Positions 1-64,000 of a stretch of DNA of 64,000 nucleotides are shown here, piece after piece. The translations under genes and the position numbers were made by a program. Origin of the DNA: Thiosulfativibrio zosterae (GTDB lineage: Bacteria; Pseudomonadota; Gammaproteobacteria; Thiomicrospirales; Thiomicrospiraceae); assembly GCF_011398155.1 (NCBI RefSeq), contig NZ_AP021888.1, forward strand, positions 578,001 to 642,000, written 5' to 3'. The first letter of the stretch is position 1. The number at the start of each line of letters is the position of its first letter. The notes under the pieces were generated by a model. The model was not told where the DNA came from. It saw only the letters and a list, made by a program, of their open reading frames with translations, and made no database searches.

Positions 1-94
1 TGTTGCGTCTTTAGATCCAGTAAGTTTGATTGGCTTTAAGAATGTCATTATGACTCAAGGTGCTGTTAGACAGCTTGAGGAGAGCTTAGCATGA
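1..94 (+). CDS. rplD: 50S ribosomal protein L4, C-terminal fragment (cut by window start)
   Basis: The window opens inside a + strand reading frame whose last 30 residues run from V-A-S-L-D-P to E-E-S-L-A before a TGA at 92-94. The ending (VSLIGFKNVIMTQGAV) matches the C-terminus of ribosomal protein L4, and the gene lies directly before rplW as in every S10 operon. Its stop overlaps the rplW start as ATGA, so the two are translationally coupled. Only the tail is visible, so nothing can be said about the 23S-binding globular domain or the S10-operon autoregulatory role known for L4 in Escherichia coli. Confidence 0.9.
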   Translation, partial: VASLDPVSLIGFKNVIMTQGAVRQLEESLA

Positions 95-384
95 AGCAAG
101 AACGTTTATTAAAAGTATTGTTGGCTCCACATATTTCTGAGAAGTCAGCTTATGCAGCTGAAGCTAATCAGTACGTATTTAAAGTCGAGCCTACTGCAAC
201 TAAGCCAGAAGTAAAGGCAGCGGTAGAGTCACTTTTTAATGTAAAAGTACAGTCAGTAAACATGATTAACTTAAAGGGCAAAACAAAAGTCTTTAAGGGT
301 CGTGTTGGTAAACGCAATGGTGTGCGTAAGGCAATCGTTCGTTTGGTAGAAGGTCAAGAAATTGACTTTTCTGGCGCGGAATAA
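91..384 (+). CDS. rplW: 50S ribosomal protein L23
   Basis: 97 residues, the usual bacterial length. L23 binds domain III of 23S rRNA at the peptide exit tunnel, where it docks trigger factor and SRP. Family features are visible: the N-terminal [14 protein letters not shown], the [12 protein letters not shown] helix, and the V-x-S-V-N-M strand before a basic loop. The ATG overlaps the rplD stop and follows a GAGGAGA ribosome binding site at 77-83. Third position in the S10 operon, 11 bases before rplB. Confidence 0.97.
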
Positions 385-395
385 GGAGTCTTCTG

Positions 396-1226
396 ATGGC
401 AATTATTAAAAAATCAAAGCCAACCTCTCCAGGTCGTCGCTTTGTTGTTCAGATTGTTGAACCAACATTGCACAAAGGCAAACCACATGCAGCTTTATTA
501 GAAAAAAAATCTAAGAAAGGTGGTCGTAATTCAAATGGTCGTATTACTGTTCGTCACCAAGGTGGTGGTCATAAGCAACATTACCGTTTAGTAGATTTTA
601 AACGTGATAAAGATGGTATTCCAGCAACTGTTGAGCGTTTAGAGTACGATCCAAACCGTACAGCTCATATTGCTTTAATTAAGTATGCAGATGGACACCG
701 TGCCTATATCCTAGCACCTAAAAATGTTACAGCAGGCGATGTTATTGAGTCTGGTGCGCATGTGTCTATTAAGCCAGGAAATTGTTTACCTTTAAGAAAC
801 ATCCCGGTTGGTACAGTTGTGCATGCATTGGAAATGCGTCCAGGAAAGGGTGCACAGATTGCACGTAGTGCTGGTGCGGCAGTTCAAATTGCAGGTCGTG
901 ATGGTGCTTATGTTTTAGTAAAACTTCGTTCTGGTGAAATGCGTAAGATTCTTTCTGAATGTCGCGCAACTATCGGTGAAGTGGGTAATTCAGAACACAG
1001 TCTTCGTAAGCTAGGTAAGGCCGGTGCTTCTCGTTGGAGAGGTGTTAGACCTACTGTTCGTGGTGTTGCGATGAACCCTGTTGACCATCCGCACGGTGGT
1101 GGTGAAGGTCGTTCTTCCGGTGGTCGTCACCCTGTCAGTCCATGGGGTGTTCCAACTAAAGGTAAGAAGACTCGTAGTAATAAGCGTACTGATAAAATGA
1201 TCGTACGTCGTAGAAACAGTAAGTAA
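396..1226 (+). CDS. rplB: 50S ribosomal protein L2
   Basis: 276 residues, full length. L2 is a core 23S rRNA-binding protein needed for subunit joining and the peptidyl-transferase centre. The hallmark conserved segment [20 protein letters not shown] is present near residue 215-235 and contains the conserved histidine close to the active site. The very basic C-terminus ([21 protein letters not shown]) is typical. AAGGAG at 383-388 sets the ATG at 396. Lies between rplW and rpsS as in the canonical S10 operon. Confidence 0.98.
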
Positions 1227-1236
1227 GGAAGGATTC

Positions 1237-1512
1237 ATGCCACGTTCAGTTAAAAAAGGTCCTTTTGTAGATCATCACCTTTATAAAAAGGTGATGGAGG
1301 CACAAGAATCTGGTAATAAGCGTCCAATTAAAACTTGGTCAAGAAGATCGGTGATTTTACCCGATATGATTGGTTTAACTCTTGCCGTTCATAACGGTAA
1401 AGAACATATCCCAGTATTTGTATCAGAAAATATGGTTGGCCATAAATTAGGTGAGTTCTCTATGACTAGAACTTTCCGTGGTCATGCTGCTGATAAAAAA
1501 GCTAAGCGATAG
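1237..1512 (+). CDS. rpsS: 30S ribosomal protein S19
   Basis: 91 residues, family length. S19 sits on the 30S head with S13 and contacts the A-site finger. The opening [15 protein letters not shown] and the [16 protein letters not shown] and [14 protein letters not shown] segments are diagnostic. The start follows an AAGGAAGGA ribosome binding site overlapping the end of rplB. Spaced 10 bases from both neighbours in the S10 operon. Confidence 0.98.
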
Positions 1513-1522
1513 GAGAATAATC

Positions 1523-1855
1523 ATGCAAGTCAGTGCAACACATAAATTTGCTCGTATCTCTCCTCAAAAAGCTCGTTTAGTAGCAGATATGATTAGAGGG
1601 AAAGATGTCGAGTCAGCCGTCAATATTCTAACTTTTAGCAATAAAAAAGCAGCTGAGTTAATTAAGAAAGTACTTAATTCAGCCATTGCAAATGCTGAGA
1701 ATAATGAAGGTGCAGATATCGATGAACTAAAAGTAACTGCAACCTTTATCAATGAAGGTCCAATTATGAAGCGTATGCGTGCGAGAGCAAAGGGTCGTGG
1801 AAACCGTATCCAAAAGCGTATTAGTCATATTACAGTTACTGTTGGCGATAAGTAA
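1523..1855 (+). CDS. rplV: 50S ribosomal protein L22
   Basis: 110 residues from the ATG at 1523, which follows TAGGAG and gives the usual L22 length. A longer in-frame reading from 1478 would run into rpsS and is not supported. L22 lines the nascent-peptide tunnel through its beta-hairpin (macrolide-resistance site). Seen here: the N-terminal helix region [26 protein letters not shown], and the basic hairpin ending [18 protein letters not shown]. Sits between rpsS and rpsC. Confidence 0.97.
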
Positions 1856-1866
1856 GGAGAACCAGA

Positions 1867-2547
1867 ATGGGTCAAAAAGTACATCCAGTAGGTATTCGTT
1901 TAGGAATTACCAAGGATTGGAACGCTCGCTGGTATGCGGATAGTAAGCACTATTCGGATTTCCTTGTAAGCGATGTCGAAATCAGAAAGATTTTAAATGA
2001 AAAATTATCACATGCTTCAATCAGTAAGATTCACATTGAGCGTGTTGCTAATGGAGTGCGTGTAACACTTCATACTGCGCGTCCAGGTGTTGTTATTGGT
2101 AAAAAAGGTGAAGATATTGAGAAAATCAAACAGTTGTTAATGGCTAAGACTGGCCTACCTGTCAATATCAATATCGAAGAAATTAAAAAGCCTGAGTTGG
2201 ATGCTAAATTGGTTGCTGAGAGTATTGCTCAGCAACTAGAAAAACGTATCCAGTTTAGACGTGCAATGAAGCGTGCTGTTGGCAATGCTATGCGTATTGG
2301 TGCTGGTGGAATCAAAGTGAACATTTCTGGCCGTTTAAACGGTGCTGAAATTGCTCGTGCTGAATGGTATCGTGAAGGTCGTGTGCCTCTACATACTTTC
2401 CGTGCTGATATTGATTATGCGACTTTTGAAGCAGATACAACCTACGGGAAAATTGGTGTTAAAGTTTGGATCTTTAAAGGTGAAAAGCTTGGTAAATTTT
2501 CTCTAGATAACGAAAAGCAAGCTACTGCCAAAAAAGGCCGCAACTAA
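1867..2547 (+). CDS. rpsC: 30S ribosomal protein S3
   Basis: 226 residues. S3 forms the mRNA entry pore with S4 and S5. It opens [20 protein letters not shown], followed by a KH-type II domain with the GxxG-like stretch [14 protein letters not shown], and the C-terminal S3 domain containing [25 protein letters not shown], whose basic residues belong to the ribosome helicase centre. AAGGAG precedes the ATG. S10 operon member between rplV and rplP. Confidence 0.98.
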
Positions 2548-2561
2548 AAGGATACTAAATT

Positions 2562-2975
2562 ATGTTATTACCTAAACGTACAAAGTTTAGAAAAGTTCAT
2601 AAAGGGCGTAACCGTGGTTTGGCTTTAGTTGGTAATAAAGTAAGCTTCGGTGAGTTCGGCTTAAAAGCTGTTGAGCGTGGCCGTATGACATCAAGACAAA
2701 TTGAAGCCGGTCGTCGTGTTATGACTCGTAAAGTAAAACGTGGTGCTAAGATTTGGATTCGTGTATTCCCTGATAAGCCAATTACCAGTAAGCCTCTTGA
2801 GGTTCGTATGGGTAAAGGTAAAGGGAGTGTTGAATATTGGGTTGCTCAAATTCAACCAGGTCGTATGATTTATGAAATGCAGGGTGTTGAGGAAACAGTT
2901 GCTCGTGAAGCTTTTGAGCTTGCAGCTGCTAAGTTACCATTTAAGACCCAGTTTGTAACAAGAACGGTGATGTAA
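2562..2975 (+). CDS. rplP: 50S ribosomal protein L16
   Basis: 137 residues, full length. L16 binds near the A site of the large subunit. Diagnostic parts are [19 protein letters not shown] at the start, [22 protein letters not shown] in the middle and [23 protein letters not shown] toward the end. The arginine around residue 81, hydroxylated by YcfD in E. coli, falls in the conserved basic region (VRMGKGKG). AAAAGGA precedes the ATG. Its TAA lies one base before the rpmC start. Confidence 0.98.
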
Positions 2976-2976
2976 G

Positions 2977-3168
2977 ATGTCAGTAAAATCATTACAAGAA
3001 AAATCGGTTGATGAGTTACGCGCAGAGTTAATCGCTTTGTTGCAAGAGCAATTTAACTTAAGAATGCAACATGCAACTGGTCAGTTGAAAAATACTGCTC
3101 AATTGAAGGCCGTCCGTCGTTCTGTTGCAAGAGTTAAAACCATCATTCGTCAAAAAGTGAGTAAATAA
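2977..3168 (+). CDS. rpmC: 50S ribosomal protein L29
   Basis: 63 residues forming two predicted helices. L29 lies beside L23 at the tunnel exit and helps SRP binding. The core [11 protein letters not shown]-type motif appears here as [18 protein letters not shown], followed by a basic helix [14 protein letters not shown]. The start is one base after rplP, so translation is probably coupled to it. Followed two bases later by rpsQ. Confidence 0.97.
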
Positions 3169-3170
3169 GA

Positions 3171-3434
3171 ATGTCTGGTACAGAAACAAAAGCACGTATG
3201 ATGCAAGGAACAGTTGTTAGCAATAGCATGCAATCATCTATTGTTGTAAAAATTGATCGTTTCGTTAAGCATCCAAAGTATAAGAAGTTTATTAGAAAGT
3301 CTACAAAAGTTATGGCTCACGATGCTGAAAATGCATGTGAAGTTGGTGATACTGTTTCTATTAAAGAATGCAGACCATTATCAAAGAACAAAACTTGGAC
3401 TTTAGTCAGTATTGACGCAAAAGCTAAACTTTAA
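3171..3434 (+). CDS. rpsQ: 30S ribosomal protein S17
   Basis: 87 residues, an OB-fold protein that nucleates the 5' domain of 16S rRNA. Visible family features are [36 protein letters not shown] and [27 protein letters not shown]. It ends the S10-operon part of the cluster. It is followed by a 127-base gap holding a hairpin and a promoter, unlike the tight spacing elsewhere. Confidence 0.97.
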
Positions 3435-3462
3435 TATTTAACAATTTAAATTTTTAGCAAAT

Positions 3463-3516
3463 AACCGCCAAAATAACCAAGCCATGAAAATGGGACTAGT
3501 TATTCTGGTGGTTTTT
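3463..3516 (+). terminator. Hairpin with T-run at the S10/spc operon boundary
   Basis: Arms at 3463-3477 and 3499-3513 pair over 15 positions with one mismatch and one G-T pair, and a T-run (3512-3516) follows. It comes 28 bases after the rpsQ stop, so it looks like a terminator or attenuator for the upstream S10 operon. The 3' arm nearly abuts the promoter of the next operon, so termination and re-initiation are packed together. Strength in vivo cannot be judged from sequence. Confidence 0.6.
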
Positions 3517-3518
3517 GT

Positions 3519-3526
3519 GCTATAAT
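3519..3526 (+). promoter_or_regulatory. Extended -10 promoter for the spc operon (rplN onward)
   Basis: TGCTATAAT-type extended -10 element: TATAAT at 3521-3526 preceded by TG. No good -35 hexamer is present at the usual distance, which extended -10 promoters tolerate. It would place the transcription start near 3533, about 30 bases before the rplN ATG. This matches the E. coli arrangement in which rplN begins the separately transcribed spc operon. Confidence 0.6.
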
Positions 3527-3561
3527 CGTTTTTTTTCACAATTTAAGTATGGAGTATCACC

Positions 3562-3930
3562 ATGATTCAGATGCAAACAGTACTTGATGTTGCTGATAAC
3601 AGTGGCGCTAAACGCGTTCAATGTATAAAAGTATTGGGCGGTTCAAAGCGTCGTTATGCTGGTATTGGTGATGTTATTAAGGTTGCAATTAAAGAAGCAG
3701 CCCCTCGTGGAAAGGTCAAGAAAGGTGATGTATACAATGCGGTTGTTGTCAGAACAGCTAAGGGTGTACGTCGTCCAGATGGTTCGTTAATTAAATTTGA
3801 TGGCAATGCTGCTGTTATTCTTAATAACAAAAAAGAGCCAATTGGAACCCGTATCTTTGGACCAGTAACTCGTGAGCTAAGAAATGAAAAATTTATGAAA
3901 ATTGTTTCATTAGCTCCTGAAGTGTTATAA
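3562..3930 (+). CDS. rplN: 50S ribosomal protein L14
   Basis: 122 residues, full length. L14 forms intersubunit bridges B5 and B8 and binds the silencing factor RsfS. The start [37 protein letters not shown] and the segment [21 protein letters not shown] are diagnostic. First gene of the spc-type operon, directly downstream of the boundary hairpin and the TATAAT at 3521. A GGAG ribosome binding site precedes the ATG. Confidence 0.98.
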
Positions 3931-3941
3931 GGATTTAGATA

Positions 3942-4256
3942 ATGAATCGTTTGAAAAAAGGTGATGAAGTAATCATCATTACTGGTAGAGATAAAGCTAA
4001 GAAAGGTTCAATTTCTGCTGTTCTATCAGGTGACAAAGTAATCGTTGATGGTATTAACTTAGTCAAAAAGCATGTCAAAGCAAATCCAATGACTGGTGAG
4101 CAAGGTGGTATCGTTTCGAAAGAAATGCCTATTGCTGCATCAAATGTTGCTTTATATAACCCTGAAACACAAAAAGCTGACAAGGTCGGTGTACGTGTAG
4201 AAGATGGTGTTAAAGTGCGTTTCTTTAAATCTACAGGAAAAGCGGTTGACGCTTAA
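3942..4256 (+). CDS. rplX: 50S ribosomal protein L24
   Basis: 104 residues with an N-terminal KOW motif (KKGDEVIIITGRDKAKKGSI) that binds 23S rRNA. L24 initiates large-subunit assembly. Further family signatures are VDGINLVKKHVKANP and GGIVSKEMPI. AAGGA precedes the ATG. Second gene of the spc operon, with 11 and 13 bases to its neighbours. Confidence 0.97.
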   Translation: MNRLKKGDEVIIITGRDKAKKGSISAVLSGDKVIVDGINLVKKHVKANPMTGEQGGIVSKEMPIAASNVALYNPETQKADKVGVRVEDGVKVRFFKSTGKAVDA

Positions 4257-4269
4257 TTAGGTTAGGAAT

Positions 4270-4809
4270 ATGGCAAGATTAAAAAAAATTTATAAAGAAG
4301 AAGTATTACCAAAGCTTATGGAAAAGTTTGGTTATTCTTCTCCTATGCAAGCACCTAAACTGTTAAAGATTACAGTTAACATGGGTGTCGGCGATGCAAT
4401 TGCAGACAAGAAAGTTCTTGATAATGCAGTTGCTGATATGGAAGCAATTACAGGTCAAAAAGTTGTTCGCACCTTGGCTCGTAAATCAGTTGCTAGCTTT
4501 AAGGTCCGTGATGGATATCCTTTGGGTTGTAAAGTAACTTTACGTGGCGAAAAAATGTATGAATTTTTAGACCGTTTAGTGAATATTGCTTTACCACGCG
4601 TTAGAGACTTCCAAGGCGTCAATGCAAAAGCATTTGATGGCCGTGGTAACTATAACCTAGGTCTTAAAGAGCAAATCATTTTCCCTGAAATTGAATTTGA
4701 AAAAGTCGATAAGATTCGTGGTATGGATATTAACTTCGCTACAACTGCAGCAACAAATGAAGAAGCTAAAGCTTTATTAGAAGCATTTAACTTCCCGTTT
4801 AAGAAGTAA
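4270..4809 (+). CDS. rplE: 50S ribosomal protein L5
   Basis: 179 residues. L5 binds 5S rRNA with L18 and L25 and contacts P-site tRNA. Visible features: [10 protein letters not shown], the segment [34 protein letters not shown] split over two strands, and the C-terminal [29 protein letters not shown]. Full length, with an AGG-containing ribosome binding site just upstream. spc operon, between rplX and rpsN. Confidence 0.98.
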
Positions 4810-4819
4810 GGAGTATCTC

Positions 4820-5125
4820 GTGGCTAAGAAATCAATGATTGCTAGAGAGAACAAAAGAGCTGAGACTGTTGCTAAGTATGCTGATAAGCGTGCTGAATTA
4901 AAGGCTGCAACAGTTAATATCAATTTAAGTTATGAAGAGCGTTTAGATGCAATTGAGAAGTTAAGTAAACTACCTCGCAATTCTTCTTCAGTTCGTCAGC
5001 GTAACCGCTGTCGTTTGACTGGGCGCCCTCATGGTGTTTATAGAAAGTTTGGTTTATCACGTAACATGCTAAGAATTTTAGCAATGCAAGGTGATGTTCC
5101 AGGTTTAAGAAAAGCTAGTTGGTAA
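4820..5125 (+). CDS. rpsN: 30S ribosomal protein S14 (zinc-independent form)
   Basis: 101 residues from a GTG start at 4820 preceded by AAGGAG. S14 helps form the 30S head. The length and the lack of CxxC pairs in the RNA-binding region ([20 protein letters not shown]) mark it as the long, zinc-free type found in most gammaproteobacteria rather than the 61-residue zinc form. Between rplE and rpsH. Confidence 0.97.
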
Positions 5126-5137
5126 GGATTAAGTAAT

Positions 5138-5533
5138 ATGAGTATGTCTGATCCAATTGCGGATATGTTAACTCGCATCAGAAATGGCCAGATGGCTGGT
5201 CATTCAAATGTTGTCATTCCTTCTTCAAAAGTTAAGGTTGCCTTAGCTAAAGTTCTTAAAGATGAAGGTTATGTAAATACATATAGCATTAAAGAAGTAA
5301 ACGGTAAGTCTGAGTTGTCTGTTGATCTTAAGTACTATGAAGGTAAGCCTGTCATAGAAATGATCAAGCGTGTTAGTAGACCAGGTTTACGTGTTTATAA
5401 AAATAAAAATGAATTACCACAAGTAATTGCTGGTATGGGTGTAGCTATTATTTCTACATCTCAAGGAATCATGTCTGATCGTCAAGCTCGTACTGCGGGT
5501 GTTGGTGGTGAGATTATTTGTTACGTTGCTTAA
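5138..5533 (+). CDS. rpsH: 30S ribosomal protein S8
   Basis: 131 residues. S8 binds the central domain of 16S rRNA and, in E. coli, represses the spc operon by binding the rplE leader. The opening [18 protein letters not shown] and the C-terminal signature [17 protein letters not shown] are diagnostic. An AAGGA motif lies upstream of the ATG. spc operon, 10 bases before rplF. Confidence 0.98.
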
Positions 5534-5543
5534 GGAGATTTAG

Positions 5544-6077
5544 ATGTCAAGAATTGCAAAGTCTCCAATTACATTACCCTCTGGTGTTGATGTAAAAGTA
5601 AATGGAACAATGGTAACTGTTAAAGGCGCTAAGGCAACTTTGGAAAAACAGTTAAACAATAAAGTCGTTATTAACATTGCTGATAATGTAATCAATGTTA
5701 GTCCAGTCTCTGAAAGTATTGAAAACTGGGCACAAGCCGGAACTGCAAGAGCTTTAATCAATAATATGGTTAAAGGTGTAACAGTTGGTTTCGAAAAGAA
5801 ACTTATTTTGGTTGGTGTTGGTTATCGTGCGAAAGCTGAAGGTCAAAATCTTAATTTGACATTAGGTTTTTCTCACCCAGTAAATCATGCAATCCCAGCT
5901 GGAATTACAGTTGAAACCCCAACACAGACAGAAATCTTAATTAAAGGTGCTGATAAACAGGTTGTTGGTCAAATTGCTTCAGAAATTCGTGGATACCGTC
6001 CTCCTGAGCCTTATAAAGGTAAGGGTGTTAAGTATTCTGATGAGTTTATTCTTCGCAAAGAAGCTAAGAAGAAATAG
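5544..6077 (+). CDS. rplF: 50S ribosomal protein L6
   Basis: 177 residues, built from two repeated alpha-beta domains. L6 binds the sarcin-ricin loop region near the factor-binding site. It opens [17 protein letters not shown] and carries the C-terminal signature [26 protein letters not shown] precedes the ATG. spc operon, between rpsH and rplR. Confidence 0.98.
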
Positions 6078-6091
6078 GTAGGGAATTGAAA

Positions 6092-6445
6092 ATGGATAAA
6101 AAAACTACCAGACTTCGTAGAGCTAAAAAAGTAAGAGCTAAAATTGCTACTCAAAAAGTTGCACGCTTAAGTATCCACAGAACACCAAGACATATTTATG
6201 CGCAGTTGATTTCAGCTGATGGTGTGACTGTTGTTGCTTCAAGTTCTACTTTACAAGCAGAAGTCAAAAAAGAAATCAGCTATTCTGGTAACAAGGATGC
6301 TGCAAAAGTTGTTGGTAAATTCATCGCTGAAAAAGCAAAAGCTGCAGGTATTACTGCAGTTGCCTTTGATCGTTCTGGTTTTAAATACCATGGCCGTGTA
6401 AAAGATTTAGCTGATTCTGCGCGTGAAAACGGACTAGAGTTTTAA
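6092..6445 (+). CDS. rplR: 50S ribosomal protein L18
   Basis: 117 residues from the ATG at 6092, the usual L18 length. An upstream in-frame TTG at 6086 would add two residues, but the AGGTAGGG motif is better placed for the ATG. L18 binds 5S rRNA in the central protuberance. Features: [28 protein letters not shown] and [22 protein letters not shown]. Confidence 0.97.
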
Positions 6446-6459
6446 TAAAAGGGTTCAAA

Positions 6460-6969
6460 ATGTCTTCAAAGGAATTACAAGAAGGTCAAGATGGCCTAGT
6501 TGAAAAGCTCGTTTCTGTTCGCCGTGTTGCTAAAGTAGTAAAGGGTGGTCGTGTATTTGCGTTCTCAGCACTAACTGTTGTTGGTGATGGAGAAGGTCGA
6601 GTTGGTTATGGAAGTGGTAAGGCAAGTGAAGTTCCTGTTGCAATTAAAAAGGCAATGGAGCAAGCTCGTCGTAACATGAAGTCTGTTAGCTTAGATGGCA
6701 GCACTTTACAGTATCCAATTAACTTCAAGCAAGGTGCAGCTAACATTGTTATGATGCCAGCTTCTGAAGGTACTGGTGTTATTGCTGGTGGTGCAATGCG
6801 TGCTGTTCTTGAAGCAGCGGGTGTTAAGGATGTATTGGCTAAATGTATCGGTACAACTAGACCTGTAAACGTAGTACGTTCAACCGTAAATGCATTAACT
6901 GGAATGAGCAGCCCAGAACTAATCGCGGCAAAACGTGGTAAAACTGTTGCTGAAATTTTAGGTGAATAA
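6460..6969 (+). CDS. rpsE: 30S ribosomal protein S5
   Basis: 169 residues. S5 lies at the mRNA entry channel and influences fidelity. The N-terminal dsRNA-binding-like domain contains [29 protein letters not shown]. The C-terminal part carries [21 protein letters not shown] and a [19 protein letters not shown] stretch. Spectinomycin-site residues lie in the VKGGR loop. Its TAA is one base before rpmD. Confidence 0.98.
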
Positions 6970-6970
6970 G

Positions 6971-7159
6971 ATGGCTGATCAAAAAAAATTAAGTGTTACT
7001 TTGGTTAAAAGTTCTATTGGTCGTATTCCTAAGCATGTAGCATGCGTTAAGGGTTTAGGTCTTAGAAGAATGCACCATACTGTAACGGTTATTGATACTC
7101 CTGAAAATCGTGGAATGATCAATAAAGTTTCATATATGTTAAAAGTTGAGGAAGCATAA
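6971..7159 (+). CDS. rpmD: 50S ribosomal protein L30
   Basis: 62 residues from the ATG at 6971, one base after the rpsE stop. A GTG at 6962 in the same frame lies inside rpsE and is not needed. Short L30 of the bacterial type, with [32 protein letters not shown] as the conserved body (written across the domain). spc operon, immediately before rplO. Confidence 0.97.
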
Positions 7160-7160
7160 G

Positions 7161-7592
7161 ATGCAACTAAATACTTTACAACCCGCTGAAGGCGCTAAAA
7201 AAGCCTATAAGCGTAGAGGTCGTGGACAAGGTTCTGGCTTAGGTAAGATGGGTGGCCGTGGTCACAAGGGACAAAAGTCTCGTTCTGGTGGTATGCCAAG
7301 AATCGGTTTTGAAGGTGGTCAAATGCCTTTACAACGTCGTCTACCAAAAGTTGGTTTCACGTCACGCAAAGCAGCAAGCGTTGCAGAGATTCGTTTAGAT
7401 ACCTTGTCTAAAATTGATGCTGAAATTATTGATGTTGCCGTTTTAAAAGCAGCAGATTTTTTTTCTGACACAATTAAAGAAGTTAAGGTAATCAATTCTG
7501 GCGAATTAACAAAAGCAGTAAAATTGTCAGGTTTGAGAATTACAGAATCGGCTAAATCAGCTGTTTTAGCAGCCGGTGGTTCAGTCGAGTAA
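7161..7592 (+). CDS. rplO: 50S ribosomal protein L15
   Basis: 143 residues from the ATG at 7161, one base after rpmD. L15 is a late-assembly large-subunit protein with an extended basic N-terminus. The glycine/basic tract [21 protein letters not shown] and [15 protein letters not shown] are diagnostic. Longer in-frame starts upstream overlap rpmD and are not supported. Three bases separate it from secY. Confidence 0.97.
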
Positions 7593-7595
7593 TTT

Positions 7596-8909
7596 ATGAA
7601 GAGTCAAGCAAGCGTATCAAGTGGAGCTGGTGAGTTAAAAAATAAAATATTTTTTGTACTTGCTGCTCTCATTATTTATAGATTAGGAACTCATGTTCCT
7701 GTTCCTTTAATTGATCCAATTGCTCTGGCTGCAATGTTTGAACAACAAAAAGGTACCATTCTTGACATGTTTAACATGTTTTCGGGTGGTGCCTTGCAAC
7801 GTTTATCTATTCTGGCTTTAGGGATTATGCCCTATATTTCAGCATCTATCATTATGCAGCTTTTAACGGTGGTTTCCCCAACCTTAGAGCAGATTAAAAA
7901 AGATGGTGAAGCAGGTCGTCGTAAAATCACCCAATATACTCGTTATGGAACAGTTGTATTAGCAACTTTTCAGGCATTAGGTGTGGCGATTGCGCTTGAA
8001 TCGCAGAACATAAATGGCATGTCAGTCGTTGTTCAAGCTGGATTTATGTTCAAATTAATTGCAGTTGTAACACTGGTCAGTGGAACAATCTTTTTAATGT
8101 GGTTAGGTGAGCAAATTACAGAAAGAGGTATTGGTAACGGTATTTCTTTAATTATTTTTGCTGGTATTGTTGCTGGATTACCGTCAGCTCTTGGTGGTAC
8201 TTTCGAACAAGTTAATTCAGGTGCTTTACATGCTATTACCATTTTTATTTTATTAGCTTTGGTTTTTGCAGTAATCGCCTTTGTTGTATTTGTAGAAAGA
8301 GGTCAGCGTAGAATTCCAATACATTACGCACAGCAAATGCGTGGTCGTAAGTTCTATGGTGGTCAAGAAGGTCATCTACCACTTAAATTAAATATGGCAG
8401 GCGTTATTCCTCCTATCTTCGCATCAAGTATTATTTTGTTTCCTGCGACTTTGGGTGGTTGGTTTGGATCTGCTGAAAATTTAGGTTGGTTAAAAGATAT
8501 AGCAACAACTATGTCACCTGGTCAGCCTTTGTATATATTATTTTATGCAATGGCAATTATATTCTTCTGCTTCTTTTATACAGCGATTGTTTTCAATCCT
8601 GATGAAATTGCAGATAACTTAAAAAAATCTGGTGCTCAGATTCAAGGTTTGCGTCCTGGTCCACAGACTGCGCGTAAGATTGACAGTATTATGGGTCGCC
8701 TCACTTTAGCGGGTGCGGTATATATTACAGCGGTGTGTTTGTTACCAGAGTTTCTAATTTTGTATTGGAATGTTCCTTTCTATTTTGGTGGAACCTCCTT
8801 GTTGATTATCGTTATTGTTGTTATGGATTTCATGACGCAAATTCAAACGCATATGCAGTCAGGTCAATACGAAAAGATGATGAAAAAAGCAAATCTAAAG
8901 GGTAGATAA
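7596..8909 (+). CDS. secY: Protein translocase subunit SecY
   Basis: 437 residues, ten membrane segments expected. SecY is the channel of the SecYEG inner-membrane translocon. Family signatures: [12 protein letters not shown] after the first hydrophobic stretch, the plug-region segment [40 protein letters not shown], and the cytoplasmic loops [22 protein letters not shown] and IQGLRPG. It follows rplO by three bases with only a weak ribosome binding site, suggesting translational coupling. The rpmJ gene that normally follows is missing. Confidence 0.98.
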
Positions 8910-8926
8910 TTCTTTTTGAATTATCT
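8904..8926 (+). other. Perfect AT-rich hairpin over the secY stop codon
   Basis: Nine-base arms AGATAATTC (8904-8912) and GAATTATCT (8918-8926) flank a TTTTT loop. The 5' arm contains the secY TAA. No T-run follows, so it is not a standard intrinsic terminator. It could stabilise the secY message end or mark a processing point before the alpha operon. Confidence 0.4.
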
Positions 8927-8950
8927 CTAGTAATTTATTGTGATTATGGG

Positions 8951-8956
8951 TATAAT
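8951..8956 (+). promoter_or_regulatory. Candidate -10 element for the alpha operon (rpsM onward)
   Basis: TATAAT at 8951-8956, 38 bases before the rpsM ATG, preceded by ATGGG. There is no clear -35 hexamer at 16-18 bases upstream. The position agrees with E. coli, where rpsM begins the alpha operon. Support rests on one consensus hexamer, so confidence is moderate. Confidence 0.45.
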
Positions 8957-8994
8957 TGCCCGTTTTCGAAAGATGGATAGTTAAGGAGCGCAAA

Positions 8995-9351
8995 ATGGCT
9001 CGTATTGCCGGCGTAAACATTCCAGCGAACAAGCATATTGTTATTGGTTTAAGATCAATTTTTGGTATTGGTCAAACTTCTGCACAAAAGATTTGTGCAG
9101 CTGCAAATATTAACCCTGTAACTAAGGTTCGCGAACTAACTGAAGATCAGTTAGAAGCACTTCGTACTGAAGTCACAAACTATAAAATTGAAGGTGATTT
9201 ACGTCGTGACATTTCTATGAACATCAAGCGTTTGATGGACATGGGTTGTTACAGAGGTATTCGTCACCGTCGCAGTCTTCCTGTACGTGGACAAAAAACT
9301 AAAACCAATGCTCGTACTCGTAAGGGTCCTAAAAAACCAATCAAGAGATAA
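8995..9351 (+). CDS. rpsM: 30S ribosomal protein S13
   Basis: 118 residues from the ATG at 8995, placed by AAGGAG seven bases upstream. A longer in-frame reading from 8956 would start inside the likely promoter. S13 forms intersubunit bridge B1 with L5. Features: [19 protein letters not shown], the helix-hairpin-helix-like [13 protein letters not shown], and the basic tail [20 protein letters not shown]. First gene of the alpha operon. Confidence 0.98.
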
Positions 9352-9377
9352 TAAGCATTAATTTGCGAGATTAAGTT

Positions 9378-9773
9378 ATGGCAAAATCAAATTCGCGTGT
9401 TGCAGTAAAGAAAAAGAATAGACATGTAGTCACTGATGCAGTGGCGCATGTTCATGCTACTTTTAACAACACCATTATTACGATTACTGATCGCACTGGA
9501 AACACACTAAGCTGGGCAACTGCCGGTGGAAGTGGTTTCCGTGGTTCAAGAAAAAGTACACCATTTGCTGCTCAAGTTGCTGCTGAAAAAGCAGGTCAAT
9601 TGGCTACCGAATATGGTGTTAAAAATATGGATGTCATGGTCAAAGGACCAGGTCCAGGGCGTGATTCAGCTGTGAGAGGACTTAACAGTGTTGGTTTTAA
9701 AATTACATCGATTTCTGATGTAACGCCAATTCCACACAATGGTTGTCGTCCACCGAAAAAACGTCGCGTATAA
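9378..9773 (+). CDS. rpsK: 30S ribosomal protein S11
   Basis: 131 residues. S11 lines the Shine-Dalgarno cleft of the 30S platform. Diagnostic segments are [56 protein letters not shown] and the end [16 protein letters not shown]. Alpha operon, between rpsM and rpsD, with a 26-base gap upstream. Confidence 0.98.
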
Positions 9774-9788
9774 AATTCTGAGGTAATC

Positions 9789-10409
9789 ATGGCTAGATAT
9801 ATTGGTCCAAAGTGTAAACTATCTCGTCGCGAAGGTACTGATCTATTTCTTAAAAGCGGTGTTCGTAGCATCGAATCTAAGTGTAAGATTGATCAGTTAC
9901 CTGGGCAGCACGGGGCAGGTCGTAAGCGCGTAACCGAATATGGTTTACAGCTACGTGAAAAACAAAAAGTTCGTCGTATTTACGGTGTACTAGAAAAGAA
10001 ATTCCGTTTGTATTACAAAGAAGCTGACCGTCGTAAGGGTTCAACTGGTGTTAACTTGTTGCAAATTCTTGAAAGCCGTTTAGACAACGTAGTCTATCGT
10101 ATGGGCTTTGCCTCTACACGTGCTGAAGCTCGTCAGTTGGTATCTCACAAGGCTATCCAAGTAAACGGTTCAAATGTAAATATCCCTTCGTATGAAGTTT
10201 CTGCAGGTGATGTTATCAGTGTTCGTGAAAAATCAAAAAACCAAAGCCGTATTGTTGCTGCGATGGGAATGAGTGTTCAAGCTGGTCATGTTAGCTGGGT
10301 AGAAGTTGATTCAAACAAACTTGAAGGAACTTATAAAGCAGTTCCTGATCGTTCTGATTTGTCTGCTGATATCGCTGAAAACTTGATTGTTGAGCTTTAC
10401 TCTAAGTAA
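9789..10409 (+). CDS. rpsD: 30S ribosomal protein S4
   Basis: 206 residues. S4 initiates 30S assembly, takes part in decoding fidelity and, in E. coli, represses the alpha operon. The opening [21 protein letters not shown], the [24 protein letters not shown] region and the S4 RNA-binding domain ([34 protein letters not shown] across residues 95-130) are clear. No zinc-binding cysteine cluster is present. Confidence 0.98.
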
Positions 10410-10432
10410 TACTGATACGGAGAAAATTTCTA

Positions 10433-11422
10433 ATGCAAGAAATGTTAGAACAACTACTAACCCCGCGTTTGGTTGATATTAAAAGAGTTTCAGATTTCCA
10501 TAGTCGTGTTGTTCTTGAACCAATGGAACGTGGTTTCGGTCATACATTAGGTAATTCTCTCAGAAGAATTTTATTATCTTCTATGCCAGGTGCAGCTCTT
10601 GTTGAAGCTCAAATTGATGGTGTTCTTCACGAATATTCTTCTATTGAAGGTGTTCGTGAAGATGTTCTTGAGATTTTGTTAAATCTTAAAGAAGTTTCTA
10701 TAAAGCTAAACCAGAAATCTGAAGCTCAATTAACTTTGAACAAGAAAGGCCCAGCAATCGTAACTGCTGCTGATATTCAGTTAAATCATGATGTAGAAAT
10801 CATGAACCCTGATCTAGTCATAGCCCACCTGAGTGAAGGTGCTGTATTAAATATGACTTTAAAGGCTGAAAAAGGTATTGGTTATCGCGCAGCAGTACAG
10901 TCTGATTCTGATAGTTCAACAGGCGTTGGCGTTTTAAAGCTAGATGCTAGCTTTAGTCCAGTTCATACCGTAAGTTATGAAGTGCAAAACGCGCGTGTTG
11001 AACAAAGAACTGACCTTGATAAACTAATTTTAGAAGTCGTCACAGATGGTACTTTAGATCCTGAAGATGCAATTAAGCAAGCAGCTACAGTTCTGCATTA
11101 TCAACTACGCGCATTCGTTGATTTGAAGCATCAAGAGATTGAAACGGTTGAAGAGCCCCAAGAAGAATACGATCCAATTTATTTACAACCTGTAGATGAC
11201 TTGGAGCTAACTGTTCGTTCTGCAAATTGTTTGAAAGCTGAACAAATCTACTATATTGGTGATCTTGTTCAACGTGCTGAATCACATTTATTGAAAACAC
11301 CTAACTTGGGTAAAAAGTCTTTACAAGAAATTAAAGATATTTTGGCTCAAAGAGGCTTGAGTTTAGGTACTAAATTAGAAAATTGGCCACCCGCTAGCCT
11401 TGTTAGCAAAGAGTCAATTTAA
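10433..11422 (+). CDS. rpoA: DNA-directed RNA polymerase subunit alpha
   Basis: 329 residues. The N-terminal dimerisation domain (to about residue 235) contains [27 protein letters not shown]. The C-terminal domain (from about 250) binds UP elements and activators and ends with the helices [16 protein letters not shown] and [20 protein letters not shown]. Length and both domains match the gammaproteobacterial family. Alpha operon, 23 bases after rpsD and 16 before rplQ. Confidence 0.98.
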
Positions 11423-11438
11423 TTAGAAGGAAGCTATT

Positions 11439-11816
11439 ATGCGTCATCGCAAAAGTGGTCGTAAATTAGGTCGCAACAGCTCTCATCGTAAGGCTATGTT
11501 TAGCAACATGACTTCGTCTTTAATTGCTCATGAAGTTATTAAAACGACTGTTGCTAAAGCAAAAGAGTTACGTGGTGTTGCTGAGCCTTTAATTACTTTG
11601 GCTAAAGAAGACAGTGTTCATAACCGTCGTCTTGCTTTTTCTCGTTTACGTGATAAAGCTGCCGTTGGCAAATTGTTTACTGAGATTGGTCCTCGTTACC
11701 AGACTCGTCCAGGTGGATATATCCGCATTTTAAAATGTGGTTTCCGCGATGGTGACAATGCACCTATGGCATATGTTGAGTTGGTGGATCGTCCTGCCGC
11801 TCAAGCTGCTGAGTAA
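11439..11816 (+). CDS. rplQ: 50S ribosomal protein L17
   Basis: 125 residues. It opens [20 protein letters not shown], continues with [22 protein letters not shown] and ends in [27 protein letters not shown], all diagnostic of L17, which sits near the tunnel exit. AGAAGGAAG precedes the ATG. Last gene of the ribosomal cluster, followed within ten bases by a strong terminator. Confidence 0.98.
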
Positions 11817-11820
11817 GACC

Positions 11821-11850
11821 AAAAAAAGCCAGTTTAACTGGCTTTTTTTT
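11821..11850 (+). terminator. Rho-independent terminator of the ribosomal cluster
   Basis: An A-run, the self-complementary AGCCAGTT/AACTGGCT stem (11827-11843) and an eight-base T-run (11843-11850). The A-run before the stem makes it bidirectional in form. It lies just after rplQ and separates the ribosomal operons from tatD-like. Confidence 0.9.
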
Positions 11851-11867
11851 CATCCAGTCTAATTGTT

Positions 11868-12575
11868 TTGAGATATTTTGATACACATTCTCACCAAGGG
11901 TATGATCTTCCAGGTCACCATTTATCTCAATTAATCGTCGAAACTCTTCCCCGTTTACCAAAATCACTTTTAAGCCTTAATTTACCCAACACTACATTTT
12001 TATATGCATTGGGTCTTCATCCTTGGTTTGTCAAAGACTTTACTAATCTAGAATCATTTAAAGAAGAATTGGTTGATCATAATGTTTCAGCAATTGGTGA
12101 AATTGGTTTAGACTTTTTTCCAGATTACCTTCCGTTTAAGCAAAAACAGTTGGTGTTATTTGAACAACAGCTTTCTATTGCTTTAGAACTGAATTTGCCA
12201 GTTTCAATACATTGTCGTGCTGCTTTTTCAGAGCTTTATAAGTTGCTCATTCAGTATCCTGTGAAAGGTTGTTTGCATGGTTTTATGGGTAGTTATGAAC
12301 AAGCAACCCAATTTACAAAATTAGGTCTAAAAATTGGTATTAATGGGGTCGTTTGTAGATCCAATGCAAATAAATATCATCGACTAGCTCGGGAATCTTT
12401 GCTTTCTTCTATTGTTTTAGAATCCGATTTTCCTTATGTGACTGATCGTCAGAATAATCCTTTATTGGTAGATAGTGTTGCGTTCTCTATTGCTGCGCTT
12501 CGTAAGATGCCGCTGGATGAATTAGTTGAAACCACTTATGATACTGCAACAAAAATATTTAAGGGGTGTGAATGA
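11868..12575 (+). CDS. TatD-family metal-dependent hydrolase
   Basis: 235 residues from a TTG at 11868; there is no better in-frame start and no clear ribosome binding site. The TatD family are two-metal nucleases/hydrolases with a TIM barrel. Metal ligands are visible: HSH (residues 7-9), GEIGLDF (E78), HCR (H115), LHGF (H137) and ESDFPY (D187). It is shorter than TatD itself (about 260), closer to YjjV-like members, so the exact substrate is not known. It overlaps tcdA by four bases (ATGA), implying co-transcription. Confidence 0.85.
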   Translation: MRYFDTHSHQGYDLPGHHLSQLIVETLPRLPKSLLSLNLPNTTFLYALGLHPWFVKDFTNLESFKEELVDHNVSAIGEIGLDFFPDYLPFKQKQLVLFEQQLSIALELNLPVSIHCRAAFSELYKLLIQYPVKGCLHGFMGSYEQATQFTKLGLKIGINGVVCRSNANKYHRLARESLLSSIVLESDFPYVTDRQNNPLLVDSVAFSIAALRKMPLDELVETTYDTATKIFKGCE

Positions 12576-13300
12576 AGCCATTATTTGAAAGAAGTTTGCT
12601 GATTTTTGATGAAGCAGGTATTACTCGATTACAAAATGCGCATGTTTTGGTGGCAGGTGTCGGAGGTGTTGGTGGTTTTGTTATTGAAGCTTTGGCGCGC
12701 GCGGGTATTGGTGAGCTAACAATTATTGATCATGACCAAGTGTCTCCCTCAAATTTAAACCGCCAGATTATTGCTTTGGAGTCCACCGTTGGACTTAACA
12801 AGGTTGATGTCATGAAAGATAGAATTCTGTTGATCAACCCAGATTGTAAGGTAAATACGCTGGCTTCATTTATAACACCTGAGGCAATGCCTGAATTATT
12901 AACGCAATCTTTCAGTTGTGTGGTGGATGCCATAGATAGTTTAAATTGTAAGGTAGCACTGGTTAAAGCCGCTTGTGATGCTCAGGTGCCTGTTTTTTCG
13001 AGTATGGGAGCAGGTCGGCGTACTGACCCAAGCAAAGTGATGGTCAGTCGTTTAGACAATACTCATACTTGTGGTTTGGCTCGTAATATGCGTCAGCGTT
13101 TAAATAAACACAAAACGGCTTCAAAAATTCCTGTGGTATTTTCAACTGAATTACCACTGCCGCCAGGTCCAATGGAAGACATCGAAGGTGCAAGAGGGCG
13201 TGTTGTGAATGGTACAGCCAGTTATATGCCGGGTATATTTGGTTTAATGCTGGGTGGATTAGTAATTAATTACCTTGTTAAAGAAGATAATAAAGGTTAA
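12572..13300 (+). CDS. tcdA: tRNA threonylcarbamoyladenosine dehydratase (TcdA/CsdL)
   Basis: 242 residues, E1/ThiF-like. TcdA uses ATP to cyclise t6A37 to ct6A in tRNAs reading ANN codons. The nucleotide-binding GVGGVG lies at residues 29-34, followed by IIDHDQVSPSNLNRQ (51-65). The C-terminal MGAGRRTDPSKV and LPPGPMEDIEGARGRVVNGTASYMPGIFGL pattern separates TcdA from MoeB/ThiF, and no zinc CxxC pairs occur. Coupled to the TatD-like gene upstream; converges on the DUF2927 gene with a four-base overlap. Confidence 0.9.
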   Translation: MKPLFERSLLIFDEAGITRLQNAHVLVAGVGGVGGFVIEALARAGIGELTIIDHDQVSPSNLNRQIIALESTVGLNKVDVMKDRILLINPDCKVNTLASFITPEAMPELLTQSFSCVVDAIDSLNCKVALVKAACDAQVPVFSSMGAGRRTDPSKVMVSRLDNTHTCGLARNMRQRLNKHKTASKIPVVFSTELPLPPGPMEDIEGARGRVVNGTASYMPGIFGLMLGGLVINYLVKEDNKG

Positions 13301-14106
13301 GGGGTTTGAAATTGATAAAGGCCGCCTGTCTTGACCGACTGGTAGGCATTTTGAATGGTTTGGTCTTTTAACATTTTTTGAATGCTTGCTTTCAGAATTG
13401 GCTGACTTTGTGAAAAGCTCATGCCTGCTTTGATTGCTGGATCATAAAGCAGTTTTAACATCACATAGTCTAATCCCGTTAAATAATCGAGTTTACTCGC
13501 ATCATTGGCAATGCTTGGATTCACCCAGTCAGAATCATTGGGTAATCCAAGGGCTTGGGTGGTTTCTTCCACAATACAGGCTGGTAAAAGCCCACGGCTC
13601 ATCGCATGGTCAACGGGTATGACCACGCTGGCTTGTATAATTTCATGATGCTGGTTTCGTTTAAAACTGGCGATACAATTGGATTCTTTCGCTAAATAAC
13701 CCATCTTTGAGCCTGCCCATTTTTCAATGGTTGTCTTAAAATAAGCGTCTTTGGTTAAGATGATTCTAAAATTGGGTTTATCTTTAAGATGACTTTGTTT
13801 TATAGCGTGGTTCGTGATGCTGGCAAGATGATTCATTTGAACTTGAGCCATTTCTTCGATTAAAGGAATGGGTCCTTGAAGATGCTCGTAGCTTAATTGA
13901 TAAATAATCGGCACTTGCCATTTTACAATTCTGAGATCTGTTTTTTGATATTCGTTTTTCAATGCAACTTCGTTAAAGGCGCGTTGAATGTACTCAGGGT
14001 CTTGCCAATCAGTCAAAGCGTTGGCCTGGCATATCCCACTGAACAAAGCCAAGCTAAGTGGCAAATGCATGGCCAGTCGCAAACTAACTGAATTAAATAA
14101 TGCCAT
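13297..14106 (-). CDS. Exported DUF2927-like protein
   Basis: 269 residues. A signal peptide fits residues 1-30 (hydrophobic LPLSLALFSGIC, cleavage after A-N-A). The body resembles the DUF2927 family, best shown by C177-x2-EETTQALGLPNDS (about 180-192) followed by LDYLTGLDYVMLKLLYDP. The paired glutamates resemble a degenerate metallopeptidase motif, but no HExxH is present, and a single conserved cysteine pair (C144, C177) may form a disulfide. Function unknown. It lies downstream of uvrA on the same strand and overlaps the end of tcdA by four bases. Confidence 0.7.
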   Translation of the reverse strand: MALFNSVSLRLAMHLPLSLALFSGICQANALTDWQDPEYIQRAFNEVALKNEYQKTDLRIVKWQVPIIYQLSYEHLQGPIPLIEEMAQVQMNHLASITNHAIKQSHLKDKPNFRIILTKDAYFKTTIEKWAGSKMGYLAKESNCIASFKRNQHHEIIQASVVIPVDHAMSRGLLPACIVEETTQALGLPNDSDWVNPSIANDASKLDYLTGLDYVMLKLLYDPAIKAGMSFSQSQPILKASIQKMLKDQTIQNAYQSVKTGGLYQFQTP

Positions 14107-14122
14107 TTTTGCCTCAAATTTG

Positions 14123-14134
14123 ACCAGGCCTGGT
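14123..14134. repeat. Dispersed palindrome copy 1, perfect, at the uvrA stop
   Basis: ACCAGGCCTGGT, extended to the perfect 16-base palindrome TGACCAGGCCTGGTCA at 14121-14136. The uvrA TGA stop codon (complement of 14134-14136) is part of it. A/T runs flank both sides. Confidence 0.9.
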
Positions 14135-16947
14135 CATTTTAAACCTAATAATGGCTTTAAATAGTGGCCAGTGTAAGAATCAGGATGCTTGGCAATGGTT
14201 TCTGGTGTGCCGGTGGCGATAATCATTCCGCCGCCTGAACCGCCTTCAGGGCCAAGATCGATAATCCAGTCGGCGGTTTTTATCACATCTAAGTTATGCT
14301 CAATAATAACAATTGTATTACCTTGGTCACGCAGGTTTTGAATAACTTTTAACAGCAATTCGATGTCATGAAAGTGCAGACCTGTCGTCGGTTCATCCAA
14401 AATATAGAGCGTATTGCCAGTATCTCTTTTAGACAATTCTTTGGCTAATTTGACGCGTTGCGCTTCTCCACCCGACAAAGTGGTGGCGCTTTGTCCTAAA
14501 CGAATATAGCCTAAGCCAACTTCAATCAGCATTTGCAGTTTACGAGCAATGACTGGAATGGCATCAAAGAAGGCGCGTGCATCTTCAACGGTCATGTCCA
14601 AAATTTGGTGAATATTTTTGCCTTTGTACTCAACGGCTAAAGTTTCACGATTATAGCGCGCGCCTTGACAAACATCGCAAGCCACATAGACATCGGGCAA
14701 AAAGTGCATCTCCACTTTAATAACGCCATCCCCTTGGCAAGCCTCACAGCGTCCACCTTTCACATTAAAACTAAAACGCCCAGGTGTATAGCCTCTGGTA
14801 CGAGATTCAGGTGTGGCAGAGAGCAGTTCTCGTATAGGAGTAAATAAGCCGGTGTAGGTGGCGGGATTTGAGCGAGGCGTTCTGCCAATGGGGCTTTGAT
14901 CGATATTCACTGCTTTATCAAAGTGTTCGATACCTTCTAGTTTTTGATAAGGGGCAGGTTCATGCATCGCGCCATTGAGTTTGTTGGCGACAATCTTAGA
15001 CAAGGTTCCGTTAATTAATGTAGATTTGCCCGAGCCAGAAACGCCGGTGACGCAAGTGAGTAAGCGTGCTGGAATTTCAAGGGTGACATTCTTTAAGTTG
15101 TTACCCGATGCGCCAATAATGCGCAACCACTCTTTCGGGGTGGGCAGTCTATTTTCTGGCACTTCAATTTTTCTTGAGCCATTCAAAAATTGCCCCGTTA
15201 AAGAAGCGGGCGTATCCATGATTTGTTGTGGCGTACCTTGCGCCATAATGCGCCCGCCATGCACACCCGCTCCAGGGCCTATGTCTAGTACATAGTCTGC
15301 CGCTCGAATGGCATCTTCATCATGTTCAACCACTATGACGGTATTTCCTAGGTCTCGCAGATGAATTAGGGTCTGTAGTAAACGGTCATTGTCGCGTTGA
15401 TGTAAGCCAATAGAAGGCTCGTCTAATACATACATGACACCGACGAGGCCAGCCCCAATTTGACTGGCTAGGCGAATGCGTTGCGCCTCTCCACCGGATA
15501 GTGTGTCGGCACTGCGGTCAAGGGTTAAATAGTTAAGACCTACATTCACCAAGAAAGACAAACGGTCGCGCACTTCTTTAATGATTTTGTCAGCAATTTG
15601 ACCTTTAGCACCTTCCAATTCCAGTTGATTGAAGTAAGCCTGCAATTCGCCAACGGGTAAGTGAGTGAGTTCTGGTATGGTTCGATTGTCAACAAACACA
15701 TGGCGTGCGATTTCGTTTAAGCGCGTCCCATGGCAGCTTTTACAGGGTTGTGACATCCGATATTTGTCGAGTTCATCGCGCACGGTTTTGCTGTCTGTTT
15801 CAGCATAGCGACGCTCCATATTGGGAATAACCCCTTCAAAACGACGCGTGTCGCTATAACGACCATGCGGCAATGGAATTTTTTTGGTGCCAGAACCGAA
15901 TAGGATGACATTTTGATGCGCCTCACTTAGAGAGTCCCAAGGGGCTTCAATATCAAACTTGTAATAGTCAGTGACGGCTTTCAGGATATCGTAATAATAT
16001 TTATGGCGTCTATCCCAGCCACGGATCGCACCACCCGCCAAACTGAGTTCGGGGTGAATAATAACGCGATGCGCATCAAAGGTTTCTTTAATGCCAAGAC
16101 CATCACAACTTGGGCAAGCGCCATGTGGATTGTTAAACGAAAAAATACGCGGTTCTAACTCAGGAACCGAATAGCCACAATGCGGGCAAGCAAAGCGTTC
16201 TGAGAATACTAAATGAAAATCATCGGCTTCGTCCATGGGGACAATTTCAGCAATCCCATCGGCTAAATGAAGTGCTGTTTCAAAAGATTCCGCGAGGCGT
16301 TGCTTTATATCTTCACGAATCTTAAAGCGGTCAATGACCACATCGATGTTGTGTTTTTTGTTTTTATCAAGCGCAATAGAGCCCTCTAAATCATGCAGCT
16401 GGCCGTTAATGCGTGCGCGTATAAAACCTTGTGCTTTCAGTTCTTCCAGCAGATTGACATGCTCACCTTTTTTGCCACGCACCACTGGTGCAATCAGCAT
16501 ACATTTGGTTTCGGCAGGCAGTTCAAGGGTTCTGTCGACCATTTGACTGACGGTTTGCGCCTCTAGGTCGCAGCCATGCGTTGGGCAGCGCGGCGTGCCC
16601 GCACGTGCAAATAGCAGGCGCAAATAATCATAAATTTCGGTTACCGTACCAACGGTCGAGCGCGGATTGTGAGAGGTGGATTTTTGTTCAATTGAAATGG
16701 CCGGAGATAACCCTTCGATATGATCGATATCGGGTTTTTCCATCACCGATAAAAATTGGCGCGCATAGGTCGAAAGCGACTCGACATAACGGCGTTGCCC
16801 TTCGGCATAAATCGTATCAAAGGCTAAAGAAGATTTGCCTGAGCCCGATAAACCGGTAATCACAATCAGTTTATCTCTTGGCAAAGTTACATCAATATTC
16901 TTTAAATTGTGTGTACGAGCCCCACGAACAATGATCTCTTCTAACAT
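14134..16947 (-). CDS. uvrA: UvrABC excinuclease subunit A
   Basis: 937 residues from the ATG at complement 16947 ([17 protein letters not shown]). A reading from 16989 would add 14 residues without family support and would include the promoter. UvrA is the damage-recognition ATPase of nucleotide excision repair. First Walker A GLSGSGKS at 32-39, zinc motif [20 protein letters not shown] then CPSCDGLG, two ABC signature segments ([12 protein letters not shown] and [12 protein letters not shown]), a second Walker [10 protein letters not shown] and zinc motif CEACQGDGV...[10 protein letters not shown]. Full length. The stop codon lies in a dispersed palindrome. Confidence 0.98.
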
Positions 16948-16974
16948 GCTAAACCCGCGCTGAATAAAAAGCGC

Positions 16975-16983
16975 ATTATAACA
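16975..16983 (-). promoter_or_regulatory. Extended -10 promoter for uvrA
   Basis: On the minus strand the sequence reads TGTTATAAT: TATAAT (complement of 16975-16980) preceded by TG one base upstream. It lies 28 bases before the uvrA ATG. No LexA-type CTGT-N8-ACAG is seen nearby. Confidence 0.6.
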
Positions 16984-17004
16984 AAACAAAAAAAACTTAA
17001 GTTT

Positions 17005-17033
17005 TTGATTTATTTGTCGTTAAACACTATAGA
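17005..17033 (+). promoter_or_regulatory. Candidate promoter for the DUF5610-like gene
   Basis: TTGATT (17005-17010) and TATAGA (17028-17033) are separated by 17 bases, about 70 bases before the ATG at 17106. Both hexamers deviate from consensus, so support is moderate. It is divergent from the uvrA promoter. Confidence 0.35.
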
Positions 17034-17105
17034 ATAAAAATACTAGACAAAATAAAGAAAATTTTATCGGCTCGGCAAGGGAAAAGTTCGAGAAGGAATT
17101 TAATT

Positions 17106-18146
17106 ATGGCGAATACAATTACAAATATGCCAAGCAATATTGCACAGTTATTGGGCAATACCGATGGCACCAAAAATGCCAAGGAACAGAATACTCTGTC
17201 ACCTGCGCAACAGTCAGCCAATCAAAAAGCACAAGACTTGTTGTCTAAACAGCCGAGAGATGAATTTTCACCCTCTGCCAAAGGCTTGCAAGCGGCTGCA
17301 TCCATTGAGAAATATCAAAATACCTACGCTTATAGCCAAACCATGAGTATGTCTTTGACCACTCAAGAGGGCGATACGGTGAAGGTAGATTTTCGTCAGC
17401 TTTATGCACAATATCAAGAATACAAAAGCGAGCAATCTGCCGAAACGGGCCCTAAAGGAGCTCGTATGTTTGAATCTAAACAAGCGATGGAAGCCACCGC
17501 TTTTGAAGAGCAATTTGGGTTTTCGGTTGAGGGTAATCTCAACGAAAATGAACTCAAAGCCGTTTTTGATGTGTTTGAGCAGGTCGATAGTTTAGCCAAT
17601 GAGTTTTATGGCGGTAACATCGAAGCGGCTCTGCAAAAAGCACAAGACTTGAATGTTGATTTTGGGCAGATCAAAAACATGAGTTTGGATTTACAAAAAT
17701 CTGAATCTCGCTCCACCAGTTATCAGCAAGCGGCAGCCTATAAAGGGGTTGCCCAAACCCCTGCAGATGCTCAACAAAAACCTGCGGATGACGAACAAGC
17801 CGCTGGCAATATTGCAGACTTGCCTCCCTATTTACAAAAATGGCAAGATGCGATTAATAGCTTAAACGAACGGTTTGCCAATGCCCGTGCCGCATTTGAT
17901 GAAATGATGTCGGGTGTTACGGCACAGCGTTTTCCAGAGCAGGATACTCAGCCTGGCTGGTATGAACGCATTAAAGGTTTTCACGATATGTTAGCGGAAG
18001 CGGCAAATCTAGATAAAATCACACTGGCACCGAGCGGGGTAGAAATCCCAACAGGTCCATTGGTTTCTGATGCGGAAAGTGCTACCGAAAACATGACAGA
18101 AAATGGTGAAGAAAATAGTTCAGAAACCCCTAAAGAAACTGCCTAG
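17106..18146 (+). CDS. DUF5610-like hypothetical protein
   Basis: 346 residues, acidic and rich in A, Q, E and N, with no signal peptide or membrane segment. The central part (about 70-230: LTTQEGDTVKVDF, FESKQAMEATAFEEQFGFSVEGNLNENEL, LANEFYGGNIEAALQKAQDL) resembles DUF5610 proteins, which are common in marine gammaproteobacteria and have no known function. The N- and C-terminal 80 residues look disordered (Q/A/P-rich, then E/T/N-rich). AAGGA precedes the ATG. It is a single-gene unit with its own promoter and terminator. Confidence 0.65.
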   Translation: MANTITNMPSNIAQLLGNTDGTKNAKEQNTLSPAQQSANQKAQDLLSKQPRDEFSPSAKGLQAAASIEKYQNTYAYSQTMSMSLTTQEGDTVKVDFRQLYAQYQEYKSEQSAETGPKGARMFESKQAMEATAFEEQFGFSVEGNLNENELKAVFDVFEQVDSLANEFYGGNIEAALQKAQDLNVDFGQIKNMSLDLQKSESRSTSYQQAAAYKGVAQTPADAQQKPADDEQAAGNIADLPPYLQKWQDAINSLNERFANARAAFDEMMSGVTAQRFPEQDTQPGWYERIKGFHDMLAEAANLDKITLAPSGVEIPTGPLVSDAESATENMTENGEENSSETPKETA

Positions 18147-18213
18147 TCAGGCGATAACTTAATTAGTGGTTAGGGTTTCGCAGAAAATCCAAAATCCCTC
18201 AAAAAGGAGAGCG

Positions 18214-18250
18214 GCCGAAGGTGATGAAAATCTCTTCGGCTTTTTCGTTT
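18214..18250 (+). terminator. Terminator of the DUF5610-like gene
   Basis: GCCGAAG (18214-18220) pairs with CTTCGGC (18234-18240) and is followed by TTTTTCGTTTT. It sits 67 bases after the stop at 18146 and just before the convergent end of yggS. Confidence 0.8.
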
Positions 18251-18257
18251 TAATGGT

Positions 18258-18947
18258 TTAGTTTTTATGGTAGTTTCGTGCGCCAAAAATATCGGTACCA
18301 ATTCTTACTAGGGTTGCACCCTCGGCAATCGCCGCTTCTAAGTCACCTGACATGCCCATTGATAAAGTATCCAGCTTAGCTTCAGGAAAGGCGGCTTGGC
18401 AACGGGCAAGTAGTTCACGCATTTTGGCAAAAGGCTGGCGTTGCTGTTCAAAGTCGGTTGCTATTTCAGGAATGGCCATGAGTCCGCGGCATTCTAGATT
18501 TTTCATCGCCATGATTTCTGGCAAAACGCTACAAACTTCCTCCGGGCTAAATCCAGCTTTACTCGCTTCTTGGCTGATATTCACTTCCAATAAGATGTGC
18601 AGTTTTCCCAATTCAACAGGGCGTTGATCATTTAAGCGTTGCGCTATTTTTAAACGGTCTACGCTGTGAACCCAAGCAAAGTTCTCTGCAATGGGTTTGG
18701 TTTTATTGGACTGAATCGGGCCAATAAAATGCCACTCCAAATCTGGGCGCAGGGCAATTTTTTCCAACGCCTCTTGCACATAGTTTTCACCAAAACACTG
18801 TTGGCCTTGTGCGGCAATCACATTCACCGCTTCAATCGGTTTGGTTTTGCTGACAGCCAAAAGCTGCACTTCTGGCTTGTGGTAGGTTTGTTGTGCCTGT
18901 TGAAGGCGTTGTTTAACAGTTTGATAATTATCGATTAAAGTATTCAT
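18258..18947 (-). CDS. yggS: PLP homeostasis protein, YggS/PLPBP family
   Basis: 229 residues, the family length. YggS binds pyridoxal phosphate without known catalysis and controls PLP and amino-acid pools. The PLP lysine is K34 in LLAVSKTKPIEAV; GENYVQEALEK, EWHFIGPIQSNK, SMGMSGDLEAAI and VRIGTDIFGAR are hallmarks of the TIM-barrel family. In many gammaproteobacteria it lies next to pilT, but here it stands alone, divergent from ppk2. Confidence 0.95.
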   Translation of the reverse strand: MNTLIDNYQTVKQRLQQAQQTYHKPEVQLLAVSKTKPIEAVNVIAAQGQQCFGENYVQEALEKIALRPDLEWHFIGPIQSNKTKPIAENFAWVHSVDRLKIAQRLNDQRPVELGKLHILLEVNISQEASKAGFSPEEVCSVLPEIMAMKNLECRGLMAIPEIATDFEQQRQPFAKMRELLARCQAAFPEAKLDTLSMGMSGDLEAAIAEGATLVRIGTDIFGARNYHKN

Positions 18948-19034
18948 AAGGGGTTTATTAGCGTTTCCTAATTAAGTGGGCTTATTTTGCGTATTAATTT
19001 ATTTCATTATTCGTAAGAGTTTAGCAGGCGTAAA

Positions 19035-19862
19035 ATGAAAAAGTTAATAAAACAAACAGGAAGTTGCATGAAAAAAATAAAATCCAGTGAAGCCAATTAC
19101 CCCTACACAGATAAACTCTCTAGAGATATGTATGAACAGCAAAAAATCTTGCTACAAATAGAGCTCTTAAAATTACAAAAATGGATGAAGCAAACCGGCA
19201 ACCGCATGGTGGTTGTTTTTGAGGGGCGTGATGCGGCGGGCAAAGGTGGCACCATTAAAAGGATTACCGAACATCTTAATCCGCGTGGTGCGCGTGTTGT
19301 GGCTTTGGATAAACCCAGTGAAAGCGAAGCGGGGCAATGGTATTTTCAACGCTATATTCAGCATTTGCCAACATCAGGTGAGATGGTGTTGTTTGACCGT
19401 TCTTGGTATAACCGTGCGGGAGTGGAACGCGTCATGGGGTTTTGCACACCGCCAGAATATAATCAGTTTGTGCATCAAGCGCCAGAGTTTGAGCGCATGG
19501 TCACCGCCAGTGGCATTAGCCTGATTAAGTTTTGGTTTTCGGTGGGGCAAAAAGAACAATTACGCCGTTTTAACGCCCGTAAGCATGATCCGCTTAAACA
19601 GTGGAAACTCAGTCCAATGGACTTGGCCTCATTAACGCGTTGGGATGAATATACCAAAGCCAAAGAAGATATGTTTTTCTACACCAATACCAATGAAGCG
19701 CCTTGGACAGTTATTAAATCGAATGATAAAAAGCGTGCCCGTCTTGAAGCCATGCGCTTTTTACTGTGTCAATTTGATTATGACGGCAAAGACAAAGATG
19801 CCATAGGCGTGGTAGACCCTTTGATTGTGAGCAGTGGCGAAGATGTCTTTAAAGAAGATTAA
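19035..19862 (+). CDS. ppk2: Polyphosphate kinase 2
   Basis: 275 residues. PPK2 uses polyphosphate to phosphorylate nucleoside mono- or diphosphates. Walker A EGRDAAGKGGT lies at 63-73 and the Walker B/lid segment FDRSWYNRAGVERVMGF at 120-136; KFWFSVGQKEQLRRFNAR and SPMDLASLTRWDEYTKAK complete the signature of one-domain (class I) enzymes. An internal ATG at 19068 with AGGAAG upstream is an equally good start (264 residues). A small gene follows after 38 bases. Confidence 0.93.
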   Translation: MKKLIKQTGSCMKKIKSSEANYPYTDKLSRDMYEQQKILLQIELLKLQKWMKQTGNRMVVVFEGRDAAGKGGTIKRITEHLNPRGARVVALDKPSESEAGQWYFQRYIQHLPTSGEMVLFDRSWYNRAGVERVMGFCTPPEYNQFVHQAPEFERMVTASGISLIKFWFSVGQKEQLRRFNARKHDPLKQWKLSPMDLASLTRWDEYTKAKEDMFFYTNTNEAPWTVIKSNDKKRARLEAMRFLLCQFDYDGKDKDAIGVVDPLIVSSGEDVFKED

Positions 19863-19900
19863 ACAATATTAAAAAATAAAATTTATGAAAAGGAATCATT

Positions 19901-20119
19901 ATGCATTTTGAAACTCGCGCCACGGATATTCTTAACCGTTTTAAAAGAATGCTCACCCCCGAGGCCTTAGACGCCATTACTGAAGAACACTTTAGCGAGC
20001 TAGAAACGCTCATTGAAGCTGCTTTGGGATCGGTTCACGCCGAAGCCAAACACAATGCCGCCAAGCGGTTAGAGCGTTTGGCGCATGAGCTCAGAATTGA
20101 ATCGGGCAATGCCAGTTAA
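19901..20119 (+). CDS. Small hypothetical protein downstream of ppk2
   Basis: 72 residues, predicted almost wholly helical, mixed charge, with no cysteine and no membrane segment. I do not recognise the family. A well-placed AAAAGGAATC precedes the ATG, codon use resembles neighbours, and it follows ppk2 by 38 bases on the same strand, so co-expression is likely. It could be a small regulator or partner of the kinase, but nothing in the sequence shows that. Confidence 0.6.
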   Translation: MHFETRATDILNRFKRMLTPEALDAITEEHFSELETLIEAALGSVHAEAKHNAAKRLERLAHELRIESGNAS

Positions 20120-20126
20120 TTGAATC

Positions 20127-20750
20127 TTAACTAATTTTAATGACACGCCAAGAGGCGGGGATTTTCCAGAGTGCTTCGAGTTCTGTTAAGTTCCCTTCAA
20201 AACAGCCTGGCAAACCCAGCGGTGAGCAAAGCCGATTGGGAATACGCCAGTCTTCTAGCAAAGGACTAGCACCTATTGCATGGGCTGCGCTCTCAGGCCA
20301 GCTGTCCAAGATAAATTTGGCCGGTTTAACCTGAAAGGGGAAGGTGGTTTCACTTTCTAGGACCATTACCAGTTGCCAATCTGATTTGAGTTGCTGAGCC
20401 AATCGAAATCCCAGCGCTAAGGCCGAACTTGAAACCCATAAGCAGAGCGTGGAATGGTTGGATGCATTGTCTGGCGAAAGGTGATTTTGAGCATAAAAAT
20501 CCTCCAAAAATAACCAGGCCTGGTTGTTTTTAGGCGGTTTTTCATGCAATTCTAAGGTTTGAGGTGCGTTGTTATCGGTTTGTACCAAAAAGCTGATATT
20601 CCGACCCGATTGCATAAACAGCTGCAAAACTTCATCATCGATCACCAGCTGGTAATTCAGTGGCAGTTCTTGCGGGTGCTCCATCACATAATGCCACAGG
20701 ACATAACCCTGGGCTTGGGGTGCGGTACTTTGAAGTTGTGCGCAGTTCAT
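20127..20750 (-). CDS. Conserved hypothetical protein following pyrC' (possible DHODH electron-transfer-like)
   Basis: 207 residues from the ATG at complement 20750, ten bases after pyrC'. A longer reading (to 20840) runs back into pyrC'. The C-terminal third has a pattern (TFPFQVKPAKFIL..., PLLEDWRIPNRL, GLPGCFEGNLTELEALW) I associate with uncharacterised gammaproteobacterial proteins sometimes labelled as dihydroorotate dehydrogenase electron-transfer-like. There is no FAD or 2Fe-2S motif of the CxxxCxxC type, so an enzymatic role is not supported. The operon position suggests a link to pyrimidine synthesis. A dispersed palindrome encodes its NQAWL. Confidence 0.6.
   Translation of the reverse strand: MNCAQLQSTAPQAQGYVLWHYVMEHPQELPLNYQLVIDDEVLQLFMQSGRNISFLVQTDNNAPQTLELHEKPPKNNQAWLFLEDFYAQNHLSPDNASNHSTLCLWVSSSALALGFRLAQQLKSDWQLVMVLESETTFPFQVKPAKFILDSWPESAAHAIGASPLLEDWRIPNRLCSPLGLPGCFEGNLTELEALWKIPASWRVIKIS
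20513..20524. repeat. Dispersed palindrome copy 2, perfect, coding
   Basis: ACCAGGCCTGGT inside the hypothetical gene at 20127-20750, read as N-Q-A-W-L on the minus strand. Flanks AAAAATA and TGTTTTT extend the inverted symmetry to 26 bases with one mismatch pair. Confidence 0.9.
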
Positions 20751-20760
20751 CACATTCAAT

Positions 20761-22050
20761 TCAAACGGGGTTGTTACGATACACCGGACGGCCTTGGAAA
20801 TAGGTCGCTTCAATTTGGGCATTAAAATGCCAGCCATCAAACGCAGTATTTTTTCCGGCGCTGACCATATCGGCTTTGTTCAATTGCCATGGAGCATCGG
20901 GATTAATAATACTAAAGTCTGCCGATAAGCTGGTTTCTAAACTGCCGGTATGAATGCCGAGCACTTCCGCTGGATTCACAGTCACCGCACGAATCGCGGT
21001 GATTAAATCTAAAGTGCCATCATCCACCATCTTCAACACCAACGGCAAAAGGGTTTCTAAACCACTCATGCCTGGCTTGCTTTCGCCAAACGGCAAGAGT
21101 TTATCATCACGCCCTAGCGGCGCATGGTCGCTGACAATGGCATCAATAATGCCAGTTTTCACGCCGGCAATCAGCGCATCACGATCAGCATGGCTGCGTA
21201 ACGGGGGGGTGACATGGAAGGTAGAATTAAAACCAATCACATCATAATCGGTCAATAACAGTTGGTGAATTGCTACATCACAGGTCACGGGCAATCCACG
21301 CTTTTTGGCTTCCGCAATCATGTCGACCGAACGCGCAGTGGACAGTTGCGAAAAATGCGCTCGCACACCGGTTTCTTCAACCAACACTAAATCGCGTGCT
21401 AAATCAGTGGTTTCGGCAGATGCAGGGATGTCGGCTAAACCTAAGCGTGAAGACACTGCGCCACTGTGGGCAACGCCATTGTTTTTTAATGACTGATTTT
21501 CGCAGCGATTCATGATTAAAATATCTAAGCTGGCCGCATAGTTCATGGCATTTTTAAGGGTTAAAGCGTTTTGCAGTGGCTGATTGGCTTGGCTCATGGC
21601 GACACAACCCGCTTGTTTTAGCGAGTACATATTACTCAAGCGTTCGCCTTTTAAACCTTGCGTTAAGGCGCCAATCGGTAATACAAATGCGGTGGCTGCT
21701 TGGCGCGCACGGCGTTGAATCAGCTCGGTCACGGCTTGAGTGTCGTTGACCGGAGCGGTGTCCGGTGGGCAACAAATCGTGGTAACGCCACCTGCCACAG
21801 CGGCTTTGGTTTCCGTGGCAATATTGCCCTGAAAATTACCACCCGGTTCCGACAAACGGGCGCACAAATCCACCAGGCCTGGCAAAATCCACTTGCCAGT
21901 GGCATCAATTTCTTGGTCTGCAGTGCCAAATCCTTCGGGGGCTGTATCGCCTATGCCGGCAAAACGTCCCCGCGAAATATACAGGTTGCTCACACAGTCT
22001 AAGTTTTGGGCTGGGTCAATGATGCGGGCATTGTTAATTTGCAATCTCAT
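20761..22050 (-). CDS. pyrC': Dihydroorotase-like, catalytically inactive PyrC' (PyrX)
   Basis: 429 residues, type I dihydroorotase fold. In active enzymes the first metal-binding motif is HxH in a D-x-H-x-H-x-R-EPG context. Here it reads D61-L-C63-A-R65-L-S-EPG, so both histidines are lost. Later landmarks remain: [17 protein letters not shown] and [10 protein letters not shown]. This is the pattern of the Pseudomonas pyrC' product, a non-catalytic partner needed to assemble aspartate transcarbamoylase. Its start overlaps the pyrB stop by four bases, as in that system. A true dihydroorotase should exist elsewhere in the genome. Confidence 0.9.
21872..21883. repeat. Dispersed palindrome copy 3, one mismatch, coding
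   Basis: ACCAGGCCTGGC in pyrC', 11 of 12 bases, read as P-G-L-V on the minus strand. Confidence 0.7.
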
Positions 22051-23069
22051 TGGGCGTTCTCCATATCAAATGACTCATTTTGTGCTTGTTGTGCGGCAGC
22101 CAGTTCTTTGGCGTTTTTTACCAGAATCGACATAATGGCCATACGCACCGCAATTCCGTAGGTTACCTGCTCCAAAATGACCGATTGCGGGCCATCGGCA
22201 ACCGCAGAGTCAATTTCAACGCCACGGTTAATTGGACCTGGGTGCATCACGATGGCATCGGGTTTGGCATAGGCCAAGCGCGCTTCATTTAAACCATAAA
22301 GGTTAAAGAACTCTTTTTCGCTGGGCAATAAAGCACTTTGCATACGTTCATTTTGTAAGCGCACCATGATAATGACATCCACGCCATCCAAGCCTTCTTC
22401 CATATTGTCATAAACATGAACACCCAAAGCGGCGGTGTCTGCTGGCAACAGCGTTTTGGGGCCGATGATGCGAATTTCGCGGGCTTCTAAAATACTCAAG
22501 GCCTGGATTTGTGAACGCACCACGCGTGAGTGCAGAATGTCACCGATGATAGCGACTTTCAAATCAAAAATATCGCCTTTGTGTTTGCGAATGGTGTACA
22601 TGTCCAGCATGGCTTGGGTAGGGTGAGAGTGTCTGCCATCACCGGCATTAAGCACATGAATGTGTGGCGCTACATGTTGCGCAAAAAAGTGCGCAGCACC
22701 ACTTTCACCATGCCGAATCACAAACATATCTGCCAACATGGCCTCTAAGTTCCAAAGGGTGTCGAGTAGGGTTTCGCCTTTTTTGGTGGAGCTGGTTTCT
22801 ATATTGAGGTTAACCACATCGGCTGATAAGCGTTTTTCAGCAATTTCAAAGGTGGTGAGGGTGCGTGTGCTGGCCTCAAAAAACAGGTTCATAATGGTTT
22901 TGCCATGTAAGTCGTCCACCTTTTTGATGGTGCCGGTGGCTTCATCGACAAAACTTTTGGCGACATCTAAAATCTCTAGCAAATGATGTTGCTTTAAACC
23001 CTCAAGGGTTAAGAAGTGATGCAGCTTGCCTTGGGCGTTGAGCTGAATATTGGGCGTAGACAATCGCAT
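22047..23069 (-). CDS. pyrB: Aspartate carbamoyltransferase, catalytic chain
   Basis: 340 residues, longer than the 311-residue E. coli enzyme, matching class A enzymes that work with PyrC'. It joins carbamoyl phosphate and aspartate in pyrimidine synthesis. Carbamoyl-phosphate site FFEASTRT at 63-70 (S67-T-R-T), HPTQ at 149-152, RLQNERM and [11 protein letters not shown] are all present, so it should be active. The C-terminal extension ([20 protein letters not shown]) overlaps the pyrC' start. Pseudomonas homologues bind nucleotide effectors through an N-terminal extension; about 15 extra residues are visible here. Confidence 0.96.
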
Positions 23070-23090
23070 GGTTGGCTCCTTAAAAATCCA

Positions 23091-23576
23091 CTAGAGAGGG
23101 GCTGACAAAGATGAGGGTGATTGGCTGGCAAAGGTTTCGTTAAGCCAGCTTTGTAAAATGACTTGGGCAGCGTGGTCGTCGACCATCGTAAAGGTCGATT
23201 TGCGGCGTGTTTCGGCTTCGCGCGAACTGAGCTGTTCTTCAATAAAAAACACCGGGCGCTGGTAACGACCACTGAGGCGCTGTCCAAATTTTCGTGCCGA
23301 TTGGGTGATGGTTTGTTCTTCACCGCTCAACCACAAAGGCAAGCCAACCACGATGGCGACGGGTTTCCAGCGTTCAAAGAGTTGGGTGATGTGTGCCCAG
23401 TCTGGCACGCCGTCACGACTTTTTACGATGGCTTCAGGGCTGGCTGTTTTGGTAATGGTTTGTCCAACCGCGACGCCAATGCGTTTGAGTCCAAAATCAA
23501 ACCCCAATACCAAACCATCAACTTCGCTGGGCGTTTTGGCAAACTTGATTTTTTTGGGGGCAGGCGACTCAGTCAT
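23091..23576 (-). CDS. ruvX: Putative Holliday junction resolvase, YqgF/RuvX family
   Basis: 161 residues, RNase H fold. Acidic residues sit in VLGFDFGLKRIGVAVG (near residue 25-38), VVGLPL and FIEEQLSSREAE; DDHAAQVILQSWL gives the last aspartates. YqgF acts in 16S rRNA 5' processing in E. coli, and RuvX names come from the predicted resolvase fold. The N-terminal 15 residues (lysine-rich) are extra. Overlaps yqgE by eight bases, the usual pair, and precedes pyrB by 21 bases. Confidence 0.94.
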   Translation of the reverse strand: MTESPAPKKIKFAKTPSEVDGLVLGFDFGLKRIGVAVGQTITKTASPEAIVKSRDGVPDWAHITQLFERWKPVAIVVGLPLWLSGEEQTITQSARKFGQRLSGRYQRPVFFIEEQLSSREAETRRKSTFTMVDDHAAQVILQSWLNETFASQSPSSLSAPL

Positions 23577-24138
23577 GGCCGGCTTCCATGCTTAAAAATT
23601 CGGGGGCGATGCCTAAAGTGCCTAAAGCCACGCGCCATTTGTCATGGGTGGGGACTTCAAATAGCAGAGATTCGTTGTAGGGAATCGTTAACCAACTGTT
23701 GCCTTGAATTTCATCGGCCAGTTGACCTTTTTCCCAGCCAGCAAACCCTAAACAGGCAATGAACTTTTGCGGGCCAGTGCCTTCGGCGATGGCTTTCAAT
23801 AAGTCCTCCGAAACAGACATCACTAAACCATTCTGCAAAGGCAGAGATTTTTGCCAAGATTGTCCAGTGTCTTCATGCAGAATAAAACCATGTTCAACTT
23901 CTACCGGTCCGCCCAAAAGCACTTTTTGGTCTAGGTATGGCAGGGTCTGGTCGGCATTGAGGGTGAAATGTTCCAGTAGATTTTCAATGGTGAACGAATG
24001 GGGCAAATTCAGGGTTAAGCCCATCGAACCGTACTCGTTGTCTTCGACAACATAAACCACGGTTTTATCAAACCAACTATTGGTTAAAGTCGGCATGGCT
24101 ATGAGAATTTGATGTTCGAGAGAGTGCTGTTTAGTCAT
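23569..24138 (-). CDS. yqgE: UPF0301/AlgH-family protein YqgE
   Basis: 189 residues, the family length. LIAMPTLTNSWFDKTVVYV, NEYGSMGLTLNLP, VLLGGPVEVEHGFILHE and FIACLGFAGWEKGQLADEI are hallmarks. The molecular function is unsettled; AlgH affected alginate expression in Pseudomonas. It starts a leftward run yqgE-ruvX-pyrB-pyrC', a layout common in gammaproteobacteria. Confidence 0.95.
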   Translation of the reverse strand: MTKQHSLEHQILIAMPTLTNSWFDKTVVYVVEDNEYGSMGLTLNLPHSFTIENLLEHFTLNADQTLPYLDQKVLLGGPVEVEHGFILHEDTGQSWQKSLPLQNGLVMSVSEDLLKAIAEGTGPQKFIACLGFAGWEKGQLADEIQGNSWLTIPYNESLLFEVPTHDKWRVALGTLGIAPEFLSMEAGHD

Positions 24139-24147
24139 AGGGATAAA

Positions 24148-25173
24148 TTATAACAGCTTAATGCGTTGTCGCATCTGGGGTGTGAAAAAAAAGTTGCCTT
24201 GTGTATCGATGATAAACACCTGACTGATTCCCATGTTCAACGCAACCGTTTGCCAATCTTTGCCCGCAATCATCAAGGCTGTGGCAGCGGCATCTGCCCT
24301 AGTAGCATCTGGGTGAATCACGGTTACTGAGGCAAATACCGAGGCGGGTTGAGCGGTACGGGGATCTAAAATATGGCTAAAGCGTTGTCCTTGCCATTCA
24401 AAAAAACGCTGATAAGTGCCGGAAGTCACCACGCTTTCATCGCCTTGCAAGTCTAAACTGGCAATGGCTTGTTCGGGCGCTTGGGGGTTTTGGATGCCAA
24501 TATGAAAAGGCTGGCCGTGTTTGCTGCCAATAATACGCATATCGCCACCAATATCGACGATGGCATTTTGAATGCCGTTTTGTTTGAGGGTGTTAATGGC
24601 AAGGTCTAACGCCAGCCCCTTGGCATTGCCGCCAAAATCTAAAGAAACCTTGGGATTGCGACATTGAAGTTGATTGCCCACAAAAGACACATCGGCAATC
24701 GATGGATGCTGAGCTAGCCAATCTTGCAAAGCTGATTTGCTGGGCGGTGGGCCTTGCCAATTTTCGCCGTGAAATCCCCATAACTTAATCAGACTGCCGA
24801 TGCCAGGGTCAAATAAATACCCAGATTCTTTGGCGAGGGTTTGCGATTTAAGCACAAAGTTTTTGACGGAATCGGCCACTTCAATAGGTTGTTGTGCGGC
24901 AATGGCTTGATTAATTTTACTGAGAATACCGCCCTTGTCCCAGGCATGCCAGTCTTGATGAAACTGATAAAATTCTGCTTCAATCGCTTTGATGGCCAGC
25001 TGAGCTTCTTGCACTTGTTGCGGGTTTTCAGGAAATAAACTCAAATTAACTTCGGTACCAAAGACCAGTATTTGGTGTTTAATAGGCTGGGGAGTGGAGG
25101 GGCTGCAACCCAATAACAGCAGCAGTCCGCTGAGCAGGGCGAGTTGAGCGATAAAGCGCATGAATACTGGCAT
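24148..25173 (-). CDS. apbE: FAD:protein FMN transferase, lipoprotein
   Basis: 341 residues from the ATG at complement 25173. A TTG at 25203 would add ten residues; neither has a strong ribosome binding site. ApbE attaches FMN covalently to threonine in Nqr/Rnf-type proteins on the periplasmic side. A lipobox LLGC puts the lipidated cysteine at residue 23. Family signatures: SLDFGGNAKGLALD (FAD/metal site), IVDIGGDMRIIG, VTSGTYQRFFEWQ, SHILDPRTAQP and ADAAATALMI with the metal-binding aspartate. The DFGGNAKG form differs slightly from the commoner DLGGIAKG. Confidence 0.93.
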   Translation of the reverse strand: MPVFMRFIAQLALLSGLLLLLGCSPSTPQPIKHQILVFGTEVNLSLFPENPQQVQEAQLAIKAIEAEFYQFHQDWHAWDKGGILSKINQAIAAQQPIEVADSVKNFVLKSQTLAKESGYLFDPGIGSLIKLWGFHGENWQGPPPSKSALQDWLAQHPSIADVSFVGNQLQCRNPKVSLDFGGNAKGLALDLAINTLKQNGIQNAIVDIGGDMRIIGSKHGQPFHIGIQNPQAPEQAIASLDLQGDESVVTSGTYQRFFEWQGQRFSHILDPRTAQPASVFASVTVIHPDATRADAAATALMIAGKDWQTVALNMGISQVFIIDTQGNFFFTPQMRQRIKLL

Positions 25174-25272
25174 GGGAATTCTTTGGTCTAATGATTTGGA
25201 CAATATGATAAATTAATCGTCGCGACAGCATTGCAAAATTGAATATTTCGGGCGTAAATTCAGCGAATTTTA

Positions 25273-25284
25273 ACCAGGCCTGGT
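25273..25284. repeat. Dispersed palindrome copy 4, perfect, intergenic
   Basis: ACCAGGCCTGGT 16 bases before the CDF transporter ATG, with A/T runs on both sides (ATTTTA and CAAAATT). It may overlap the leader of that gene. Confidence 0.9.
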
Positions 25285-25300
25285 CAAAATTGGGGGCAAA

Positions 25301-26269
25301 ATGGCACATCAACACAACCATCATTCCGGCAAAGCTGAGCAGGCTCACTCGCACGACCATCATGGCCATCACCATCATCACGACCACAGTCATTTAACCG
25401 GCACTAAATTGCTGATCACCATTGTGCTCAATGTGGTGATTACGGTTGCCCAAGTGATTGGGGGATTAATTTCGGGCAGTTTGGCCTTGTTGTCGGATGC
25501 CTTGCATAACTTCAGTGATGTGGTGGCCCTGGTGGTGGTTTATGTTGCCAATCGGATTGCTAAGCGCGCACCCACCGCCCATAAAACCTTTGGCTATAAG
25601 CGTGCCGAAGTGCTGGCGGCTTTATTCAATGCCGCTATTTTGGTGGGCATAGGTGTTTTGTTGGTGTTTGAAGCCATTGACAAATTTTTTCATCCGCAAG
25701 CGATTGAAGGCGTTTGGGTCATTGCGTTAGCGATACTCAGCATTATTTTGAATTGGGTCAGTGTGATGCTCATTGCCAAGGATGCCGAAGACAACACCAA
25801 TATTAAAGCGGCCTATTTGCATTTGTTAACCGATGTAATGACTTCGGTGGGGGTGTTGATCAGCGGAATTTTAATTTGGGCGTATCAACTCTATTGGGTG
25901 GATGCTTTAATGACCATTATCATTGCAATTTATCTGATTTATGCGTCTTGGGATTTATTGCGCCAAACCGCCAGTGTGTTGATGTTGTTTACACCGGCGG
26001 GCGTGGATGTAGACCAACTGGTGGCGTTGGTAGATGAGTTTGAAGAAATTGACAATATCCATCACATTCATATTTGGCAGTTAGACGACCATGAAATTCA
26101 CCTGGAAGCCCATCTAGATTTTAAAGAGGACTTACCGCTCAGCCAAGTGACCCAAATCGTGCAAACCCTAGAGGCCCAAATCAAGGCGCATTGTCGTATT
26201 AATCATTTTAACTTTCAAACCGAATTTGGGCGCGCAGACTGCAAAGACTTAATTAACCAAGCTACTTAA
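25301..26269 (+). CDS. Cation diffusion facilitator, zinc efflux (CzcD/ZitB type)
   Basis: 322 residues with six membrane segments expected. The first 31 residues are histidine-rich (HH-G-HHHHH-D-H), a likely metal-gathering arm. Transport-site residues are visible: H69 and D73 in LLSDALHNFSD of TM2 and H/D in LHLLTDVMTSVG of TM5, the HD-HD pattern of zinc CDFs. The cytoplasmic C-terminal domain has IDNIHHIHIWQLDDHEIHLEAHLD. It is monocistronic, divergent from apbE, and has a palindrome in its leader. Confidence 0.93.
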   Translation: MAHQHNHHSGKAEQAHSHDHHGHHHHHDHSHLTGTKLLITIVLNVVITVAQVIGGLISGSLALLSDALHNFSDVVALVVVYVANRIAKRAPTAHKTFGYKRAEVLAALFNAAILVGIGVLLVFEAIDKFFHPQAIEGVWVIALAILSIILNWVSVMLIAKDAEDNTNIKAAYLHLLTDVMTSVGVLISGILIWAYQLYWVDALMTIIIAIYLIYASWDLLRQTASVLMLFTPAGVDVDQLVALVDEFEEIDNIHHIHIWQLDDHEIHLEAHLDFKEDLPLSQVTQIVQTLEAQIKAHCRINHFNFQTEFGRADCKDLINQAT

Positions 26270-26295
26270 GTTTCTCTAGCGTTTGAGTTTTGGGT

Positions 26296-26790
26296 TTAAA
26301 ACCCTAAGCGATCTTCTAGTTTATCCAAGGCGACTTGGGCACAAGCTTCGTCTTTTTCGCCACCCGGTGCGCCACTCACGCCAATTGCGCCAATGCGACT
26401 GCCGCCGCTGATAATGGGTAAACCACCCACCATCATCAAAATACCTTCAACATGATTGAGTTCAGGGCGAATATCCCCGCGTTGCGCGCGAAAGTCGCCC
26501 GACTTTAAACCCGACATAATGGTGGCATTGGCTTTTTCTTCAGCAATTTGTAAAGTGAATTTAGAGGCAAAATCATCTCGCAAAGCCACCCGTTGATTGC
26601 CATGTTTGTCCACGACCACCGCACTCACCGAATAGCCTTTTTCTCGACAGGCCATAATGGCTTCTGAAGCCAAGTCGCGTGCTAAAGTCATGCCAATATT
26701 GCGTTCTTCAAGCACTTCGGTTGCACTGGCTGTCAGCGGCATCAAACATAAAAACGCTAAGCTAAGATGGACAGATTTTTGTAGCAACAT
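26296..26790 (-). CDS. Exported GlcG/HbpS-family protein
   Basis: 164 residues. A signal peptide covers about 1-23 (LSLAFLCLMPLTASA). The rest is a GlcG/HbpS (DUF336) domain: KGYSVSAVVVDKHGNQRVALRDD, GDIRPELNHVEGILMMVGGLPI and RIGAIGVSGAPGGEKDEACAQVAL. HbpS binds heme and GlcG belongs to glycolate operons, so the ligand here is open; the periplasmic location favours small-molecule or heme binding. Downstream of sdaA on the same strand (29-base gap). Confidence 0.88.
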   Translation of the reverse strand: MLLQKSVHLSLAFLCLMPLTASATEVLEERNIGMTLARDLASEAIMACREKGYSVSAVVVDKHGNQRVALRDDFASKFTLQIAEEKANATIMSGLKSGDFRAQRGDIRPELNHVEGILMMVGGLPIISGGSRIGAIGVSGAPGGEKDEACAQVALDKLEDRLGF

Positions 26791-26819
26791 AGATAACTCC
26801 TTTACCAGATTTCATCAAA

Positions 26820-28187
26820 CTAACATTCAATCACACTCACGGCTAAACCACCCAGCGAGGTTTCTTTAAATTTGTGCGACATTTCTAAACCGGTTTGTTT
26901 CATCGCATCAATACAACCATCTAAAGGCATAAAATGCTCGCCGTTACCTCGCAAAGCTAAAGATGTCGCGGTGTAGGCTTTGATTGCGCCAAAACCATTG
27001 CGCTCAATGCAAGGCACTTGTACCAAGCCTTTTACAGGATCGCAGGTCATGCCTAAATGATGCTCTAAGGCAATTTCGGCGGCGTTTTCAATTTGCTCAG
27101 CTGTGCCACCGCGCACGGCGCAGAGTCCCGCCGCCGCCATGGCCGATGCCGAACCGACTTCTGCCTGACAACCCAGTTCTGCGCCAGAGATAGAGCTGCG
27201 ATATTTAATAATCGCACCGATGGCACTGGCGGTCAGTAAAAACTCACGCACCTGTTCTGGCGTGCCGTTTTCGTGATGTACAAAATAATACAATACCGCC
27301 GGAATAACGCCCGCCGCACCATTGGTGGGGGCGGTCACCACCATGCTGCCCGCGGCATTTTCTTCATTCACCGCCATGGCATAAGCGCACAGCCAGTCGT
27401 TTAAACTCACGCCCACTGGGTTTTGAATGGCATCAAAGAGTGCCTTGGCGCGGCGTTTAACCTTGAGCCCGCCGGGTAAAATGCCCTCTGTTTTCAGACC
27501 ACTTTGCACACAGGTTTGCATGGCTTGCCAAATGCGATCCAATCCGGCATTGAGCTCTGCTGCGGTTAAATATTGCAACTCATTGGTTTGTTTCATCTGC
27601 GCCAAGCTTAAACCAGAGGATTTAGCCATTTTAAGCATTTCTTTGGCGGAGGTCAGCGGATAAATACAACTGGTGCAAGCGCCAGAGCGTGCGGTGATGA
27701 CATTAGGATTTTGCATCTCCTGCAAAGTGGTGATAAAACCACCGCCAATTGAAAAATAGGTTTCGCTTAGGCACGCATCTTCGCCATGAGTCAGGGTCAA
27801 AATCATGCCATTAGGATGTTCGGCAAGCGGTGGGCCTTGGTCGAAAATAATGTCATTTTTAGGATTAAATTGGATGTTATTTAAAGGTAAGTGCGTAGAT
27901 TGCCATAGAGAGTCAATGAGTGTGGTCACTTCTTGTTCAGCCAGCTCTAAAGGCGTGTAACCATGAAGTCCTAAAACCACGGCTTTATCAGTCGCGTGTC
28001 CTTTGCCAGTAAAAGACAGCGACCCTTTTAAAGTGCATTGCAGTTTTAACTGCGAAGTGGGCGGGTGGGTTGCCAGAAAATCGGCTATCAAAGTCATAAA
28101 CTGATTCGCCGCTAACATCGGCCCCATGGTATGAGAACTGGAAGGTCCTATGCCAATTTTAAACAACGATAAAACACTGACAAACAT
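26820..28187 (-). CDS. sdaA: L-serine ammonia-lyase, iron-sulfur dependent
   Basis: 455 residues, single-chain type. It deaminates L-serine to pyruvate with a 4Fe-4S cluster. It opens with [23 protein letters not shown]; the cluster cysteines are in [30 protein letters not shown] and the GLCAVRGG region. Full length by comparison with E. coli SdaA (454). Its ATG follows no strong ribosome binding site. Likely co-transcribed with the GlcG-like gene. Confidence 0.96.
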
Positions 28188-28245
28188 GGCAAACCCTCAT
28201 CAACAAAAGCGTGAAACTTGATTCTAAAAGGGAAGCGAGCAAAAG

Positions 28246-29109
28246 TCACGAGGGTTTTAGAGAAGATTTATCATTTAAAAGCGCAAAGGTTTGTTGAAAA
28301 TGTTCGCTGTCGCCCAGTAGCTTGATGAAGACAGCGCTGAGTTGTAGGTCTTCAGTGTGGCTTTCTGTTGGGTGGTATAAACGGTCACCAATAATGGGAT
28401 AGCCGGCTTGTGACAGGTGAATGCGAATTTGGTGTTTGCGACCGGTTTCGATATTCACCTCTACCAAAGAACGCTTGCGCTCGACATCAAACGCTAAACG
28501 CTTGGCGTGACTGATGGCGGGTTTACCATTGACGGGGGAATCATAATCTTGCGGATTTTCTGGAAACTCGCCTGCCACCCAGGCCTGGTAGATTTTAACG
28601 ATTTTTCGCGCTTCAAACAGCTTGCGCAAGGCCACGGCGGTTTGGTGCGAGTGGGCAACCAGCATCAGTCCGTCGGTGGCCTTGTCTAGGCGGTGAATCA
28701 TTAAGCAGGGTTGATTGGTTTTGCCCGGCACATTCAGTTGAATCCAACGATTGAGGGTATTGTGGTCGCTCCACTTAGATCCCTGCGAGCGCATGCCTTT
28801 GGGTTTTATCCACACGCTGTAATCGCCTAGGTCAGCAAATAATTGGGGATCGCTGACGCTTTCATTGAGCACTTTTTCGTCATAGTACAAATACAAAATA
28901 TTGCCAGCTTGCAAGGACTTTTTGGCACGGCGCAGGCGTTGCGGTTTGCTGTCTTCTGCATTCAAAGCCAGCCAAACCGCACCTTTTTGCATGACGGTTT
29001 TGAGATGTTGTTTGGAAAGCCCGAGCGTTTCTGGCATGGCCGCTAGCGCATCAATGGCGCTGATGCCATCTTGAGTGATCAGCAACTGTGCTTCAAATGG
29101 TGAATGCAT
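28246..29109 (-). CDS. RluA-family RNA pseudouridine synthase
   Basis: 287 residues. The catalytic aspartate is D142 in MIHRLDKATDGLMLVA (H139-R-L-D142). Conserved IYQAWVAG, VEVNIETGRKHQIRIHLSQAGYPIIGDRLY follow. The N-terminal part (about 25-75) resembles a degenerate S4-like domain (QKGAVWLA, RLRRAKKSLQAGNILYLYY). Whether it acts on 23S rRNA (RluA/RluC/RluD type) or tRNA (TruC type) cannot be decided by eye. Its stop and start abut the exonuclease gene upstream (shared base 29109). A palindrome copy encodes Y-Q-A-W-V. Confidence 0.9.
   Translation of the reverse strand: MHSPFEAQLLITQDGISAIDALAAMPETLGLSKQHLKTVMQKGAVWLALNAEDSKPQRLRRAKKSLQAGNILYLYYDEKVLNESVSDPQLFADLGDYSVWIKPKGMRSQGSKWSDHNTLNRWIQLNVPGKTNQPCLMIHRLDKATDGLMLVAHSHQTAVALRKLFEARKIVKIYQAWVAGEFPENPQDYDSPVNGKPAISHAKRLAFDVERKRSLVEVNIETGRKHQIRIHLSQAGYPIIGDRLYHPTESHTEDLQLSAVFIKLLGDSEHFQQTFALLNDKSSLKPS
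28578..28589. repeat. Dispersed palindrome copy 5, one mismatch, coding
   Basis: CCCAGGCCTGGT in the pseudouridine synthase, 11 of 12 bases, read Q-A-W-V on the minus strand and flanked on one side by AGATTTTAA. Confidence 0.7.
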
Positions 29110-29993
29110 TATTGGGCTCGCACCGAGAAAGTATCGGTTGCTTTTAATTTAAGCACCTGCGCATTGGGCGTTTTGTGGTCGAGTAGCCATGCCATTTCGC
29201 TTTCGAGATCGGCATCGTCCAGCACTTTTTGCCAAACGCGGGCATCGGCATTCCAGCGATAGCCGCGGGCGCGCAACAGGTCTTTAATGTCAAACGGCGC
29301 ACCCGCGGCTTTAACCAGTGATTTGGCTTTGCGCACCATAGGCAATAATGCGCCCAAAGCGGGTTGTTGGGTTTCACCAATTGGGCAAGACAGCAGTTGG
29401 GTGAGGGCTTGCACATCGTCTAGCGCACGATGCGCATCGTAGAAAAACTGTCCGACTTTCCAACACAAAAATTCTTGGCTTTTGGAACCCACGCCAGCCA
29501 AGCCCAACCAATCAATTTGCGCGACCGAACAGCCCCAAACTTTTTGGCTAAAAATATCGTGGTAGCGTTCCACCACTGGGCGGTCAAACCCGGCATTGTG
29601 CGCCACAATCAATTGCACATCAGCCATTTGTGCTGCCACAAAATCCCAGTCAATGTGATGGCCTTCAACATCCTTATCGGTTAACCCCGTGACCGAGGTG
29701 ACTTCGGCACTGATGTGACCTTCGGGTTCGTTTAAAAAGTTTTGACTTTCTAGCACACGGTATAAATAACCCTGCGAATCAAATTCCACAATTTGATAGC
29801 CCAGTTCAATCACCTCACACACTGCTGTGTCGAGCCCGGTGGTTTCGGTATCTAAAAAGCACACCTTGTGCAAGGGCGTGGTAGTATCGGGGCTATTGAA
29901 AAGTGTTTTGGGTTGCAGACGGCTCAACACTTGAAAATCGGGCGAGGCGCTGAGTTGTTGCAGGCAGTGGTTAATATCGGGGGTTGCGGTCAT
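29109..29993 (-). CDS. DnaQ-like 3'-5' exonuclease
   Basis: 294 residues from the ATG at complement 29993, which overlaps the HIRAN gene stop as ATGA. A longer reading to 30125 lies inside that gene. DEDDh motifs: DTETTG at 48-53 (Exo I), VAHNAGFDRPVVE (Exo II) and YDAHRALDDVQAL (Exo III, catalytic H and D). The last 100 residues (FDIKDLLRARGYRWNADARVWQKVL) match a tail found in DNA polymerase III epsilon-like exonucleases of unknown role. Likely DNA proofreading or end trimming; the partner is not evident. Confidence 0.9.
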   Translation of the reverse strand: MTATPDINHCLQQLSASPDFQVLSRLQPKTLFNSPDTTTPLHKVCFLDTETTGLDTAVCEVIELGYQIVEFDSQGYLYRVLESQNFLNEPEGHISAEVTSVTGLTDKDVEGHHIDWDFVAAQMADVQLIVAHNAGFDRPVVERYHDIFSQKVWGCSVAQIDWLGLAGVGSKSQEFLCWKVGQFFYDAHRALDDVQALTQLLSCPIGETQQPALGALLPMVRKAKSLVKAAGAPFDIKDLLRARGYRWNADARVWQKVLDDADLESEMAWLLDHKTPNAQVLKLKATDTFSVRAQ

Positions 29994-30391
29994 GGATGGG
30001 CTCGGTGGGTCAGTTGTAATAACCACAATTTTAGCCGATATTGCCAGCGCACAAAAGTTGCTAGCCATAAAAGTTGTATTTGAGTGCTGAAAGAACCGTG
30101 ATAACTCAAGCGACATTCCAGCCACAAAAAATGTCCATGTTGCTGAATTTTGAAAAGGCTAAGGTTATCAACCTTGTCGGGCCAATGTTGTGAAAGGGCT
30201 TTGGGCACATAACCCAGCAGACTATCGTTAAACCAAATTTTCAGAGCGTGGGCATCATATGGATTATCGGGTTCGGCTTGAATGCTCAATGGCGAATTTG
30301 GCTGTAATTGGTTAGACGCAAAACATGCCGCCGCATCATAATAAAAAGTGCCTTTAATCGGAAACCTTAAACTTTGAGGTCTTGCCAGCAT
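29990..30391 (-). CDS. Stand-alone HIRAN-domain protein
   Basis: 133 residues. The HIRAN domain spans about 10-80, with PDNPYDAHALKIW and LLGYVPKALSQ as its key segments. In HLTF and Rad5 this domain binds single-stranded 3' DNA ends. The C-terminal 35 residues are hydrophobic and basic (LLWLATFVRWQYRLKLWLLQL), so may be an amphipathic or membrane-attached helix. It overlaps the exonuclease gene by four bases, so the two probably act together on DNA ends. Confidence 0.85.
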   Translation of the reverse strand: MLARPQSLRFPIKGTFYYDAAACFASNQLQPNSPLSIQAEPDNPYDAHALKIWFNDSLLGYVPKALSQHWPDKVDNLSLFKIQQHGHFLWLECRLSYHGSFSTQIQLLWLATFVRWQYRLKLWLLQLTHRAHP

Positions 30392-30452
30392 TTATTTATC
30401 CCGTAAGAATGTCTAAAATGAAGTTTGCAATATAGCAAAGTCGAGTCAAACC

Positions 30453-32222
30453 ATGTCAAATAAAGTCAATTCTCATGCTGTCCTGTCAAACCGCTTGGCA
30501 GTTTCTATCTCCGGTTCAGGCGGCAGCGGTGCGCTGACCACGGGGCAGATTTTGTTAAATGCCTTTGGTCTTGCTGGTTTTTATGGCGTGATGAATCGCT
30601 CGTCTGGCCCGCAAATTCGTGGTGGCGAATCGGCGGTGATGTTGTCCTTGTCTGACCAACCGCTTGAACTTTTGCCTGATGTGTTTCAAGTGCACTTTGC
30701 CTTAGATTGGCGCAACTTTGAACGCTTTGCCGATGAAATTCCGCTTAATCAAAATAGCTGGGTTTTTTTCGATAATTCTCGCGAAAAACCACCAGGCCTG
30801 GTTGAAAAAAGTGGTGCAAAGGTGCTGGGTTTGAATTTAAGTGCTACCTTAAAAGATTTGCCTGATGGGCGTGCTAATATGTTGGCTTTGGGCATTTTGG
30901 CAGCGTGGGTTGGATTGGATATTGCTGTTTGCGAACAGGCGTTGCGCAAAACGCTGGGAAAAAAGGGCGATGCGGTATTGAGTTCGTCGCTGGCGGCTTT
31001 GCAAGCGGGTCAGGCTTTGCTATTAGCCAAGTTGCCATCGCAAAATGTTTTGGCTAACTGGCAAGCGCAACCCGCATCTAAGTGGTTGATGTCCGGCAAC
31101 GAGGCAGTCGGTTTGGGTGCTTTGCAAGGTGGCGTTAGATTTGCGGCGGCTTACCCGATTACACCAGCCACTGAAATTGTGGAATATTTAGCGCCCCGAA
31201 TTGAAAAACTGGGTGGTCACTTATTGATAGCCGAAGACGAATTGGCCGCCATTAATATGGTTATCGGTGCTAGTTTTGGTGGCGTGCCGGCCATGACATC
31301 CACTTCGGGCCCTGGGTTTTCCTTAATGACCGAAGCCATGGGCTTGGCAATTGCCAGCGAAACGCCTGTGCTGGTGGTGAATGTAATGCGTGGTGGGCCT
31401 TCGACTGGCATTCCCACCAAGTCTGAGCAAACTGACCTCAATCAAATTTTATACGGATTTCATGGCGAAGCACCCCATGTGGTGCTTGCGCCCATCAGCA
31501 TTGCCGATTGTGCGCCCTGTGCTTTTTGGGCCACCGGCTTGGCAGAAGCCTTGCAAACGCTGGTGGTTTTAATCAGCGACCAGCGCATTGGGCAGTCTAA
31601 AGCCATTTTAGAACCCCTAACCTTTAGTGACCAACCCTTGAAGCGCCAAACATTAGCGCAAGGGGAGCTCAGCGACTATCAACGCTATGCCTTGACTGAA
31701 TCCAGTATTTCGCCCATGTCGGAACCTGGCCTGATGGAAGGCATTTATACCGCGGATGGACTGGAACATAATCCATCGGGTTTGCCTTCCTCGCAAGCCC
31801 TTGACCATCAGCAACAACTTCATAAGCGTGCCGCCAAACTCAATCAATTTGATTATGGCGAGCACTGGGCTTGGAGTAAAGCCTATGCTGTGCCCAACTC
31901 AGCTCGACAAATCTGTTTAGTCACTTGGGGTTCTAGCACGGCGGTGTGCCAAGAAGCCGCTTTGCAAATGCAAACTGCAAGAGTCAGTGTGCAGGTGTTG
32001 GCCTTGCGATTGTTGATGCCGCTGCAGGTGGCTGAGATTCAAACGATTTGCAAAAACCAAGAGGTTTGGGTGGTTGAACAATCAGCTTCAGGACAATTTA
32101 TTCACTATTTGTGGTCGCAACAGGCCATTCCAGCCACAGCGCAATCAATTGCTCAAGCAGGGCCTTTGATGATTTCGGTACGGCAAATTTTGGATGCTAT
32201 TTTGGGAGAAAACCATGAGTGA
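30453..32222 (+). CDS. korA: 2-oxoacid:ferredoxin oxidoreductase, fused gamma-alpha subunit
   Basis: 589 residues. The gamma domain (about 12-190) opens VSISGSGGSGALTTGQIL and has RSSGPQIRGGES. The alpha domain begins about 215 with NEAVGLGALQGGVRFAAAYPITPATEIVEYLA, then STSGPGFSLMTEAMGLAIASETPVLVVNVMRGGPSTGIPTKSEQTDL (split over the CoA/TPP face). It pairs with korB to oxidise a 2-oxoacid (2-oxoglutarate or pyruvate) to acyl-CoA with reduced ferredoxin. The fused layout is that of KorA/OorA-like enzymes; the substrate is not proven. A palindrome copy encodes P-P-G-L-V. Confidence 0.92.
   Translation: MSNKVNSHAVLSNRLAVSISGSGGSGALTTGQILLNAFGLAGFYGVMNRSSGPQIRGGESAVMLSLSDQPLELLPDVFQVHFALDWRNFERFADEIPLNQNSWVFFDNSREKPPGLVEKSGAKVLGLNLSATLKDLPDGRANMLALGILAAWVGLDIAVCEQALRKTLGKKGDAVLSSSLAALQAGQALLLAKLPSQNVLANWQAQPASKWLMSGNEAVGLGALQGGVRFAAAYPITPATEIVEYLAPRIEKLGGHLLIAEDELAAINMVIGASFGGVPAMTSTSGPGFSLMTEAMGLAIASETPVLVVNVMRGGPSTGIPTKSEQTDLNQILYGFHGEAPHVVLAPISIADCAPCAFWATGLAEALQTLVVLISDQRIGQSKAILEPLTFSDQPLKRQTLAQGELSDYQRYALTESSISPMSEPGLMEGIYTADGLEHNPSGLPSSQALDHQQQLHKRAAKLNQFDYGEHWAWSKAYAVPNSARQICLVTWGSSTAVCQEAALQMQTARVSVQVLALRLLMPLQVAEIQTICKNQEVWVVEQSASGQFIHYLWSQQAIPATAQSIAQAGPLMISVRQILDAILGENHE
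30791..30802. repeat. Dispersed palindrome copy 6, perfect, coding
   Basis: ACCAGGCCTGGT in korA, read P-G-L-V, flanked by GAAAAACC and TGAAAAAA. Confidence 0.9.
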
Positions 32223-33087
32223 TTCATCTACCTTAGACATCCCGGTGCAAGTGACCACACCTATTTTAAAACCCAATGATTATTTGTCTAACAATCACCC
32301 GGTTTGGTGCCCGGGGTGTGGGCACTTTTTTGTGCTGCGCGCGCTCACCAAAGCCTTGGCTTGGCTTAAAATTCCCAATGAGCAAATCGGTTTGATTTCG
32401 GGGATTGGCTGTTCGTCACGCTTGCCTGCCTATATGAATGTCTATGGATTTCATGGGGTGCATGGTCGTGCTCTAGCCATGGCAGCCGGTTTAAAAATGG
32501 CGCGCCCAGAATTGACGGTTTTGGTGGCGGGCGGTGATGGCGATGGCTATTCGATTGGCGGCAATCACTTTTTGCACGCCTGTCGGCGTAATATGGATAT
32601 GACCTATATCGTAATGGATAACGAAGTTTATGGCATGACCAAGGGTCAACCTTCGCCGACCACAGCACCGGATTGGCACAGCAAACTTGCCCCTCTAGGC
32701 ACCGGCATTAACGCCTTTAATCCGCTGGGCATTGCATTGGCAGCGGGGGCGAGTTTTATTGCACGCGGCTATGCGGGCGACCCGAATGCACTCACGCAAA
32801 TTTTGACGCAAGCCATTCAACATAAAGGCTTTTCACTGGTGGAAATCAAAAGCCCTTGTGTGACTTTTAGACCGGAACAAAAAGCCTGGCAAAAATCTAT
32901 GCGTTCCATGAATGTTGAACCCACCGACGATAAACAAATCGCCGCGCACCATTTAGCGGGTTCAGACGGCTTTGACACGGGCATTTTTTATCAAGCCGAT
33001 TTGGCAGTGTATCCCGGTGACAGCCTTGCGCCAAATCCTGAGTCTTCGACCGCGTTGACAAAATTACTGGCAGAGGTCACTTTATGA
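32215..33087 (+). CDS. korB: 2-oxoacid:ferredoxin oxidoreductase, beta subunit
   Basis: 290 residues from the ATG at 32215, overlapping the korA stop by eight bases. The TPP-binding subunit: YLSNNHPVWCPGCGHFFVL near the start, GIGCSSRLPAYMNVYGFHGVHGRALA, then the TPP motif VAGGDGDGYSIGGNHFLHA and MDNEVYGMTKGQPSPTT. No ferredoxin domain is fused, so electrons must go to an external ferredoxin. Ends with a four-base overlap to a ferritin-like gene. Confidence 0.93.
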   Translation: MSDSSTLDIPVQVTTPILKPNDYLSNNHPVWCPGCGHFFVLRALTKALAWLKIPNEQIGLISGIGCSSRLPAYMNVYGFHGVHGRALAMAAGLKMARPELTVLVAGGDGDGYSIGGNHFLHACRRNMDMTYIVMDNEVYGMTKGQPSPTTAPDWHSKLAPLGTGINAFNPLGIALAAGASFIARGYAGDPNALTQILTQAIQHKGFSLVEIKSPCVTFRPEQKAWQKSMRSMNVEPTDDKQIAAHHLAGSDGFDTGIFYQADLAVYPGDSLAPNPESSTALTKLLAEVTL

Positions 33088-33626
33088 AAATTACCCGCGG
33101 ACATTTAGGCGCTCAAGCCACTCGCAAACCCGCCAAAAACTTTGGTTGGGTGCTCGCCAGTATTGATGACATGATTGAAGAAACGCGCTATTTTTGTAAC
33201 GCCTTTTCGCAAACCCTGCGAGCACATCACAATGAAATGGCGGCCAATATTTTTGAACAAGCCGCCCTGGGATTTGAACAAGAAGCGCAACTCTTAGAAA
33301 GACACAAAGAAGGCAAGATTCTGCCAGATATCGCGCCCTGGGAAATGCCACACCCCGACTATGAACATCCGGTGAATTGGTTGATGGACGCGGATTATCT
33401 CATTAACGAAGCTCAAGCGTGGAAGCTGGTTGAAAGGCTGGTGCAAATTCATCACTGCTATTACAACCACCTCAAAGCAACCCACAATATCGCCGAAACC
33501 CTCAGCTTGGTGAGCGAGTTGCAAAGCCATTGTTATCATTGTGTAGAACAAGCCAGACACGCCCAACAAATAAGTTCGTCATCACTCACACCCAGCGATC
33601 TTGATCCACCATTAGACCAGAGTTAG
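33084..33626 (+). CDS. Ferritin-like helical protein linked to korAB
   Basis: 180 residues, nearly all predicted helix. Four helices carry spaced glutamates and histidines: ETRYFCNAF, HHNEMAANIFEQAALGFEQEAQLLERH, EAQAWKLVERLVQIHHCYYNHL and ELQSHCYHCVEQARHAQ. That pattern suggests a ferritin-like or rubrerythrin-like four-helix bundle with a possible di-metal site, but I cannot assign a family with certainty. It overlaps korB by four bases, so it probably belongs to the oxidoreductase operon, perhaps protecting the oxygen-sensitive enzyme. That role is inference. Confidence 0.6.
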   Translation: MKITRGHLGAQATRKPAKNFGWVLASIDDMIEETRYFCNAFSQTLRAHHNEMAANIFEQAALGFEQEAQLLERHKEGKILPDIAPWEMPHPDYEHPVNWLMDADYLINEAQAWKLVERLVQIHHCYYNHLKATHNIAETLSLVSELQSHCYHCVEQARHAQQISSSSLTPSDLDPPLDQS

Positions 33627-33628
33627 GC

Positions 33629-34333
33629 ATGCATTTATTGTTACCCAGTAATGTCGTTTTGAGTGTACGGCGAACGACGCGACAAGATTCTGTGGCTTTA
33701 AAAGTCACCCTTGATCGCAATACTTTGTTGGTGCCTAAACGCTTTTCGGATAAAAAAGTTCAGGCGTTTATTCAAGAGCAGTTGACTTGGATTGAGCAAA
33801 GCATTCATAAACAACGATTGCGTTTGCCTGCGCCGCAGTTAGAGGCTGAGTTGAATCAGGTGATGCGTTATGGGGAAGTCTTTCATATTGAGTTTGAGGC
33901 AGACATTAACACTTGTGTTTGGGATGATGTATCAAAGCTTGTTTTTGTGCCCAAAACCCTCCAAAATCAACCAGGCCTGGTTAAAAATACCTTAAAAAAA
34001 GCCTTGTTAAATGACATTTCTCAAACTTTGCCCGCCCAAACTTTACGCTGGGCAGAGCGCATGGGGGTGGCAAAACAATTGGGAAATATAACCATCAAAA
34101 ACTACAAGTCGCGCTGGGGCAGTTGCACCCACGATGGTCGAGTGCAATTTAATTGGCGGCTGGTATTTTTTGCGCCAGAGGTGATTGATTATGTGATTAT
34201 TCACGAGTTGGCGCATTTAACTCATCTTAACCATTCCAAAGCTTTTTGGGCTGAAGTGGCGCGTTTTTGCCCAAACTATAAAACCCATCAAGCCACACTC
34301 AAGCAGCAATCTAGGCAAGCCATGGCATTCTAA
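33629..34333 (+). CDS. YgjP-like metallopeptidase domain protein
   Basis: 234 residues, DUF45/M48-related. Zinc ligands in VIIHELAHLTHLNHSKAFW: H192, E193, H196 and H202. The preceding IKNYKSRWGSCTHDGRVQFNWRLVFF (157-180) is the other family hallmark. Soluble, no signal. Often found near restriction or repair genes, though its substrate is unknown. Two bases after the ferritin-like gene stop. A palindrome copy encodes N-Q-P-G-L-V at about 113-118, a region between conserved blocks. Confidence 0.92.
   Translation: MHLLLPSNVVLSVRRTTRQDSVALKVTLDRNTLLVPKRFSDKKVQAFIQEQLTWIEQSIHKQRLRLPAPQLEAELNQVMRYGEVFHIEFEADINTCVWDDVSKLVFVPKTLQNQPGLVKNTLKKALLNDISQTLPAQTLRWAERMGVAKQLGNITIKNYKSRWGSCTHDGRVQFNWRLVFFAPEVIDYVIIHELAHLTHLNHSKAFWAEVARFCPNYKTHQATLKQQSRQAMAF
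33970..33981. repeat. Dispersed palindrome copy 7, perfect, coding
   Basis: ACCAGGCCTGGT in the YgjP-like gene, read P-G-L-V, flanked by AAAATCA and TAAAAAT. Confidence 0.9.
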
Positions 34334-34415
34334 TGTCATTTTTCAAGCTTGCTTCACTATGCAAACCCGTCATATCTATTACAATGCAACTTCTTAGTTT
34401 TTATGGGAAGCCAAT

Positions 34416-34937
34416 ATGTCATCAGAAACGCCTGTCATCAACGAAACGCTCATGGAGCAAAATACTGAAAATCTTCCTGAAGCTCCCTCTCAAAAAACTG
34501 TGACCTATGCCGGATTTTGGAAGCGGACCTTGGCGTTTTTATTGGATTATATTGTGATGATGGTGCTGATAATTGTGTTTTCATTTGGTATGGGGATGAT
34601 GATGGCGCATAACGGCGTGGACGCGACTGCCGATGATACGCTGGCGTTGTTTGATGCACTCATGCAGTTGGTGGTTTTGATGCTGGGCTGGTTATATTTT
34701 GGCGTGCTGGAATCTTCTAAATACCAAGCGACTTTGGGCAAGCTACTCATTGGGCTTAAGGTGACAGATATTCACGGTGAGCGTTTAAGTTTTTGGCGTG
34801 CCACAGGGCGACATTTTGGAAAATACCTGTCCTTTTTATTGGTCGGAATTGGATTTTTGATGGTGGCTTTTACCCGACGCAAACAAGGCTTGCATGATTT
34901 TATGGCCAGTTGTTTGGTGATTAATAATCCGCACTGA
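34416..34937 (+). CDS. RDD-family membrane protein
   Basis: 173 residues. The RDD domain starts about residue 30 with YAGFWKRTLAFLLDYIVMMVLIIV (R and D of the name in WKR and LLD), followed by two further hydrophobic segments (LMQLVVLMLGWLYFGVLE and FGKYLSFLLVGIGFLMVAF). ATLGKLLIGLKVTD and RKQGLHDFMASCLVI are typical. Function unknown; some RDD proteins act in sodium/proton exchange. 19 bases before the AddB-like gene. Confidence 0.9.
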   Translation: MSSETPVINETLMEQNTENLPEAPSQKTVTYAGFWKRTLAFLLDYIVMMVLIIVFSFGMGMMMAHNGVDATADDTLALFDALMQLVVLMLGWLYFGVLESSKYQATLGKLLIGLKVTDIHGERLSFWRATGRHFGKYLSFLLVGIGFLMVAFTRRKQGLHDFMASCLVINNPH

Positions 34938-34956
34938 ATTCGAGGGAAAAAGTTTT

Positions 34957-37734
34957 ATGCAAACCATTCACATTACCGCCAACAGTCGTTTAAGCCAATT
35001 TTTAAAACAACAACTCACGCACTTTGAGCAGGGCGTTGGCTTGACTGCGCAAGTGCAAACCTTAGCGCAATGGTGGCAAACTTGGCACTCTAACGCCTTA
35101 TTAATGGGTGAACTGCCAGGCGAATTTTTAACGGCTCAAAAGTTATCCAATTTTGAAGCGCAACTGATTTGGGAAAACTTATTAGCGCAAGCCAGTGAAG
35201 CCCAAGATGAATTGCGTTTATTAAACCCCAAATCAACTGCCAAACAAGCGCACCAGGCCTGGTTGTTTTTGCAAGAATATTTGCAAGAAAAAGACTTTGA
35301 AAATCGCTTTTTAGGCGCAGAAACACGCTTGTGGTTGGACTTAAAAACGGCTTATCAGGCCTATCTCGCAAAACACCATTTGATTGATGATGCGCTATGG
35401 ATGCAGCAACAATTAGCCGCTTTGAGTCAGGGCGTAGGCAGTTTGCCGGCGCAATTTTTATTGCATGGTTTTGATGACTTAAGCCCCAATATGCTGCGTT
35501 GGAAAGCCATTGTTGAAAGTCGCGGTACGCAAGTTTTGGTGAACACTGTGCCACAAAATTACCGCAAATCTAGGATATTCGAAGCACTTTCGCCCAAGCA
35601 AGAGGCGCAACAAGCCGCGCTTTGGGCGGTGCAACAATGGCAAGCCTTAGCAGCTCAAAAACCCCTAGCCCAAGTGCGTATTGGGATAGTCGCTCCCAAT
35701 GTGCAAGAAGTGGTGTTTGATTTGAAATGGGCGTTAGATCAACAGTTGGTATTGGCAGGCTTGAGTGAGTTTGAGGCAGAGCAACCGGCCTACAATGTTT
35801 CTTTGGGTCAGCCGTTAACGCAAGTGCCTGTGGTTAAAAATGCTCTCATGACGCTGCAACTTTTATTTAATCCCATGCAATCTTGTCGTTATGCCGACTG
35901 GTCTGCTTGGTTGCTGTCGCCCTATACCTTAGGCAATCAACTTGAACGCCATGCGCTCGATGCGCAGTTGCGCAAAATGCAATGGGCGACCTTTAAATGG
36001 CCGAACCTGATTCAAAAATCTGAAAAGCATTTTGCCGCTTTAAGCCCCCTAAAACGCGCCTTGCAAACTTGGGAACCGCTGGCAAAAGCCATGGCTCAAA
36101 AATGCTCCTTGCCCGACTTTATTAAGCAGGTTAAAGACTGTTTGGGGCATTTTCACTGGGCCAAAACCAATGCGGCTGGCGCACTTAATTCGGTAGAATT
36201 TCAACAGGCGCAAGCCTTTATGCAAGCCTTAGATGCGCTGACCTTACTCAAAACCCCCTTTGCTCAGCAAACGGCTGCGGCTTGGCTGGGTTTACTCAAT
36301 CAATATGTTGCGGAATTGGTGCATCAACCTCAAAGTACTCGAGTGCAACCCATTCAAATTCTGGGGATGCTCGAAGCGGGTGGCCAGCAGTTTGATGCGC
36401 TTTGGGTGATGGGGCTAACCGACCAAGCCTGGCCTAGAATGCCGCAACCCAATCCGTTTATTCCATTTGAATTGCAGCGCGAACACAAATTACCCCGTGC
36501 CGATGCGCAACGAGAACTGCAATATGCCCTGACCTTAACCCAAGGGTTTGCGCAAGCTGCGCCTGAAGTGGTTTGGAGTTATGCGCAACAGGTGGAAGGG
36601 GCATCGCGTTTGCCCAGTCCGTTATTGGTGGCAGAGTCAATTTACGCTGGCGCAGAATTTGGGCAGCTTGAAACCTTAGAAGTCCCGTCTGATTTTAAAG
36701 GGCTTGCAGAACTGGCGTATCAACAACCCCTTTCACAACGCTGGGTGGAGGATGCCCTAGCGCCGCCTGTGCCTTTGGGGCAAAAATCCCCAGGCGGTAC
36801 GGCGATTTTGGCGGCGCAAAATGCCTGTCCTTTAATGGCGTTTATGGATTATCGCTTGGGTGCCAGTAAAGCCTTAGAAAGCGTTGAAGAGGGTTTGCCA
36901 TCGACCCAATTGGGTAATCTGATTCACAAGGTTTTAGAGCAATTGTGGGCAGCATTAAAAACCCAAACGCAACTGTTAGCCTTATCCGAAGATCAACAAA
37001 CAGCGCAACTGCAAGATTTGATTGCAGCCCAAATGACCTTACTCGCTGGCCAGTTTGATGCGCAATATTTGGCTTTAGAGGCACAACGCATCCTAAAATT
37101 GCTCCAGGCCTGGTTAAATTTAGAGAAACAACGCCTGCCTTTTAAGGTGTTGGATAACGAGTTAGAAACCGATATTGAGTTGGCGGGGATTCGCTTTAAA
37201 ATTAAGGTCGACCGTATTGATGAAGTTAATGGCGATTGGATTATTTTAGATTACAAAACCGGCAAAGCCTCCATCAACGGACTGACTTCAGAACGGTTTG
37301 ATGCACCGCAATTGGCGATTTATTTATTTGCGATGAATGCCCTGGCTCAAAAACTCAAGTTCACCGAACCGGCTGATGTGGCGGGCTTGGGTTATGGCAT
37401 TTTGCACAGCGATGATGGCGTTAAAATGAATGTGTTGCTTGACCAAGACGAACGCTTGGTTGATAAGCGCACCACCGGATTTAGTTTGCAAACCTTTGAC
37501 AAAATCAGTGGCAAAGAAGAGGGTGAGTTTAGCGGCTGGGTATGGTCTGATTTTTTACAGCATTTACAAGATGAAGTGGAAAAATTGGCGCTGAGTGTGC
37601 AACAAGGAGAGGCGGCCATGGTGTTTGAAAAAGATGACGATATCAAATTTGCGGCCAGTTATTTAGCCTTGCGCGTGCCAGAGGTCAAAGCCCAATTGGG
37701 CAGGGTATCCGAAACTGAGGAGGTGAGCGAATGA
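34957..37734 (+). CDS. AddB-like PD-(D/E)XK nuclease (TIGR03623-type DNA repair protein)
   Basis: 925 residues. The N-terminal 700 residues form an inactive helicase-like region as in AddB (VLLHGFDDLSPN-like segment, LEAGGQQFDALWVMGLTDQAWPRMPQPNPFIP). The C-terminal nuclease has QNACPLMAFMDYRLGA, LGNLIHKVLEQLW and the RecB motif DRIDEVNGDWIILDYKTGKAS around 750-770, with the catalytic D and K. The iron-sulfur cysteines of classical AddB are not seen. It overlaps the AddA-like gene by four bases; together they should process double-strand breaks. Two palindrome copies lie inside. Confidence 0.88.
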   Translation: MQTIHITANSRLSQFLKQQLTHFEQGVGLTAQVQTLAQWWQTWHSNALLMGELPGEFLTAQKLSNFEAQLIWENLLAQASEAQDELRLLNPKSTAKQAHQAWLFLQEYLQEKDFENRFLGAETRLWLDLKTAYQAYLAKHHLIDDALWMQQQLAALSQGVGSLPAQFLLHGFDDLSPNMLRWKAIVESRGTQVLVNTVPQNYRKSRIFEALSPKQEAQQAALWAVQQWQALAAQKPLAQVRIGIVAPNVQEVVFDLKWALDQQLVLAGLSEFEAEQPAYNVSLGQPLTQVPVVKNALMTLQLLFNPMQSCRYADWSAWLLSPYTLGNQLERHALDAQLRKMQWATFKWPNLIQKSEKHFAALSPLKRALQTWEPLAKAMAQKCSLPDFIKQVKDCLGHFHWAKTNAAGALNSVEFQQAQAFMQALDALTLLKTPFAQQTAAAWLGLLNQYVAELVHQPQSTRVQPIQILGMLEAGGQQFDALWVMGLTDQAWPRMPQPNPFIPFELQREHKLPRADAQRELQYALTLTQGFAQAAPEVVWSYAQQVEGASRLPSPLLVAESIYAGAEFGQLETLEVPSDFKGLAELAYQQPLSQRWVEDALAPPVPLGQKSPGGTAILAAQNACPLMAFMDYRLGASKALESVEEGLPSTQLGNLIHKVLEQLWAALKTQTQLLALSEDQQTAQLQDLIAAQMTLLAGQFDAQYLALEAQRILKLLQAWLNLEKQRLPFKVLDNELETDIELAGIRFKIKVDRIDEVNGDWIILDYKTGKASINGLTSERFDAPQLAIYLFAMNALAQKLKFTEPADVAGLGYGILHSDDGVKMNVLLDQDERLVDKRTTGFSLQTFDKISGKEEGEFSGWVWSDFLQHLQDEVEKLALSVQQGEAAMVFEKDDDIKFAASYLALRVPEVKAQLGRVSETEEVSE
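35252..35263. repeat. Dispersed palindrome copy 8, perfect, coding
   Basis: ACCAGGCCTGGT near the start of the AddB-like gene, read H-Q-A-W-L, followed by TGTTTTTG. Confidence 0.9.
37103..37114. repeat. Dispersed palindrome copy 9, one mismatch, coding
   Basis: TCCAGGCCTGGT in the AddB-like gene, 11 of 12 bases, read L-Q-A-W-L, followed by TAAATTTAG. Confidence 0.75.
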
Positions 37735-40700
37735 CACCATTGAATTCTGCAAAACCTAACCCCATCTTGGCTTGCCAAGTGGATGCAAAAGTTCAAGATG
37801 GTCAAGCACGGTTTGAGGCCATTCATCTAGGGCGCTCTTTTATTGTGCAAGCGCCCGCCGGCTCGGGTAAAACTGCGTTGCTCACCCAGCGCTATTTGGC
37901 ATTGTTGTCGCAAGTGGACAGCCCTGAGCAAATTGTGGCCATGACCTTTACCAAAAAAGCCGCCGCCGAAATGCGCGAGCGTATTTTTAAAAGTTTGGCG
38001 TTGGCGTTAAAACCCTTAAATCCAGAGGCCAGTGTGTTTGAGCAAAATACCTGGCATTTGTCCCAGGCTGCTTTGCAGCGCAATACCCAACAGGGCTGGG
38101 ATTTATTGAAAAATCCCAATCGGTTACGCATCCGCACCATCGATTCCATGAACGGCTATTTGGTACAACAAATGCCTTTGTTATCGCGCTTAGGTACCCA
38201 GGTGGGCGTGGGGCAAAATAATGACGAAATTTATCGTCAAGCAGCGCGCGACACCTTTAAAGACACCACCATAACAGATGCGGTTGGGCAGCTTTTGCAG
38301 TTGGTGAATGGGCGTTATCACAAGGCAGAAAACTTGCTGGTGGATATGCTTAAAAAACGCGATCAATGGATGAAGCACTTAATTGGCGTGGACTTAACCG
38401 AAGGCAAACGCTTTTTAGAAAGTGCGCTCTCAGATATGGTGAACCGCGAAGCGCGTTTGGCAAGGGCGCAGTTATCTAATCATTTTGATTTATTAAATGA
38501 AGCCCTCACTCAAGCGGATTTTGCCTTTAATAACGACTATGCAGAAGCCGAAATTTTAATCGGTGTTCGAGTGCATTTGGATTTAGATGACCTTGCGGTA
38601 TGGCGTGCTTTAGGCAATTGGATGCTCACCAATGATGGCACTTGGCGCAAACCTAAAGGCGTGACTAAAAACCAAGGTTTTCCCGCGGGCAAGGCAGATA
38701 AAGCGGCCAAAGACGCTTTTTGTGCGGTGTTAGACAGTTTGAATGTGTTGCAAGCCGACACCTCTGCCAAAGCCTTAGATAGTTTACGCAACCTACCTAA
38801 TCCGAACTATGAAGAACAAGAATGGCAAAGTTTGGCATTTTTGATTGAGCTGCTCAATCGTGCGGTCTTGCATTTAAAACTCAATTTTCAGCAAAGTGGA
38901 CAAGCCGATTTTATTGAGATAGCGCAGGCGGCTAATTATGCTTTGGGGGATGCTGAAAACCCCACCGATTTGGCGCAACAATTGGATTATCAAATCAAAC
39001 ATTTGTTAATTGATGAATTTCAAGACACCAGCGTTGAGCAGTTTGATTTGCTCAAAAAACTCACGGCCGGCTGGGCTGAAGAAGATGGGCATACCCTATT
39101 TATTGTGGGTGATCCAATGCAATCAATTTACCGTTTTCGCGAAGCCGAAGTGGGTAACTTTTTGCAGGCTTGGCAGGGGTCTTTAGGCGGCGCAGGACAA
39201 GTATCTTTAACGCCTTTAAATTTAACCGAAAACTTCCGTTCGCAACCAGGCGTGGTGCATTGGGTTAATAGTGCCTTTGCGCAGGTATTGCCTAAGCAAG
39301 ATAACATTCAATTAGGTGCTGTCAAATTTACCGCCGCCACCGTAAAAGCCTTTAAAGACGATGAGCCGCAAGGCGAAGTTGTTGGACATTGGGGTTTAAA
39401 TTGGACGGTGGACGATGAAAAGCAGGCGGTATTGGCAGAACTAAAATCTGTCTATGCAACCTTAAAGCCAGGCGAAACGATTGGTGTTTTAGGGCGTTCG
39501 CGTTCACATTTATTGCCTTTGGCGCTAGCATTAAAAAATGAAAAAATACCATTTCGCGCCGTGGAGTTAGAAGGTTTGGCGTCGCGCCAAGAAATTCAAG
39601 ATGTTTTGGCCTTAACCCGCGCTTTATTGCACCTGAATGATCGACCCGCTTGGATTGCTTTACTGCGTTCTCCCTTGGTTGGCTTGTCTTTGGCGCAGCT
39701 ATATGAGCTGCTGGGCTGTAATGATGATTATTTTCAAACGCCGGTTTGGCAAAGTTTGGTTTCTTCAGAGTTGCAAACCCCGGCATTAGGCGTGCTCAAG
39801 CAGGCCTTAGACACAGGCGCACATCTGTCTTTGGTGCAACGCGTTCGCAGTGTTTGGTTACAGCTGGATGGCCCGCAAACCTTGCCAGAAGGTGACTCAA
39901 GTGCCTTGCAAAATGTCGAAGCCTATTGGCAATTGTTAGAAAGTCTTGAACAGTCGCAGGCTATTTTAGATGTCGCTGCCTTGGATAAAGCGTTAGAAGT
40001 TTTGTATGCGGAGGCGGACGCGTCTATTGACAGTGCCAAATGTGAACTGATGACCATGCACAAATCAAAAGGGCTGGAGTTCGATTTTGTGTTTTTGCCC
40101 GGTTTGGGCAAGCCGCCTAAATCTGACGACACCAGCTTGATTTCGTGGTTGCGCTTTGCCAATGAAGCGGGTGAAGACCGTTTGATTTTGGCGCCGATTC
40201 ATCAGCGGGGGAAAAGTGCGTCATCCTTAACCGAATTGATAAAAGGCTTTGAGTCGCAAAAACAAACCTATGAAATGGGGCGGTTGCTCTATGTGGCGGT
40301 CACGCGTGCTAAACAGGCGTGTCATTTATTTGGGTCGGCAAAATACAAAGATGTTGCCAATGCCAAGGGCGATGTGCAATTGAACCCAGCCAGCAATTCC
40401 TTATTGAGCGTTTTGTGGCCAGTGGTCAAAACAGAATTTGATGCTCTTGTAGATACCTATGTAGCGCCAGAAGTTGCAGCGACCGCGAGCGGCTTTATTC
40501 CTAAGGTACTGCGCTTAGAGGATAATCGTGCCAAGTTTACCGATTTATTGCCAAACCTTCAGCCCTTAGCGCACCCAGCCAAAACGCCAGAAGCCAGCTC
40601 AGAAAATTCTGTAGTCGCGCCTAGCCAGTCACCAGACAATCTTCTCAAACCCTTGATTGGCACTTTGGTGCATCAGGTGTTGGACTTGCTGGCTCAGAAA

Positions 40701-41186
40701 CCCAATTTAATGCCCGAGTTATCGTCCACAGCGATTGAGCAGTGGTTGGCAAAAAGGCATGGGGTTTATGGTCACTGGCTGGCTCAAGAAGGGTTGTCTC
40801 AGGCGCAAATTCAAACGGCCTTACACGCCGTGGAAGGGTCTTTAACAAATGCTTTGTCCCATGAAAAATGTCGCTGGGCGTTGAGTGACCAGCACCCTGA
40901 AGCGGCCAGTGAGTTGGCATTAAGTTCTCGGTTAATGCCAGATGAAGCGCAACAAAACCATATCGTGGATCGCACTTGGGTGGATGAGTCAGGTAAACGC
41001 TGGATTTTAGATTATAAAACCGCTGCTTTGCCCGAAGGACAAACTCGCGAAGCCTTTATTGCTGGGCAGCTTGAGCATTATGAGCCGCAGTTAGCGCGTT
41101 ATGGCGCATTATTTAATCAATTAGAAAATCGCCCGCAACAGTGGGTGTTATATTTTACCGCCCTCAATGAATGGGTTGAGTTTTAG
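37731..41186 (+). CDS. AddA-like UvrD-family helicase/nuclease
   Basis: 1151 residues. Superfamily 1A helicase motifs in order: Walker A APAGSGKTALLTQ (41-53), MTFTKKAAAEMRERI (Ia), DEFQDTS (II), VGDPMQSIYRFREAEVGNF (III), LTENFRSQPGVVHWVN (IV), MTMHKSKGLEFDFVFLPGLG (V) and RLLYVAVTRAKQACHL (VI). A C-terminal RecB-like nuclease ends with WILDYKTAALP (about 1090-1100) holding the catalytic D and K. Forms the motor of the AddAB-type complex with the gene upstream. No RecB/C/D homologue is present here. Confidence 0.92.
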   Translation: MTPLNSAKPNPILACQVDAKVQDGQARFEAIHLGRSFIVQAPAGSGKTALLTQRYLALLSQVDSPEQIVAMTFTKKAAAEMRERIFKSLALALKPLNPEASVFEQNTWHLSQAALQRNTQQGWDLLKNPNRLRIRTIDSMNGYLVQQMPLLSRLGTQVGVGQNNDEIYRQAARDTFKDTTITDAVGQLLQLVNGRYHKAENLLVDMLKKRDQWMKHLIGVDLTEGKRFLESALSDMVNREARLARAQLSNHFDLLNEALTQADFAFNNDYAEAEILIGVRVHLDLDDLAVWRALGNWMLTNDGTWRKPKGVTKNQGFPAGKADKAAKDAFCAVLDSLNVLQADTSAKALDSLRNLPNPNYEEQEWQSLAFLIELLNRAVLHLKLNFQQSGQADFIEIAQAANYALGDAENPTDLAQQLDYQIKHLLIDEFQDTSVEQFDLLKKLTAGWAEEDGHTLFIVGDPMQSIYRFREAEVGNFLQAWQGSLGGAGQVSLTPLNLTENFRSQPGVVHWVNSAFAQVLPKQDNIQLGAVKFTAATVKAFKDDEPQGEVVGHWGLNWTVDDEKQAVLAELKSVYATLKPGETIGVLGRSRSHLLPLALALKNEKIPFRAVELEGLASRQEIQDVLALTRALLHLNDRPAWIALLRSPLVGLSLAQLYELLGCNDDYFQTPVWQSLVSSELQTPALGVLKQALDTGAHLSLVQRVRSVWLQLDGPQTLPEGDSSALQNVEAYWQLLESLEQSQAILDVAALDKALEVLYAEADASIDSAKCELMTMHKSKGLEFDFVFLPGLGKPPKSDDTSLISWLRFANEAGEDRLILAPIHQRGKSASSLTELIKGFESQKQTYEMGRLLYVAVTRAKQACHLFGSAKYKDVANAKGDVQLNPASNSLLSVLWPVVKTEFDALVDTYVAPEVAATASGFIPKVLRLEDNRAKFTDLLPNLQPLAHPAKTPEASSENSVVAPSQSPDNLLKPLIGTLVHQVLDLLAQKPNLMPELSSTAIEQWLAKRHGVYGHWLAQEGLSQAQIQTALHAVEGSLTNALSHEKCRWALSDQHPEAASELALSSRLMPDEAQQNHIVDRTWVDESGKRWILDYKTAALPEGQTREAFIAGQLEHYEPQLARYGALFNQLENRPQQWVLYFTALNEWVEF

Positions 41187-41213
41187 AAGTCATAGAAGTT
41201 TTAGGAGTTTTAC

Positions 41214-41942
41214 ATGACAAATATGAGTGAGCATAAGCTGGAAATTGCCAAGACCCAAGCGCAAATTTTGAAGCATCATGGTGGCAATGGGTTTCATGCG
41301 CGTCAGATGATTACCAACAGTTATGAGAATCGACATGATGCGGATTTTTGGGCATTTTGGCAAAGCACCGTTGCGACGCATTATCAAGCAGGCGATGGCA
41401 TAGTCGATTTGGGGGCGGGCATTGGGCAATTTGTGCGAGATTGCGCAACGCGTTATCCCAGTTCATCGGTCATCGGCATTGAAGCGGCTCCCTATATGTT
41501 AGAAGCGCCTTTGGTTTTGCCCGCTAATGCGCAAATCATCGTCGATGACTTAAATCAGCCAGATGTGTCAGCAGATGCACCCATTGTTGCCAACAGTGTG
41601 GCCATGGTGATGGCGAATATGGTGGTGCATGAATTAACACAGCCCATCAAAATGTTTAAAGCAGCCTTTCACTGGCTAAAGCCGGGCGGGCGTTTGTGTA
41701 TTATTGATGTGGTACGCCAACCCTTAGCGGATTATTTGCAGCACCGCTACACAGATACCCAAGTTTGGGGTGACGACACGAGTGTGGCAGACTTAGAAGA
41801 TGCGTTTGAACATTTCTTAGAACACAATCGCTACCATCCAGAAGACATAGAATTTATGTTGACACTGGGCGGGTTTAAAGTGATTGAACGCACTCAATTT
41901 AGAAATGATCGCTTTACGCGCATCGTGGTAGAAAAGCCTTAA
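41214..41942 (+). CDS. Class I SAM-dependent methyltransferase
   Basis: 242 residues. Motif I GIVDLGAGIGQF lies at 63-73, an acidic post-I region VIGIEAAPYML follows, and motif IV-VI segments VAMVMANMVVHELTQPIKMFKAAFHWLKPGGRLCIIDVVRQP are clear. AGGAG precedes the ATG by eight bases; an ATG three codons later is also possible. Substrate not identifiable. 27 bases after the AddA-like gene, followed by a terminator carrying a palindrome. Confidence 0.88.
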   Translation: MTNMSEHKLEIAKTQAQILKHHGGNGFHARQMITNSYENRHDADFWAFWQSTVATHYQAGDGIVDLGAGIGQFVRDCATRYPSSSVIGIEAAPYMLEAPLVLPANAQIIVDDLNQPDVSADAPIVANSVAMVMANMVVHELTQPIKMFKAAFHWLKPGGRLCIIDVVRQPLADYLQHRYTDTQVWGDDTSVADLEDAFEHFLEHNRYHPEDIEFMLTLGGFKVIERTQFRNDRFTRIVVEKP

Positions 41943-41949
41943 AACACCA

Positions 41950-41996
41950 AAAAGCCGCTAAAAATGACCAGGCCTGGTTAAATTTAAGCGGCTTTT
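41950..41996. terminator. Bidirectional terminator with the dispersed palindrome as its loop
   Basis: AAAAGCCGCT (41950-41959) pairs with AGCGGCTTTT (41987-41996). The 27 bases between hold ACCAGGCCTGGT at 41967-41978, itself able to fold. A and T runs flank the outer stem, so it can serve both the methyltransferase (+) and the chemoreceptor (-), which converge here. Confidence 0.8.
41967..41978. repeat. Dispersed palindrome copy 10, perfect, intergenic
   Basis: ACCAGGCCTGGT within the terminator between convergent genes, flanked by TAAAAATG and TAAATTTA. Confidence 0.9.
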
Positions 41997-42001
41997 GGCT
42001 T

Positions 42002-44356
42002 TTATTTAAATCCCAGTCTTCTAATCGAATGAGCAGAACTGTTTCGGCCGGTATTGAAGAAGTCCATTTCGTCTTTCAGTAACCCAGATTGTTGAGTCAT
42101 GCTGTCGGAGGCGACAGAAGTTTGTTCAACCAAATGAGCGTTTTGTTGAGTGACGCGGTCAATTTGAGTAATGGCTTGATGTACCTGTTCAATGCCTTCT
42201 GCTTGCTCGCGAGAAGCATTGGCAATATCGGTGATGCGTTGAGTCATGGTGCTGATTGCTTGGTTAATTTCTTCTAACATATCCCCAGAATGCGATGCCA
42301 ATTTTGTACCTTGTTGAATACGATTGACGCTTTCATCAATTAAGGTTTTGATGTCTTTGGCGGCATCTGCCGATTTTTGTGCCAAAGAACGCACTTCACC
42401 CGCAACCACAGCAAAACCTCGGCCTTGTTCACCAGCACGCGCGGCTTCTACCGCAGCGTTTAGCGCCAATAGGTTGGTTTGAAAGGCAATGCCATCAATC
42501 AAAGAAACAATATCTGCAATTTTAGCACTGGATTCTTGAATGGCATTCATGGCAACTATGGTTTGTTGCATCACTTTTGCGCCCTCATTGGTTTTGTGCT
42601 GAACCTGTTTGGCCTCATCGGTGGCTTGCATGGCATTTTGAGTGTTGCCTTGTACTTGTGAGTTCATCTCATTCATGGTGGCGGAGGTTTCTTCAATCGC
42701 GGCGGCTTGTTGTTGCATTTTTTGACTTAAGCTATTCGAACTTTCGGACACTTCTTGTGCGGCACTGCTGACGATGTTGGAAGCATCCACTGCTTGAGAA
42801 ACCACTTGAATGAGTTTGATGGCGGTGGTGTTGATGGCATCTTTCAGTTGCCCTAAATCGCCTTGGTAATTGGCTGTGATGGTTTGGGTTAAATCACCTT
42901 CAGATTGCGCAATGACAATACGAATAATATCTTTAATGGTGTCGTCGAGCGTTGCCATAGAATGGTTGATGCCATTTTTAAGCTGCAGCAAATCCCCTTT
43001 GGCTTCCACATTGACGCGGTGTTGAAATTTGCCTTGCTGCATTTGCGCCATCACATCATTGATACTGCTGATGGTGGTGCTAAGCGCATTGAGCGCATCT
43101 TGTACGAGGGTTTTAAATACGCCTTTTACCTGGTCGTTAAGGGTTACGGTAAATTGCCCCTCCGAAATACTGGTCATGACTTTACCCAATTCTTGCATGG
43201 TAAACGCTACTGATTCTGCGGAGCCATTCACGCCTTCTTTAAGCGTGTTTAAATCTCCTTTAAATTCTGAAGTGATACGCTTATCAAACTCACCATGTGA
43301 AATGGCACCCACCACCGCATTGGCCTCGCCGATGGCGGTTTGAATGTTCATCAGAAGGGCATTAAAGGCTTGACCCATTTGGCCGATTTCATCATTGCTA
43401 AGATGTGTGATATTGGCATTCATATGTCCTGTATTAACGATGTCTTTAGCCACATCGACCATTTCGTTGAGCGGTCTTAAGGTTTTGCCTATCCAAAAAT
43501 GGGCAATGAATGCAGCAAAAATGAGCCACAAAATCATCATAATGATGCCGGTATCAACGGCTTGATTGTATTGCGTAATGACTTGCGTGCTTTCCGTTAA
43601 CGTGACCAGCTTGGCGAGTTTTTTGCCACTTTTATCTGATATATAAACACCTATGGCATGGTAAATGTTGTTGTCCAAAGTAATTTGGTCATCAATCAAA
43701 TCCATAGGGTTTTGAATGGCTTTGAAATAATCTGCTTGAGTCGTGGCAATTTGACTGCCATCTTTTAAATTATAAAGTGCCATATTGGCATTGGAAATTT
43801 CAGATAAAAAGGGCAGAACATCACCAAAGTTTTTAACCAAAATAACCGTGCCTTTGATTTGTCCACGCGAGTTAATTGGGATGACCAAACGCACGGTAAC
43901 AATGCCTGCTGAGTCCAGTTCAAGACCGGTGGTGTTTTTAACGTCTTGCATGGCGGTGTCAATAAGCGGTGATGCATCAATCTTGCCAATTAAGTTGGCA
44001 TCGTTGGCATATAAAATGGTTTTGTTTTTATCAGTGACGATAATATCGCTTGCGATATTGCTGGCTTTCAAGCGATTTAAATAGGGAGCGATTTCATTTT
44101 CTACAACATTACTATTCGCAGATGAAATGGCATTTTTTAAGTTTTTATTGCGGGTGACTTCAGTAATTTCAGTACTGAGGTTTTCGGAGAGTCTTAAAGT
44201 GGCAGAATTGATTAAGGCTTGAGTTCCTGTGCTACCAATATCGTAAACATAGTTTTTGTTAACATTAGAAGTGTATATAAAAAGGAATGCAAATAGCGTA
44301 CTGGTGATCAAGATGGAAGTGATGCTTCCAATAATCATTTTGAGTTTTAAGGTCAT
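42002..44356 (-). CDS. Methyl-accepting chemotaxis protein with tandem HAMP-like repeats
   Basis: 784 residues. TM1 at about 9-29, a periplasmic sensor (about 30-265) of Cache-like pattern ([45 protein letters not shown]), TM2 at about 268-292, a HAMP, then three further repeats of the form EFxGDLxxLKxGVN, EGQFTVTLN..., [13 protein letters not shown] and [13 protein letters not shown] (about 350-505). The signalling tip is [34 protein letters not shown]. No C-terminal CheR-binding pentapeptide is seen (ends RRLGFK). An AAGAAG-type ribosome binding site precedes the ATG. Confidence 0.95.
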
Positions 44357-44397
44357 CTTTGTCTTCTTTAGTTGGGTATAACAGAGTCATGCAACCA

Positions 44398-44420
44398 TCA
44401 GTAGGCAAGATGCCTACTGA
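44398..44420 (-). other. Perfect hairpin between rhodanese gene and chemoreceptor
   Basis: TCAGTAGGC (44398-44406) and GCCTACTGA (44412-44420) pair perfectly over nine bases with a five-base loop. It lies 13 bases after the rhodanese stop on the minus strand. No T-run follows on that strand, so termination is uncertain; it could attenuate or stabilise message ends. Confidence 0.45.
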
Positions 44421-44432
44421 TTTTAATGTGTT

Positions 44433-44864
44433 TTACTCTAGAGGGTTGCCGGCTGATTTCCAAGCTGGGAAGCCATCACGGAAGTAATAGACTTTGCCAT
44501 AACCCCAATGCACCAAATCTTCTGCGGTTTCTGAAGAGCGTAAGCAATCTTCACCGTTGCAATAAGAAACCACTGCGCTAGATTTAGGAATTTGCGTTTC
44601 AATGGCTGCTTGATTGTAAACATCGTGGTTTTTACGATCAGCATGAATGGCTTCTGGAATGTGTCCTGCATCCCAATCCGCTTGCTTACGCGTATCTAAA
44701 AATACAGCGCCATCTTGCCAAAGTTTCTTAGCATGAGCTGCATCGACCGTGGTCGCGCCTTGAACCGTTTGTGGTGAAGGGGCGCCAGCATAGGCTGAAG
44801 TTGAAAACAAAAGGCCACCAATAACAGCACTTGCCAATAAGTGACGCAGGTTAAATTTCTTCAT
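44433..44864 (-). CDS. Exported single-domain rhodanese-like protein
   Basis: 143 residues from the ATG at complement 44864, with a start four codons upstream less likely because of a poor binding site. Signal peptide about 1-26 (LLASAVIGGLLFSTSAYA). The rhodanese domain follows: AVFLDTRKQADWDAGHIPEAIH and the active-site loop SYCNGEDCLRSSETAEDL with C102 as the likely catalytic cysteine (C107 nearby), then FRDGFPAWKSAGNPLE. Periplasmic sulfurtransferases are frequent in sulfur oxidisers; the substrate here is unknown. Confidence 0.88.
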   Translation of the reverse strand: MKKFNLRHLLASAVIGGLLFSTSAYAGAPSPQTVQGATTVDAAHAKKLWQDGAVFLDTRKQADWDAGHIPEAIHADRKNHDVYNQAAIETQIPKSSAVVSYCNGEDCLRSSETAEDLVHWGYGKVYYFRDGFPAWKSAGNPLE

Positions 44865-44876
44865 AGGTATCTCCAA

Positions 44877-44928
44877 TTAGGTGTCCAATCCATTTAGGTG
44901 AGCTATAAATCCTCACTCTTTCTAGGTG
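44877..44928. repeat. Three copies of a YTAGGTG heptamer upstream of the rhodanese gene
   Basis: TTAGGTG at 44877-44883 and 44894-44900 and CTAGGTG at 44922-44928, same orientation, spaced 17 and 28 bases. A possible operator for the divergent-free promoter of the rhodanese gene; on the minus strand TTGTTC and TTTATA (18-base gap) overlap the region. The rest of 44929-45046 holds nothing I recognise. Confidence 0.35.
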
Positions 44929-45046
44929 AACAAGATTAGATGTTAGACTCAATTGGGCTTTAAAGACATTCAAAAATATTGATAAAACGGATAAGTATTT
45001 TTGATATGAGGATATAAAAATGGAATTAAAAAAAGGAAGTTATATT

Positions 45047-45445
45047 TTAAAGTCCACCAAACGCATTTTGTAACCATTCCAACTTTTGTGATGGAAAATC
45101 GCCTAAAAAAGTCATCACATCAAATTGCATACTGTGGTTTAGGTATTGAGGATGTTGTTGTAAAAAGTGCTGGGCGCAGTGGGTTATACGCTGTTGTTTG
45201 GCGCTATTCACAAATTCTGCGGGGTGTCCAAATTGACTGTTTTGGCGCGCTTTCACTTCAATAAAGTGCAAGCGTTGATGCGCTTCAGAGAGTGCAATTA
45301 AATCTATTTCACAGCCTTTGGCGGTAAAATTTTGAGCAAGGATTTTAAGACCTTGCTCTTGAAGATAATGGGCGGCTAAAGTTTCTTGCTGAGCCCCTTT
45401 TTTGCTTGCAAGGGCTGTTTTTTTAAACGAGTTAAACCAATTCAA
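45047..45445 (-). CDS. yraN: UPF0102 protein YraN
   Basis: 132 residues, nuclease-like fold of unknown role. GAQQETLAAHYLQEQGLKILAQNF, GCEIDLIAL and FIEVKARQNSQFG carry the conserved E, D and E-x-K of a predicted endonuclease. Overlaps the upstream lpoA gene by four bases, the usual lpoA-yraN order in gammaproteobacteria. Confidence 0.94.
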   Translation of the reverse strand: MNWFNSFKKTALASKKGAQQETLAAHYLQEQGLKILAQNFTAKGCEIDLIALSEAHQRLHFIEVKARQNSQFGHPAEFVNSAKQQRITHCAQHFLQQHPQYLNHSMQFDVMTFLGDFPSQKLEWLQNAFGGL

Positions 45446-47157
45446 AAGCTAGCACTGGAGCGTTTATTGATGGGAATCACTTGAACGGGTGCATTTCCGA
45501 CTGGTTTTAATGCAGGATCTTGTTCTATAGGTTGTGCCGAGTTGAGCGCATTTTCTGGCATCGGGTTCACCAAGTCTTCGATATTGTAAACTGGTTTAGG
45601 TGCTGGCAAAGCGATAGGTTTTCCCTTGCTGTTGTAGGTTGCCCACACCAATTCTCTATCCACTCTTTGGGTATCTTCATCAAAATAAAGTCGTCCGGTT
45701 TTGCCGGTGTTCAAACACAAATCCGGGGCAAAGCTGTCTTGTTTGAGTAGGGTTTGCAAGCTGTCCCATCCAAAAGCCTCAAAAGGGGTTTGTACCCTAT
45801 TCTCGGAAGGGTTAGATGCGATAGCGACACTCATAGTGGGGAAGATAACTCCTTGTAAATCTTTCAGCGGAGGCGTATCACTAAAATGGGTTGGTGTTAA
45901 TTTTGAACTGGCATAGAGTGGCAAAGACAATTCAAAAAACTTCATTTGAGGTTTAAACACCGCCAAAGTTTGCGCATCAGACAATACCACCAGCGCATCT
46001 AAATCTTGACGAGGGCGTGGCGTGAATTCGAGTTTTTCTTGCAGTAACCAGTTGAGGTTATTCACCCGCGATTGGCTTTGGCTTTCATTAATCGCGTCCC
46101 CTAAGGCTTTACGCAAGTTAGGGCGTTTTTCAGCAAAGGTGTTTAAAGTGACTTGATGATTTTCGTCCAATAATAACCAGGCCTGCTGAATTTGTTCTGC
46201 CAATTTACTGTCACTGGCCGCATCGCTGGTCAGTAGGCTAATTGATTTGTGTCCGCGGTAGCTAAGCTGTTGCACAATTTGTAAGGCTTCTGTTGAGCTA
46301 CCAAACCCCATTTGTTTAAAAGGAGTGTTGTTGACGGTATTAAGCGCCCAAATTTGCTTAGCCTGAGTTGGGTCGATTTGATTGGACAACTCAGCAATCG
46401 CTTCCTTGGTTAAAGGCCCTAAAATGGTATCGGCCCCGTCTTGCAAGGCTTGTTTAGAAGTTTTGAGCACTTCATTGACATCAGAAGAGTCATAAAAAGC
46501 CAGGGTTAATTTTGGGGCTTGAGCAAATTGATATTTTAAAATGCCATTGCGAATTTGCTCTGAAATTTTGGCATAAGGGCCTTTGAAGGGCAAAAGCACC
46601 GCGACTTTATGCGGCAGTAAGACAGCCTTTTGATGCAGTTTGAGTTGTGGAATTAAGTGCTGTAAGAAAATACCCTCTGAATTAAAGTTGGCAAGGTCTT
46701 CATAGCCTGTATTGCGCCAAACTTTGGGGCGCTTTTGCACCTCTACAAAACTCAACCAGTCTAGCATGTCTGAGTTATGGGTTAAGAGCGCTTCCGCTTG
46801 AAGCGCTTGCAGGGTTTCTTGAGGAAGGTCTTTTAGCGTTTGATAAATTTGATATTCAATGGCTAATTGCTGAGATGCATCGACTTCTTGCCACAGGCTT
46901 TCAGACAGGTTGAGCCATCTTGCCCAATTATTGGCTTGTTGCGCATCACGAATGTCGGCTTGTAACATCGCTTGACGCGAGAGTTGGGTGGTGGGCGCTG
47001 GCGTTTCTTCGGTGGTGACGCGATTGGCGGTTGTGTCTTTTGGTGACTCAACACTGGGTGTGGAGCAGCCGTGCAACAAGCTCATCAGCACAAGCAAGAA
47101 AGGGGTAAACCAGATGAATTGGAATTTCAGTGTTGAAAACTGCAAACGAACATTCAT
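45442..47157 (-). CDS. lpoA: Penicillin-binding protein activator LpoA (LppC family)
   Basis: 571 residues, lipoprotein: lipobox LLHGC with C31. LpoA is the outer-membrane activator of PBP1A. The N-terminal part is TPR-like (about 50-170) and the C-terminal part a periplasmic-binding fold (about 190-510: VAVLLPFKGPYAKISEQIRNGIL, TILGPLTKEAIAELSNQI, ISLLTSDAASDSKLAEQIQQAW). Shorter than E. coli LpoA (678), as in many relatives. A palindrome copy encodes Q-Q-A-W-L-L-L at about 329. Divergent from rsmI, as in E. coli. Confidence 0.92.
   Translation of the reverse strand: MNVRLQFSTLKFQFIWFTPFLLVLMSLLHGCSTPSVESPKDTTANRVTTEETPAPTTQLSRQAMLQADIRDAQQANNWARWLNLSESLWQEVDASQQLAIEYQIYQTLKDLPQETLQALQAEALLTHNSDMLDWLSFVEVQKRPKVWRNTGYEDLANFNSEGIFLQHLIPQLKLHQKAVLLPHKVAVLLPFKGPYAKISEQIRNGILKYQFAQAPKLTLAFYDSSDVNEVLKTSKQALQDGADTILGPLTKEAIAELSNQIDPTQAKQIWALNTVNNTPFKQMGFGSSTEALQIVQQLSYRGHKSISLLTSDAASDSKLAEQIQQAWLLLDENHQVTLNTFAEKRPNLRKALGDAINESQSQSRVNNLNWLLQEKLEFTPRPRQDLDALVVLSDAQTLAVFKPQMKFFELSLPLYASSKLTPTHFSDTPPLKDLQGVIFPTMSVAIASNPSENRVQTPFEAFGWDSLQTLLKQDSFAPDLCLNTGKTGRLYFDEDTQRVDRELVWATYNSKGKPIALPAPKPVYNIEDLVNPMPENALNSAQPIEQDPALKPVGNAPVQVIPINKRSSASF
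46176..46187. repeat. Dispersed palindrome copy 11, one mismatch, coding
   Basis: ACCAGGCCTGCT in lpoA, 11 of 12 bases, read Q-A-W-L on the minus strand, flanked by ATAATA. Confidence 0.7.
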
Positions 47158-47238
47158 GAATAAATTAGCCTAAATCATTATGAGACATTATTATAGTCAA
47201 ATATTTAACTGAAACACCTATAAATCAAAGGCAAATGA

Positions 47239-48120
47239 ATGACCTTAACGCCACCGGACAACTCTATGCACGCAGAAAAATTTGGCCAACTCTTTGTGGT
47301 CGCAACGCCGATTGGCAATTTGCAAGACATCACGCAACGCGCTCTTCAGGTATTAGAAAGTGTGGATTGGATTGCCGCTGAAGATACCCGTCATTCCAAA
47401 AAGTTATGCCAGCATTTTGGCATTAATACCCGTTTGATCAGTTTGCATGATTTTAATGAGCAGGAACGCAGTCAGCAATTATTAGCTAAGTTGCAAGCCG
47501 GTGAATCGGGGGCTTTAATTTCGGATGCGGGTACGCCACTCATCAGTGACCCAGGGTATCATTTGGTGAGTTTGTTACGCGATTCTGGCGTGCGAGTCAC
47601 CCCCGTACCTGGGCCTTCTGCCATGATTACTGCTTTGTGTGCAGCGGGTATGCCGACCGATCGTTTTAGTTTTGAAGGCTTTTTGCCGGCTAAAGCGCCT
47701 AAGCGTTTGGCCGTTTTGCAAAGCCTGGTGCATGAACCCCGCACCTTAGTTTTTTATGAATCGACCCATCGATTAATGGATTCATTAGCCGCCATGGCAT
47801 CAGCGTTTGGTGAAGCGCGTTTGGTCACGGTGGCCAAAGAATTGACTAAACAATTTGAGCGTTTTGTCTCAGGGACTTTTGCCGAAGTGATTGTGCAATT
47901 TGAAGAAAATGTTGACTGGCAGCGCGGCGAGTTTGTGGTGATGGTCGCTGGCGATAGCAAAGATGCCGATGAAATCATTGAGTTTGATAACTTGGCAAAA
48001 ATTTGTTTAGCGCAAGGTTTGCCTGTGAAACAAATCTCCGAGATCGTGGCAGATTTTTATCAAATTAAAAAGAAAGTGGTTTATCAGCGTTTATTGGAAC
48101 TTAAGGAAACTGATGCATGA
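47239..48120 (+). CDS. rsmI: 16S rRNA 2'-O-ribose C1402 methyltransferase
   Basis: 293 residues, tetrapyrrole-methylase fold. VVATPIGNLQDITQRALQVLESVDWIAAEDTRHSKKL, SLHDFNEQER, ALISDAGTPLISDPGYHLV and VPGPSAMITALCAAG are the family hallmarks. Methylates the 2'-OH of C1402 in the ribosomal P site. Divergent from lpoA, as commonly found. It overlaps the ligase gene by four bases (ATGA). Confidence 0.96.
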   Translation: MTLTPPDNSMHAEKFGQLFVVATPIGNLQDITQRALQVLESVDWIAAEDTRHSKKLCQHFGINTRLISLHDFNEQERSQQLLAKLQAGESGALISDAGTPLISDPGYHLVSLLRDSGVRVTPVPGPSAMITALCAAGMPTDRFSFEGFLPAKAPKRLAVLQSLVHEPRTLVFYESTHRLMDSLAAMASAFGEARLVTVAKELTKQFERFVSGTFAEVIVQFEENVDWQRGEFVVMVAGDSKDADEIIEFDNLAKICLAQGLPVKQISEIVADFYQIKKKVVYQRLLELKETDA

Positions 48121-48941
48121 GAGCCTGGTGGCTATTAAGTTTAGTTTTATTGAGTGGCAATCTATGGGCAGACAAGCCAGAGGTGATGCTGCTTAAAACC
48201 TATGATGGCTCGCAGAACATTCAAGGATGGCTGATGAGTGAGAAACTCGATGGCGTGCGCGCACTTTGGGATGGACACAAATTAGTGACCCGCCAAGGCA
48301 ATGAGATTCATGCACCAGAAGAATTTTTGCAACGCTTGCCGCCGTTTGCTTTGGATGGTGAATTATGGACGCAGCGTGCCGACTTTGAAAATATTGTGTC
48401 GATCGTTCGTAAAAACCAGCCAGACAAAGGTTGGCAGCAAATTACTTATCAGATTTTTGAGGTGCCGAATCAGTCGGGCGGTTTATTGGCAAGGCTTCAA
48501 GTGTTGAAAGATTTTTTACAATTACACAATGCACCCAAGCTGCGAATCATTGAACAAATCCCTGTGCAAAGCCGCTCAGAGGTATTGCAGGCCTTGGCAG
48601 AAGTGACGTCAAAAGGCGGCGAAGGTTTGGTGGTGCGTGATGGGCGTCAGCCGTATCAAACTGGTCGCTTAAACAGTGTGCTGAAAGTAAAGGCTTATCA
48701 AGATGCGGAATGCAAAGTGGTACAAATTTTACCAGGCCTGGGTAAATTTGAGGGCAAAATGGGTGCAGTAGAGTGTGAAATGGCGGATGGAAAAGTCATC
48801 AAAATAGGGTCTGGATTTAGTGATGCACAAAGAAATCAACCACCAGAAGTGGACAGTTTTGTGACCTTTAAATTCTACGGACTGACAGAAAAAGGTAATC
48901 CAAGGTTTCCGGTTTTTTTAAGAGTTAGAAATGAGCCGTAA
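48117..48941 (+). CDS. ligE: Exported minimal ATP-dependent DNA ligase (LigE type)
   Basis: 274 residues. Signal peptide about 1-18 (WWLLSLVLLSGNLWA) means periplasmic export. Nucleotidyltransferase motifs: I with the adenylated lysine SEKLDGVR (K43), RQGNEIHAP, III FALDGELWTQ, IV EGLVVRDG, V NSVLKVKAYQD, and a short OB-fold (CKVVQILPGLGKFEGKMGAVECEM). No N-terminal DNA-binding domain. LigE enzymes occur in naturally competent proteobacteria and are thought to act on extracellular or incoming DNA. A palindrome copy encodes L-P-G-L-G. Confidence 0.92.
   Translation: MRAWWLLSLVLLSGNLWADKPEVMLLKTYDGSQNIQGWLMSEKLDGVRALWDGHKLVTRQGNEIHAPEEFLQRLPPFALDGELWTQRADFENIVSIVRKNQPDKGWQQITYQIFEVPNQSGGLLARLQVLKDFLQLHNAPKLRIIEQIPVQSRSEVLQALAEVTSKGGEGLVVRDGRQPYQTGRLNSVLKVKAYQDAECKVVQILPGLGKFEGKMGAVECEMADGKVIKIGSGFSDAQRNQPPEVDSFVTFKFYGLTEKGNPRFPVFLRVRNEP
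48731..48742. repeat. Dispersed palindrome copy 12, one mismatch, coding
   Basis: ACCAGGCCTGGG in ligE, 11 of 12 bases, read P-G-L-G, flanked by AAATTTT and TAAATTTG. Confidence 0.75.
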
Positions 48942-48949
48942 ATTGCAGA

Positions 48950-48982
48950 CATTAAAAAACCGCTCAAAGCGGTTTTTTAATG
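48950..48982. terminator. Bidirectional terminator between ligE and aminotransferase
   Basis: CATTAAAAAACCGCT (48950-48964) pairs perfectly with AGCGGTTTTTTAATG (48968-48982) around a three-base loop. Runs of A and T on the arms make it work in both directions between the convergent genes. Confidence 0.92.
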
Positions 48983-48999
48983 TTGGCAGGTTTTTACTT

Positions 49000-50181
49000 T
49001 TAAGCGTTCATGAAGGCTTCAATACGATTAAAGGCTTCAATTAAGTTTTCCATGCTGGTGGCAAAAGAAATTCGTAAATGGTCATCCGCACCAAAACCAG
49101 AGCCAGGAACCAAAGCGACCAATTGCTCTTCTAAAATGCGTTCTGCAAACTCAGCGTCTGTGGGGATGCCTTTGATTTTCATGGCCTCTTCAATATTGAA
49201 AAACGCATAAAAAGCCCCATCAGCAGGAATGCATTGAAAGCCCTTGATTTGGTTAATGCGCTCTACCACAAAGGTATGGCGTTTTTTAAACTCAGTTAAC
49301 ATCACTTGAATACAGTCTTGAGAACCATTCAAAGCTTCAGTGGCCGCCACCTGTGAAATAGAGCAGGGGTTGGAGGTGCTTTGTGATTGCACGGTACGCA
49401 TACCCGCAATAATATCTTTAGGCCCGCCGGCATAGCCAATACGCCAGCCTGTCATAGAGTAAGCCTTGGAAACACCATTTAGCACGATGGTGCGTTCATA
49501 AAATTCAGGGCACACTTCTAAAATGTTGGTAAATTTTAAATCGCCTAATTGGATGTGTTCATACATATCATCAGAGGCAATCAAAATGTCAGGGTGTTTT
49601 TTGAGGACTTCGCCTAAGGATTTTAATTCTTCAGGGGTATAAATCGCCCCAGTCGGGTTTGAGGGGCTGTTAATCACTACCATGCGTGTTTTTGCGGTAA
49701 TGGCATCACTGAGTTGTTGCGCAGTAATTTTAAAACCTTGTTCAATGCCCGCTTCAATAATCACCGGAACGCCACCGGCCAACAAAGCCATATCTGGGTA
49801 AGAAACCCAATAAGGCGCAGGAATAATAACTTCATCCCCATCGTTTAAAGCGGCTTGGCATAGGTTGTAAAAGCTTTGTTTGCCGCCTGAAGACACCAAT
49901 ATTTGATTCATTTCGTAATCAAGATGGTTGTCACGCTTAAACTTGGCGCGGATGGCTTCTTTGAGTTCGGGGATACCATCCACCGCGGTATAACGGGTTT
50001 GGCCAGTTTGAATGGCTTTGATACCTGCCGCTTTAATATGGTCTGGGGTATCAAAGTCAGGTTCGCCAGCACCAAGGCTGACCACATCCTTGCCTTGACG
50101 GCGCAGTTCGGCAGCTTTGGCCGTGATAACGAGGGTTAGAGAAGGCTGAACTCGATTGACGCGTTGCGATAGGCGGGACAT
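49000..50181 (-). CDS. aspC: Aspartate aminotransferase, class I (1b type)
   Basis: 393 residues. GAGEPDFDTPDHIKAAGIKAI, TRYTAVDGIPELKEAI, ILVSSGGKQSFYNL, INSPSNPTGAIY and VLNGVSKAYSMTGWRIGY with the PLP lysine in SKAYSM. Length and the RYTAVDG pattern fit subgroup 1b enzymes, which accept aspartate and sometimes prephenate. Its start is 149 bases from the divergent uvrB start. Sits after the ligE terminator. Confidence 0.93.
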   Translation of the reverse strand: MSRLSQRVNRVQPSLTLVITAKAAELRRQGKDVVSLGAGEPDFDTPDHIKAAGIKAIQTGQTRYTAVDGIPELKEAIRAKFKRDNHLDYEMNQILVSSGGKQSFYNLCQAALNDGDEVIIPAPYWVSYPDMALLAGGVPVIIEAGIEQGFKITAQQLSDAITAKTRMVVINSPSNPTGAIYTPEELKSLGEVLKKHPDILIASDDMYEHIQLGDLKFTNILEVCPEFYERTIVLNGVSKAYSMTGWRIGYAGGPKDIIAGMRTVQSQSTSNPCSISQVAATEALNGSQDCIQVMLTEFKKRHTFVVERINQIKGFQCIPADGAFYAFFNIEEAMKIKGIPTDAEFAERILEEQLVALVPGSGFGADDHLRISFATSMENLIEAFNRIEAFMNA

Positions 50182-50330
50182 AAACGATTTAACTCACTGA
50201 ATTTTGATAAAATATTGCACATTATTCTACTCTGTTTTCTGACTAAATAAAATTCACTTATTGCCTTAATTCTGAAATAAAGGGCAAGATAAATGACAGT
50301 TATTTGAAAAACCTTCAACAAAGATCAATC

Positions 50331-52370
50331 ATGACTAAAAAATTTCAATTAGTTTCACAGTATCAACCGGCTGGCGATCAGCCGACGGCCATCAAAGAAT
50401 TGGTCGATGGGCTAGAGTCTGGCGAGGCTTTTCAAACCCTGCTAGGGGTGACGGGTTCTGGGAAAACCTTTACCGTTGCCAATGTGATTCAACAGGTGCA
50501 AAGACCAACCATTATCATGGCCCACAATAAAACTTTGGCGGCGCAACTCTATGGCGAAATGAAAGGGTTTTTTCCGCACAACGCGGTGGAATATTTTGTG
50601 TCTTATTATGATTACTATCAGCCAGAAGCCTATGTGCCAGCATCTGACACCTATATCGCCAAAGACTCGTCAGTGAATGAGCAGATAGAACAGTTGCGTT
50701 TATCGGCGACCAAAGCCTTGCTGGAGCGTGAAGATGTCATTTTGATTGCCACGGTATCGGCCATTTATGGGTTGGGTGATCCTGATCAATATCTCAAAAT
50801 GATTTTGCAGATGCGTTTGGGGGATAAGGTTAAGCAGCGTGATTTATTAGCGCAACTCATCAATATGCAATATACCCGTAATGACATTGAATTATGGCGC
50901 GGCCACTTTAGAGTGCGTGGAGATGTGATCGATGTGTTTCCAGCAGAAGCTGAACAATATGCGGTGCGCATTGAATTATTTGATGACGAGGTGGAAAGCA
51001 TTGCGTGGTTTGACCCTTTAACTGGCGAAGTTCTCAGTCGTCCGACTCGGGTGACCATTTACCCCAAGTCGCATTATGTAACGCCACGCGAACAGATTTT
51101 AAAAACCATTGATCAAGTGAAAGTGGATTTAAAAATTCGTTTAGAAGAATTCCGCTCCAATTTTAAGCTGGTGGAGGCGCAGCGCTTAGAAGAACGCACC
51201 AAGCTCGATATTGAAATGATGTTAGAGCTGGGCTATTGCACCGGGATTGAAAACTATTCCCGATATTTATCAGGGCGCCCAGCGGGTTCGCCACCACCAA
51301 CCTTATTGGATTATTTACCTAAAAACGCCTTGATGGTAATCGATGAAAGCCATGTCACCATTCCGCAAATTGGTGGGATGTATAAAGGCGACCGTTCTCG
51401 TAAAGAAAACTTAGTCACCTATGGATTTAGATTGCCTTCGGCGATGGATAATCGACCGCTGAAATTTGATGAGTTTGAAGCCATTATGCCGCAAACCTTA
51501 TTTGTATCAGCCACCCCGGGCAATTATGAAGCTGAACAAAATGCCACGATTGTTGAACAGGTCGTCCGTCCTACCGGATTGTTAGACCCAGAAATTGAGG
51601 TGCGCCCAGCCTTAACGCAGGTGGATGACTTGTTGGGCGAGGTGCGTATTCGCGCCGATAAAAACGAACGGGTTTTGGTCACCACTTTGACCAAACGCAT
51701 GGCGGAAAATCTCACCGAATACCTTGAAGACCACAATGTACGGGTGCGTTATTTACATTCGGATATCGATACGGTTGAGCGTATTGAGATCATTCGAGAT
51801 TTGCGCTTGGGCGAGTTTGATGTGTTGGTGGGGATTAACTTGTTGCGAGAAGGGTTGGATATTCCCGAGGTTTCTTTGGTCGCCATTTTAGATGCGGATA
51901 AGGAAGGTTTTTTGCGCTCCGAGCGTTCGCTAATTCAAACCATTGGCCGAGCTGCTCGTAATGTGCAAGGAAAAGCCATTTTATATGCTGACAAAATCAC
52001 CAAGTCGATGGAGAAAGCCATCGGCGAAACCGAACGGCGCCGCGAAAAGCAAATAGCGCACAATTTAAACTTGGGTATTTCGCCACAAAGCCTCAATAAA
52101 AAGGTCACCGATATTCTCGAAAACTCGCCCTATGCGCCAAAACCAACCAGGCCTGGTCAAAATACTAAGGTGGCTGATTCAAAAGGGGATTATGAGGTTG
52201 CGCAAAAAGTGAAGAAAATGACGCCCGCGGAACTGCTGCGCGAAATCAAGCAAGCTGAGAAGCAAATGTACCAAGCGGCAAAAGATTTAGACTTTGAAAA
52301 GGCCGCCATGCTGCGTGACCAAGTAAAAACACTCAAATCAACTATGGTTGGTGTGGGTGATTTGGGTTAA
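50331..52370 (+). CDS. uvrB: UvrABC excinuclease subunit B
   Basis: 679 residues from the ATG at 50331 ([21 protein letters not shown]). A TTG at 50304 would add nine residues with no family support. UvrB verifies damage after UvrA and loads UvrC. Walker [14 protein letters not shown], the beta-hairpin region [33 protein letters not shown] spread over residues about 92-125, [37 protein letters not shown], and the C-terminal UVR domain ([25 protein letters not shown]). A palindrome copy encodes P-T-R-P-G-Q in the linker before the UVR domain. Confidence 0.97.
52146..52157. repeat. Dispersed palindrome copy 13, perfect, coding
   Basis: ACCAGGCCTGGT in uvrB, read T-R-P-G, followed by CAAAATA. 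Confidence 0.9.
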
Positions 52371-52433
52371 AATAAGATAATTTTAAAATTTTTGGGCAAA
52401 GCCCATCTCTCAGTTGCAAGGCGTTTAATTAAT

Positions 52434-53336
52434 ATGACCCCCCTTAAAAGGATGCATAAACCGTTTGTAGTGCCCATGTTTTGCTTGGCAAGTCTATTTT
52501 CTACAGCACAGTTATTGGCGTCTGATAAGCCACTTCCAGTGAATGAAGACATCTCTACTAAGGCGGTTGAAGCGCCGAAAACCGGTGATTATCAAACCAG
52601 TTATGCAGAGGTTCTGAAATATATCAAGACCAATAATGACGCTAAGGCTTTAGATGTCTTAAGAGAAATGGCTAAAGATTATCCTGGTGATGTTCAAGTA
52701 CAAAATAACCTAGCGGTGTTATTAACGCGTCAAAAAAAATATGAGCAGGCTCAGAAAATTTTTGAAACCTTGCTGACCAACAATCCAGAATATGGCGTTG
52801 TGTTTAATAACTTAAACGAGCTTTATGCGTTTCAAGCGCAAAAAGCCTACAAGCAAGTGTTTGCCGATTCCCCTTTAGTGCGCCCTAAGGGTAATTTATT
52901 AACGCTCAATAAAACACCAGAAGCCATCGCAGAACTGGATCGTCTTAAAAGTGATCCGGCAAAGCGTAAATCTTTTGAGTTAATTGAAACTCAAGTACGC
53001 AAGGCTTTGGAAGACTGGCGAATCGCTTGGACTAAACAGCGTTATGAAGCTTACATCAATGCTTATGTGCCTGACTTTAAAGTGGAAGGGCTAGAAACCC
53101 ACGAACAATGGGCAAAACAACGCAAGTGGAGTGTATTAGGGCCTAGCAAAATCGAAGTTAAGCTTTCGGATATTGAATTGTTGATTGTGAATGATGACCT
53201 AGTCAGCGCTTCTTTTGTGCAAAACTATCAATCTAATCGTTACCAAGATAGCATCAAAAAAGTGTTGTATTTTAAACGCCTAGCCAGTGGCTGGAAGATC
53301 TCTCAAGAGATGACGGTTGAGGTTTTTCTTAAGTGA
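52434..53336 (+). CDS. Exported TPR protein with Cds6-like C-terminal domain
   Basis: 300 residues from the ATG at 52434; an ATG at 52452 is also possible, and neither has an ideal binding site. A signal peptide follows (FVVPMFCLASLFSTAQLLA). Residues about 50-135 hold TPR-like helices (KALDVLREMAKDYPGDVQVQNNLAVLLTRQKKYEQAQKIFETLL). The last 115 residues (VRKALEDWRIAWTKQRYEAYINAYVPDF, then strands to SQEMTVEVFLK) resemble the NTF2-like Cds6/SnoaL domain seen in L,D-transpeptidases. It overlaps the L,D-transpeptidase gene, suggesting a partnership in peptidoglycan work. Confidence 0.75.
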   Translation: MTPLKRMHKPFVVPMFCLASLFSTAQLLASDKPLPVNEDISTKAVEAPKTGDYQTSYAEVLKYIKTNNDAKALDVLREMAKDYPGDVQVQNNLAVLLTRQKKYEQAQKIFETLLTNNPEYGVVFNNLNELYAFQAQKAYKQVFADSPLVRPKGNLLTLNKTPEAIAELDRLKSDPAKRKSFELIETQVRKALEDWRIAWTKQRYEAYINAYVPDFKVEGLETHEQWAKQRKWSVLGPSKIEVKLSDIELLIVNDDLVSASFVQNYQSNRYQDSIKKVLYFKRLASGWKISQEMTVEVFLK

Positions 53337-54436
53337 AGAAAATTTCTAAAATAATTAAGGCGGCAACCTTATCTTTGCCTTTAACCCTCTCTGCGCCGAG
53401 TGTTCTGGCAGATGAGCGTCCGCAAGAAAAAAGTTTTTCTGAGGAGCAAGGTCTATTGGCGGCTTATACCGCTTTGCAGCAATTGGATTTGCCCAAGGCT
53501 TTGGATTTAACCCAGACCCTCATTGAAAACTATCCTAATTACAAAGCGGCACAAATATTAAAAGCCGATTTGTATGCCATTAGAGCCAATCAAACGGCAC
53601 TGATGATGCGCACGCAACGCAAGTACCAAAAAGAATTGTCGAGCTTTCAAGAAGAGGGGCGTTTGCGTTGGGTTTTTGAGCAAAATACCTTGGAAACGCA
53701 AGGTTTAAACTATGTGATGAAAACCGCTGAAAAAGGGTATTTGGTGATGGTAGATGCCAAGCTGCATCGCTTATATCTGTTTGAGCAAACTAAAGATGGT
53801 TTGGTTAAAAAAGAAGACTTTTATATCATGCTAGGACAGGCGGGTGTTGGTAAAGAGCGTGAAGGCGATAAGAAAACGCCTATCGGTATTTATCATATCG
53901 ATGGCTGGAAAGATGGCAAAACCTTACCTGACCTTTATGGTTCTGGCGCTTTAACCTTAAATTATCCGAATGCTTGGGACAAAGAGCAAGGTCGCACAGG
54001 CAGTGGTATTTGGGTGCATGGAACGCCTAAAAATACTTTGACGCGTGAACCCTTGGCAAGCCGCGGGTGTGTGGTGCTAACCAATCAATCGATTGAACGC
54101 TTGCGAGAAGCTTATCAATTAGGGGAGCAAACACCTGTATTGATTTTGTCTGGCGAAAGCACCGTTGAGCCTTTAGATTCAAAAAGTGTTTTAGCGGACA
54201 TTGAAAGCTATTTAAAACAAGACCCCATGCGCGCGCCTTTAAAAATGGAAACCTTGAGTGTGATGCAATATCCTGACCAGCCTAAGATGGTTTACTTGCG
54301 CTATCAAACCCAGCAAGGACAATGGCATGAGGAGTTTTGGCAACACCAAGAAAGCCGCTGGCAGGTTTTGTTGCAAGACCCAAAATCAAGTCAGTTGTTA
54401 GCGGGAAGCTCCTACAACCTACCCTCACAAGATTAA
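53333..54436 (+). CDS. L,D-transpeptidase (YkuD domain), exported
   Basis: 367 residues from a GTG at 53333 that overlaps the upstream stop (GTGA). Signal peptide about 1-26. A TPR-like helical part covers about 40-90. The YkuD domain (about 135-280) starts YLVMVDAKLHRLYLF and holds WVHGTPKNTLTREPLASRGCVVLTN with catalytic cysteine C246 and the HGT and SRGC motifs. It would form 3-3 crosslinks or attach proteins to peptidoglycan. The remaining C-terminus again looks Cds6/NTF2-like (MVYLRYQTQQGQWHEEFWQ). Confidence 0.9.
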   Translation: MKKISKIIKAATLSLPLTLSAPSVLADERPQEKSFSEEQGLLAAYTALQQLDLPKALDLTQTLIENYPNYKAAQILKADLYAIRANQTALMMRTQRKYQKELSSFQEEGRLRWVFEQNTLETQGLNYVMKTAEKGYLVMVDAKLHRLYLFEQTKDGLVKKEDFYIMLGQAGVGKEREGDKKTPIGIYHIDGWKDGKTLPDLYGSGALTLNYPNAWDKEQGRTGSGIWVHGTPKNTLTREPLASRGCVVLTNQSIERLREAYQLGEQTPVLILSGESTVEPLDSKSVLADIESYLKQDPMRAPLKMETLSVMQYPDQPKMVYLRYQTQQGQWHEEFWQHQESRWQVLLQDPKSSQLLAGSSYNLPSQD

Positions 54437-54465
54437 GATTCTTATTCAATCATCGATTAAATTTT

Positions 54466-54499
54466 AAAGCGTCCGTTTAATAAAACGGGCGCTTTTTTA
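54466..54499 (+). terminator. Terminator after the L,D-transpeptidase gene
   Basis: AAAGCGTCCGTTT (54466-54478) pairs with AAACGGGCGCTTT (54483-54495) with one G-T pair, then a T-run. It lies between convergent genes and its A/T arms allow bidirectional action. Confidence 0.85.
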
Positions 54500-54510
54500 T
54501 CTAGAATGCC

Positions 54511-55440
54511 CTAAAAATCAACCTCTTTAATGCTGAGCTTTTCGTCCACCCAAGCTTCAAAATCACGCCACATTTGATAGTTTTCTTTCTCAGAGGGCAG
54601 TTTTCCAGCATGTTCTAGTTCTATCGTTAATACAGGAATGTTGAGAAACTCACCGGCATAGCGACCTAAAGAGCCGGGATAGGTCCCCAGTTGATGCAGC
54701 TTTAGATGTCCGATTTGGTCAGGTGTCGCATAATCTGGTCCGTCATAATCTAACAGCCCATAAGGGGCATGCAAGGATAAAATGACATCGGGTTTATAGC
54801 GTTTTATAAAGTTTACCATCCATTTCGTTTCAGGTTCGCTTTCCGCAAATGGCCCTGGGTAGCGGCGGGGATTAGAACGCGTATGTTTTTTCCACAGTTT
54901 GAGCGCGCTGTCGTTCCAGTCGGGGGTTGGAAAGTTGCGGTTTAAATCAACGCCGCTGGCGTTTTGACGCTGAGAAGGCACCGAGCTTAACAGGCCATCT
55001 GGGTTAGCCAGTGGTAAAAATAGCCAATGGTAACTATTTTCTTCTGGGTGTTTAAGTAATGACTGCAACCACAAATAACCCAGTGAAATGGCTGAGTATT
55101 CATCGCCATGAATACCGCCTACAAAAAGGACTTTCCCTTTGGGGGGAAGTTTTGGGTTGGGCATAATTTCACGATAGGTGAGTGGCCGACCTTGAATGCT
55201 TTGATAATTTTGGCTGGTGTGCAGATCCAATGCCAAACAACCTTCATAAGTGACGGTGCGCAATTTTTTTGCAAATGCCTGGCAATAACTGTCTAAGGCT
55301 GCCTTTTCTTGCATTTGAACTGGGTCAAATTGTTCGGCAATCACTGCTTTGGGCTGCTCTGCCGCTAGGGTTACATTGAACCACAAGGGTAACACAAGGC
55401 TGGATAGGCGTATCATTTGGGTGAGTTTAGAAGGTTTCAT
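54511..55440 (-). CDS. Exported M14-family zinc carboxypeptidase (MpaA-like)
   Basis: 309 residues from the ATG at complement 55440; longer in-frame starts (55452, 55470) overlap pilU. Signal peptide about 1-27 (LSSLVLPLWFNVTLAA). Zinc ligands: H and E in FVGGIHGDEYSAISLG and the later H in SLHAPYGLLDYDGP; the catalytic glutamate is in TIELEHAG. NPDGL, GVDLNRNFP complete the family pattern. E. coli MpaA cleaves murein peptides in the cytoplasm; here a signal peptide suggests periplasmic action near the L,D-transpeptidase genes. Confidence 0.88.
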   Translation of the reverse strand: MKPSKLTQMIRLSSLVLPLWFNVTLAAEQPKAVIAEQFDPVQMQEKAALDSYCQAFAKKLRTVTYEGCLALDLHTSQNYQSIQGRPLTYREIMPNPKLPPKGKVLFVGGIHGDEYSAISLGYLWLQSLLKHPEENSYHWLFLPLANPDGLLSSVPSQRQNASGVDLNRNFPTPDWNDSALKLWKKHTRSNPRRYPGPFAESEPETKWMVNFIKRYKPDVILSLHAPYGLLDYDGPDYATPDQIGHLKLHQLGTYPGSLGRYAGEFLNIPVLTIELEHAGKLPSEKENYQMWRDFEAWVDEKLSIKEVDF

Positions 55441-55462
55441 AGGGTCTCTCATAAGGGCTGTC

Positions 55463-56596
55463 TTAAGCATCCGTTTGCATGGTTACAGGCGCTTGCGGTT
55501 CGTCTTGCTGCGGCTGTGGCAGTTGACTGTTTAGCTTAATTAGTAAGCGTAAATCATTCATGGAGTCGGCATTGCGTAATGCATCTTCATAGGTAATTTG
55601 TTGGGCTTCATAAAGTTTAAATAAGGCCTGGTCGAAAGTTTGCATACCGGCTTCTTCTGAGGCCTTAATCAAGGTCTTCATTTCTGCAATTTGCCCTTTA
55701 AAGATTAAATCGGCCATTCGTGGCGTGTTAATCAGTATCTCGATGGCGGCCACTCGACCGCCACCAATTTTAGGTATCAGTCTTTGTGAAATAATGGCTT
55801 TTAAGTTTAAGGATAAGTCCATCAACAATTGCGCGCGGCGCTCTTCTGAAAAGAAGTTAATAATGCGGTCTATGGCTTGGTTTGCATTGTTTGCATGCAG
55901 TGTTGACAGGCACAGATGTCCGGTTTCAGCAAAGGTAATGGCGTGTTCCATGGTTTCGTGAGCCCGGATTTCACCAATTAAAATCACATCGGGTGCTTGG
56001 CGCAGCGTGTTTTTTAAAGCAATTTCGTAAGACTCAGTATCTACACCGACTTCTCGTTGCGTAACAATACAACCTTTGTGTGGATGCACAAACTCTACCG
56101 GGTCTTCAATGGTAATAATATGACCTTGCGAATTAGCATTACGATGCCCAATCAGGGCTGCTAGAGAGGTTGATTTACCAGAACCTGTGCCCCCCACAAA
56201 CAATATTAAGCCGCGTTGTTGCATGATTAAGTCGAGCAGAACTTCTGGTAAATTCAGGTCAGCAAACTCAGGAATTTTACTGTTAATCACGCGTATGACC
56301 AAACCTGATTGGTTTAATTGCTTAAAAGCATTGACTCGAAAGCGCGACAATCCTGGGATTTGATAAGCAAAGTTACACTCTTGGTGACTTAAAAAATCTT
56401 GGCGTTGGGACTCATTCATTAAACCCAGCGTGAGTTGCTCAGCCATTTCTGGGGTGAGGGTTTCTTTGGTGAGGGCGTGCATTTTGCCATCTTTTTTATA
56501 AGAAACCGGCGCATTAGCGGTAATGAACAAATCAGAGCCTTTTTGTTTTACAAAGGCGGTCAGCAGAGCATGGAGGTGGTTTTGAATAGGCGTCAT
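55463..56596 (-). CDS. pilU: Type IV pilus twitching motility ATPase PilU
   Basis: 377 residues. Walker A GGTGSGKS lies at 135-142, Asp box IITIEDPVEFVH, Walker B DVILIGEIRAHETMEHAITFAETGHLCLSTLHANNA follows, and the PilU-type RMADLIFKGQIAEMK replaces the PilT AIxNLIRE motif. PilU is a PilT-dependent retraction ATPase. Eight bases after pilT, the usual pair. A degenerate palindrome copy lies at 55621. Confidence 0.96.
   Translation of the reverse strand: MTPIQNHLHALLTAFVKQKGSDLFITANAPVSYKKDGKMHALTKETLTPEMAEQLTLGLMNESQRQDFLSHQECNFAYQIPGLSRFRVNAFKQLNQSGLVIRVINSKIPEFADLNLPEVLLDLIMQQRGLILFVGGTGSGKSTSLAALIGHRNANSQGHIITIEDPVEFVHPHKGCIVTQREVGVDTESYEIALKNTLRQAPDVILIGEIRAHETMEHAITFAETGHLCLSTLHANNANQAIDRIINFFSEERRAQLLMDLSLNLKAIISQRLIPKIGGGRVAAIEILINTPRMADLIFKGQIAEMKTLIKASEEAGMQTFDQALFKLYEAQQITYEDALRNADSMNDLRLLIKLNSQLPQPQQDEPQAPVTMQTDA
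55621..55632. repeat. Degenerate palindrome copy 14, two mismatches, coding
   Basis: ATAAGGCCTGGT in pilU, 10 of 12 bases. Weak member, listed for completeness. Confidence 0.4.
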
Positions 56597-56604
56597 AGTG
56601 GTTA

Positions 56605-57642
56605 TTATACAAAGTCCTGTTTAACGACCGCTTTTTTGCGGGCATCATCTTTTGTGACCAGGCCTTGAGCAACCAATCGTTTTAAGTCTTGGTCTAAACT
56701 CTGCATACCTGCCTTGTTAGAGGTTTCTATGGTCGAGCGCATCTGTGGAATTTTATCTTCTCTAATCAAATTGCAAATGGCCGGTGTTCCCAACATGATT
56801 TCGTGAGCGGCTACACGACCACCCCCGACTTTTTTCATGAGGGTTTGAGAAATAACTGCTTTTAAGGATTCTGACAACATGGCGCGCACCATATCTTTTT
56901 CGGCGGCAGGAAAGACATCAATAATACGGTCAATGGTTTTGGGCGCAGAACTGGTGTGTAAAGTCCCCAGAACCAAATGCCCGGTTTCCGCCGCCGTTAA
57001 AGCCAAGCGGATGGTTTCAAGATCACGCATCTCACCCACCAAAATAACATCAGGGTCTTCGCGTAACGAGGAGCGTAGAGCATTACTGAAGCTGTGGGTG
57101 TCACGATGCACTTCACGCTGATTAATCAGCGCTCTTTGGGATTGATGCACAAACTCAATAGGGTCTTCGATGGTGAGTATATGACTGTATTGCGTTTGGT
57201 TGATGTGGTCTACCATTGCCGCTAGGGTGGTGGATTTTCCTGAGCCGGTAGGTCCTGTGACCAAAACAATGCCGCGCGGCGTCATGGCAATTTCTTTGAA
57301 AAGCTCTGGTGCTTTGAGATCGGCAAGCGATAACACTTTACTGGGAATGGTTCTAAAAACAGCGGCTATGCCGCGGTTTTGTTGAAACACATTCACCCTA
57401 AAGCGCGCAACTTTAGGCAGTTCAAAAGAAAAGTCGGCTTCTAGGTGTTCTTCAAAGTTTTTGCGTTGTTGGTCATTCATCACATCATAAATCATGCGAT
57501 GAATTTCTTCTGGGTCTAAGTCTGGTAGGTTCACTTTACGAATATCGCCATCGCTACGCAACATGGGGGGCAGCCCAGCAGATAAGTGCAAGTCTGAAGC
57601 ACCTTGTTGTTGAGCAAATTGTAGTAGCTGGGTAATGTCCAT
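56605..57642 (-). CDS. pilT: Type IV pilus retraction ATPase PilT
   Basis: 345 residues. Walker A GPTGSGKST at 130-138, ILTIEDPIEFVH, DVILVGEMRDLETIRLALTAAETGHLVLGTLHTSSA, and the PilT signature ICNLIREDKIPQM near residue 288. It drives pilus retraction for twitching and, in many species, DNA uptake. First of the pilT-pilU pair; holC follows upstream with a nine-base gap. Confidence 0.97.
   Translation of the reverse strand: MDITQLLQFAQQQGASDLHLSAGLPPMLRSDGDIRKVNLPDLDPEEIHRMIYDVMNDQQRKNFEEHLEADFSFELPKVARFRVNVFQQNRGIAAVFRTIPSKVLSLADLKAPELFKEIAMTPRGIVLVTGPTGSGKSTTLAAMVDHINQTQYSHILTIEDPIEFVHQSQRALINQREVHRDTHSFSNALRSSLREDPDVILVGEMRDLETIRLALTAAETGHLVLGTLHTSSAPKTIDRIIDVFPAAEKDMVRAMLSESLKAVISQTLMKKVGGGRVAAHEIMLGTPAICNLIREDKIPQMRSTIETSNKAGMQSLDQDLKRLVAQGLVTKDDARKKAVVKQDFV
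56657..56668. repeat. Degenerate palindrome copy 15, two mismatches, coding
   Basis: ACCAGGCCTTGA near the 3' end of pilT, 10 of 12 bases. Weak member. Confidence 0.35.
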
Positions 57643-57651
57643 AATCCGTCC

Positions 57652-58122
57652 TTAGGTTGTTTCTTTTGAAAAACCAATTTTGTGTACTTGAGGTTCGATG
57701 CCCAGTTGTCGATAGTGCTTAAAACGCTGGCGTCCCATTTCGATGAGGTGGGGCGTTTGGTCTAAAATTTCAATAGTACGCTGATAGCGACTGAAGGCTT
57801 CAGGAAATTGGGTTTGATGATTTAACAAAATATCATTACAAGGTTTGGTGGGCGCCTCATGATAGAGTTGAATCGGCGCATTTTCTGCGTTCGCTAGGCT
57901 ATGCGGAATAAAACTTTGTGGCTGGTATTGCCACAAACTTAAATCATAGCGTTGCGCATCGGCAGGCGTTTCAAACACGACATCTGCCCTGCGTTGCTCG
58001 CTGACAATTTTTTTGAGCAGTTTGCTCATGAAGTGTTCGCGAGCACTGATTTCGACAGAGTTTAGAATGTAAAACACCACTTCAGGTGAATTTGAAGGGG
58101 TGTTGGTTTGGGTGTTTGACAT
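57652..58122 (-). CDS. holC: DNA polymerase III chi subunit
   Basis: 156 residues. Chi links the clamp loader to SSB. VVFYILNSVEISAREHFMSKLLKKIVSEQRRADVVFETPADAQRYDLSLWQY and SFIPHSLA are the family features (LW and IPH being the most conserved). It starts one base after the pepA stop, the standard pepA-holC order. The C-terminal part gives a helix QRTIEILDQTPHLIEMGRQRFKHYRQLG. Confidence 0.92.
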   Translation of the reverse strand: MSNTQTNTPSNSPEVVFYILNSVEISAREHFMSKLLKKIVSEQRRADVVFETPADAQRYDLSLWQYQPQSFIPHSLANAENAPIQLYHEAPTKPCNDILLNHQTQFPEAFSRYQRTIEILDQTPHLIEMGRQRFKHYRQLGIEPQVHKIGFSKETT

Positions 58123-59613
58123 TTACTGCGCCGCTTGTTTCACTAAATATTCCACTAGGGTTGGCACAGGACGCCCAGTTGCACCTTTGTTTGCGCCACT
58201 GACCCAGGCGGTTCCGGCGATGTCTAGATGTGCCCAAGCAACATTCTTGGTAAAGCGCGCCAAAAATTGCGCGGCGGTAATGGTTCCTGCAGGGCGTCCA
58301 CCAATATTGGCCATATCGGCAAAGTTAGATTTCAGTTGTTCATCATATTCTTCGCTTAACGGCATTTGCCATAAACGGTCATAGGTGGTTTGGCCAGCGC
58401 TTAATAGGTCGTTAATCAAATCTTGGTTATTACCTAAGACGGCGGAAATATTATGCCCCAAAGCAATAATACACGCCCCAGTGAGGGTTGCCATATCGAT
58501 GATTTTTGCAGGTTGGTAGGTTTGTTGAGTGTAGGTTAGGGCGTCACATAAAATTAAACGACCTTCGGCATCGGTATTTAAGATTTCGATGGTTTGACCC
58601 GATAAAGAAGTCACCACATCACCAGGTTTGATGGCGTTGCCTGATGGCATGTTTTCGGTGGCAGGAATAACGCCTACCACATTGATTGCAGGCTTAAGTT
58701 CACCCAAGGCTTTAAAGGTACCCAATACGGTGGCTGCGCCACCCATGTCATATTTCATTTCATCCATCGCCTCTCCAGGTTTAATGGATATGCCGCCTGT
58801 ATCAAAAGTGACGCCCTTGCCCACTAAGGCAATCGGTGCTTGCGTTGCATTAGCGCCTAGGTAGCGTAAGCAAATCATTTTGGGTGGGGTATCTGTTCCT
58901 TGCGCAACCGCCATAAAAGAACCCATGCCCATTTCAATCATTTCTGCACGATCTAGGATATTCACTTCAAAACCGTAGGTTTGCCCAAGTTCAACTGCGG
59001 TATCAGCTAAATAGGTTGGGGTACAGAAATTACTGGGCATATTCGCTAAATCTTGCGTTAATGCCATGCCTAGAGCGGTGGCTTGACCCTGAGAGATTGC
59101 GCTGTCCACTGCTGTTGATGGGGCGTCGCTTAAAAGGCTAATGTGCGTAATTTTATTGGTTTTTTGGGTGAATTTACCACGGCTCACATGGCTGTATTCG
59201 TAAACACTTTGCTGTAACCCCAGCGCGTTTTGGTAACAACGCCAAACGGCTGTTTTATAGTCAATATGAGTTAGGGCATTGCATATTTGGCTTGCGCCGG
59301 TTGACTCTAGGGCTTTGTAGGCGTTTTTGATGGCCGCTAAATAACTTCTATCAGTCAGTTTGTTGGCTTCGCCCAATCCAATCAGAAGGGCGCGTTTTTC
59401 TAAAGGATTTGCGTGGCTGGGCAATAGCAGAGATTGATTGGCTTTGGCAGAAAAATCTCCCTCAGTTATCAAGGTGTTAATCAAGGCGGTTAACCCAAGA
59501 GAATCTGCTAGCGAATTGGCTTGGTCAGAGAAAACAGGCAAGACTAAGGTGTCAAATGCCTTAAGGGTTTCTAAAGTTAAGTTTTGAACAGAATTAAAAG
59601 CGATGTGTTTCAT
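58123..59613 (-). CDS. pepA: Leucyl (cytosol) aminopeptidase
   Basis: 496 residues, M17 family. Metal-binding residues lie in VGKGVTFDTGGISIKPG, MKYDMGGAATVLG and ILNTDAEGRLILCDAL; PPKMICLRYLG precedes. It is also known as XerA, an accessory for Xer recombination and a regulator of carAB in E. coli. Divergent from lptF, the conserved pepA/lptFG arrangement. Full length. Confidence 0.97.
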   Translation of the reverse strand: MKHIAFNSVQNLTLETLKAFDTLVLPVFSDQANSLADSLGLTALINTLITEGDFSAKANQSLLLPSHANPLEKRALLIGLGEANKLTDRSYLAAIKNAYKALESTGASQICNALTHIDYKTAVWRCYQNALGLQQSVYEYSHVSRGKFTQKTNKITHISLLSDAPSTAVDSAISQGQATALGMALTQDLANMPSNFCTPTYLADTAVELGQTYGFEVNILDRAEMIEMGMGSFMAVAQGTDTPPKMICLRYLGANATQAPIALVGKGVTFDTGGISIKPGEAMDEMKYDMGGAATVLGTFKALGELKPAINVVGVIPATENMPSGNAIKPGDVVTSLSGQTIEILNTDAEGRLILCDALTYTQQTYQPAKIIDMATLTGACIIALGHNISAVLGNNQDLINDLLSAGQTTYDRLWQMPLSEEYDEQLKSNFADMANIGGRPAGTITAAQFLARFTKNVAWAHLDIAGTAWVSGANKGATGRPVPTLVEYLVKQAAQ

Positions 59614-59639
59614 GGGGTACCTTCAGGGGCTCTTTAAGC

Positions 59640-59652
59640 TATAATTTATAAT
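59640..59652 (+). promoter_or_regulatory. Two overlapping TATAAT elements upstream of lptF
   Basis: TATAAT occurs at 59640-59645 and again at 59647-59652, without a clear -35 match. Transcription from either would start at or after 59652, so the lptF start at TTG 59683 fits better than the TTG at 59653. Confidence 0.45.
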
Positions 59653-59682
59653 TTGAATTATTCTAACGCTTGGTGGCTGTTT

Positions 59683-60795
59683 TTGCGAATACTCGATACA
59701 TATTTAGTCAAAGAATGGCTTTTAACTTTTTTAGCAGTCCTTCTGGTGCTGTTATTAATCACTTTTGGCACAGAAGCCACTAAGTTGTTGGCCATAGCTG
59801 TTGAGGGTAAATTGCCCCCCAGTGTGTTATTAGAAGTTTTATTGCTAAAAATCCCGCCAGCCTTGGAAGTTATTTTACCTTTGGTGGCTTTGTTAAGTGT
59901 GATGATGGCAATAGGGCGGCTCTATCAAGACCAAGAAATGGTGATTTTGAATAGCTGCGGCATTGCCCCTGCCTACTTTCAAAAGCGTCTGGTGATATTT
60001 TTGGTGCCTTTGGCGCTGATTACCGCTTTTATTACCTTAGTGGTGACGCCCTGCTCTTTTCAGCAAGAAAGAGCCTTAATTGCGCAAGCGCAAGTCAACT
60101 CTCCTTTGGCCGCTTTGGTACCCGGAAAGTTTAATGAACTCCCTAATCAACAAGGTATTTTTTATGCGCAATCGATCAGCGCGGATGGCGACTTGCGGTC
60201 AATTTGGGTGCGCTTAAAAACGCCAGAGCAAGATGTCTTGCTCATGGCACCCTTGGGCAAGTTTGAGTGGATTGCAGGGAAGTTGGCTTTGGTTTTATTG
60301 GATGGACACAGTTATCAAGGGTTAAGTGCGGGCTCTGAAGTGACGGTGCGTTCTTTTAAGCGTTTTGAAGGATTTCTCCCCACTCTTCAAGTTACTCCGC
60401 CAGGGCCGCAGCGTTTTGAAAAGTCAACCTTAACCCTTTGGCAATCCGAAGATCCAAAAGACTTGGCCTTATTACAGTGGCGTTTAGTCACGCCTATCAG
60501 TGTGGTTGTTTTAGGGTTGTTGGGTTTACGCATGAGTAAAACAGGACCTCGTGAAGGGCGCTTTGCAAAAATATTTTTAGCCTTAGTGTTGTATGTTGCC
60601 TACAACCAATTACTGGTCACAACCAAAGAAGCAGCAGGTGATGGTCATTGGCCTATCTGGTTAGGTTTATGGCCGGTACCGGTGTTTTTCTTGTGGTTTG
60701 CGCTGACAAAATTAACCCTAAAAATAACCAGGCCTGGTTATTTTTACGCGGAATATTGGGTTAATTTAGTGAAACCCAAGGAGTCTTCACCATGA
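59683..60795 (+). CDS. lptF: LPS export permease LptF
   Basis: 370 residues from the TTG at 59683 (LRILDTYLVKEWLL); a TTG at 59653 would give 380 but lies over the promoter. LptF with LptG forms the inner-membrane part of the LptB2FG lipopolysaccharide extractor. Membrane segments at both ends (LLTFLAVLLVLLLITF, VILPLVALLSVMMAIG, three near the C-terminus) flank a periplasmic beta-jellyroll domain (PGKFNELPNQQGIFYAQSIS). A palindrome copy encodes I-T-R-P-G-Y at the C-terminus. Overlaps lptG by four bases. Confidence 0.92.
   Translation: MRILDTYLVKEWLLTFLAVLLVLLLITFGTEATKLLAIAVEGKLPPSVLLEVLLLKIPPALEVILPLVALLSVMMAIGRLYQDQEMVILNSCGIAPAYFQKRLVIFLVPLALITAFITLVVTPCSFQQERALIAQAQVNSPLAALVPGKFNELPNQQGIFYAQSISADGDLRSIWVRLKTPEQDVLLMAPLGKFEWIAGKLALVLLDGHSYQGLSAGSEVTVRSFKRFEGFLPTLQVTPPGPQRFEKSTLTLWQSEDPKDLALLQWRLVTPISVVVLGLLGLRMSKTGPREGRFAKIFLALVLYVAYNQLLVTTKEAAGDGHWPIWLGLWPVPVFFLWFALTKLTLKITRPGYFYAEYWVNLVKPKESSP
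60719..60746. repeat. Dispersed palindrome copy 16, perfect, 28 bases with flanks, coding
   Basis: ACCAGGCCTGGT at 60727-60738, flanked by TAAAAATA and TATTTTTA, giving an uninterrupted 28-base perfect palindrome. It lies in lptF and is the most symmetric copy in the window. Confidence 0.95.
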
Positions 60796-61913
60796 ATTCT
60801 ATTGAACGCTATTTAGGTCGTGTTGTGGTGGGGCATACCTTGTTGGTTCTGATGGTTTTATTGCTGATCTTAGGTTTTTCAGAATTTATGATTCAGTTGG
60901 GCAAGATCAATGCCGACTATACCTTGCAAAAAGGGGTGCTTTATACGCTGCTCAAGTTGCCGGTCTATGGTTATGAGATTTTTCCGGTGGCCATTTTGAT
61001 TGGCACCTTGTTGGGCTTAGGTAGCTTGGCCAATCATGCAGAATTAACCATCTTGCGCGTGACAGGCTGGTCCATCGGACGCATTTTTTGGGGCGTGATG
61101 AAAAGTGTTTTCTTATTGTGGTTGGTTGCTGCCGTAATTGGTGAAATTTGGGCGCCGCAAGCGGAGTCTTATGCCAAAAAACTGCGTGGCGAAGCGCTAC
61201 ATAGTAGCTTTTCGATAGGCAGTTCAGCCGATATTTGGTTGAAGGATGAGCAGAAATATATTCATATTGAACGCGTAATCAATGAAAAATTATTCCATCA
61301 TGTCACGCTCTATCATATTCAAAACCAACAGCTCGTTGAACGCATTTATGCCGAAAAGGCCAGTTATGATGAGGCCTCAGGGCAATGGAAACTATTTCCA
61401 ATCCTAGATAAAAAATTACAATGGCAGGCCTTACCCGCTGAAAACCTAGAGAGCATGGCGTTTGCCGAGCCACCAAAACAATTGAATTTGGTGGTGGAAC
61501 AAAAACCTTTTGAAATGGTGAGTTTACCCGTCACGCCTGCTTTATTAGAAACCTTACAAGTTGAAACTCGGTATATGGGCATTGTTGATTTATACGGGTA
61601 TATTGATTTTTTGCAAGCCAATGCTTTAGATGCAGAGCCTTATAAATTGGCGTTTTGGCGTAAGTTGGCGACACCTTTGGTTATTTTGGGCATGATTGCC
61701 TTGGTGTTTCCGTTAATTTTTGGGTCTCAAAGACAAGTGAGCATGGGGCAGAGGATTTTTGTGGGGATTATGATTGGCATGAGCTTTCATCTACTCAATC
61801 AGATTTTTGGCAATCTCACGGTGGTTTATCATTTGCCAACCTTGGCTGGTGCCATGTTGCCTTCTTTGGTCTTTATGAGCATCGCTTTTTGGATGCTCAA
61901 ACGGGTGCGTTAA
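60792..61913 (+). CDS. lptG: LPS export permease LptG
   Basis: 373 residues. Membrane segments at about 12-35, 55-80 and 98-118 and three near the C-terminus (LATPLVILGMIALVFPLIFG, FVGIMIGMSFHLLNQIFGNL, LAGAMLPSLVFMSIAFW) flank a periplasmic domain. The second YjgP/YjgQ-family protein of the LptB2FG complex. Coupled to lptF by overlap and preceded by an AAGGAG ribosome binding site. Converges on the glycosyltransferase gene ten bases away with no terminator seen. Confidence 0.94.
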   Translation: MNSIERYLGRVVVGHTLLVLMVLLLILGFSEFMIQLGKINADYTLQKGVLYTLLKLPVYGYEIFPVAILIGTLLGLGSLANHAELTILRVTGWSIGRIFWGVMKSVFLLWLVAAVIGEIWAPQAESYAKKLRGEALHSSFSIGSSADIWLKDEQKYIHIERVINEKLFHHVTLYHIQNQQLVERIYAEKASYDEASGQWKLFPILDKKLQWQALPAENLESMAFAEPPKQLNLVVEQKPFEMVSLPVTPALLETLQVETRYMGIVDLYGYIDFLQANALDAEPYKLAFWRKLATPLVILGMIALVFPLIFGSQRQVSMGQRIFVGIMIGMSFHLLNQIFGNLTVVYHLPTLAGAMLPSLVFMSIAFWMLKRVR

Positions 61914-61922
61914 AAGCCAATT

Positions 61923-63137
61923 TTAATGGGTCAATTCAATATTGACCATTTGCGTTACCTGTTCAATGGTAATGGCATCCATGCAGACAGGTTCGGTACA
62001 GGGGGTTTTGCGGTGGTTCGCAGCGCTCACGCACGGAGAACAAGCCAGGCCGGCAAAAATGGCGGTACTGTTACCCAGTGAGCCATAGAGTTTGGGAGTT
62101 TCTGGCCCAAACAATACAAAGGTTTTTAACGGGGTAATCGAAGAAAAATGTCCAGGCCCAGAGTCATTGGTGACCATGAGCGTTGAAATCGAATACAAAA
62201 TTGGCATTTCTAAAAGTTTTAATTGCCCGGCAAAGTTGATGCATCGAGGATGATTGACTTGTTCTAACAGGGCTTGAGCCTCAGCTTTTTCACCGGGCGC
62301 GCCGGTAATTAAAATAATGATATCTTCATGCTGATTGAGCAGGTTTTGCATCAGAGCAATAAAGTTGGCCTTGGGCCAGCGACGCTGCGGTAATAGGTCG
62401 CTGGCGTTAGGGTTAATCAACACAATTCTCGGCGTTGTTTCAGGATAAGATGGCGCAAGCCCAGCTACTTTTTCTTGAATAACGGCTTGTTGTTCTGGGC
62501 TGAAAGTCACTTGATCAAGTTTAATATCTGCTTCAGAGATTACGATTTTAGAAAACGGCATTTCATGTGTTTTGGCTTCTAGGGCGTAAATCAAAGAAAT
62601 GAAATTTTTGGCAATGTGAATATGCGGGTTATAGGCAACCTTGTGGGTCAGCATTTCGCCACGATACAAGCCTTCGCCATGAAAATTATGGTAGCCGACA
62701 CGGTTTTTGGCGCCACTAAAACCGGTTAACAAAGCGGAAACGCGTGAAAACAACTCTAAGTCTATCGCGGTATCTATGTTGTTTTTACGACACCAAAATA
62801 AAAATTTCACAGCATCTCGTATGAGCGTGAAGATATTATCTTCACAAAGGGTAAAGATGTTGTTTTGCGGAATGGTGTTGAGCAGGTCTAAGCTGGGTTT
62901 ATTTTTACTGAAGATGACGAAAAAAAGTTCCGCATCAAAAGTACGTTGCGCGCGTTTCATCGCCGGGTCTGCAATGATGGTGCTACCCATTTCAGAGAGT
63001 TCAACAAATAAAATATTTTTAGGTTGAGAAGGTTTTTTGCCTTGCATCCAATCCCCTAACTTAATCAAAAAAGTACCGATAAAAGTCAGCGGGATTCCTA
63101 AGTGGTGGTCCACTTTGCGCATCAAATCTACATTCAT
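61923..63137 (-). CDS. Glycosyltransferase family 9 (heptosyltransferase-like)
   Basis: 404 residues. ILFVELSEMGSTIIADPAMKRAQ at about 42-65 is the N-terminal GT9 loop, followed by IDTAIDLELFSRVSALLTGFSGAKNRVGYHNFHGEGLY; the C-terminal half has IVLINPNASDLLPQRRWP, ILITGAPGEKAEA and VTNDSGPGHFSSITPLKTFVLFGPETP (nucleotide-sugar site). GT9 enzymes add heptose or similar sugars to lipopolysaccharide core; the exact sugar is not decided. CxxC cysteines near the end (CSPCVSAANHRKTPC) are unusual. Follows the flippase-like gene by 21 bases. Confidence 0.88.
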   Translation of the reverse strand: MNVDLMRKVDHHLGIPLTFIGTFLIKLGDWMQGKKPSQPKNILFVELSEMGSTIIADPAMKRAQRTFDAELFFVIFSKNKPSLDLLNTIPQNNIFTLCEDNIFTLIRDAVKFLFWCRKNNIDTAIDLELFSRVSALLTGFSGAKNRVGYHNFHGEGLYRGEMLTHKVAYNPHIHIAKNFISLIYALEAKTHEMPFSKIVISEADIKLDQVTFSPEQQAVIQEKVAGLAPSYPETTPRIVLINPNASDLLPQRRWPKANFIALMQNLLNQHEDIIILITGAPGEKAEAQALLEQVNHPRCINFAGQLKLLEMPILYSISTLMVTNDSGPGHFSSITPLKTFVLFGPETPKLYGSLGNSTAIFAGLACSPCVSAANHRKTPCTEPVCMDAITIEQVTQMVNIELTH

Positions 63138-63158
63138 AATCTTGTCGTCTTATTCCGT

Positions 63159-64000
63159 TTAAAAATATTTGTGCTTGCTTTTGATAAAGAAAAACAGTCC
63201 TGGCAAAGCCGCTACCATCAGGGTAACGCCATAAATCAATGACATGGCCAAAACCAGATTTTGATCAATTCCGATTAACAAAAACAAGCCAATCAGCGCA
63301 CCTTCTCTAACCCCCCAGCCCGCAAATGAAATGGGGAGTATGGTCAGTAAAATGGCGGGTGGTATCAGTACTAAATAGGTTACTAGGGGTTCATTAATGC
63401 CTAAGCTGTGTCCTATGCCGAATAGAGCTAACATGGAAAATAAATGAATCAAAATGGATAATCCGAGTTGTTCGGCAATGCGTTTAGGCGTTTTGTAGAT
63501 AGATCGAAAACGATGCGACAGCTCAAAAAATAATCGTGTGATTTTATAGCGCTCAAAAATAGTAAATTTATGGATGGCCATGAGAATAAATAGTCCAAAT
63601 ATGGCGGCTAATATAATCAGGTTGATGGTCATAAATAGACCGGGCGGCAGAAGGTCGGATTCAATAAGATTGGCCGAGAGATTTAATAGAAGAAGCCCTA
63701 AAAGCCCAACAATACGGTCAATAAAAACACCATAAAAAGCTTCTTTCACCAAACCGCCGTTAGCAGAAACTTCGGCTATTCGATAGGCATCGCCACCAAT
63801 ACTGGTGGGTAAAACTTGGTTAAACAGGCTGCCTTTAAAGTAACTTTTTAAATAAAAACTAAAAGTATGAGGGAATTTAAGAATATCCATAATCAAATAC
63901 CAGCGATAGGCAGCAAGGCTCTGACTGAGTAATTGCATGACCAGCGCGGCGGCAATTAAGCCAAAACTTGCATGGATAATGTTTTGCCAGACGGCTTGAA
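63159..64000 (-). CDS. Flippase-like membrane protein (LPG synthase TM region family), N-terminus cut
   Basis: The frame stays open to the window edge, so the gene continues beyond 64000 and its start is not visible. About 280 residues are seen, with many hydrophobic segments. RWYLIMDILKFPHTFSFYLKSYFKGSLFNQVLPTSIGGDAYRIAEV and SFAGWGVREGALIGLF match the membrane domain of UPF0104/AglD/MprF-like proteins (GGD-x-x-R and GWGVRE motifs). No cytoplasmic synthase domain can be judged. Adjacent to a GT9 gene, so probably envelope polysaccharide or lipid work. Confidence 0.88.
   Translation of the reverse strand, partial: QAVWQNIIHASFGLIAAALVMQLLSQSLAAYRWYLIMDILKFPHTFSFYLKSYFKGSLFNQVLPTSIGGDAYRIAEVSANGGLVKEAFYGVFIDRIVGLLGLLLLNLSANLIESDLLPPGLFMTINLIILAAIFGLFILMAIHKFTIFERYKITRLFFELSHRFRSIYKTPKRIAEQLGLSILIHLFSMLALFGIGHSLGINEPLVTYLVLIPPAILLTILPISFAGWGVREGALIGLFLLIGIDQNLVLAMSLIYGVTLMVAALPGLFFFIKSKHKYF

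Follow-up and report, generated by a model that had tools for sequence, protein, structure and literature searches.

A palindromic motif with helically phased A/T flanks in Thiosulfativibrio zosterae, a candidate uptake-type sequence

According to a 2025 paper, discrimination of DNA at binding by motifs such as the USS and the DUS is known only in Neisseriaceae and Pasteurellaceae (PMC12616744). USS and DUS share one oddity, an unusually strong consensus (PMC1626085). In H. influenzae, 65% of the USS lie in ORFs and the copies are evenly spaced (PMC1939737), uptake is better for USS whose AT tracts are rigidly bent, and circular DNA proves as good a substrate for uptake as linear DNA, which implies internal kinked loops (PMC7811141). 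Other iterated or symmetric sites include the HIPs, GC-rich palindromes that switch between relatives (PMC4390886), and the E. coli gyrase motif, which is symmetric, 130 bp long and periodic in GC content at 10.75 bp (PMC6379681). A literature search returned no report of uptake or transformation for Thiomicrospiraceae. The palindrome analysed here was not found described in the literature covered, most subscription papers lying outside the search and an earlier mention being possible, and a search by its core letters gave no microbial genome motif among the matches listed.

The window, that is the whole stretch of DNA that was analysed, comprises 64,000 nt of contig NZ_AP021888.1 (bases 578,001-642,000 of 2,645,427 bp). 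It contains 13 copies of the palindrome CCAGGCCTGG, against 0.03 expected. Genome-wide there are 346 copies, at a mean interval of ~7.6 kb, and none in the reversed-sequence control. The window copies are listed in Table 1. Two extended symmetries in the window had already been noticed in a sequence-only reading as 28 perfect bases in one copy and 26 bases with one mismatched pair in another, and both descriptions are correct (TAAAAATAACCAGGCCTGGTTATTTTTA and AAAAATAACCAGGCCTGGTTGTTTTT, respectively). In the lptF frame the perfect 28-mer is translated as L K I T R P G Y F Y, and its flanks score 11.0 (left) and 15.1 (right). The terminator-like inverted repeat that holds the copy at 41968 lies in window positions 41943-42001, with two convergent genes either side.

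Table 1. Copies of the palindrome and associated features, in window coordinates.
Feature	Position	Remarks
Core copy	14124..14133	beside uvrA, between two ORFs
26-bp near-perfect palindrome AAAAATAACCAGGCCTGGTTGTTTTT	20506..20531, core 20514-20523	one mismatched pair
Core copy	21873..21882	weak flanks
Core copy	25274..25283	phased flanks on both sides
Core copy	28579..28588	phasing in right flank only
Core copy	30792..30801	phasing in left flank only
Core copy	33971..33980	strong phasing in left flank
Core copy	35253..35262	phasing in right flank only
Core copy	37104..37113	phased flanks on both sides
Core copy	41968..41977	convergent intergenic gap, within terminator-like stem (AAAAGCCGCT..AGCGGCTTTT)
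Variant copy CCAGGCCTGC	46177..46186	one mismatch at core edge
Core copy	48732..48741	phasing in right flank only
Core copy	52147..52156	within uvrB, weak flanks
Perfect 28-bp palindrome TAAAAATAACCAGGCCTGGTTATTTTTA	60719..60746, core 60728-60737	in last codons of lptF
Phased-tract region round the 60719-60746 copy	60668..60797 (dyad ±65 bp)	approximate, extent from 114-copy average

To describe the flanks, 114 copies from the window and from 40 stretches of 20 kb across the chromosome (864 kb together) were aligned, and a position weight matrix (PWM) was built from the 228 symmetrised flanks, d being the distance outward from the 10-bp core. A plateau of W was found at a fixed offset on both sides, with W frequencies of 0.89-0.97 at d4-8 where the background is 0.57 (z about 10-12), far from the average composition of the genome. 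The outward consensus of both sides is T Y A W W T T T R R s s s n n W W W W n s s n n n W W W W n, and the two sides show the same behaviour. The W frequency passes from 0.97 at d6 to an S trough of 0.26 at d12, and then through 0.88 (d18), about 0.4 (d21-22), 0.86 (d28), 0.44 (d33) and 0.75 (d39), the peaks beyond the first tract being placed at d17-18, d28 and d38-39 with G/C-rich gaps between them. The tracts recur with a best period of about 10.9-11 bp over four to five turns, to ~60 bp on either side of the dyad, and the modulated region measures about 110-120 bp in total. In successive 21-bp bins the phasing amplitude was 0.258, 0.174 and 0.053 (null 0.015±0.007); modulation stayed above chance to about d63, with nothing farther out. 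The sequence-only reading had described a W-tract on at least one side of most copies; W-rich flanks are indeed real, and the pattern they belong to continues through four to five turns of the helix to the left and to the right of the core.

The phasing is present in the 67 deep-coding copies as well as in the 46 intergenic ones. Over d13-44 its amplitude gave z = 31 for this palindrome, versus |z| <= 2 for 12 control palindromes of the same genome, among them AGGCCT outside CAGGCCTG. A general background periodicity of 10-11 bp was rejected as the source, since neither random flanks nor the 12 control palindromes gave a comparable signal. The TpA share of the W steps was 0.03, 0.08 and 0.09 in tracts 1-3, depleted from 0.17 genome-wide, and in this avoidance of TpA the tracts resemble rigid, phased, bent A-tracts. 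The mean pairwise identity of the flanks (0.311) equals that of column-shuffled flanks, and the maxima are similar (0.58 vs 0.54). As the earlier reading had proposed, the flanks thus keep their composition at fixed offsets and look selected rather than copied.

Taken singly, each flank already forms a W-tract. When left and right flanks were randomly re-paired, the best of 114 copies reached at least this length in 93% of the trials, so that the copy singled out earlier is unexceptional. Selection for a longer palindrome per se was rejected, as the column frequencies already predict a 28-mer; symmetry between the two flanks is itself favoured at most weakly (z about 2-3 at d4-14).

The coupling of flanks to core was assessed by a scan of the 864 kb in which only the flank columns of the model were scored and the core was left out. 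Positions scoring >= 20 numbered 78, against 1 in the reversed sequence, and only three of the peaks at this level lay away from an exact core, all three being one-mismatch cores. Flank scores >= 10 with a core-like centre were found at 85 exact cores, 5 with one mismatch and 1 with two. As the peaks of the flank-only scan sit on exact or one-mismatch cores, strong phased flanks exist only within this motif. The core itself is nearly invariant, and the excess of perfect over singly mismatched copies among those with phased flanks (85 vs 5) is as expected of USS/DUS.

Copies were assigned to coding or intergenic DNA by a simple longest-ORF mask, according to which 46 of the 114 (40%) lie outside ORFs, in 8% of the DNA. 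The other 60% are scattered over all relative positions within ORFs, and some of them are in conserved genes, lptF and uvrB for example. The copies as a whole are spaced more evenly than by chance (gap CV 0.59 vs 0.82±0.07, p = 0.0005), gaps <1 kb making up 2.7% versus 15.6% in random placement, and the counts per 20 kb have a variance/mean of 0.42. No trend in copy density along the replication axis was found (p = 0.49). The known chromosomal sites parS and matS are regional, unlike the uniformly dense palindrome. Uptake sequences are reported to have similar traits of distribution (PMC1939737, PMC1626085).

The motif was then compared across 63 Thiomicrospiraceae genomes, a set that an order-wide selection did not enlarge and that includes no further member of the genus of the window genome. 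The nearest named relative found is Thiomicrospira microaerophila (PepA 67% identical), a match that puts the window genome in this family. The sequence CAGGCCTG is abundant in 32 of the 63 (236-1173 copies) and low in 31 (0-74 copies), and both states occur within single genera. In PWMs of the relatives, which are partial and in some cases small samples, G014 (genus g6) retains only the first A/T tract round the core, a flanking A/T tract is slight or missing in the g5 genomes of the sample, and G012 (genus g3) shows N-CAGGCCTG-N plus a short T tract. Among the genomes sampled, long phasing was seen in the window genome only, and the one-sided pattern of three phased tracts, counted 233 times there, reaches at most 68 in any other. 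G055 and G002, two motif-poor genomes of g3, yielded no clear motif in its place. In the low-CAGGCCTG half of the family DprA is encoded, and ComEC in nearly all genomes checked. Two sequences from a genus-g7 sample, TGATGCATCA and CGTGCGCACG, were rejected as further dialects, being parts of a 177-bp tandem repeat; in G006 (L167:1-1300) a 177-bp tandem repeat has at least 8 units in a likely repeat-protein gene. A repeat containing CCTTGGCGGCAGCGAG occurs in G008 (L220-L223) at about 98 copies in 80 kb of sampled sequence.

Three relatives without the palindrome, G040, G041 and G044 (g6; L210-L219, L226-L237), carry a related asymmetric motif, AAAATCTRCCAGGYTGGG. It takes the form of an 18-mer, AAAATCT[GA]CCAGG[CT]TGGGK, whose left half (AAAA..CCAGG) parallels that of the palindrome, and its 13-mer is present in 314-358 copies in each of these three genomes and in 0-1 in the others. 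This motif has sharp boundaries and no long phasing; 37 of 56 sites fall outside ORFs, and five close inverted pairs, 27-29 bp apart, occur. At the variable letter, 31 of 32 sites in G040 have C and all 24 sites sampled in G041 and G044 have T, and the C/T difference holds at orthologous positions whose surroundings are merely 72-80% identical. Through this genome-wide, concerted letter change the dispersed motif behaves like the dialects of DUS/USS. A repeated intergenic element of ~60 bp (CTCGCC..GGTAAGGCGAG) was also observed immediately before some asymmetric copies (L212, about 13885-14095), and elements of this type have many occurrences in all three genomes.

Taken together, the strict consensus, even spacing, intergenic enrichment, related dialects, asymmetric sister motif and inverted pairs lead us to favour, by a slight tilt of the evidence, the view that the palindrome is a new uptake-type sequence of the USS/DUS kind, palindromic and extended. 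The likeness to the Haemophilus USS suggested earlier holds for the layout, a core plus helically spaced A/T tracts, and its functional side is taken up here as a proposal. What was observed is the core, the phasing and its extent, the coupling of flanks to core, the spacing, the placement in the genome, the dialects and their change in concert; we infer an uptake receptor as the partner that binds the copies. A surface receptor of the type IV pilus/competence machinery would read the two-fold symmetric core YRACCAGG|CCTGGTYR and would prefer DNA pre-bent on both sides by A-tracts in phase with the helix. Bending would then be the reason for the phasing: it would help to fold the DNA into a loop entering the outer-membrane pore, and the dyad of the two-armed bent site would, as we ourselves infer, sit at the tip of this loop. 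Biased uptake together with homologous recombination would spread and maintain the copies by molecular drive, and in this way the genome would record the preferences of the receptor.

ComEC and DprA are encoded in the window genome. Both are near universal in the family and do not separate motif-rich from motif-poor genomes, which makes them weak evidence. A receptor of the minor-pilin type (ComP or ComN) was looked for with the GspH/FimT Pfam model, which had no match in the window genome, its matches being limited to three motif-poor relatives. Two ORFs of the window genome have type IV prepilin leaders, GFTLLE and GFTLVE (L121:987-1883 and 5090-5671).

The main rival of the uptake reading is a dimeric chromosome-organising protein that would bind CCAGG|CCTGG and wrap or bend about 110-120 bp every ~7.6 kb, so compacting or dividing the nucleoid. 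The two-fold symmetry of core and flanks, the phasing over ±60 bp from the dyad at a period of 10.9-11 bp, the strict dependence of the flanks on the core, and the even spacing at uniform density would all suit such a protein. It fits poorly with a palindrome that is near background in half of the family genomes, congeners of motif-rich ones included, and that is replaced in three species by the unphased asymmetric 18-mer; moreover, relatives sharing the core lack the long phasing, and the core is much stricter than usual regulatory or architectural sites (compare PMC1626085). We therefore regard this explanation as unlikely, if still worth serious attention. It is likewise doubtful that each copy would be a positioned nucleoprotein particle, with a dimer at the palindrome and about 110-120 bp of pre-bent DNA wrapped every ~7.6 kb.

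Strong sites of DNA gyrase, an enzyme that wraps about 130 bp round a central cleavage site, would agree with the flanks in so far as the E. coli motif is similar in length, symmetry and period (PMC6379681), and a palindromic 4-base stagger would suit the central GGCC. That motif is degenerate, whereas the flank phasing here needs an intact core, and relatives share the core without phasing. At the annotated cut of phage Mu the flank filter gave z = -0.5 and other places in Mu ranked higher, which is a weak, single-site test; on pSC101 the filter gave no single clear peak. On the core dependence of the flanks and the lack of a match at the Mu cut site, gyrase was rejected as very improbable. 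A HIP1-like palindrome kept by a DNA methyltransferase recognising CCWGG, GGCC or AGGCCT within the core was rejected with similar firmness. Iteration, GC-richness and switching between relatives are indeed as in HIPs (PMC4390886), and CCAGGCCTGG holds two abutting CCWGG sites, but the methyltransferase families do not track the motif: PF00145 (C5) is absent in the window genome, G004, G009, G013, G014, G018 and G023, and PF01555 (N6/N4) in the window genome and many other motif-rich genomes, as judged from these two Pfam families only, whose absence does not prove absence of modification. The 100 bp of phased flanks would also be left unexplained. Bidirectional intrinsic terminators, which the enrichment between genes and the stem at 41968 might suggest, are highly improbable, as 60% of the copies lie in ORFs at any relative position, not confined to transcript ends, and helical phasing would be of no use to them. 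Least credible is an origin from a small mobile element or one of REP type, since, numerous and dispersed with a strict core as they are, the copies have flanks alike only to the level of column frequencies (0.311, which largely excludes copying or transposition) and sit inside lptF and uvrB.

If the uptake reading is true, a self-DNA trait would have evolved again in a third, unrelated family, one of sulfur oxidisers. With its altered versions in relatives, the motif is a candidate third group of self-DNA uptake signals beside those of the two known bacterial families. The palindromic and asymmetric dialects would form a natural series for finding the receptor, and the long phased bent region would give a direct handle on how stiff DNA folds to enter the cell. 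If instead a wrapping protein is responsible, a sequence-programmed chromosome architecture would be revealed; in the particle form, this would be a nucleosome-like, sequence-programmed bacterial chromosome in about half of a family, lost or rewired in the rest. Under either reading, a pattern of ~110 bp has been impressed on the sequence hundreds of times, coding DNA included, which points to an unusually strong force.

Among the known systems, the cyanobacterial HIP1 (GCGATCGC) is alike in being a GC-rich, highly iterated palindrome with presence/absence switching among relatives, and differs from the present motif, which has long phased flanks, an asymmetric sister motif and no matching methyltransferase among the two families covered. 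Similarities to the E. coli gyrase motif lie in its length of about 120-130 bp, its symmetry and its GC periodicity near 10.75 bp; here, in contrast, a 10-bp core is almost invariant and required, relatives lack the periodicity, and the Mu site is out of phase. Known USS and DUS are non-palindromic and reach about 32 bp, whereas the palindrome described here reaches about 110-120 bp, which counts against the uptake reading, as does long phasing in no other genome of those sampled. The USS of Pasteurellaceae (Hin-USS AAGTGCGGT, Apl-USS ACAAGCGGT) has an unrelated, asymmetric core whose inner GCGG is absent from CCAGGCCTGG, has two tracts on one side where those of the palindrome stand to the left and right and span four to five turns, and is more numerous. 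The two are alike in a strict short core, hundreds of evenly spaced copies, intergenic enrichment with many genic copies, A/T segments about one turn apart, and lineage dialects. The DUS of Neisseriaceae, whose receptor is ComP, is unrelated in sequence and differs from the palindromic core with its long phased flanks, but it shares with the motif of Thiomicrospiraceae the family-wide dialects round a conserved inner core and the inverted pairs, found here in the asymmetric form.
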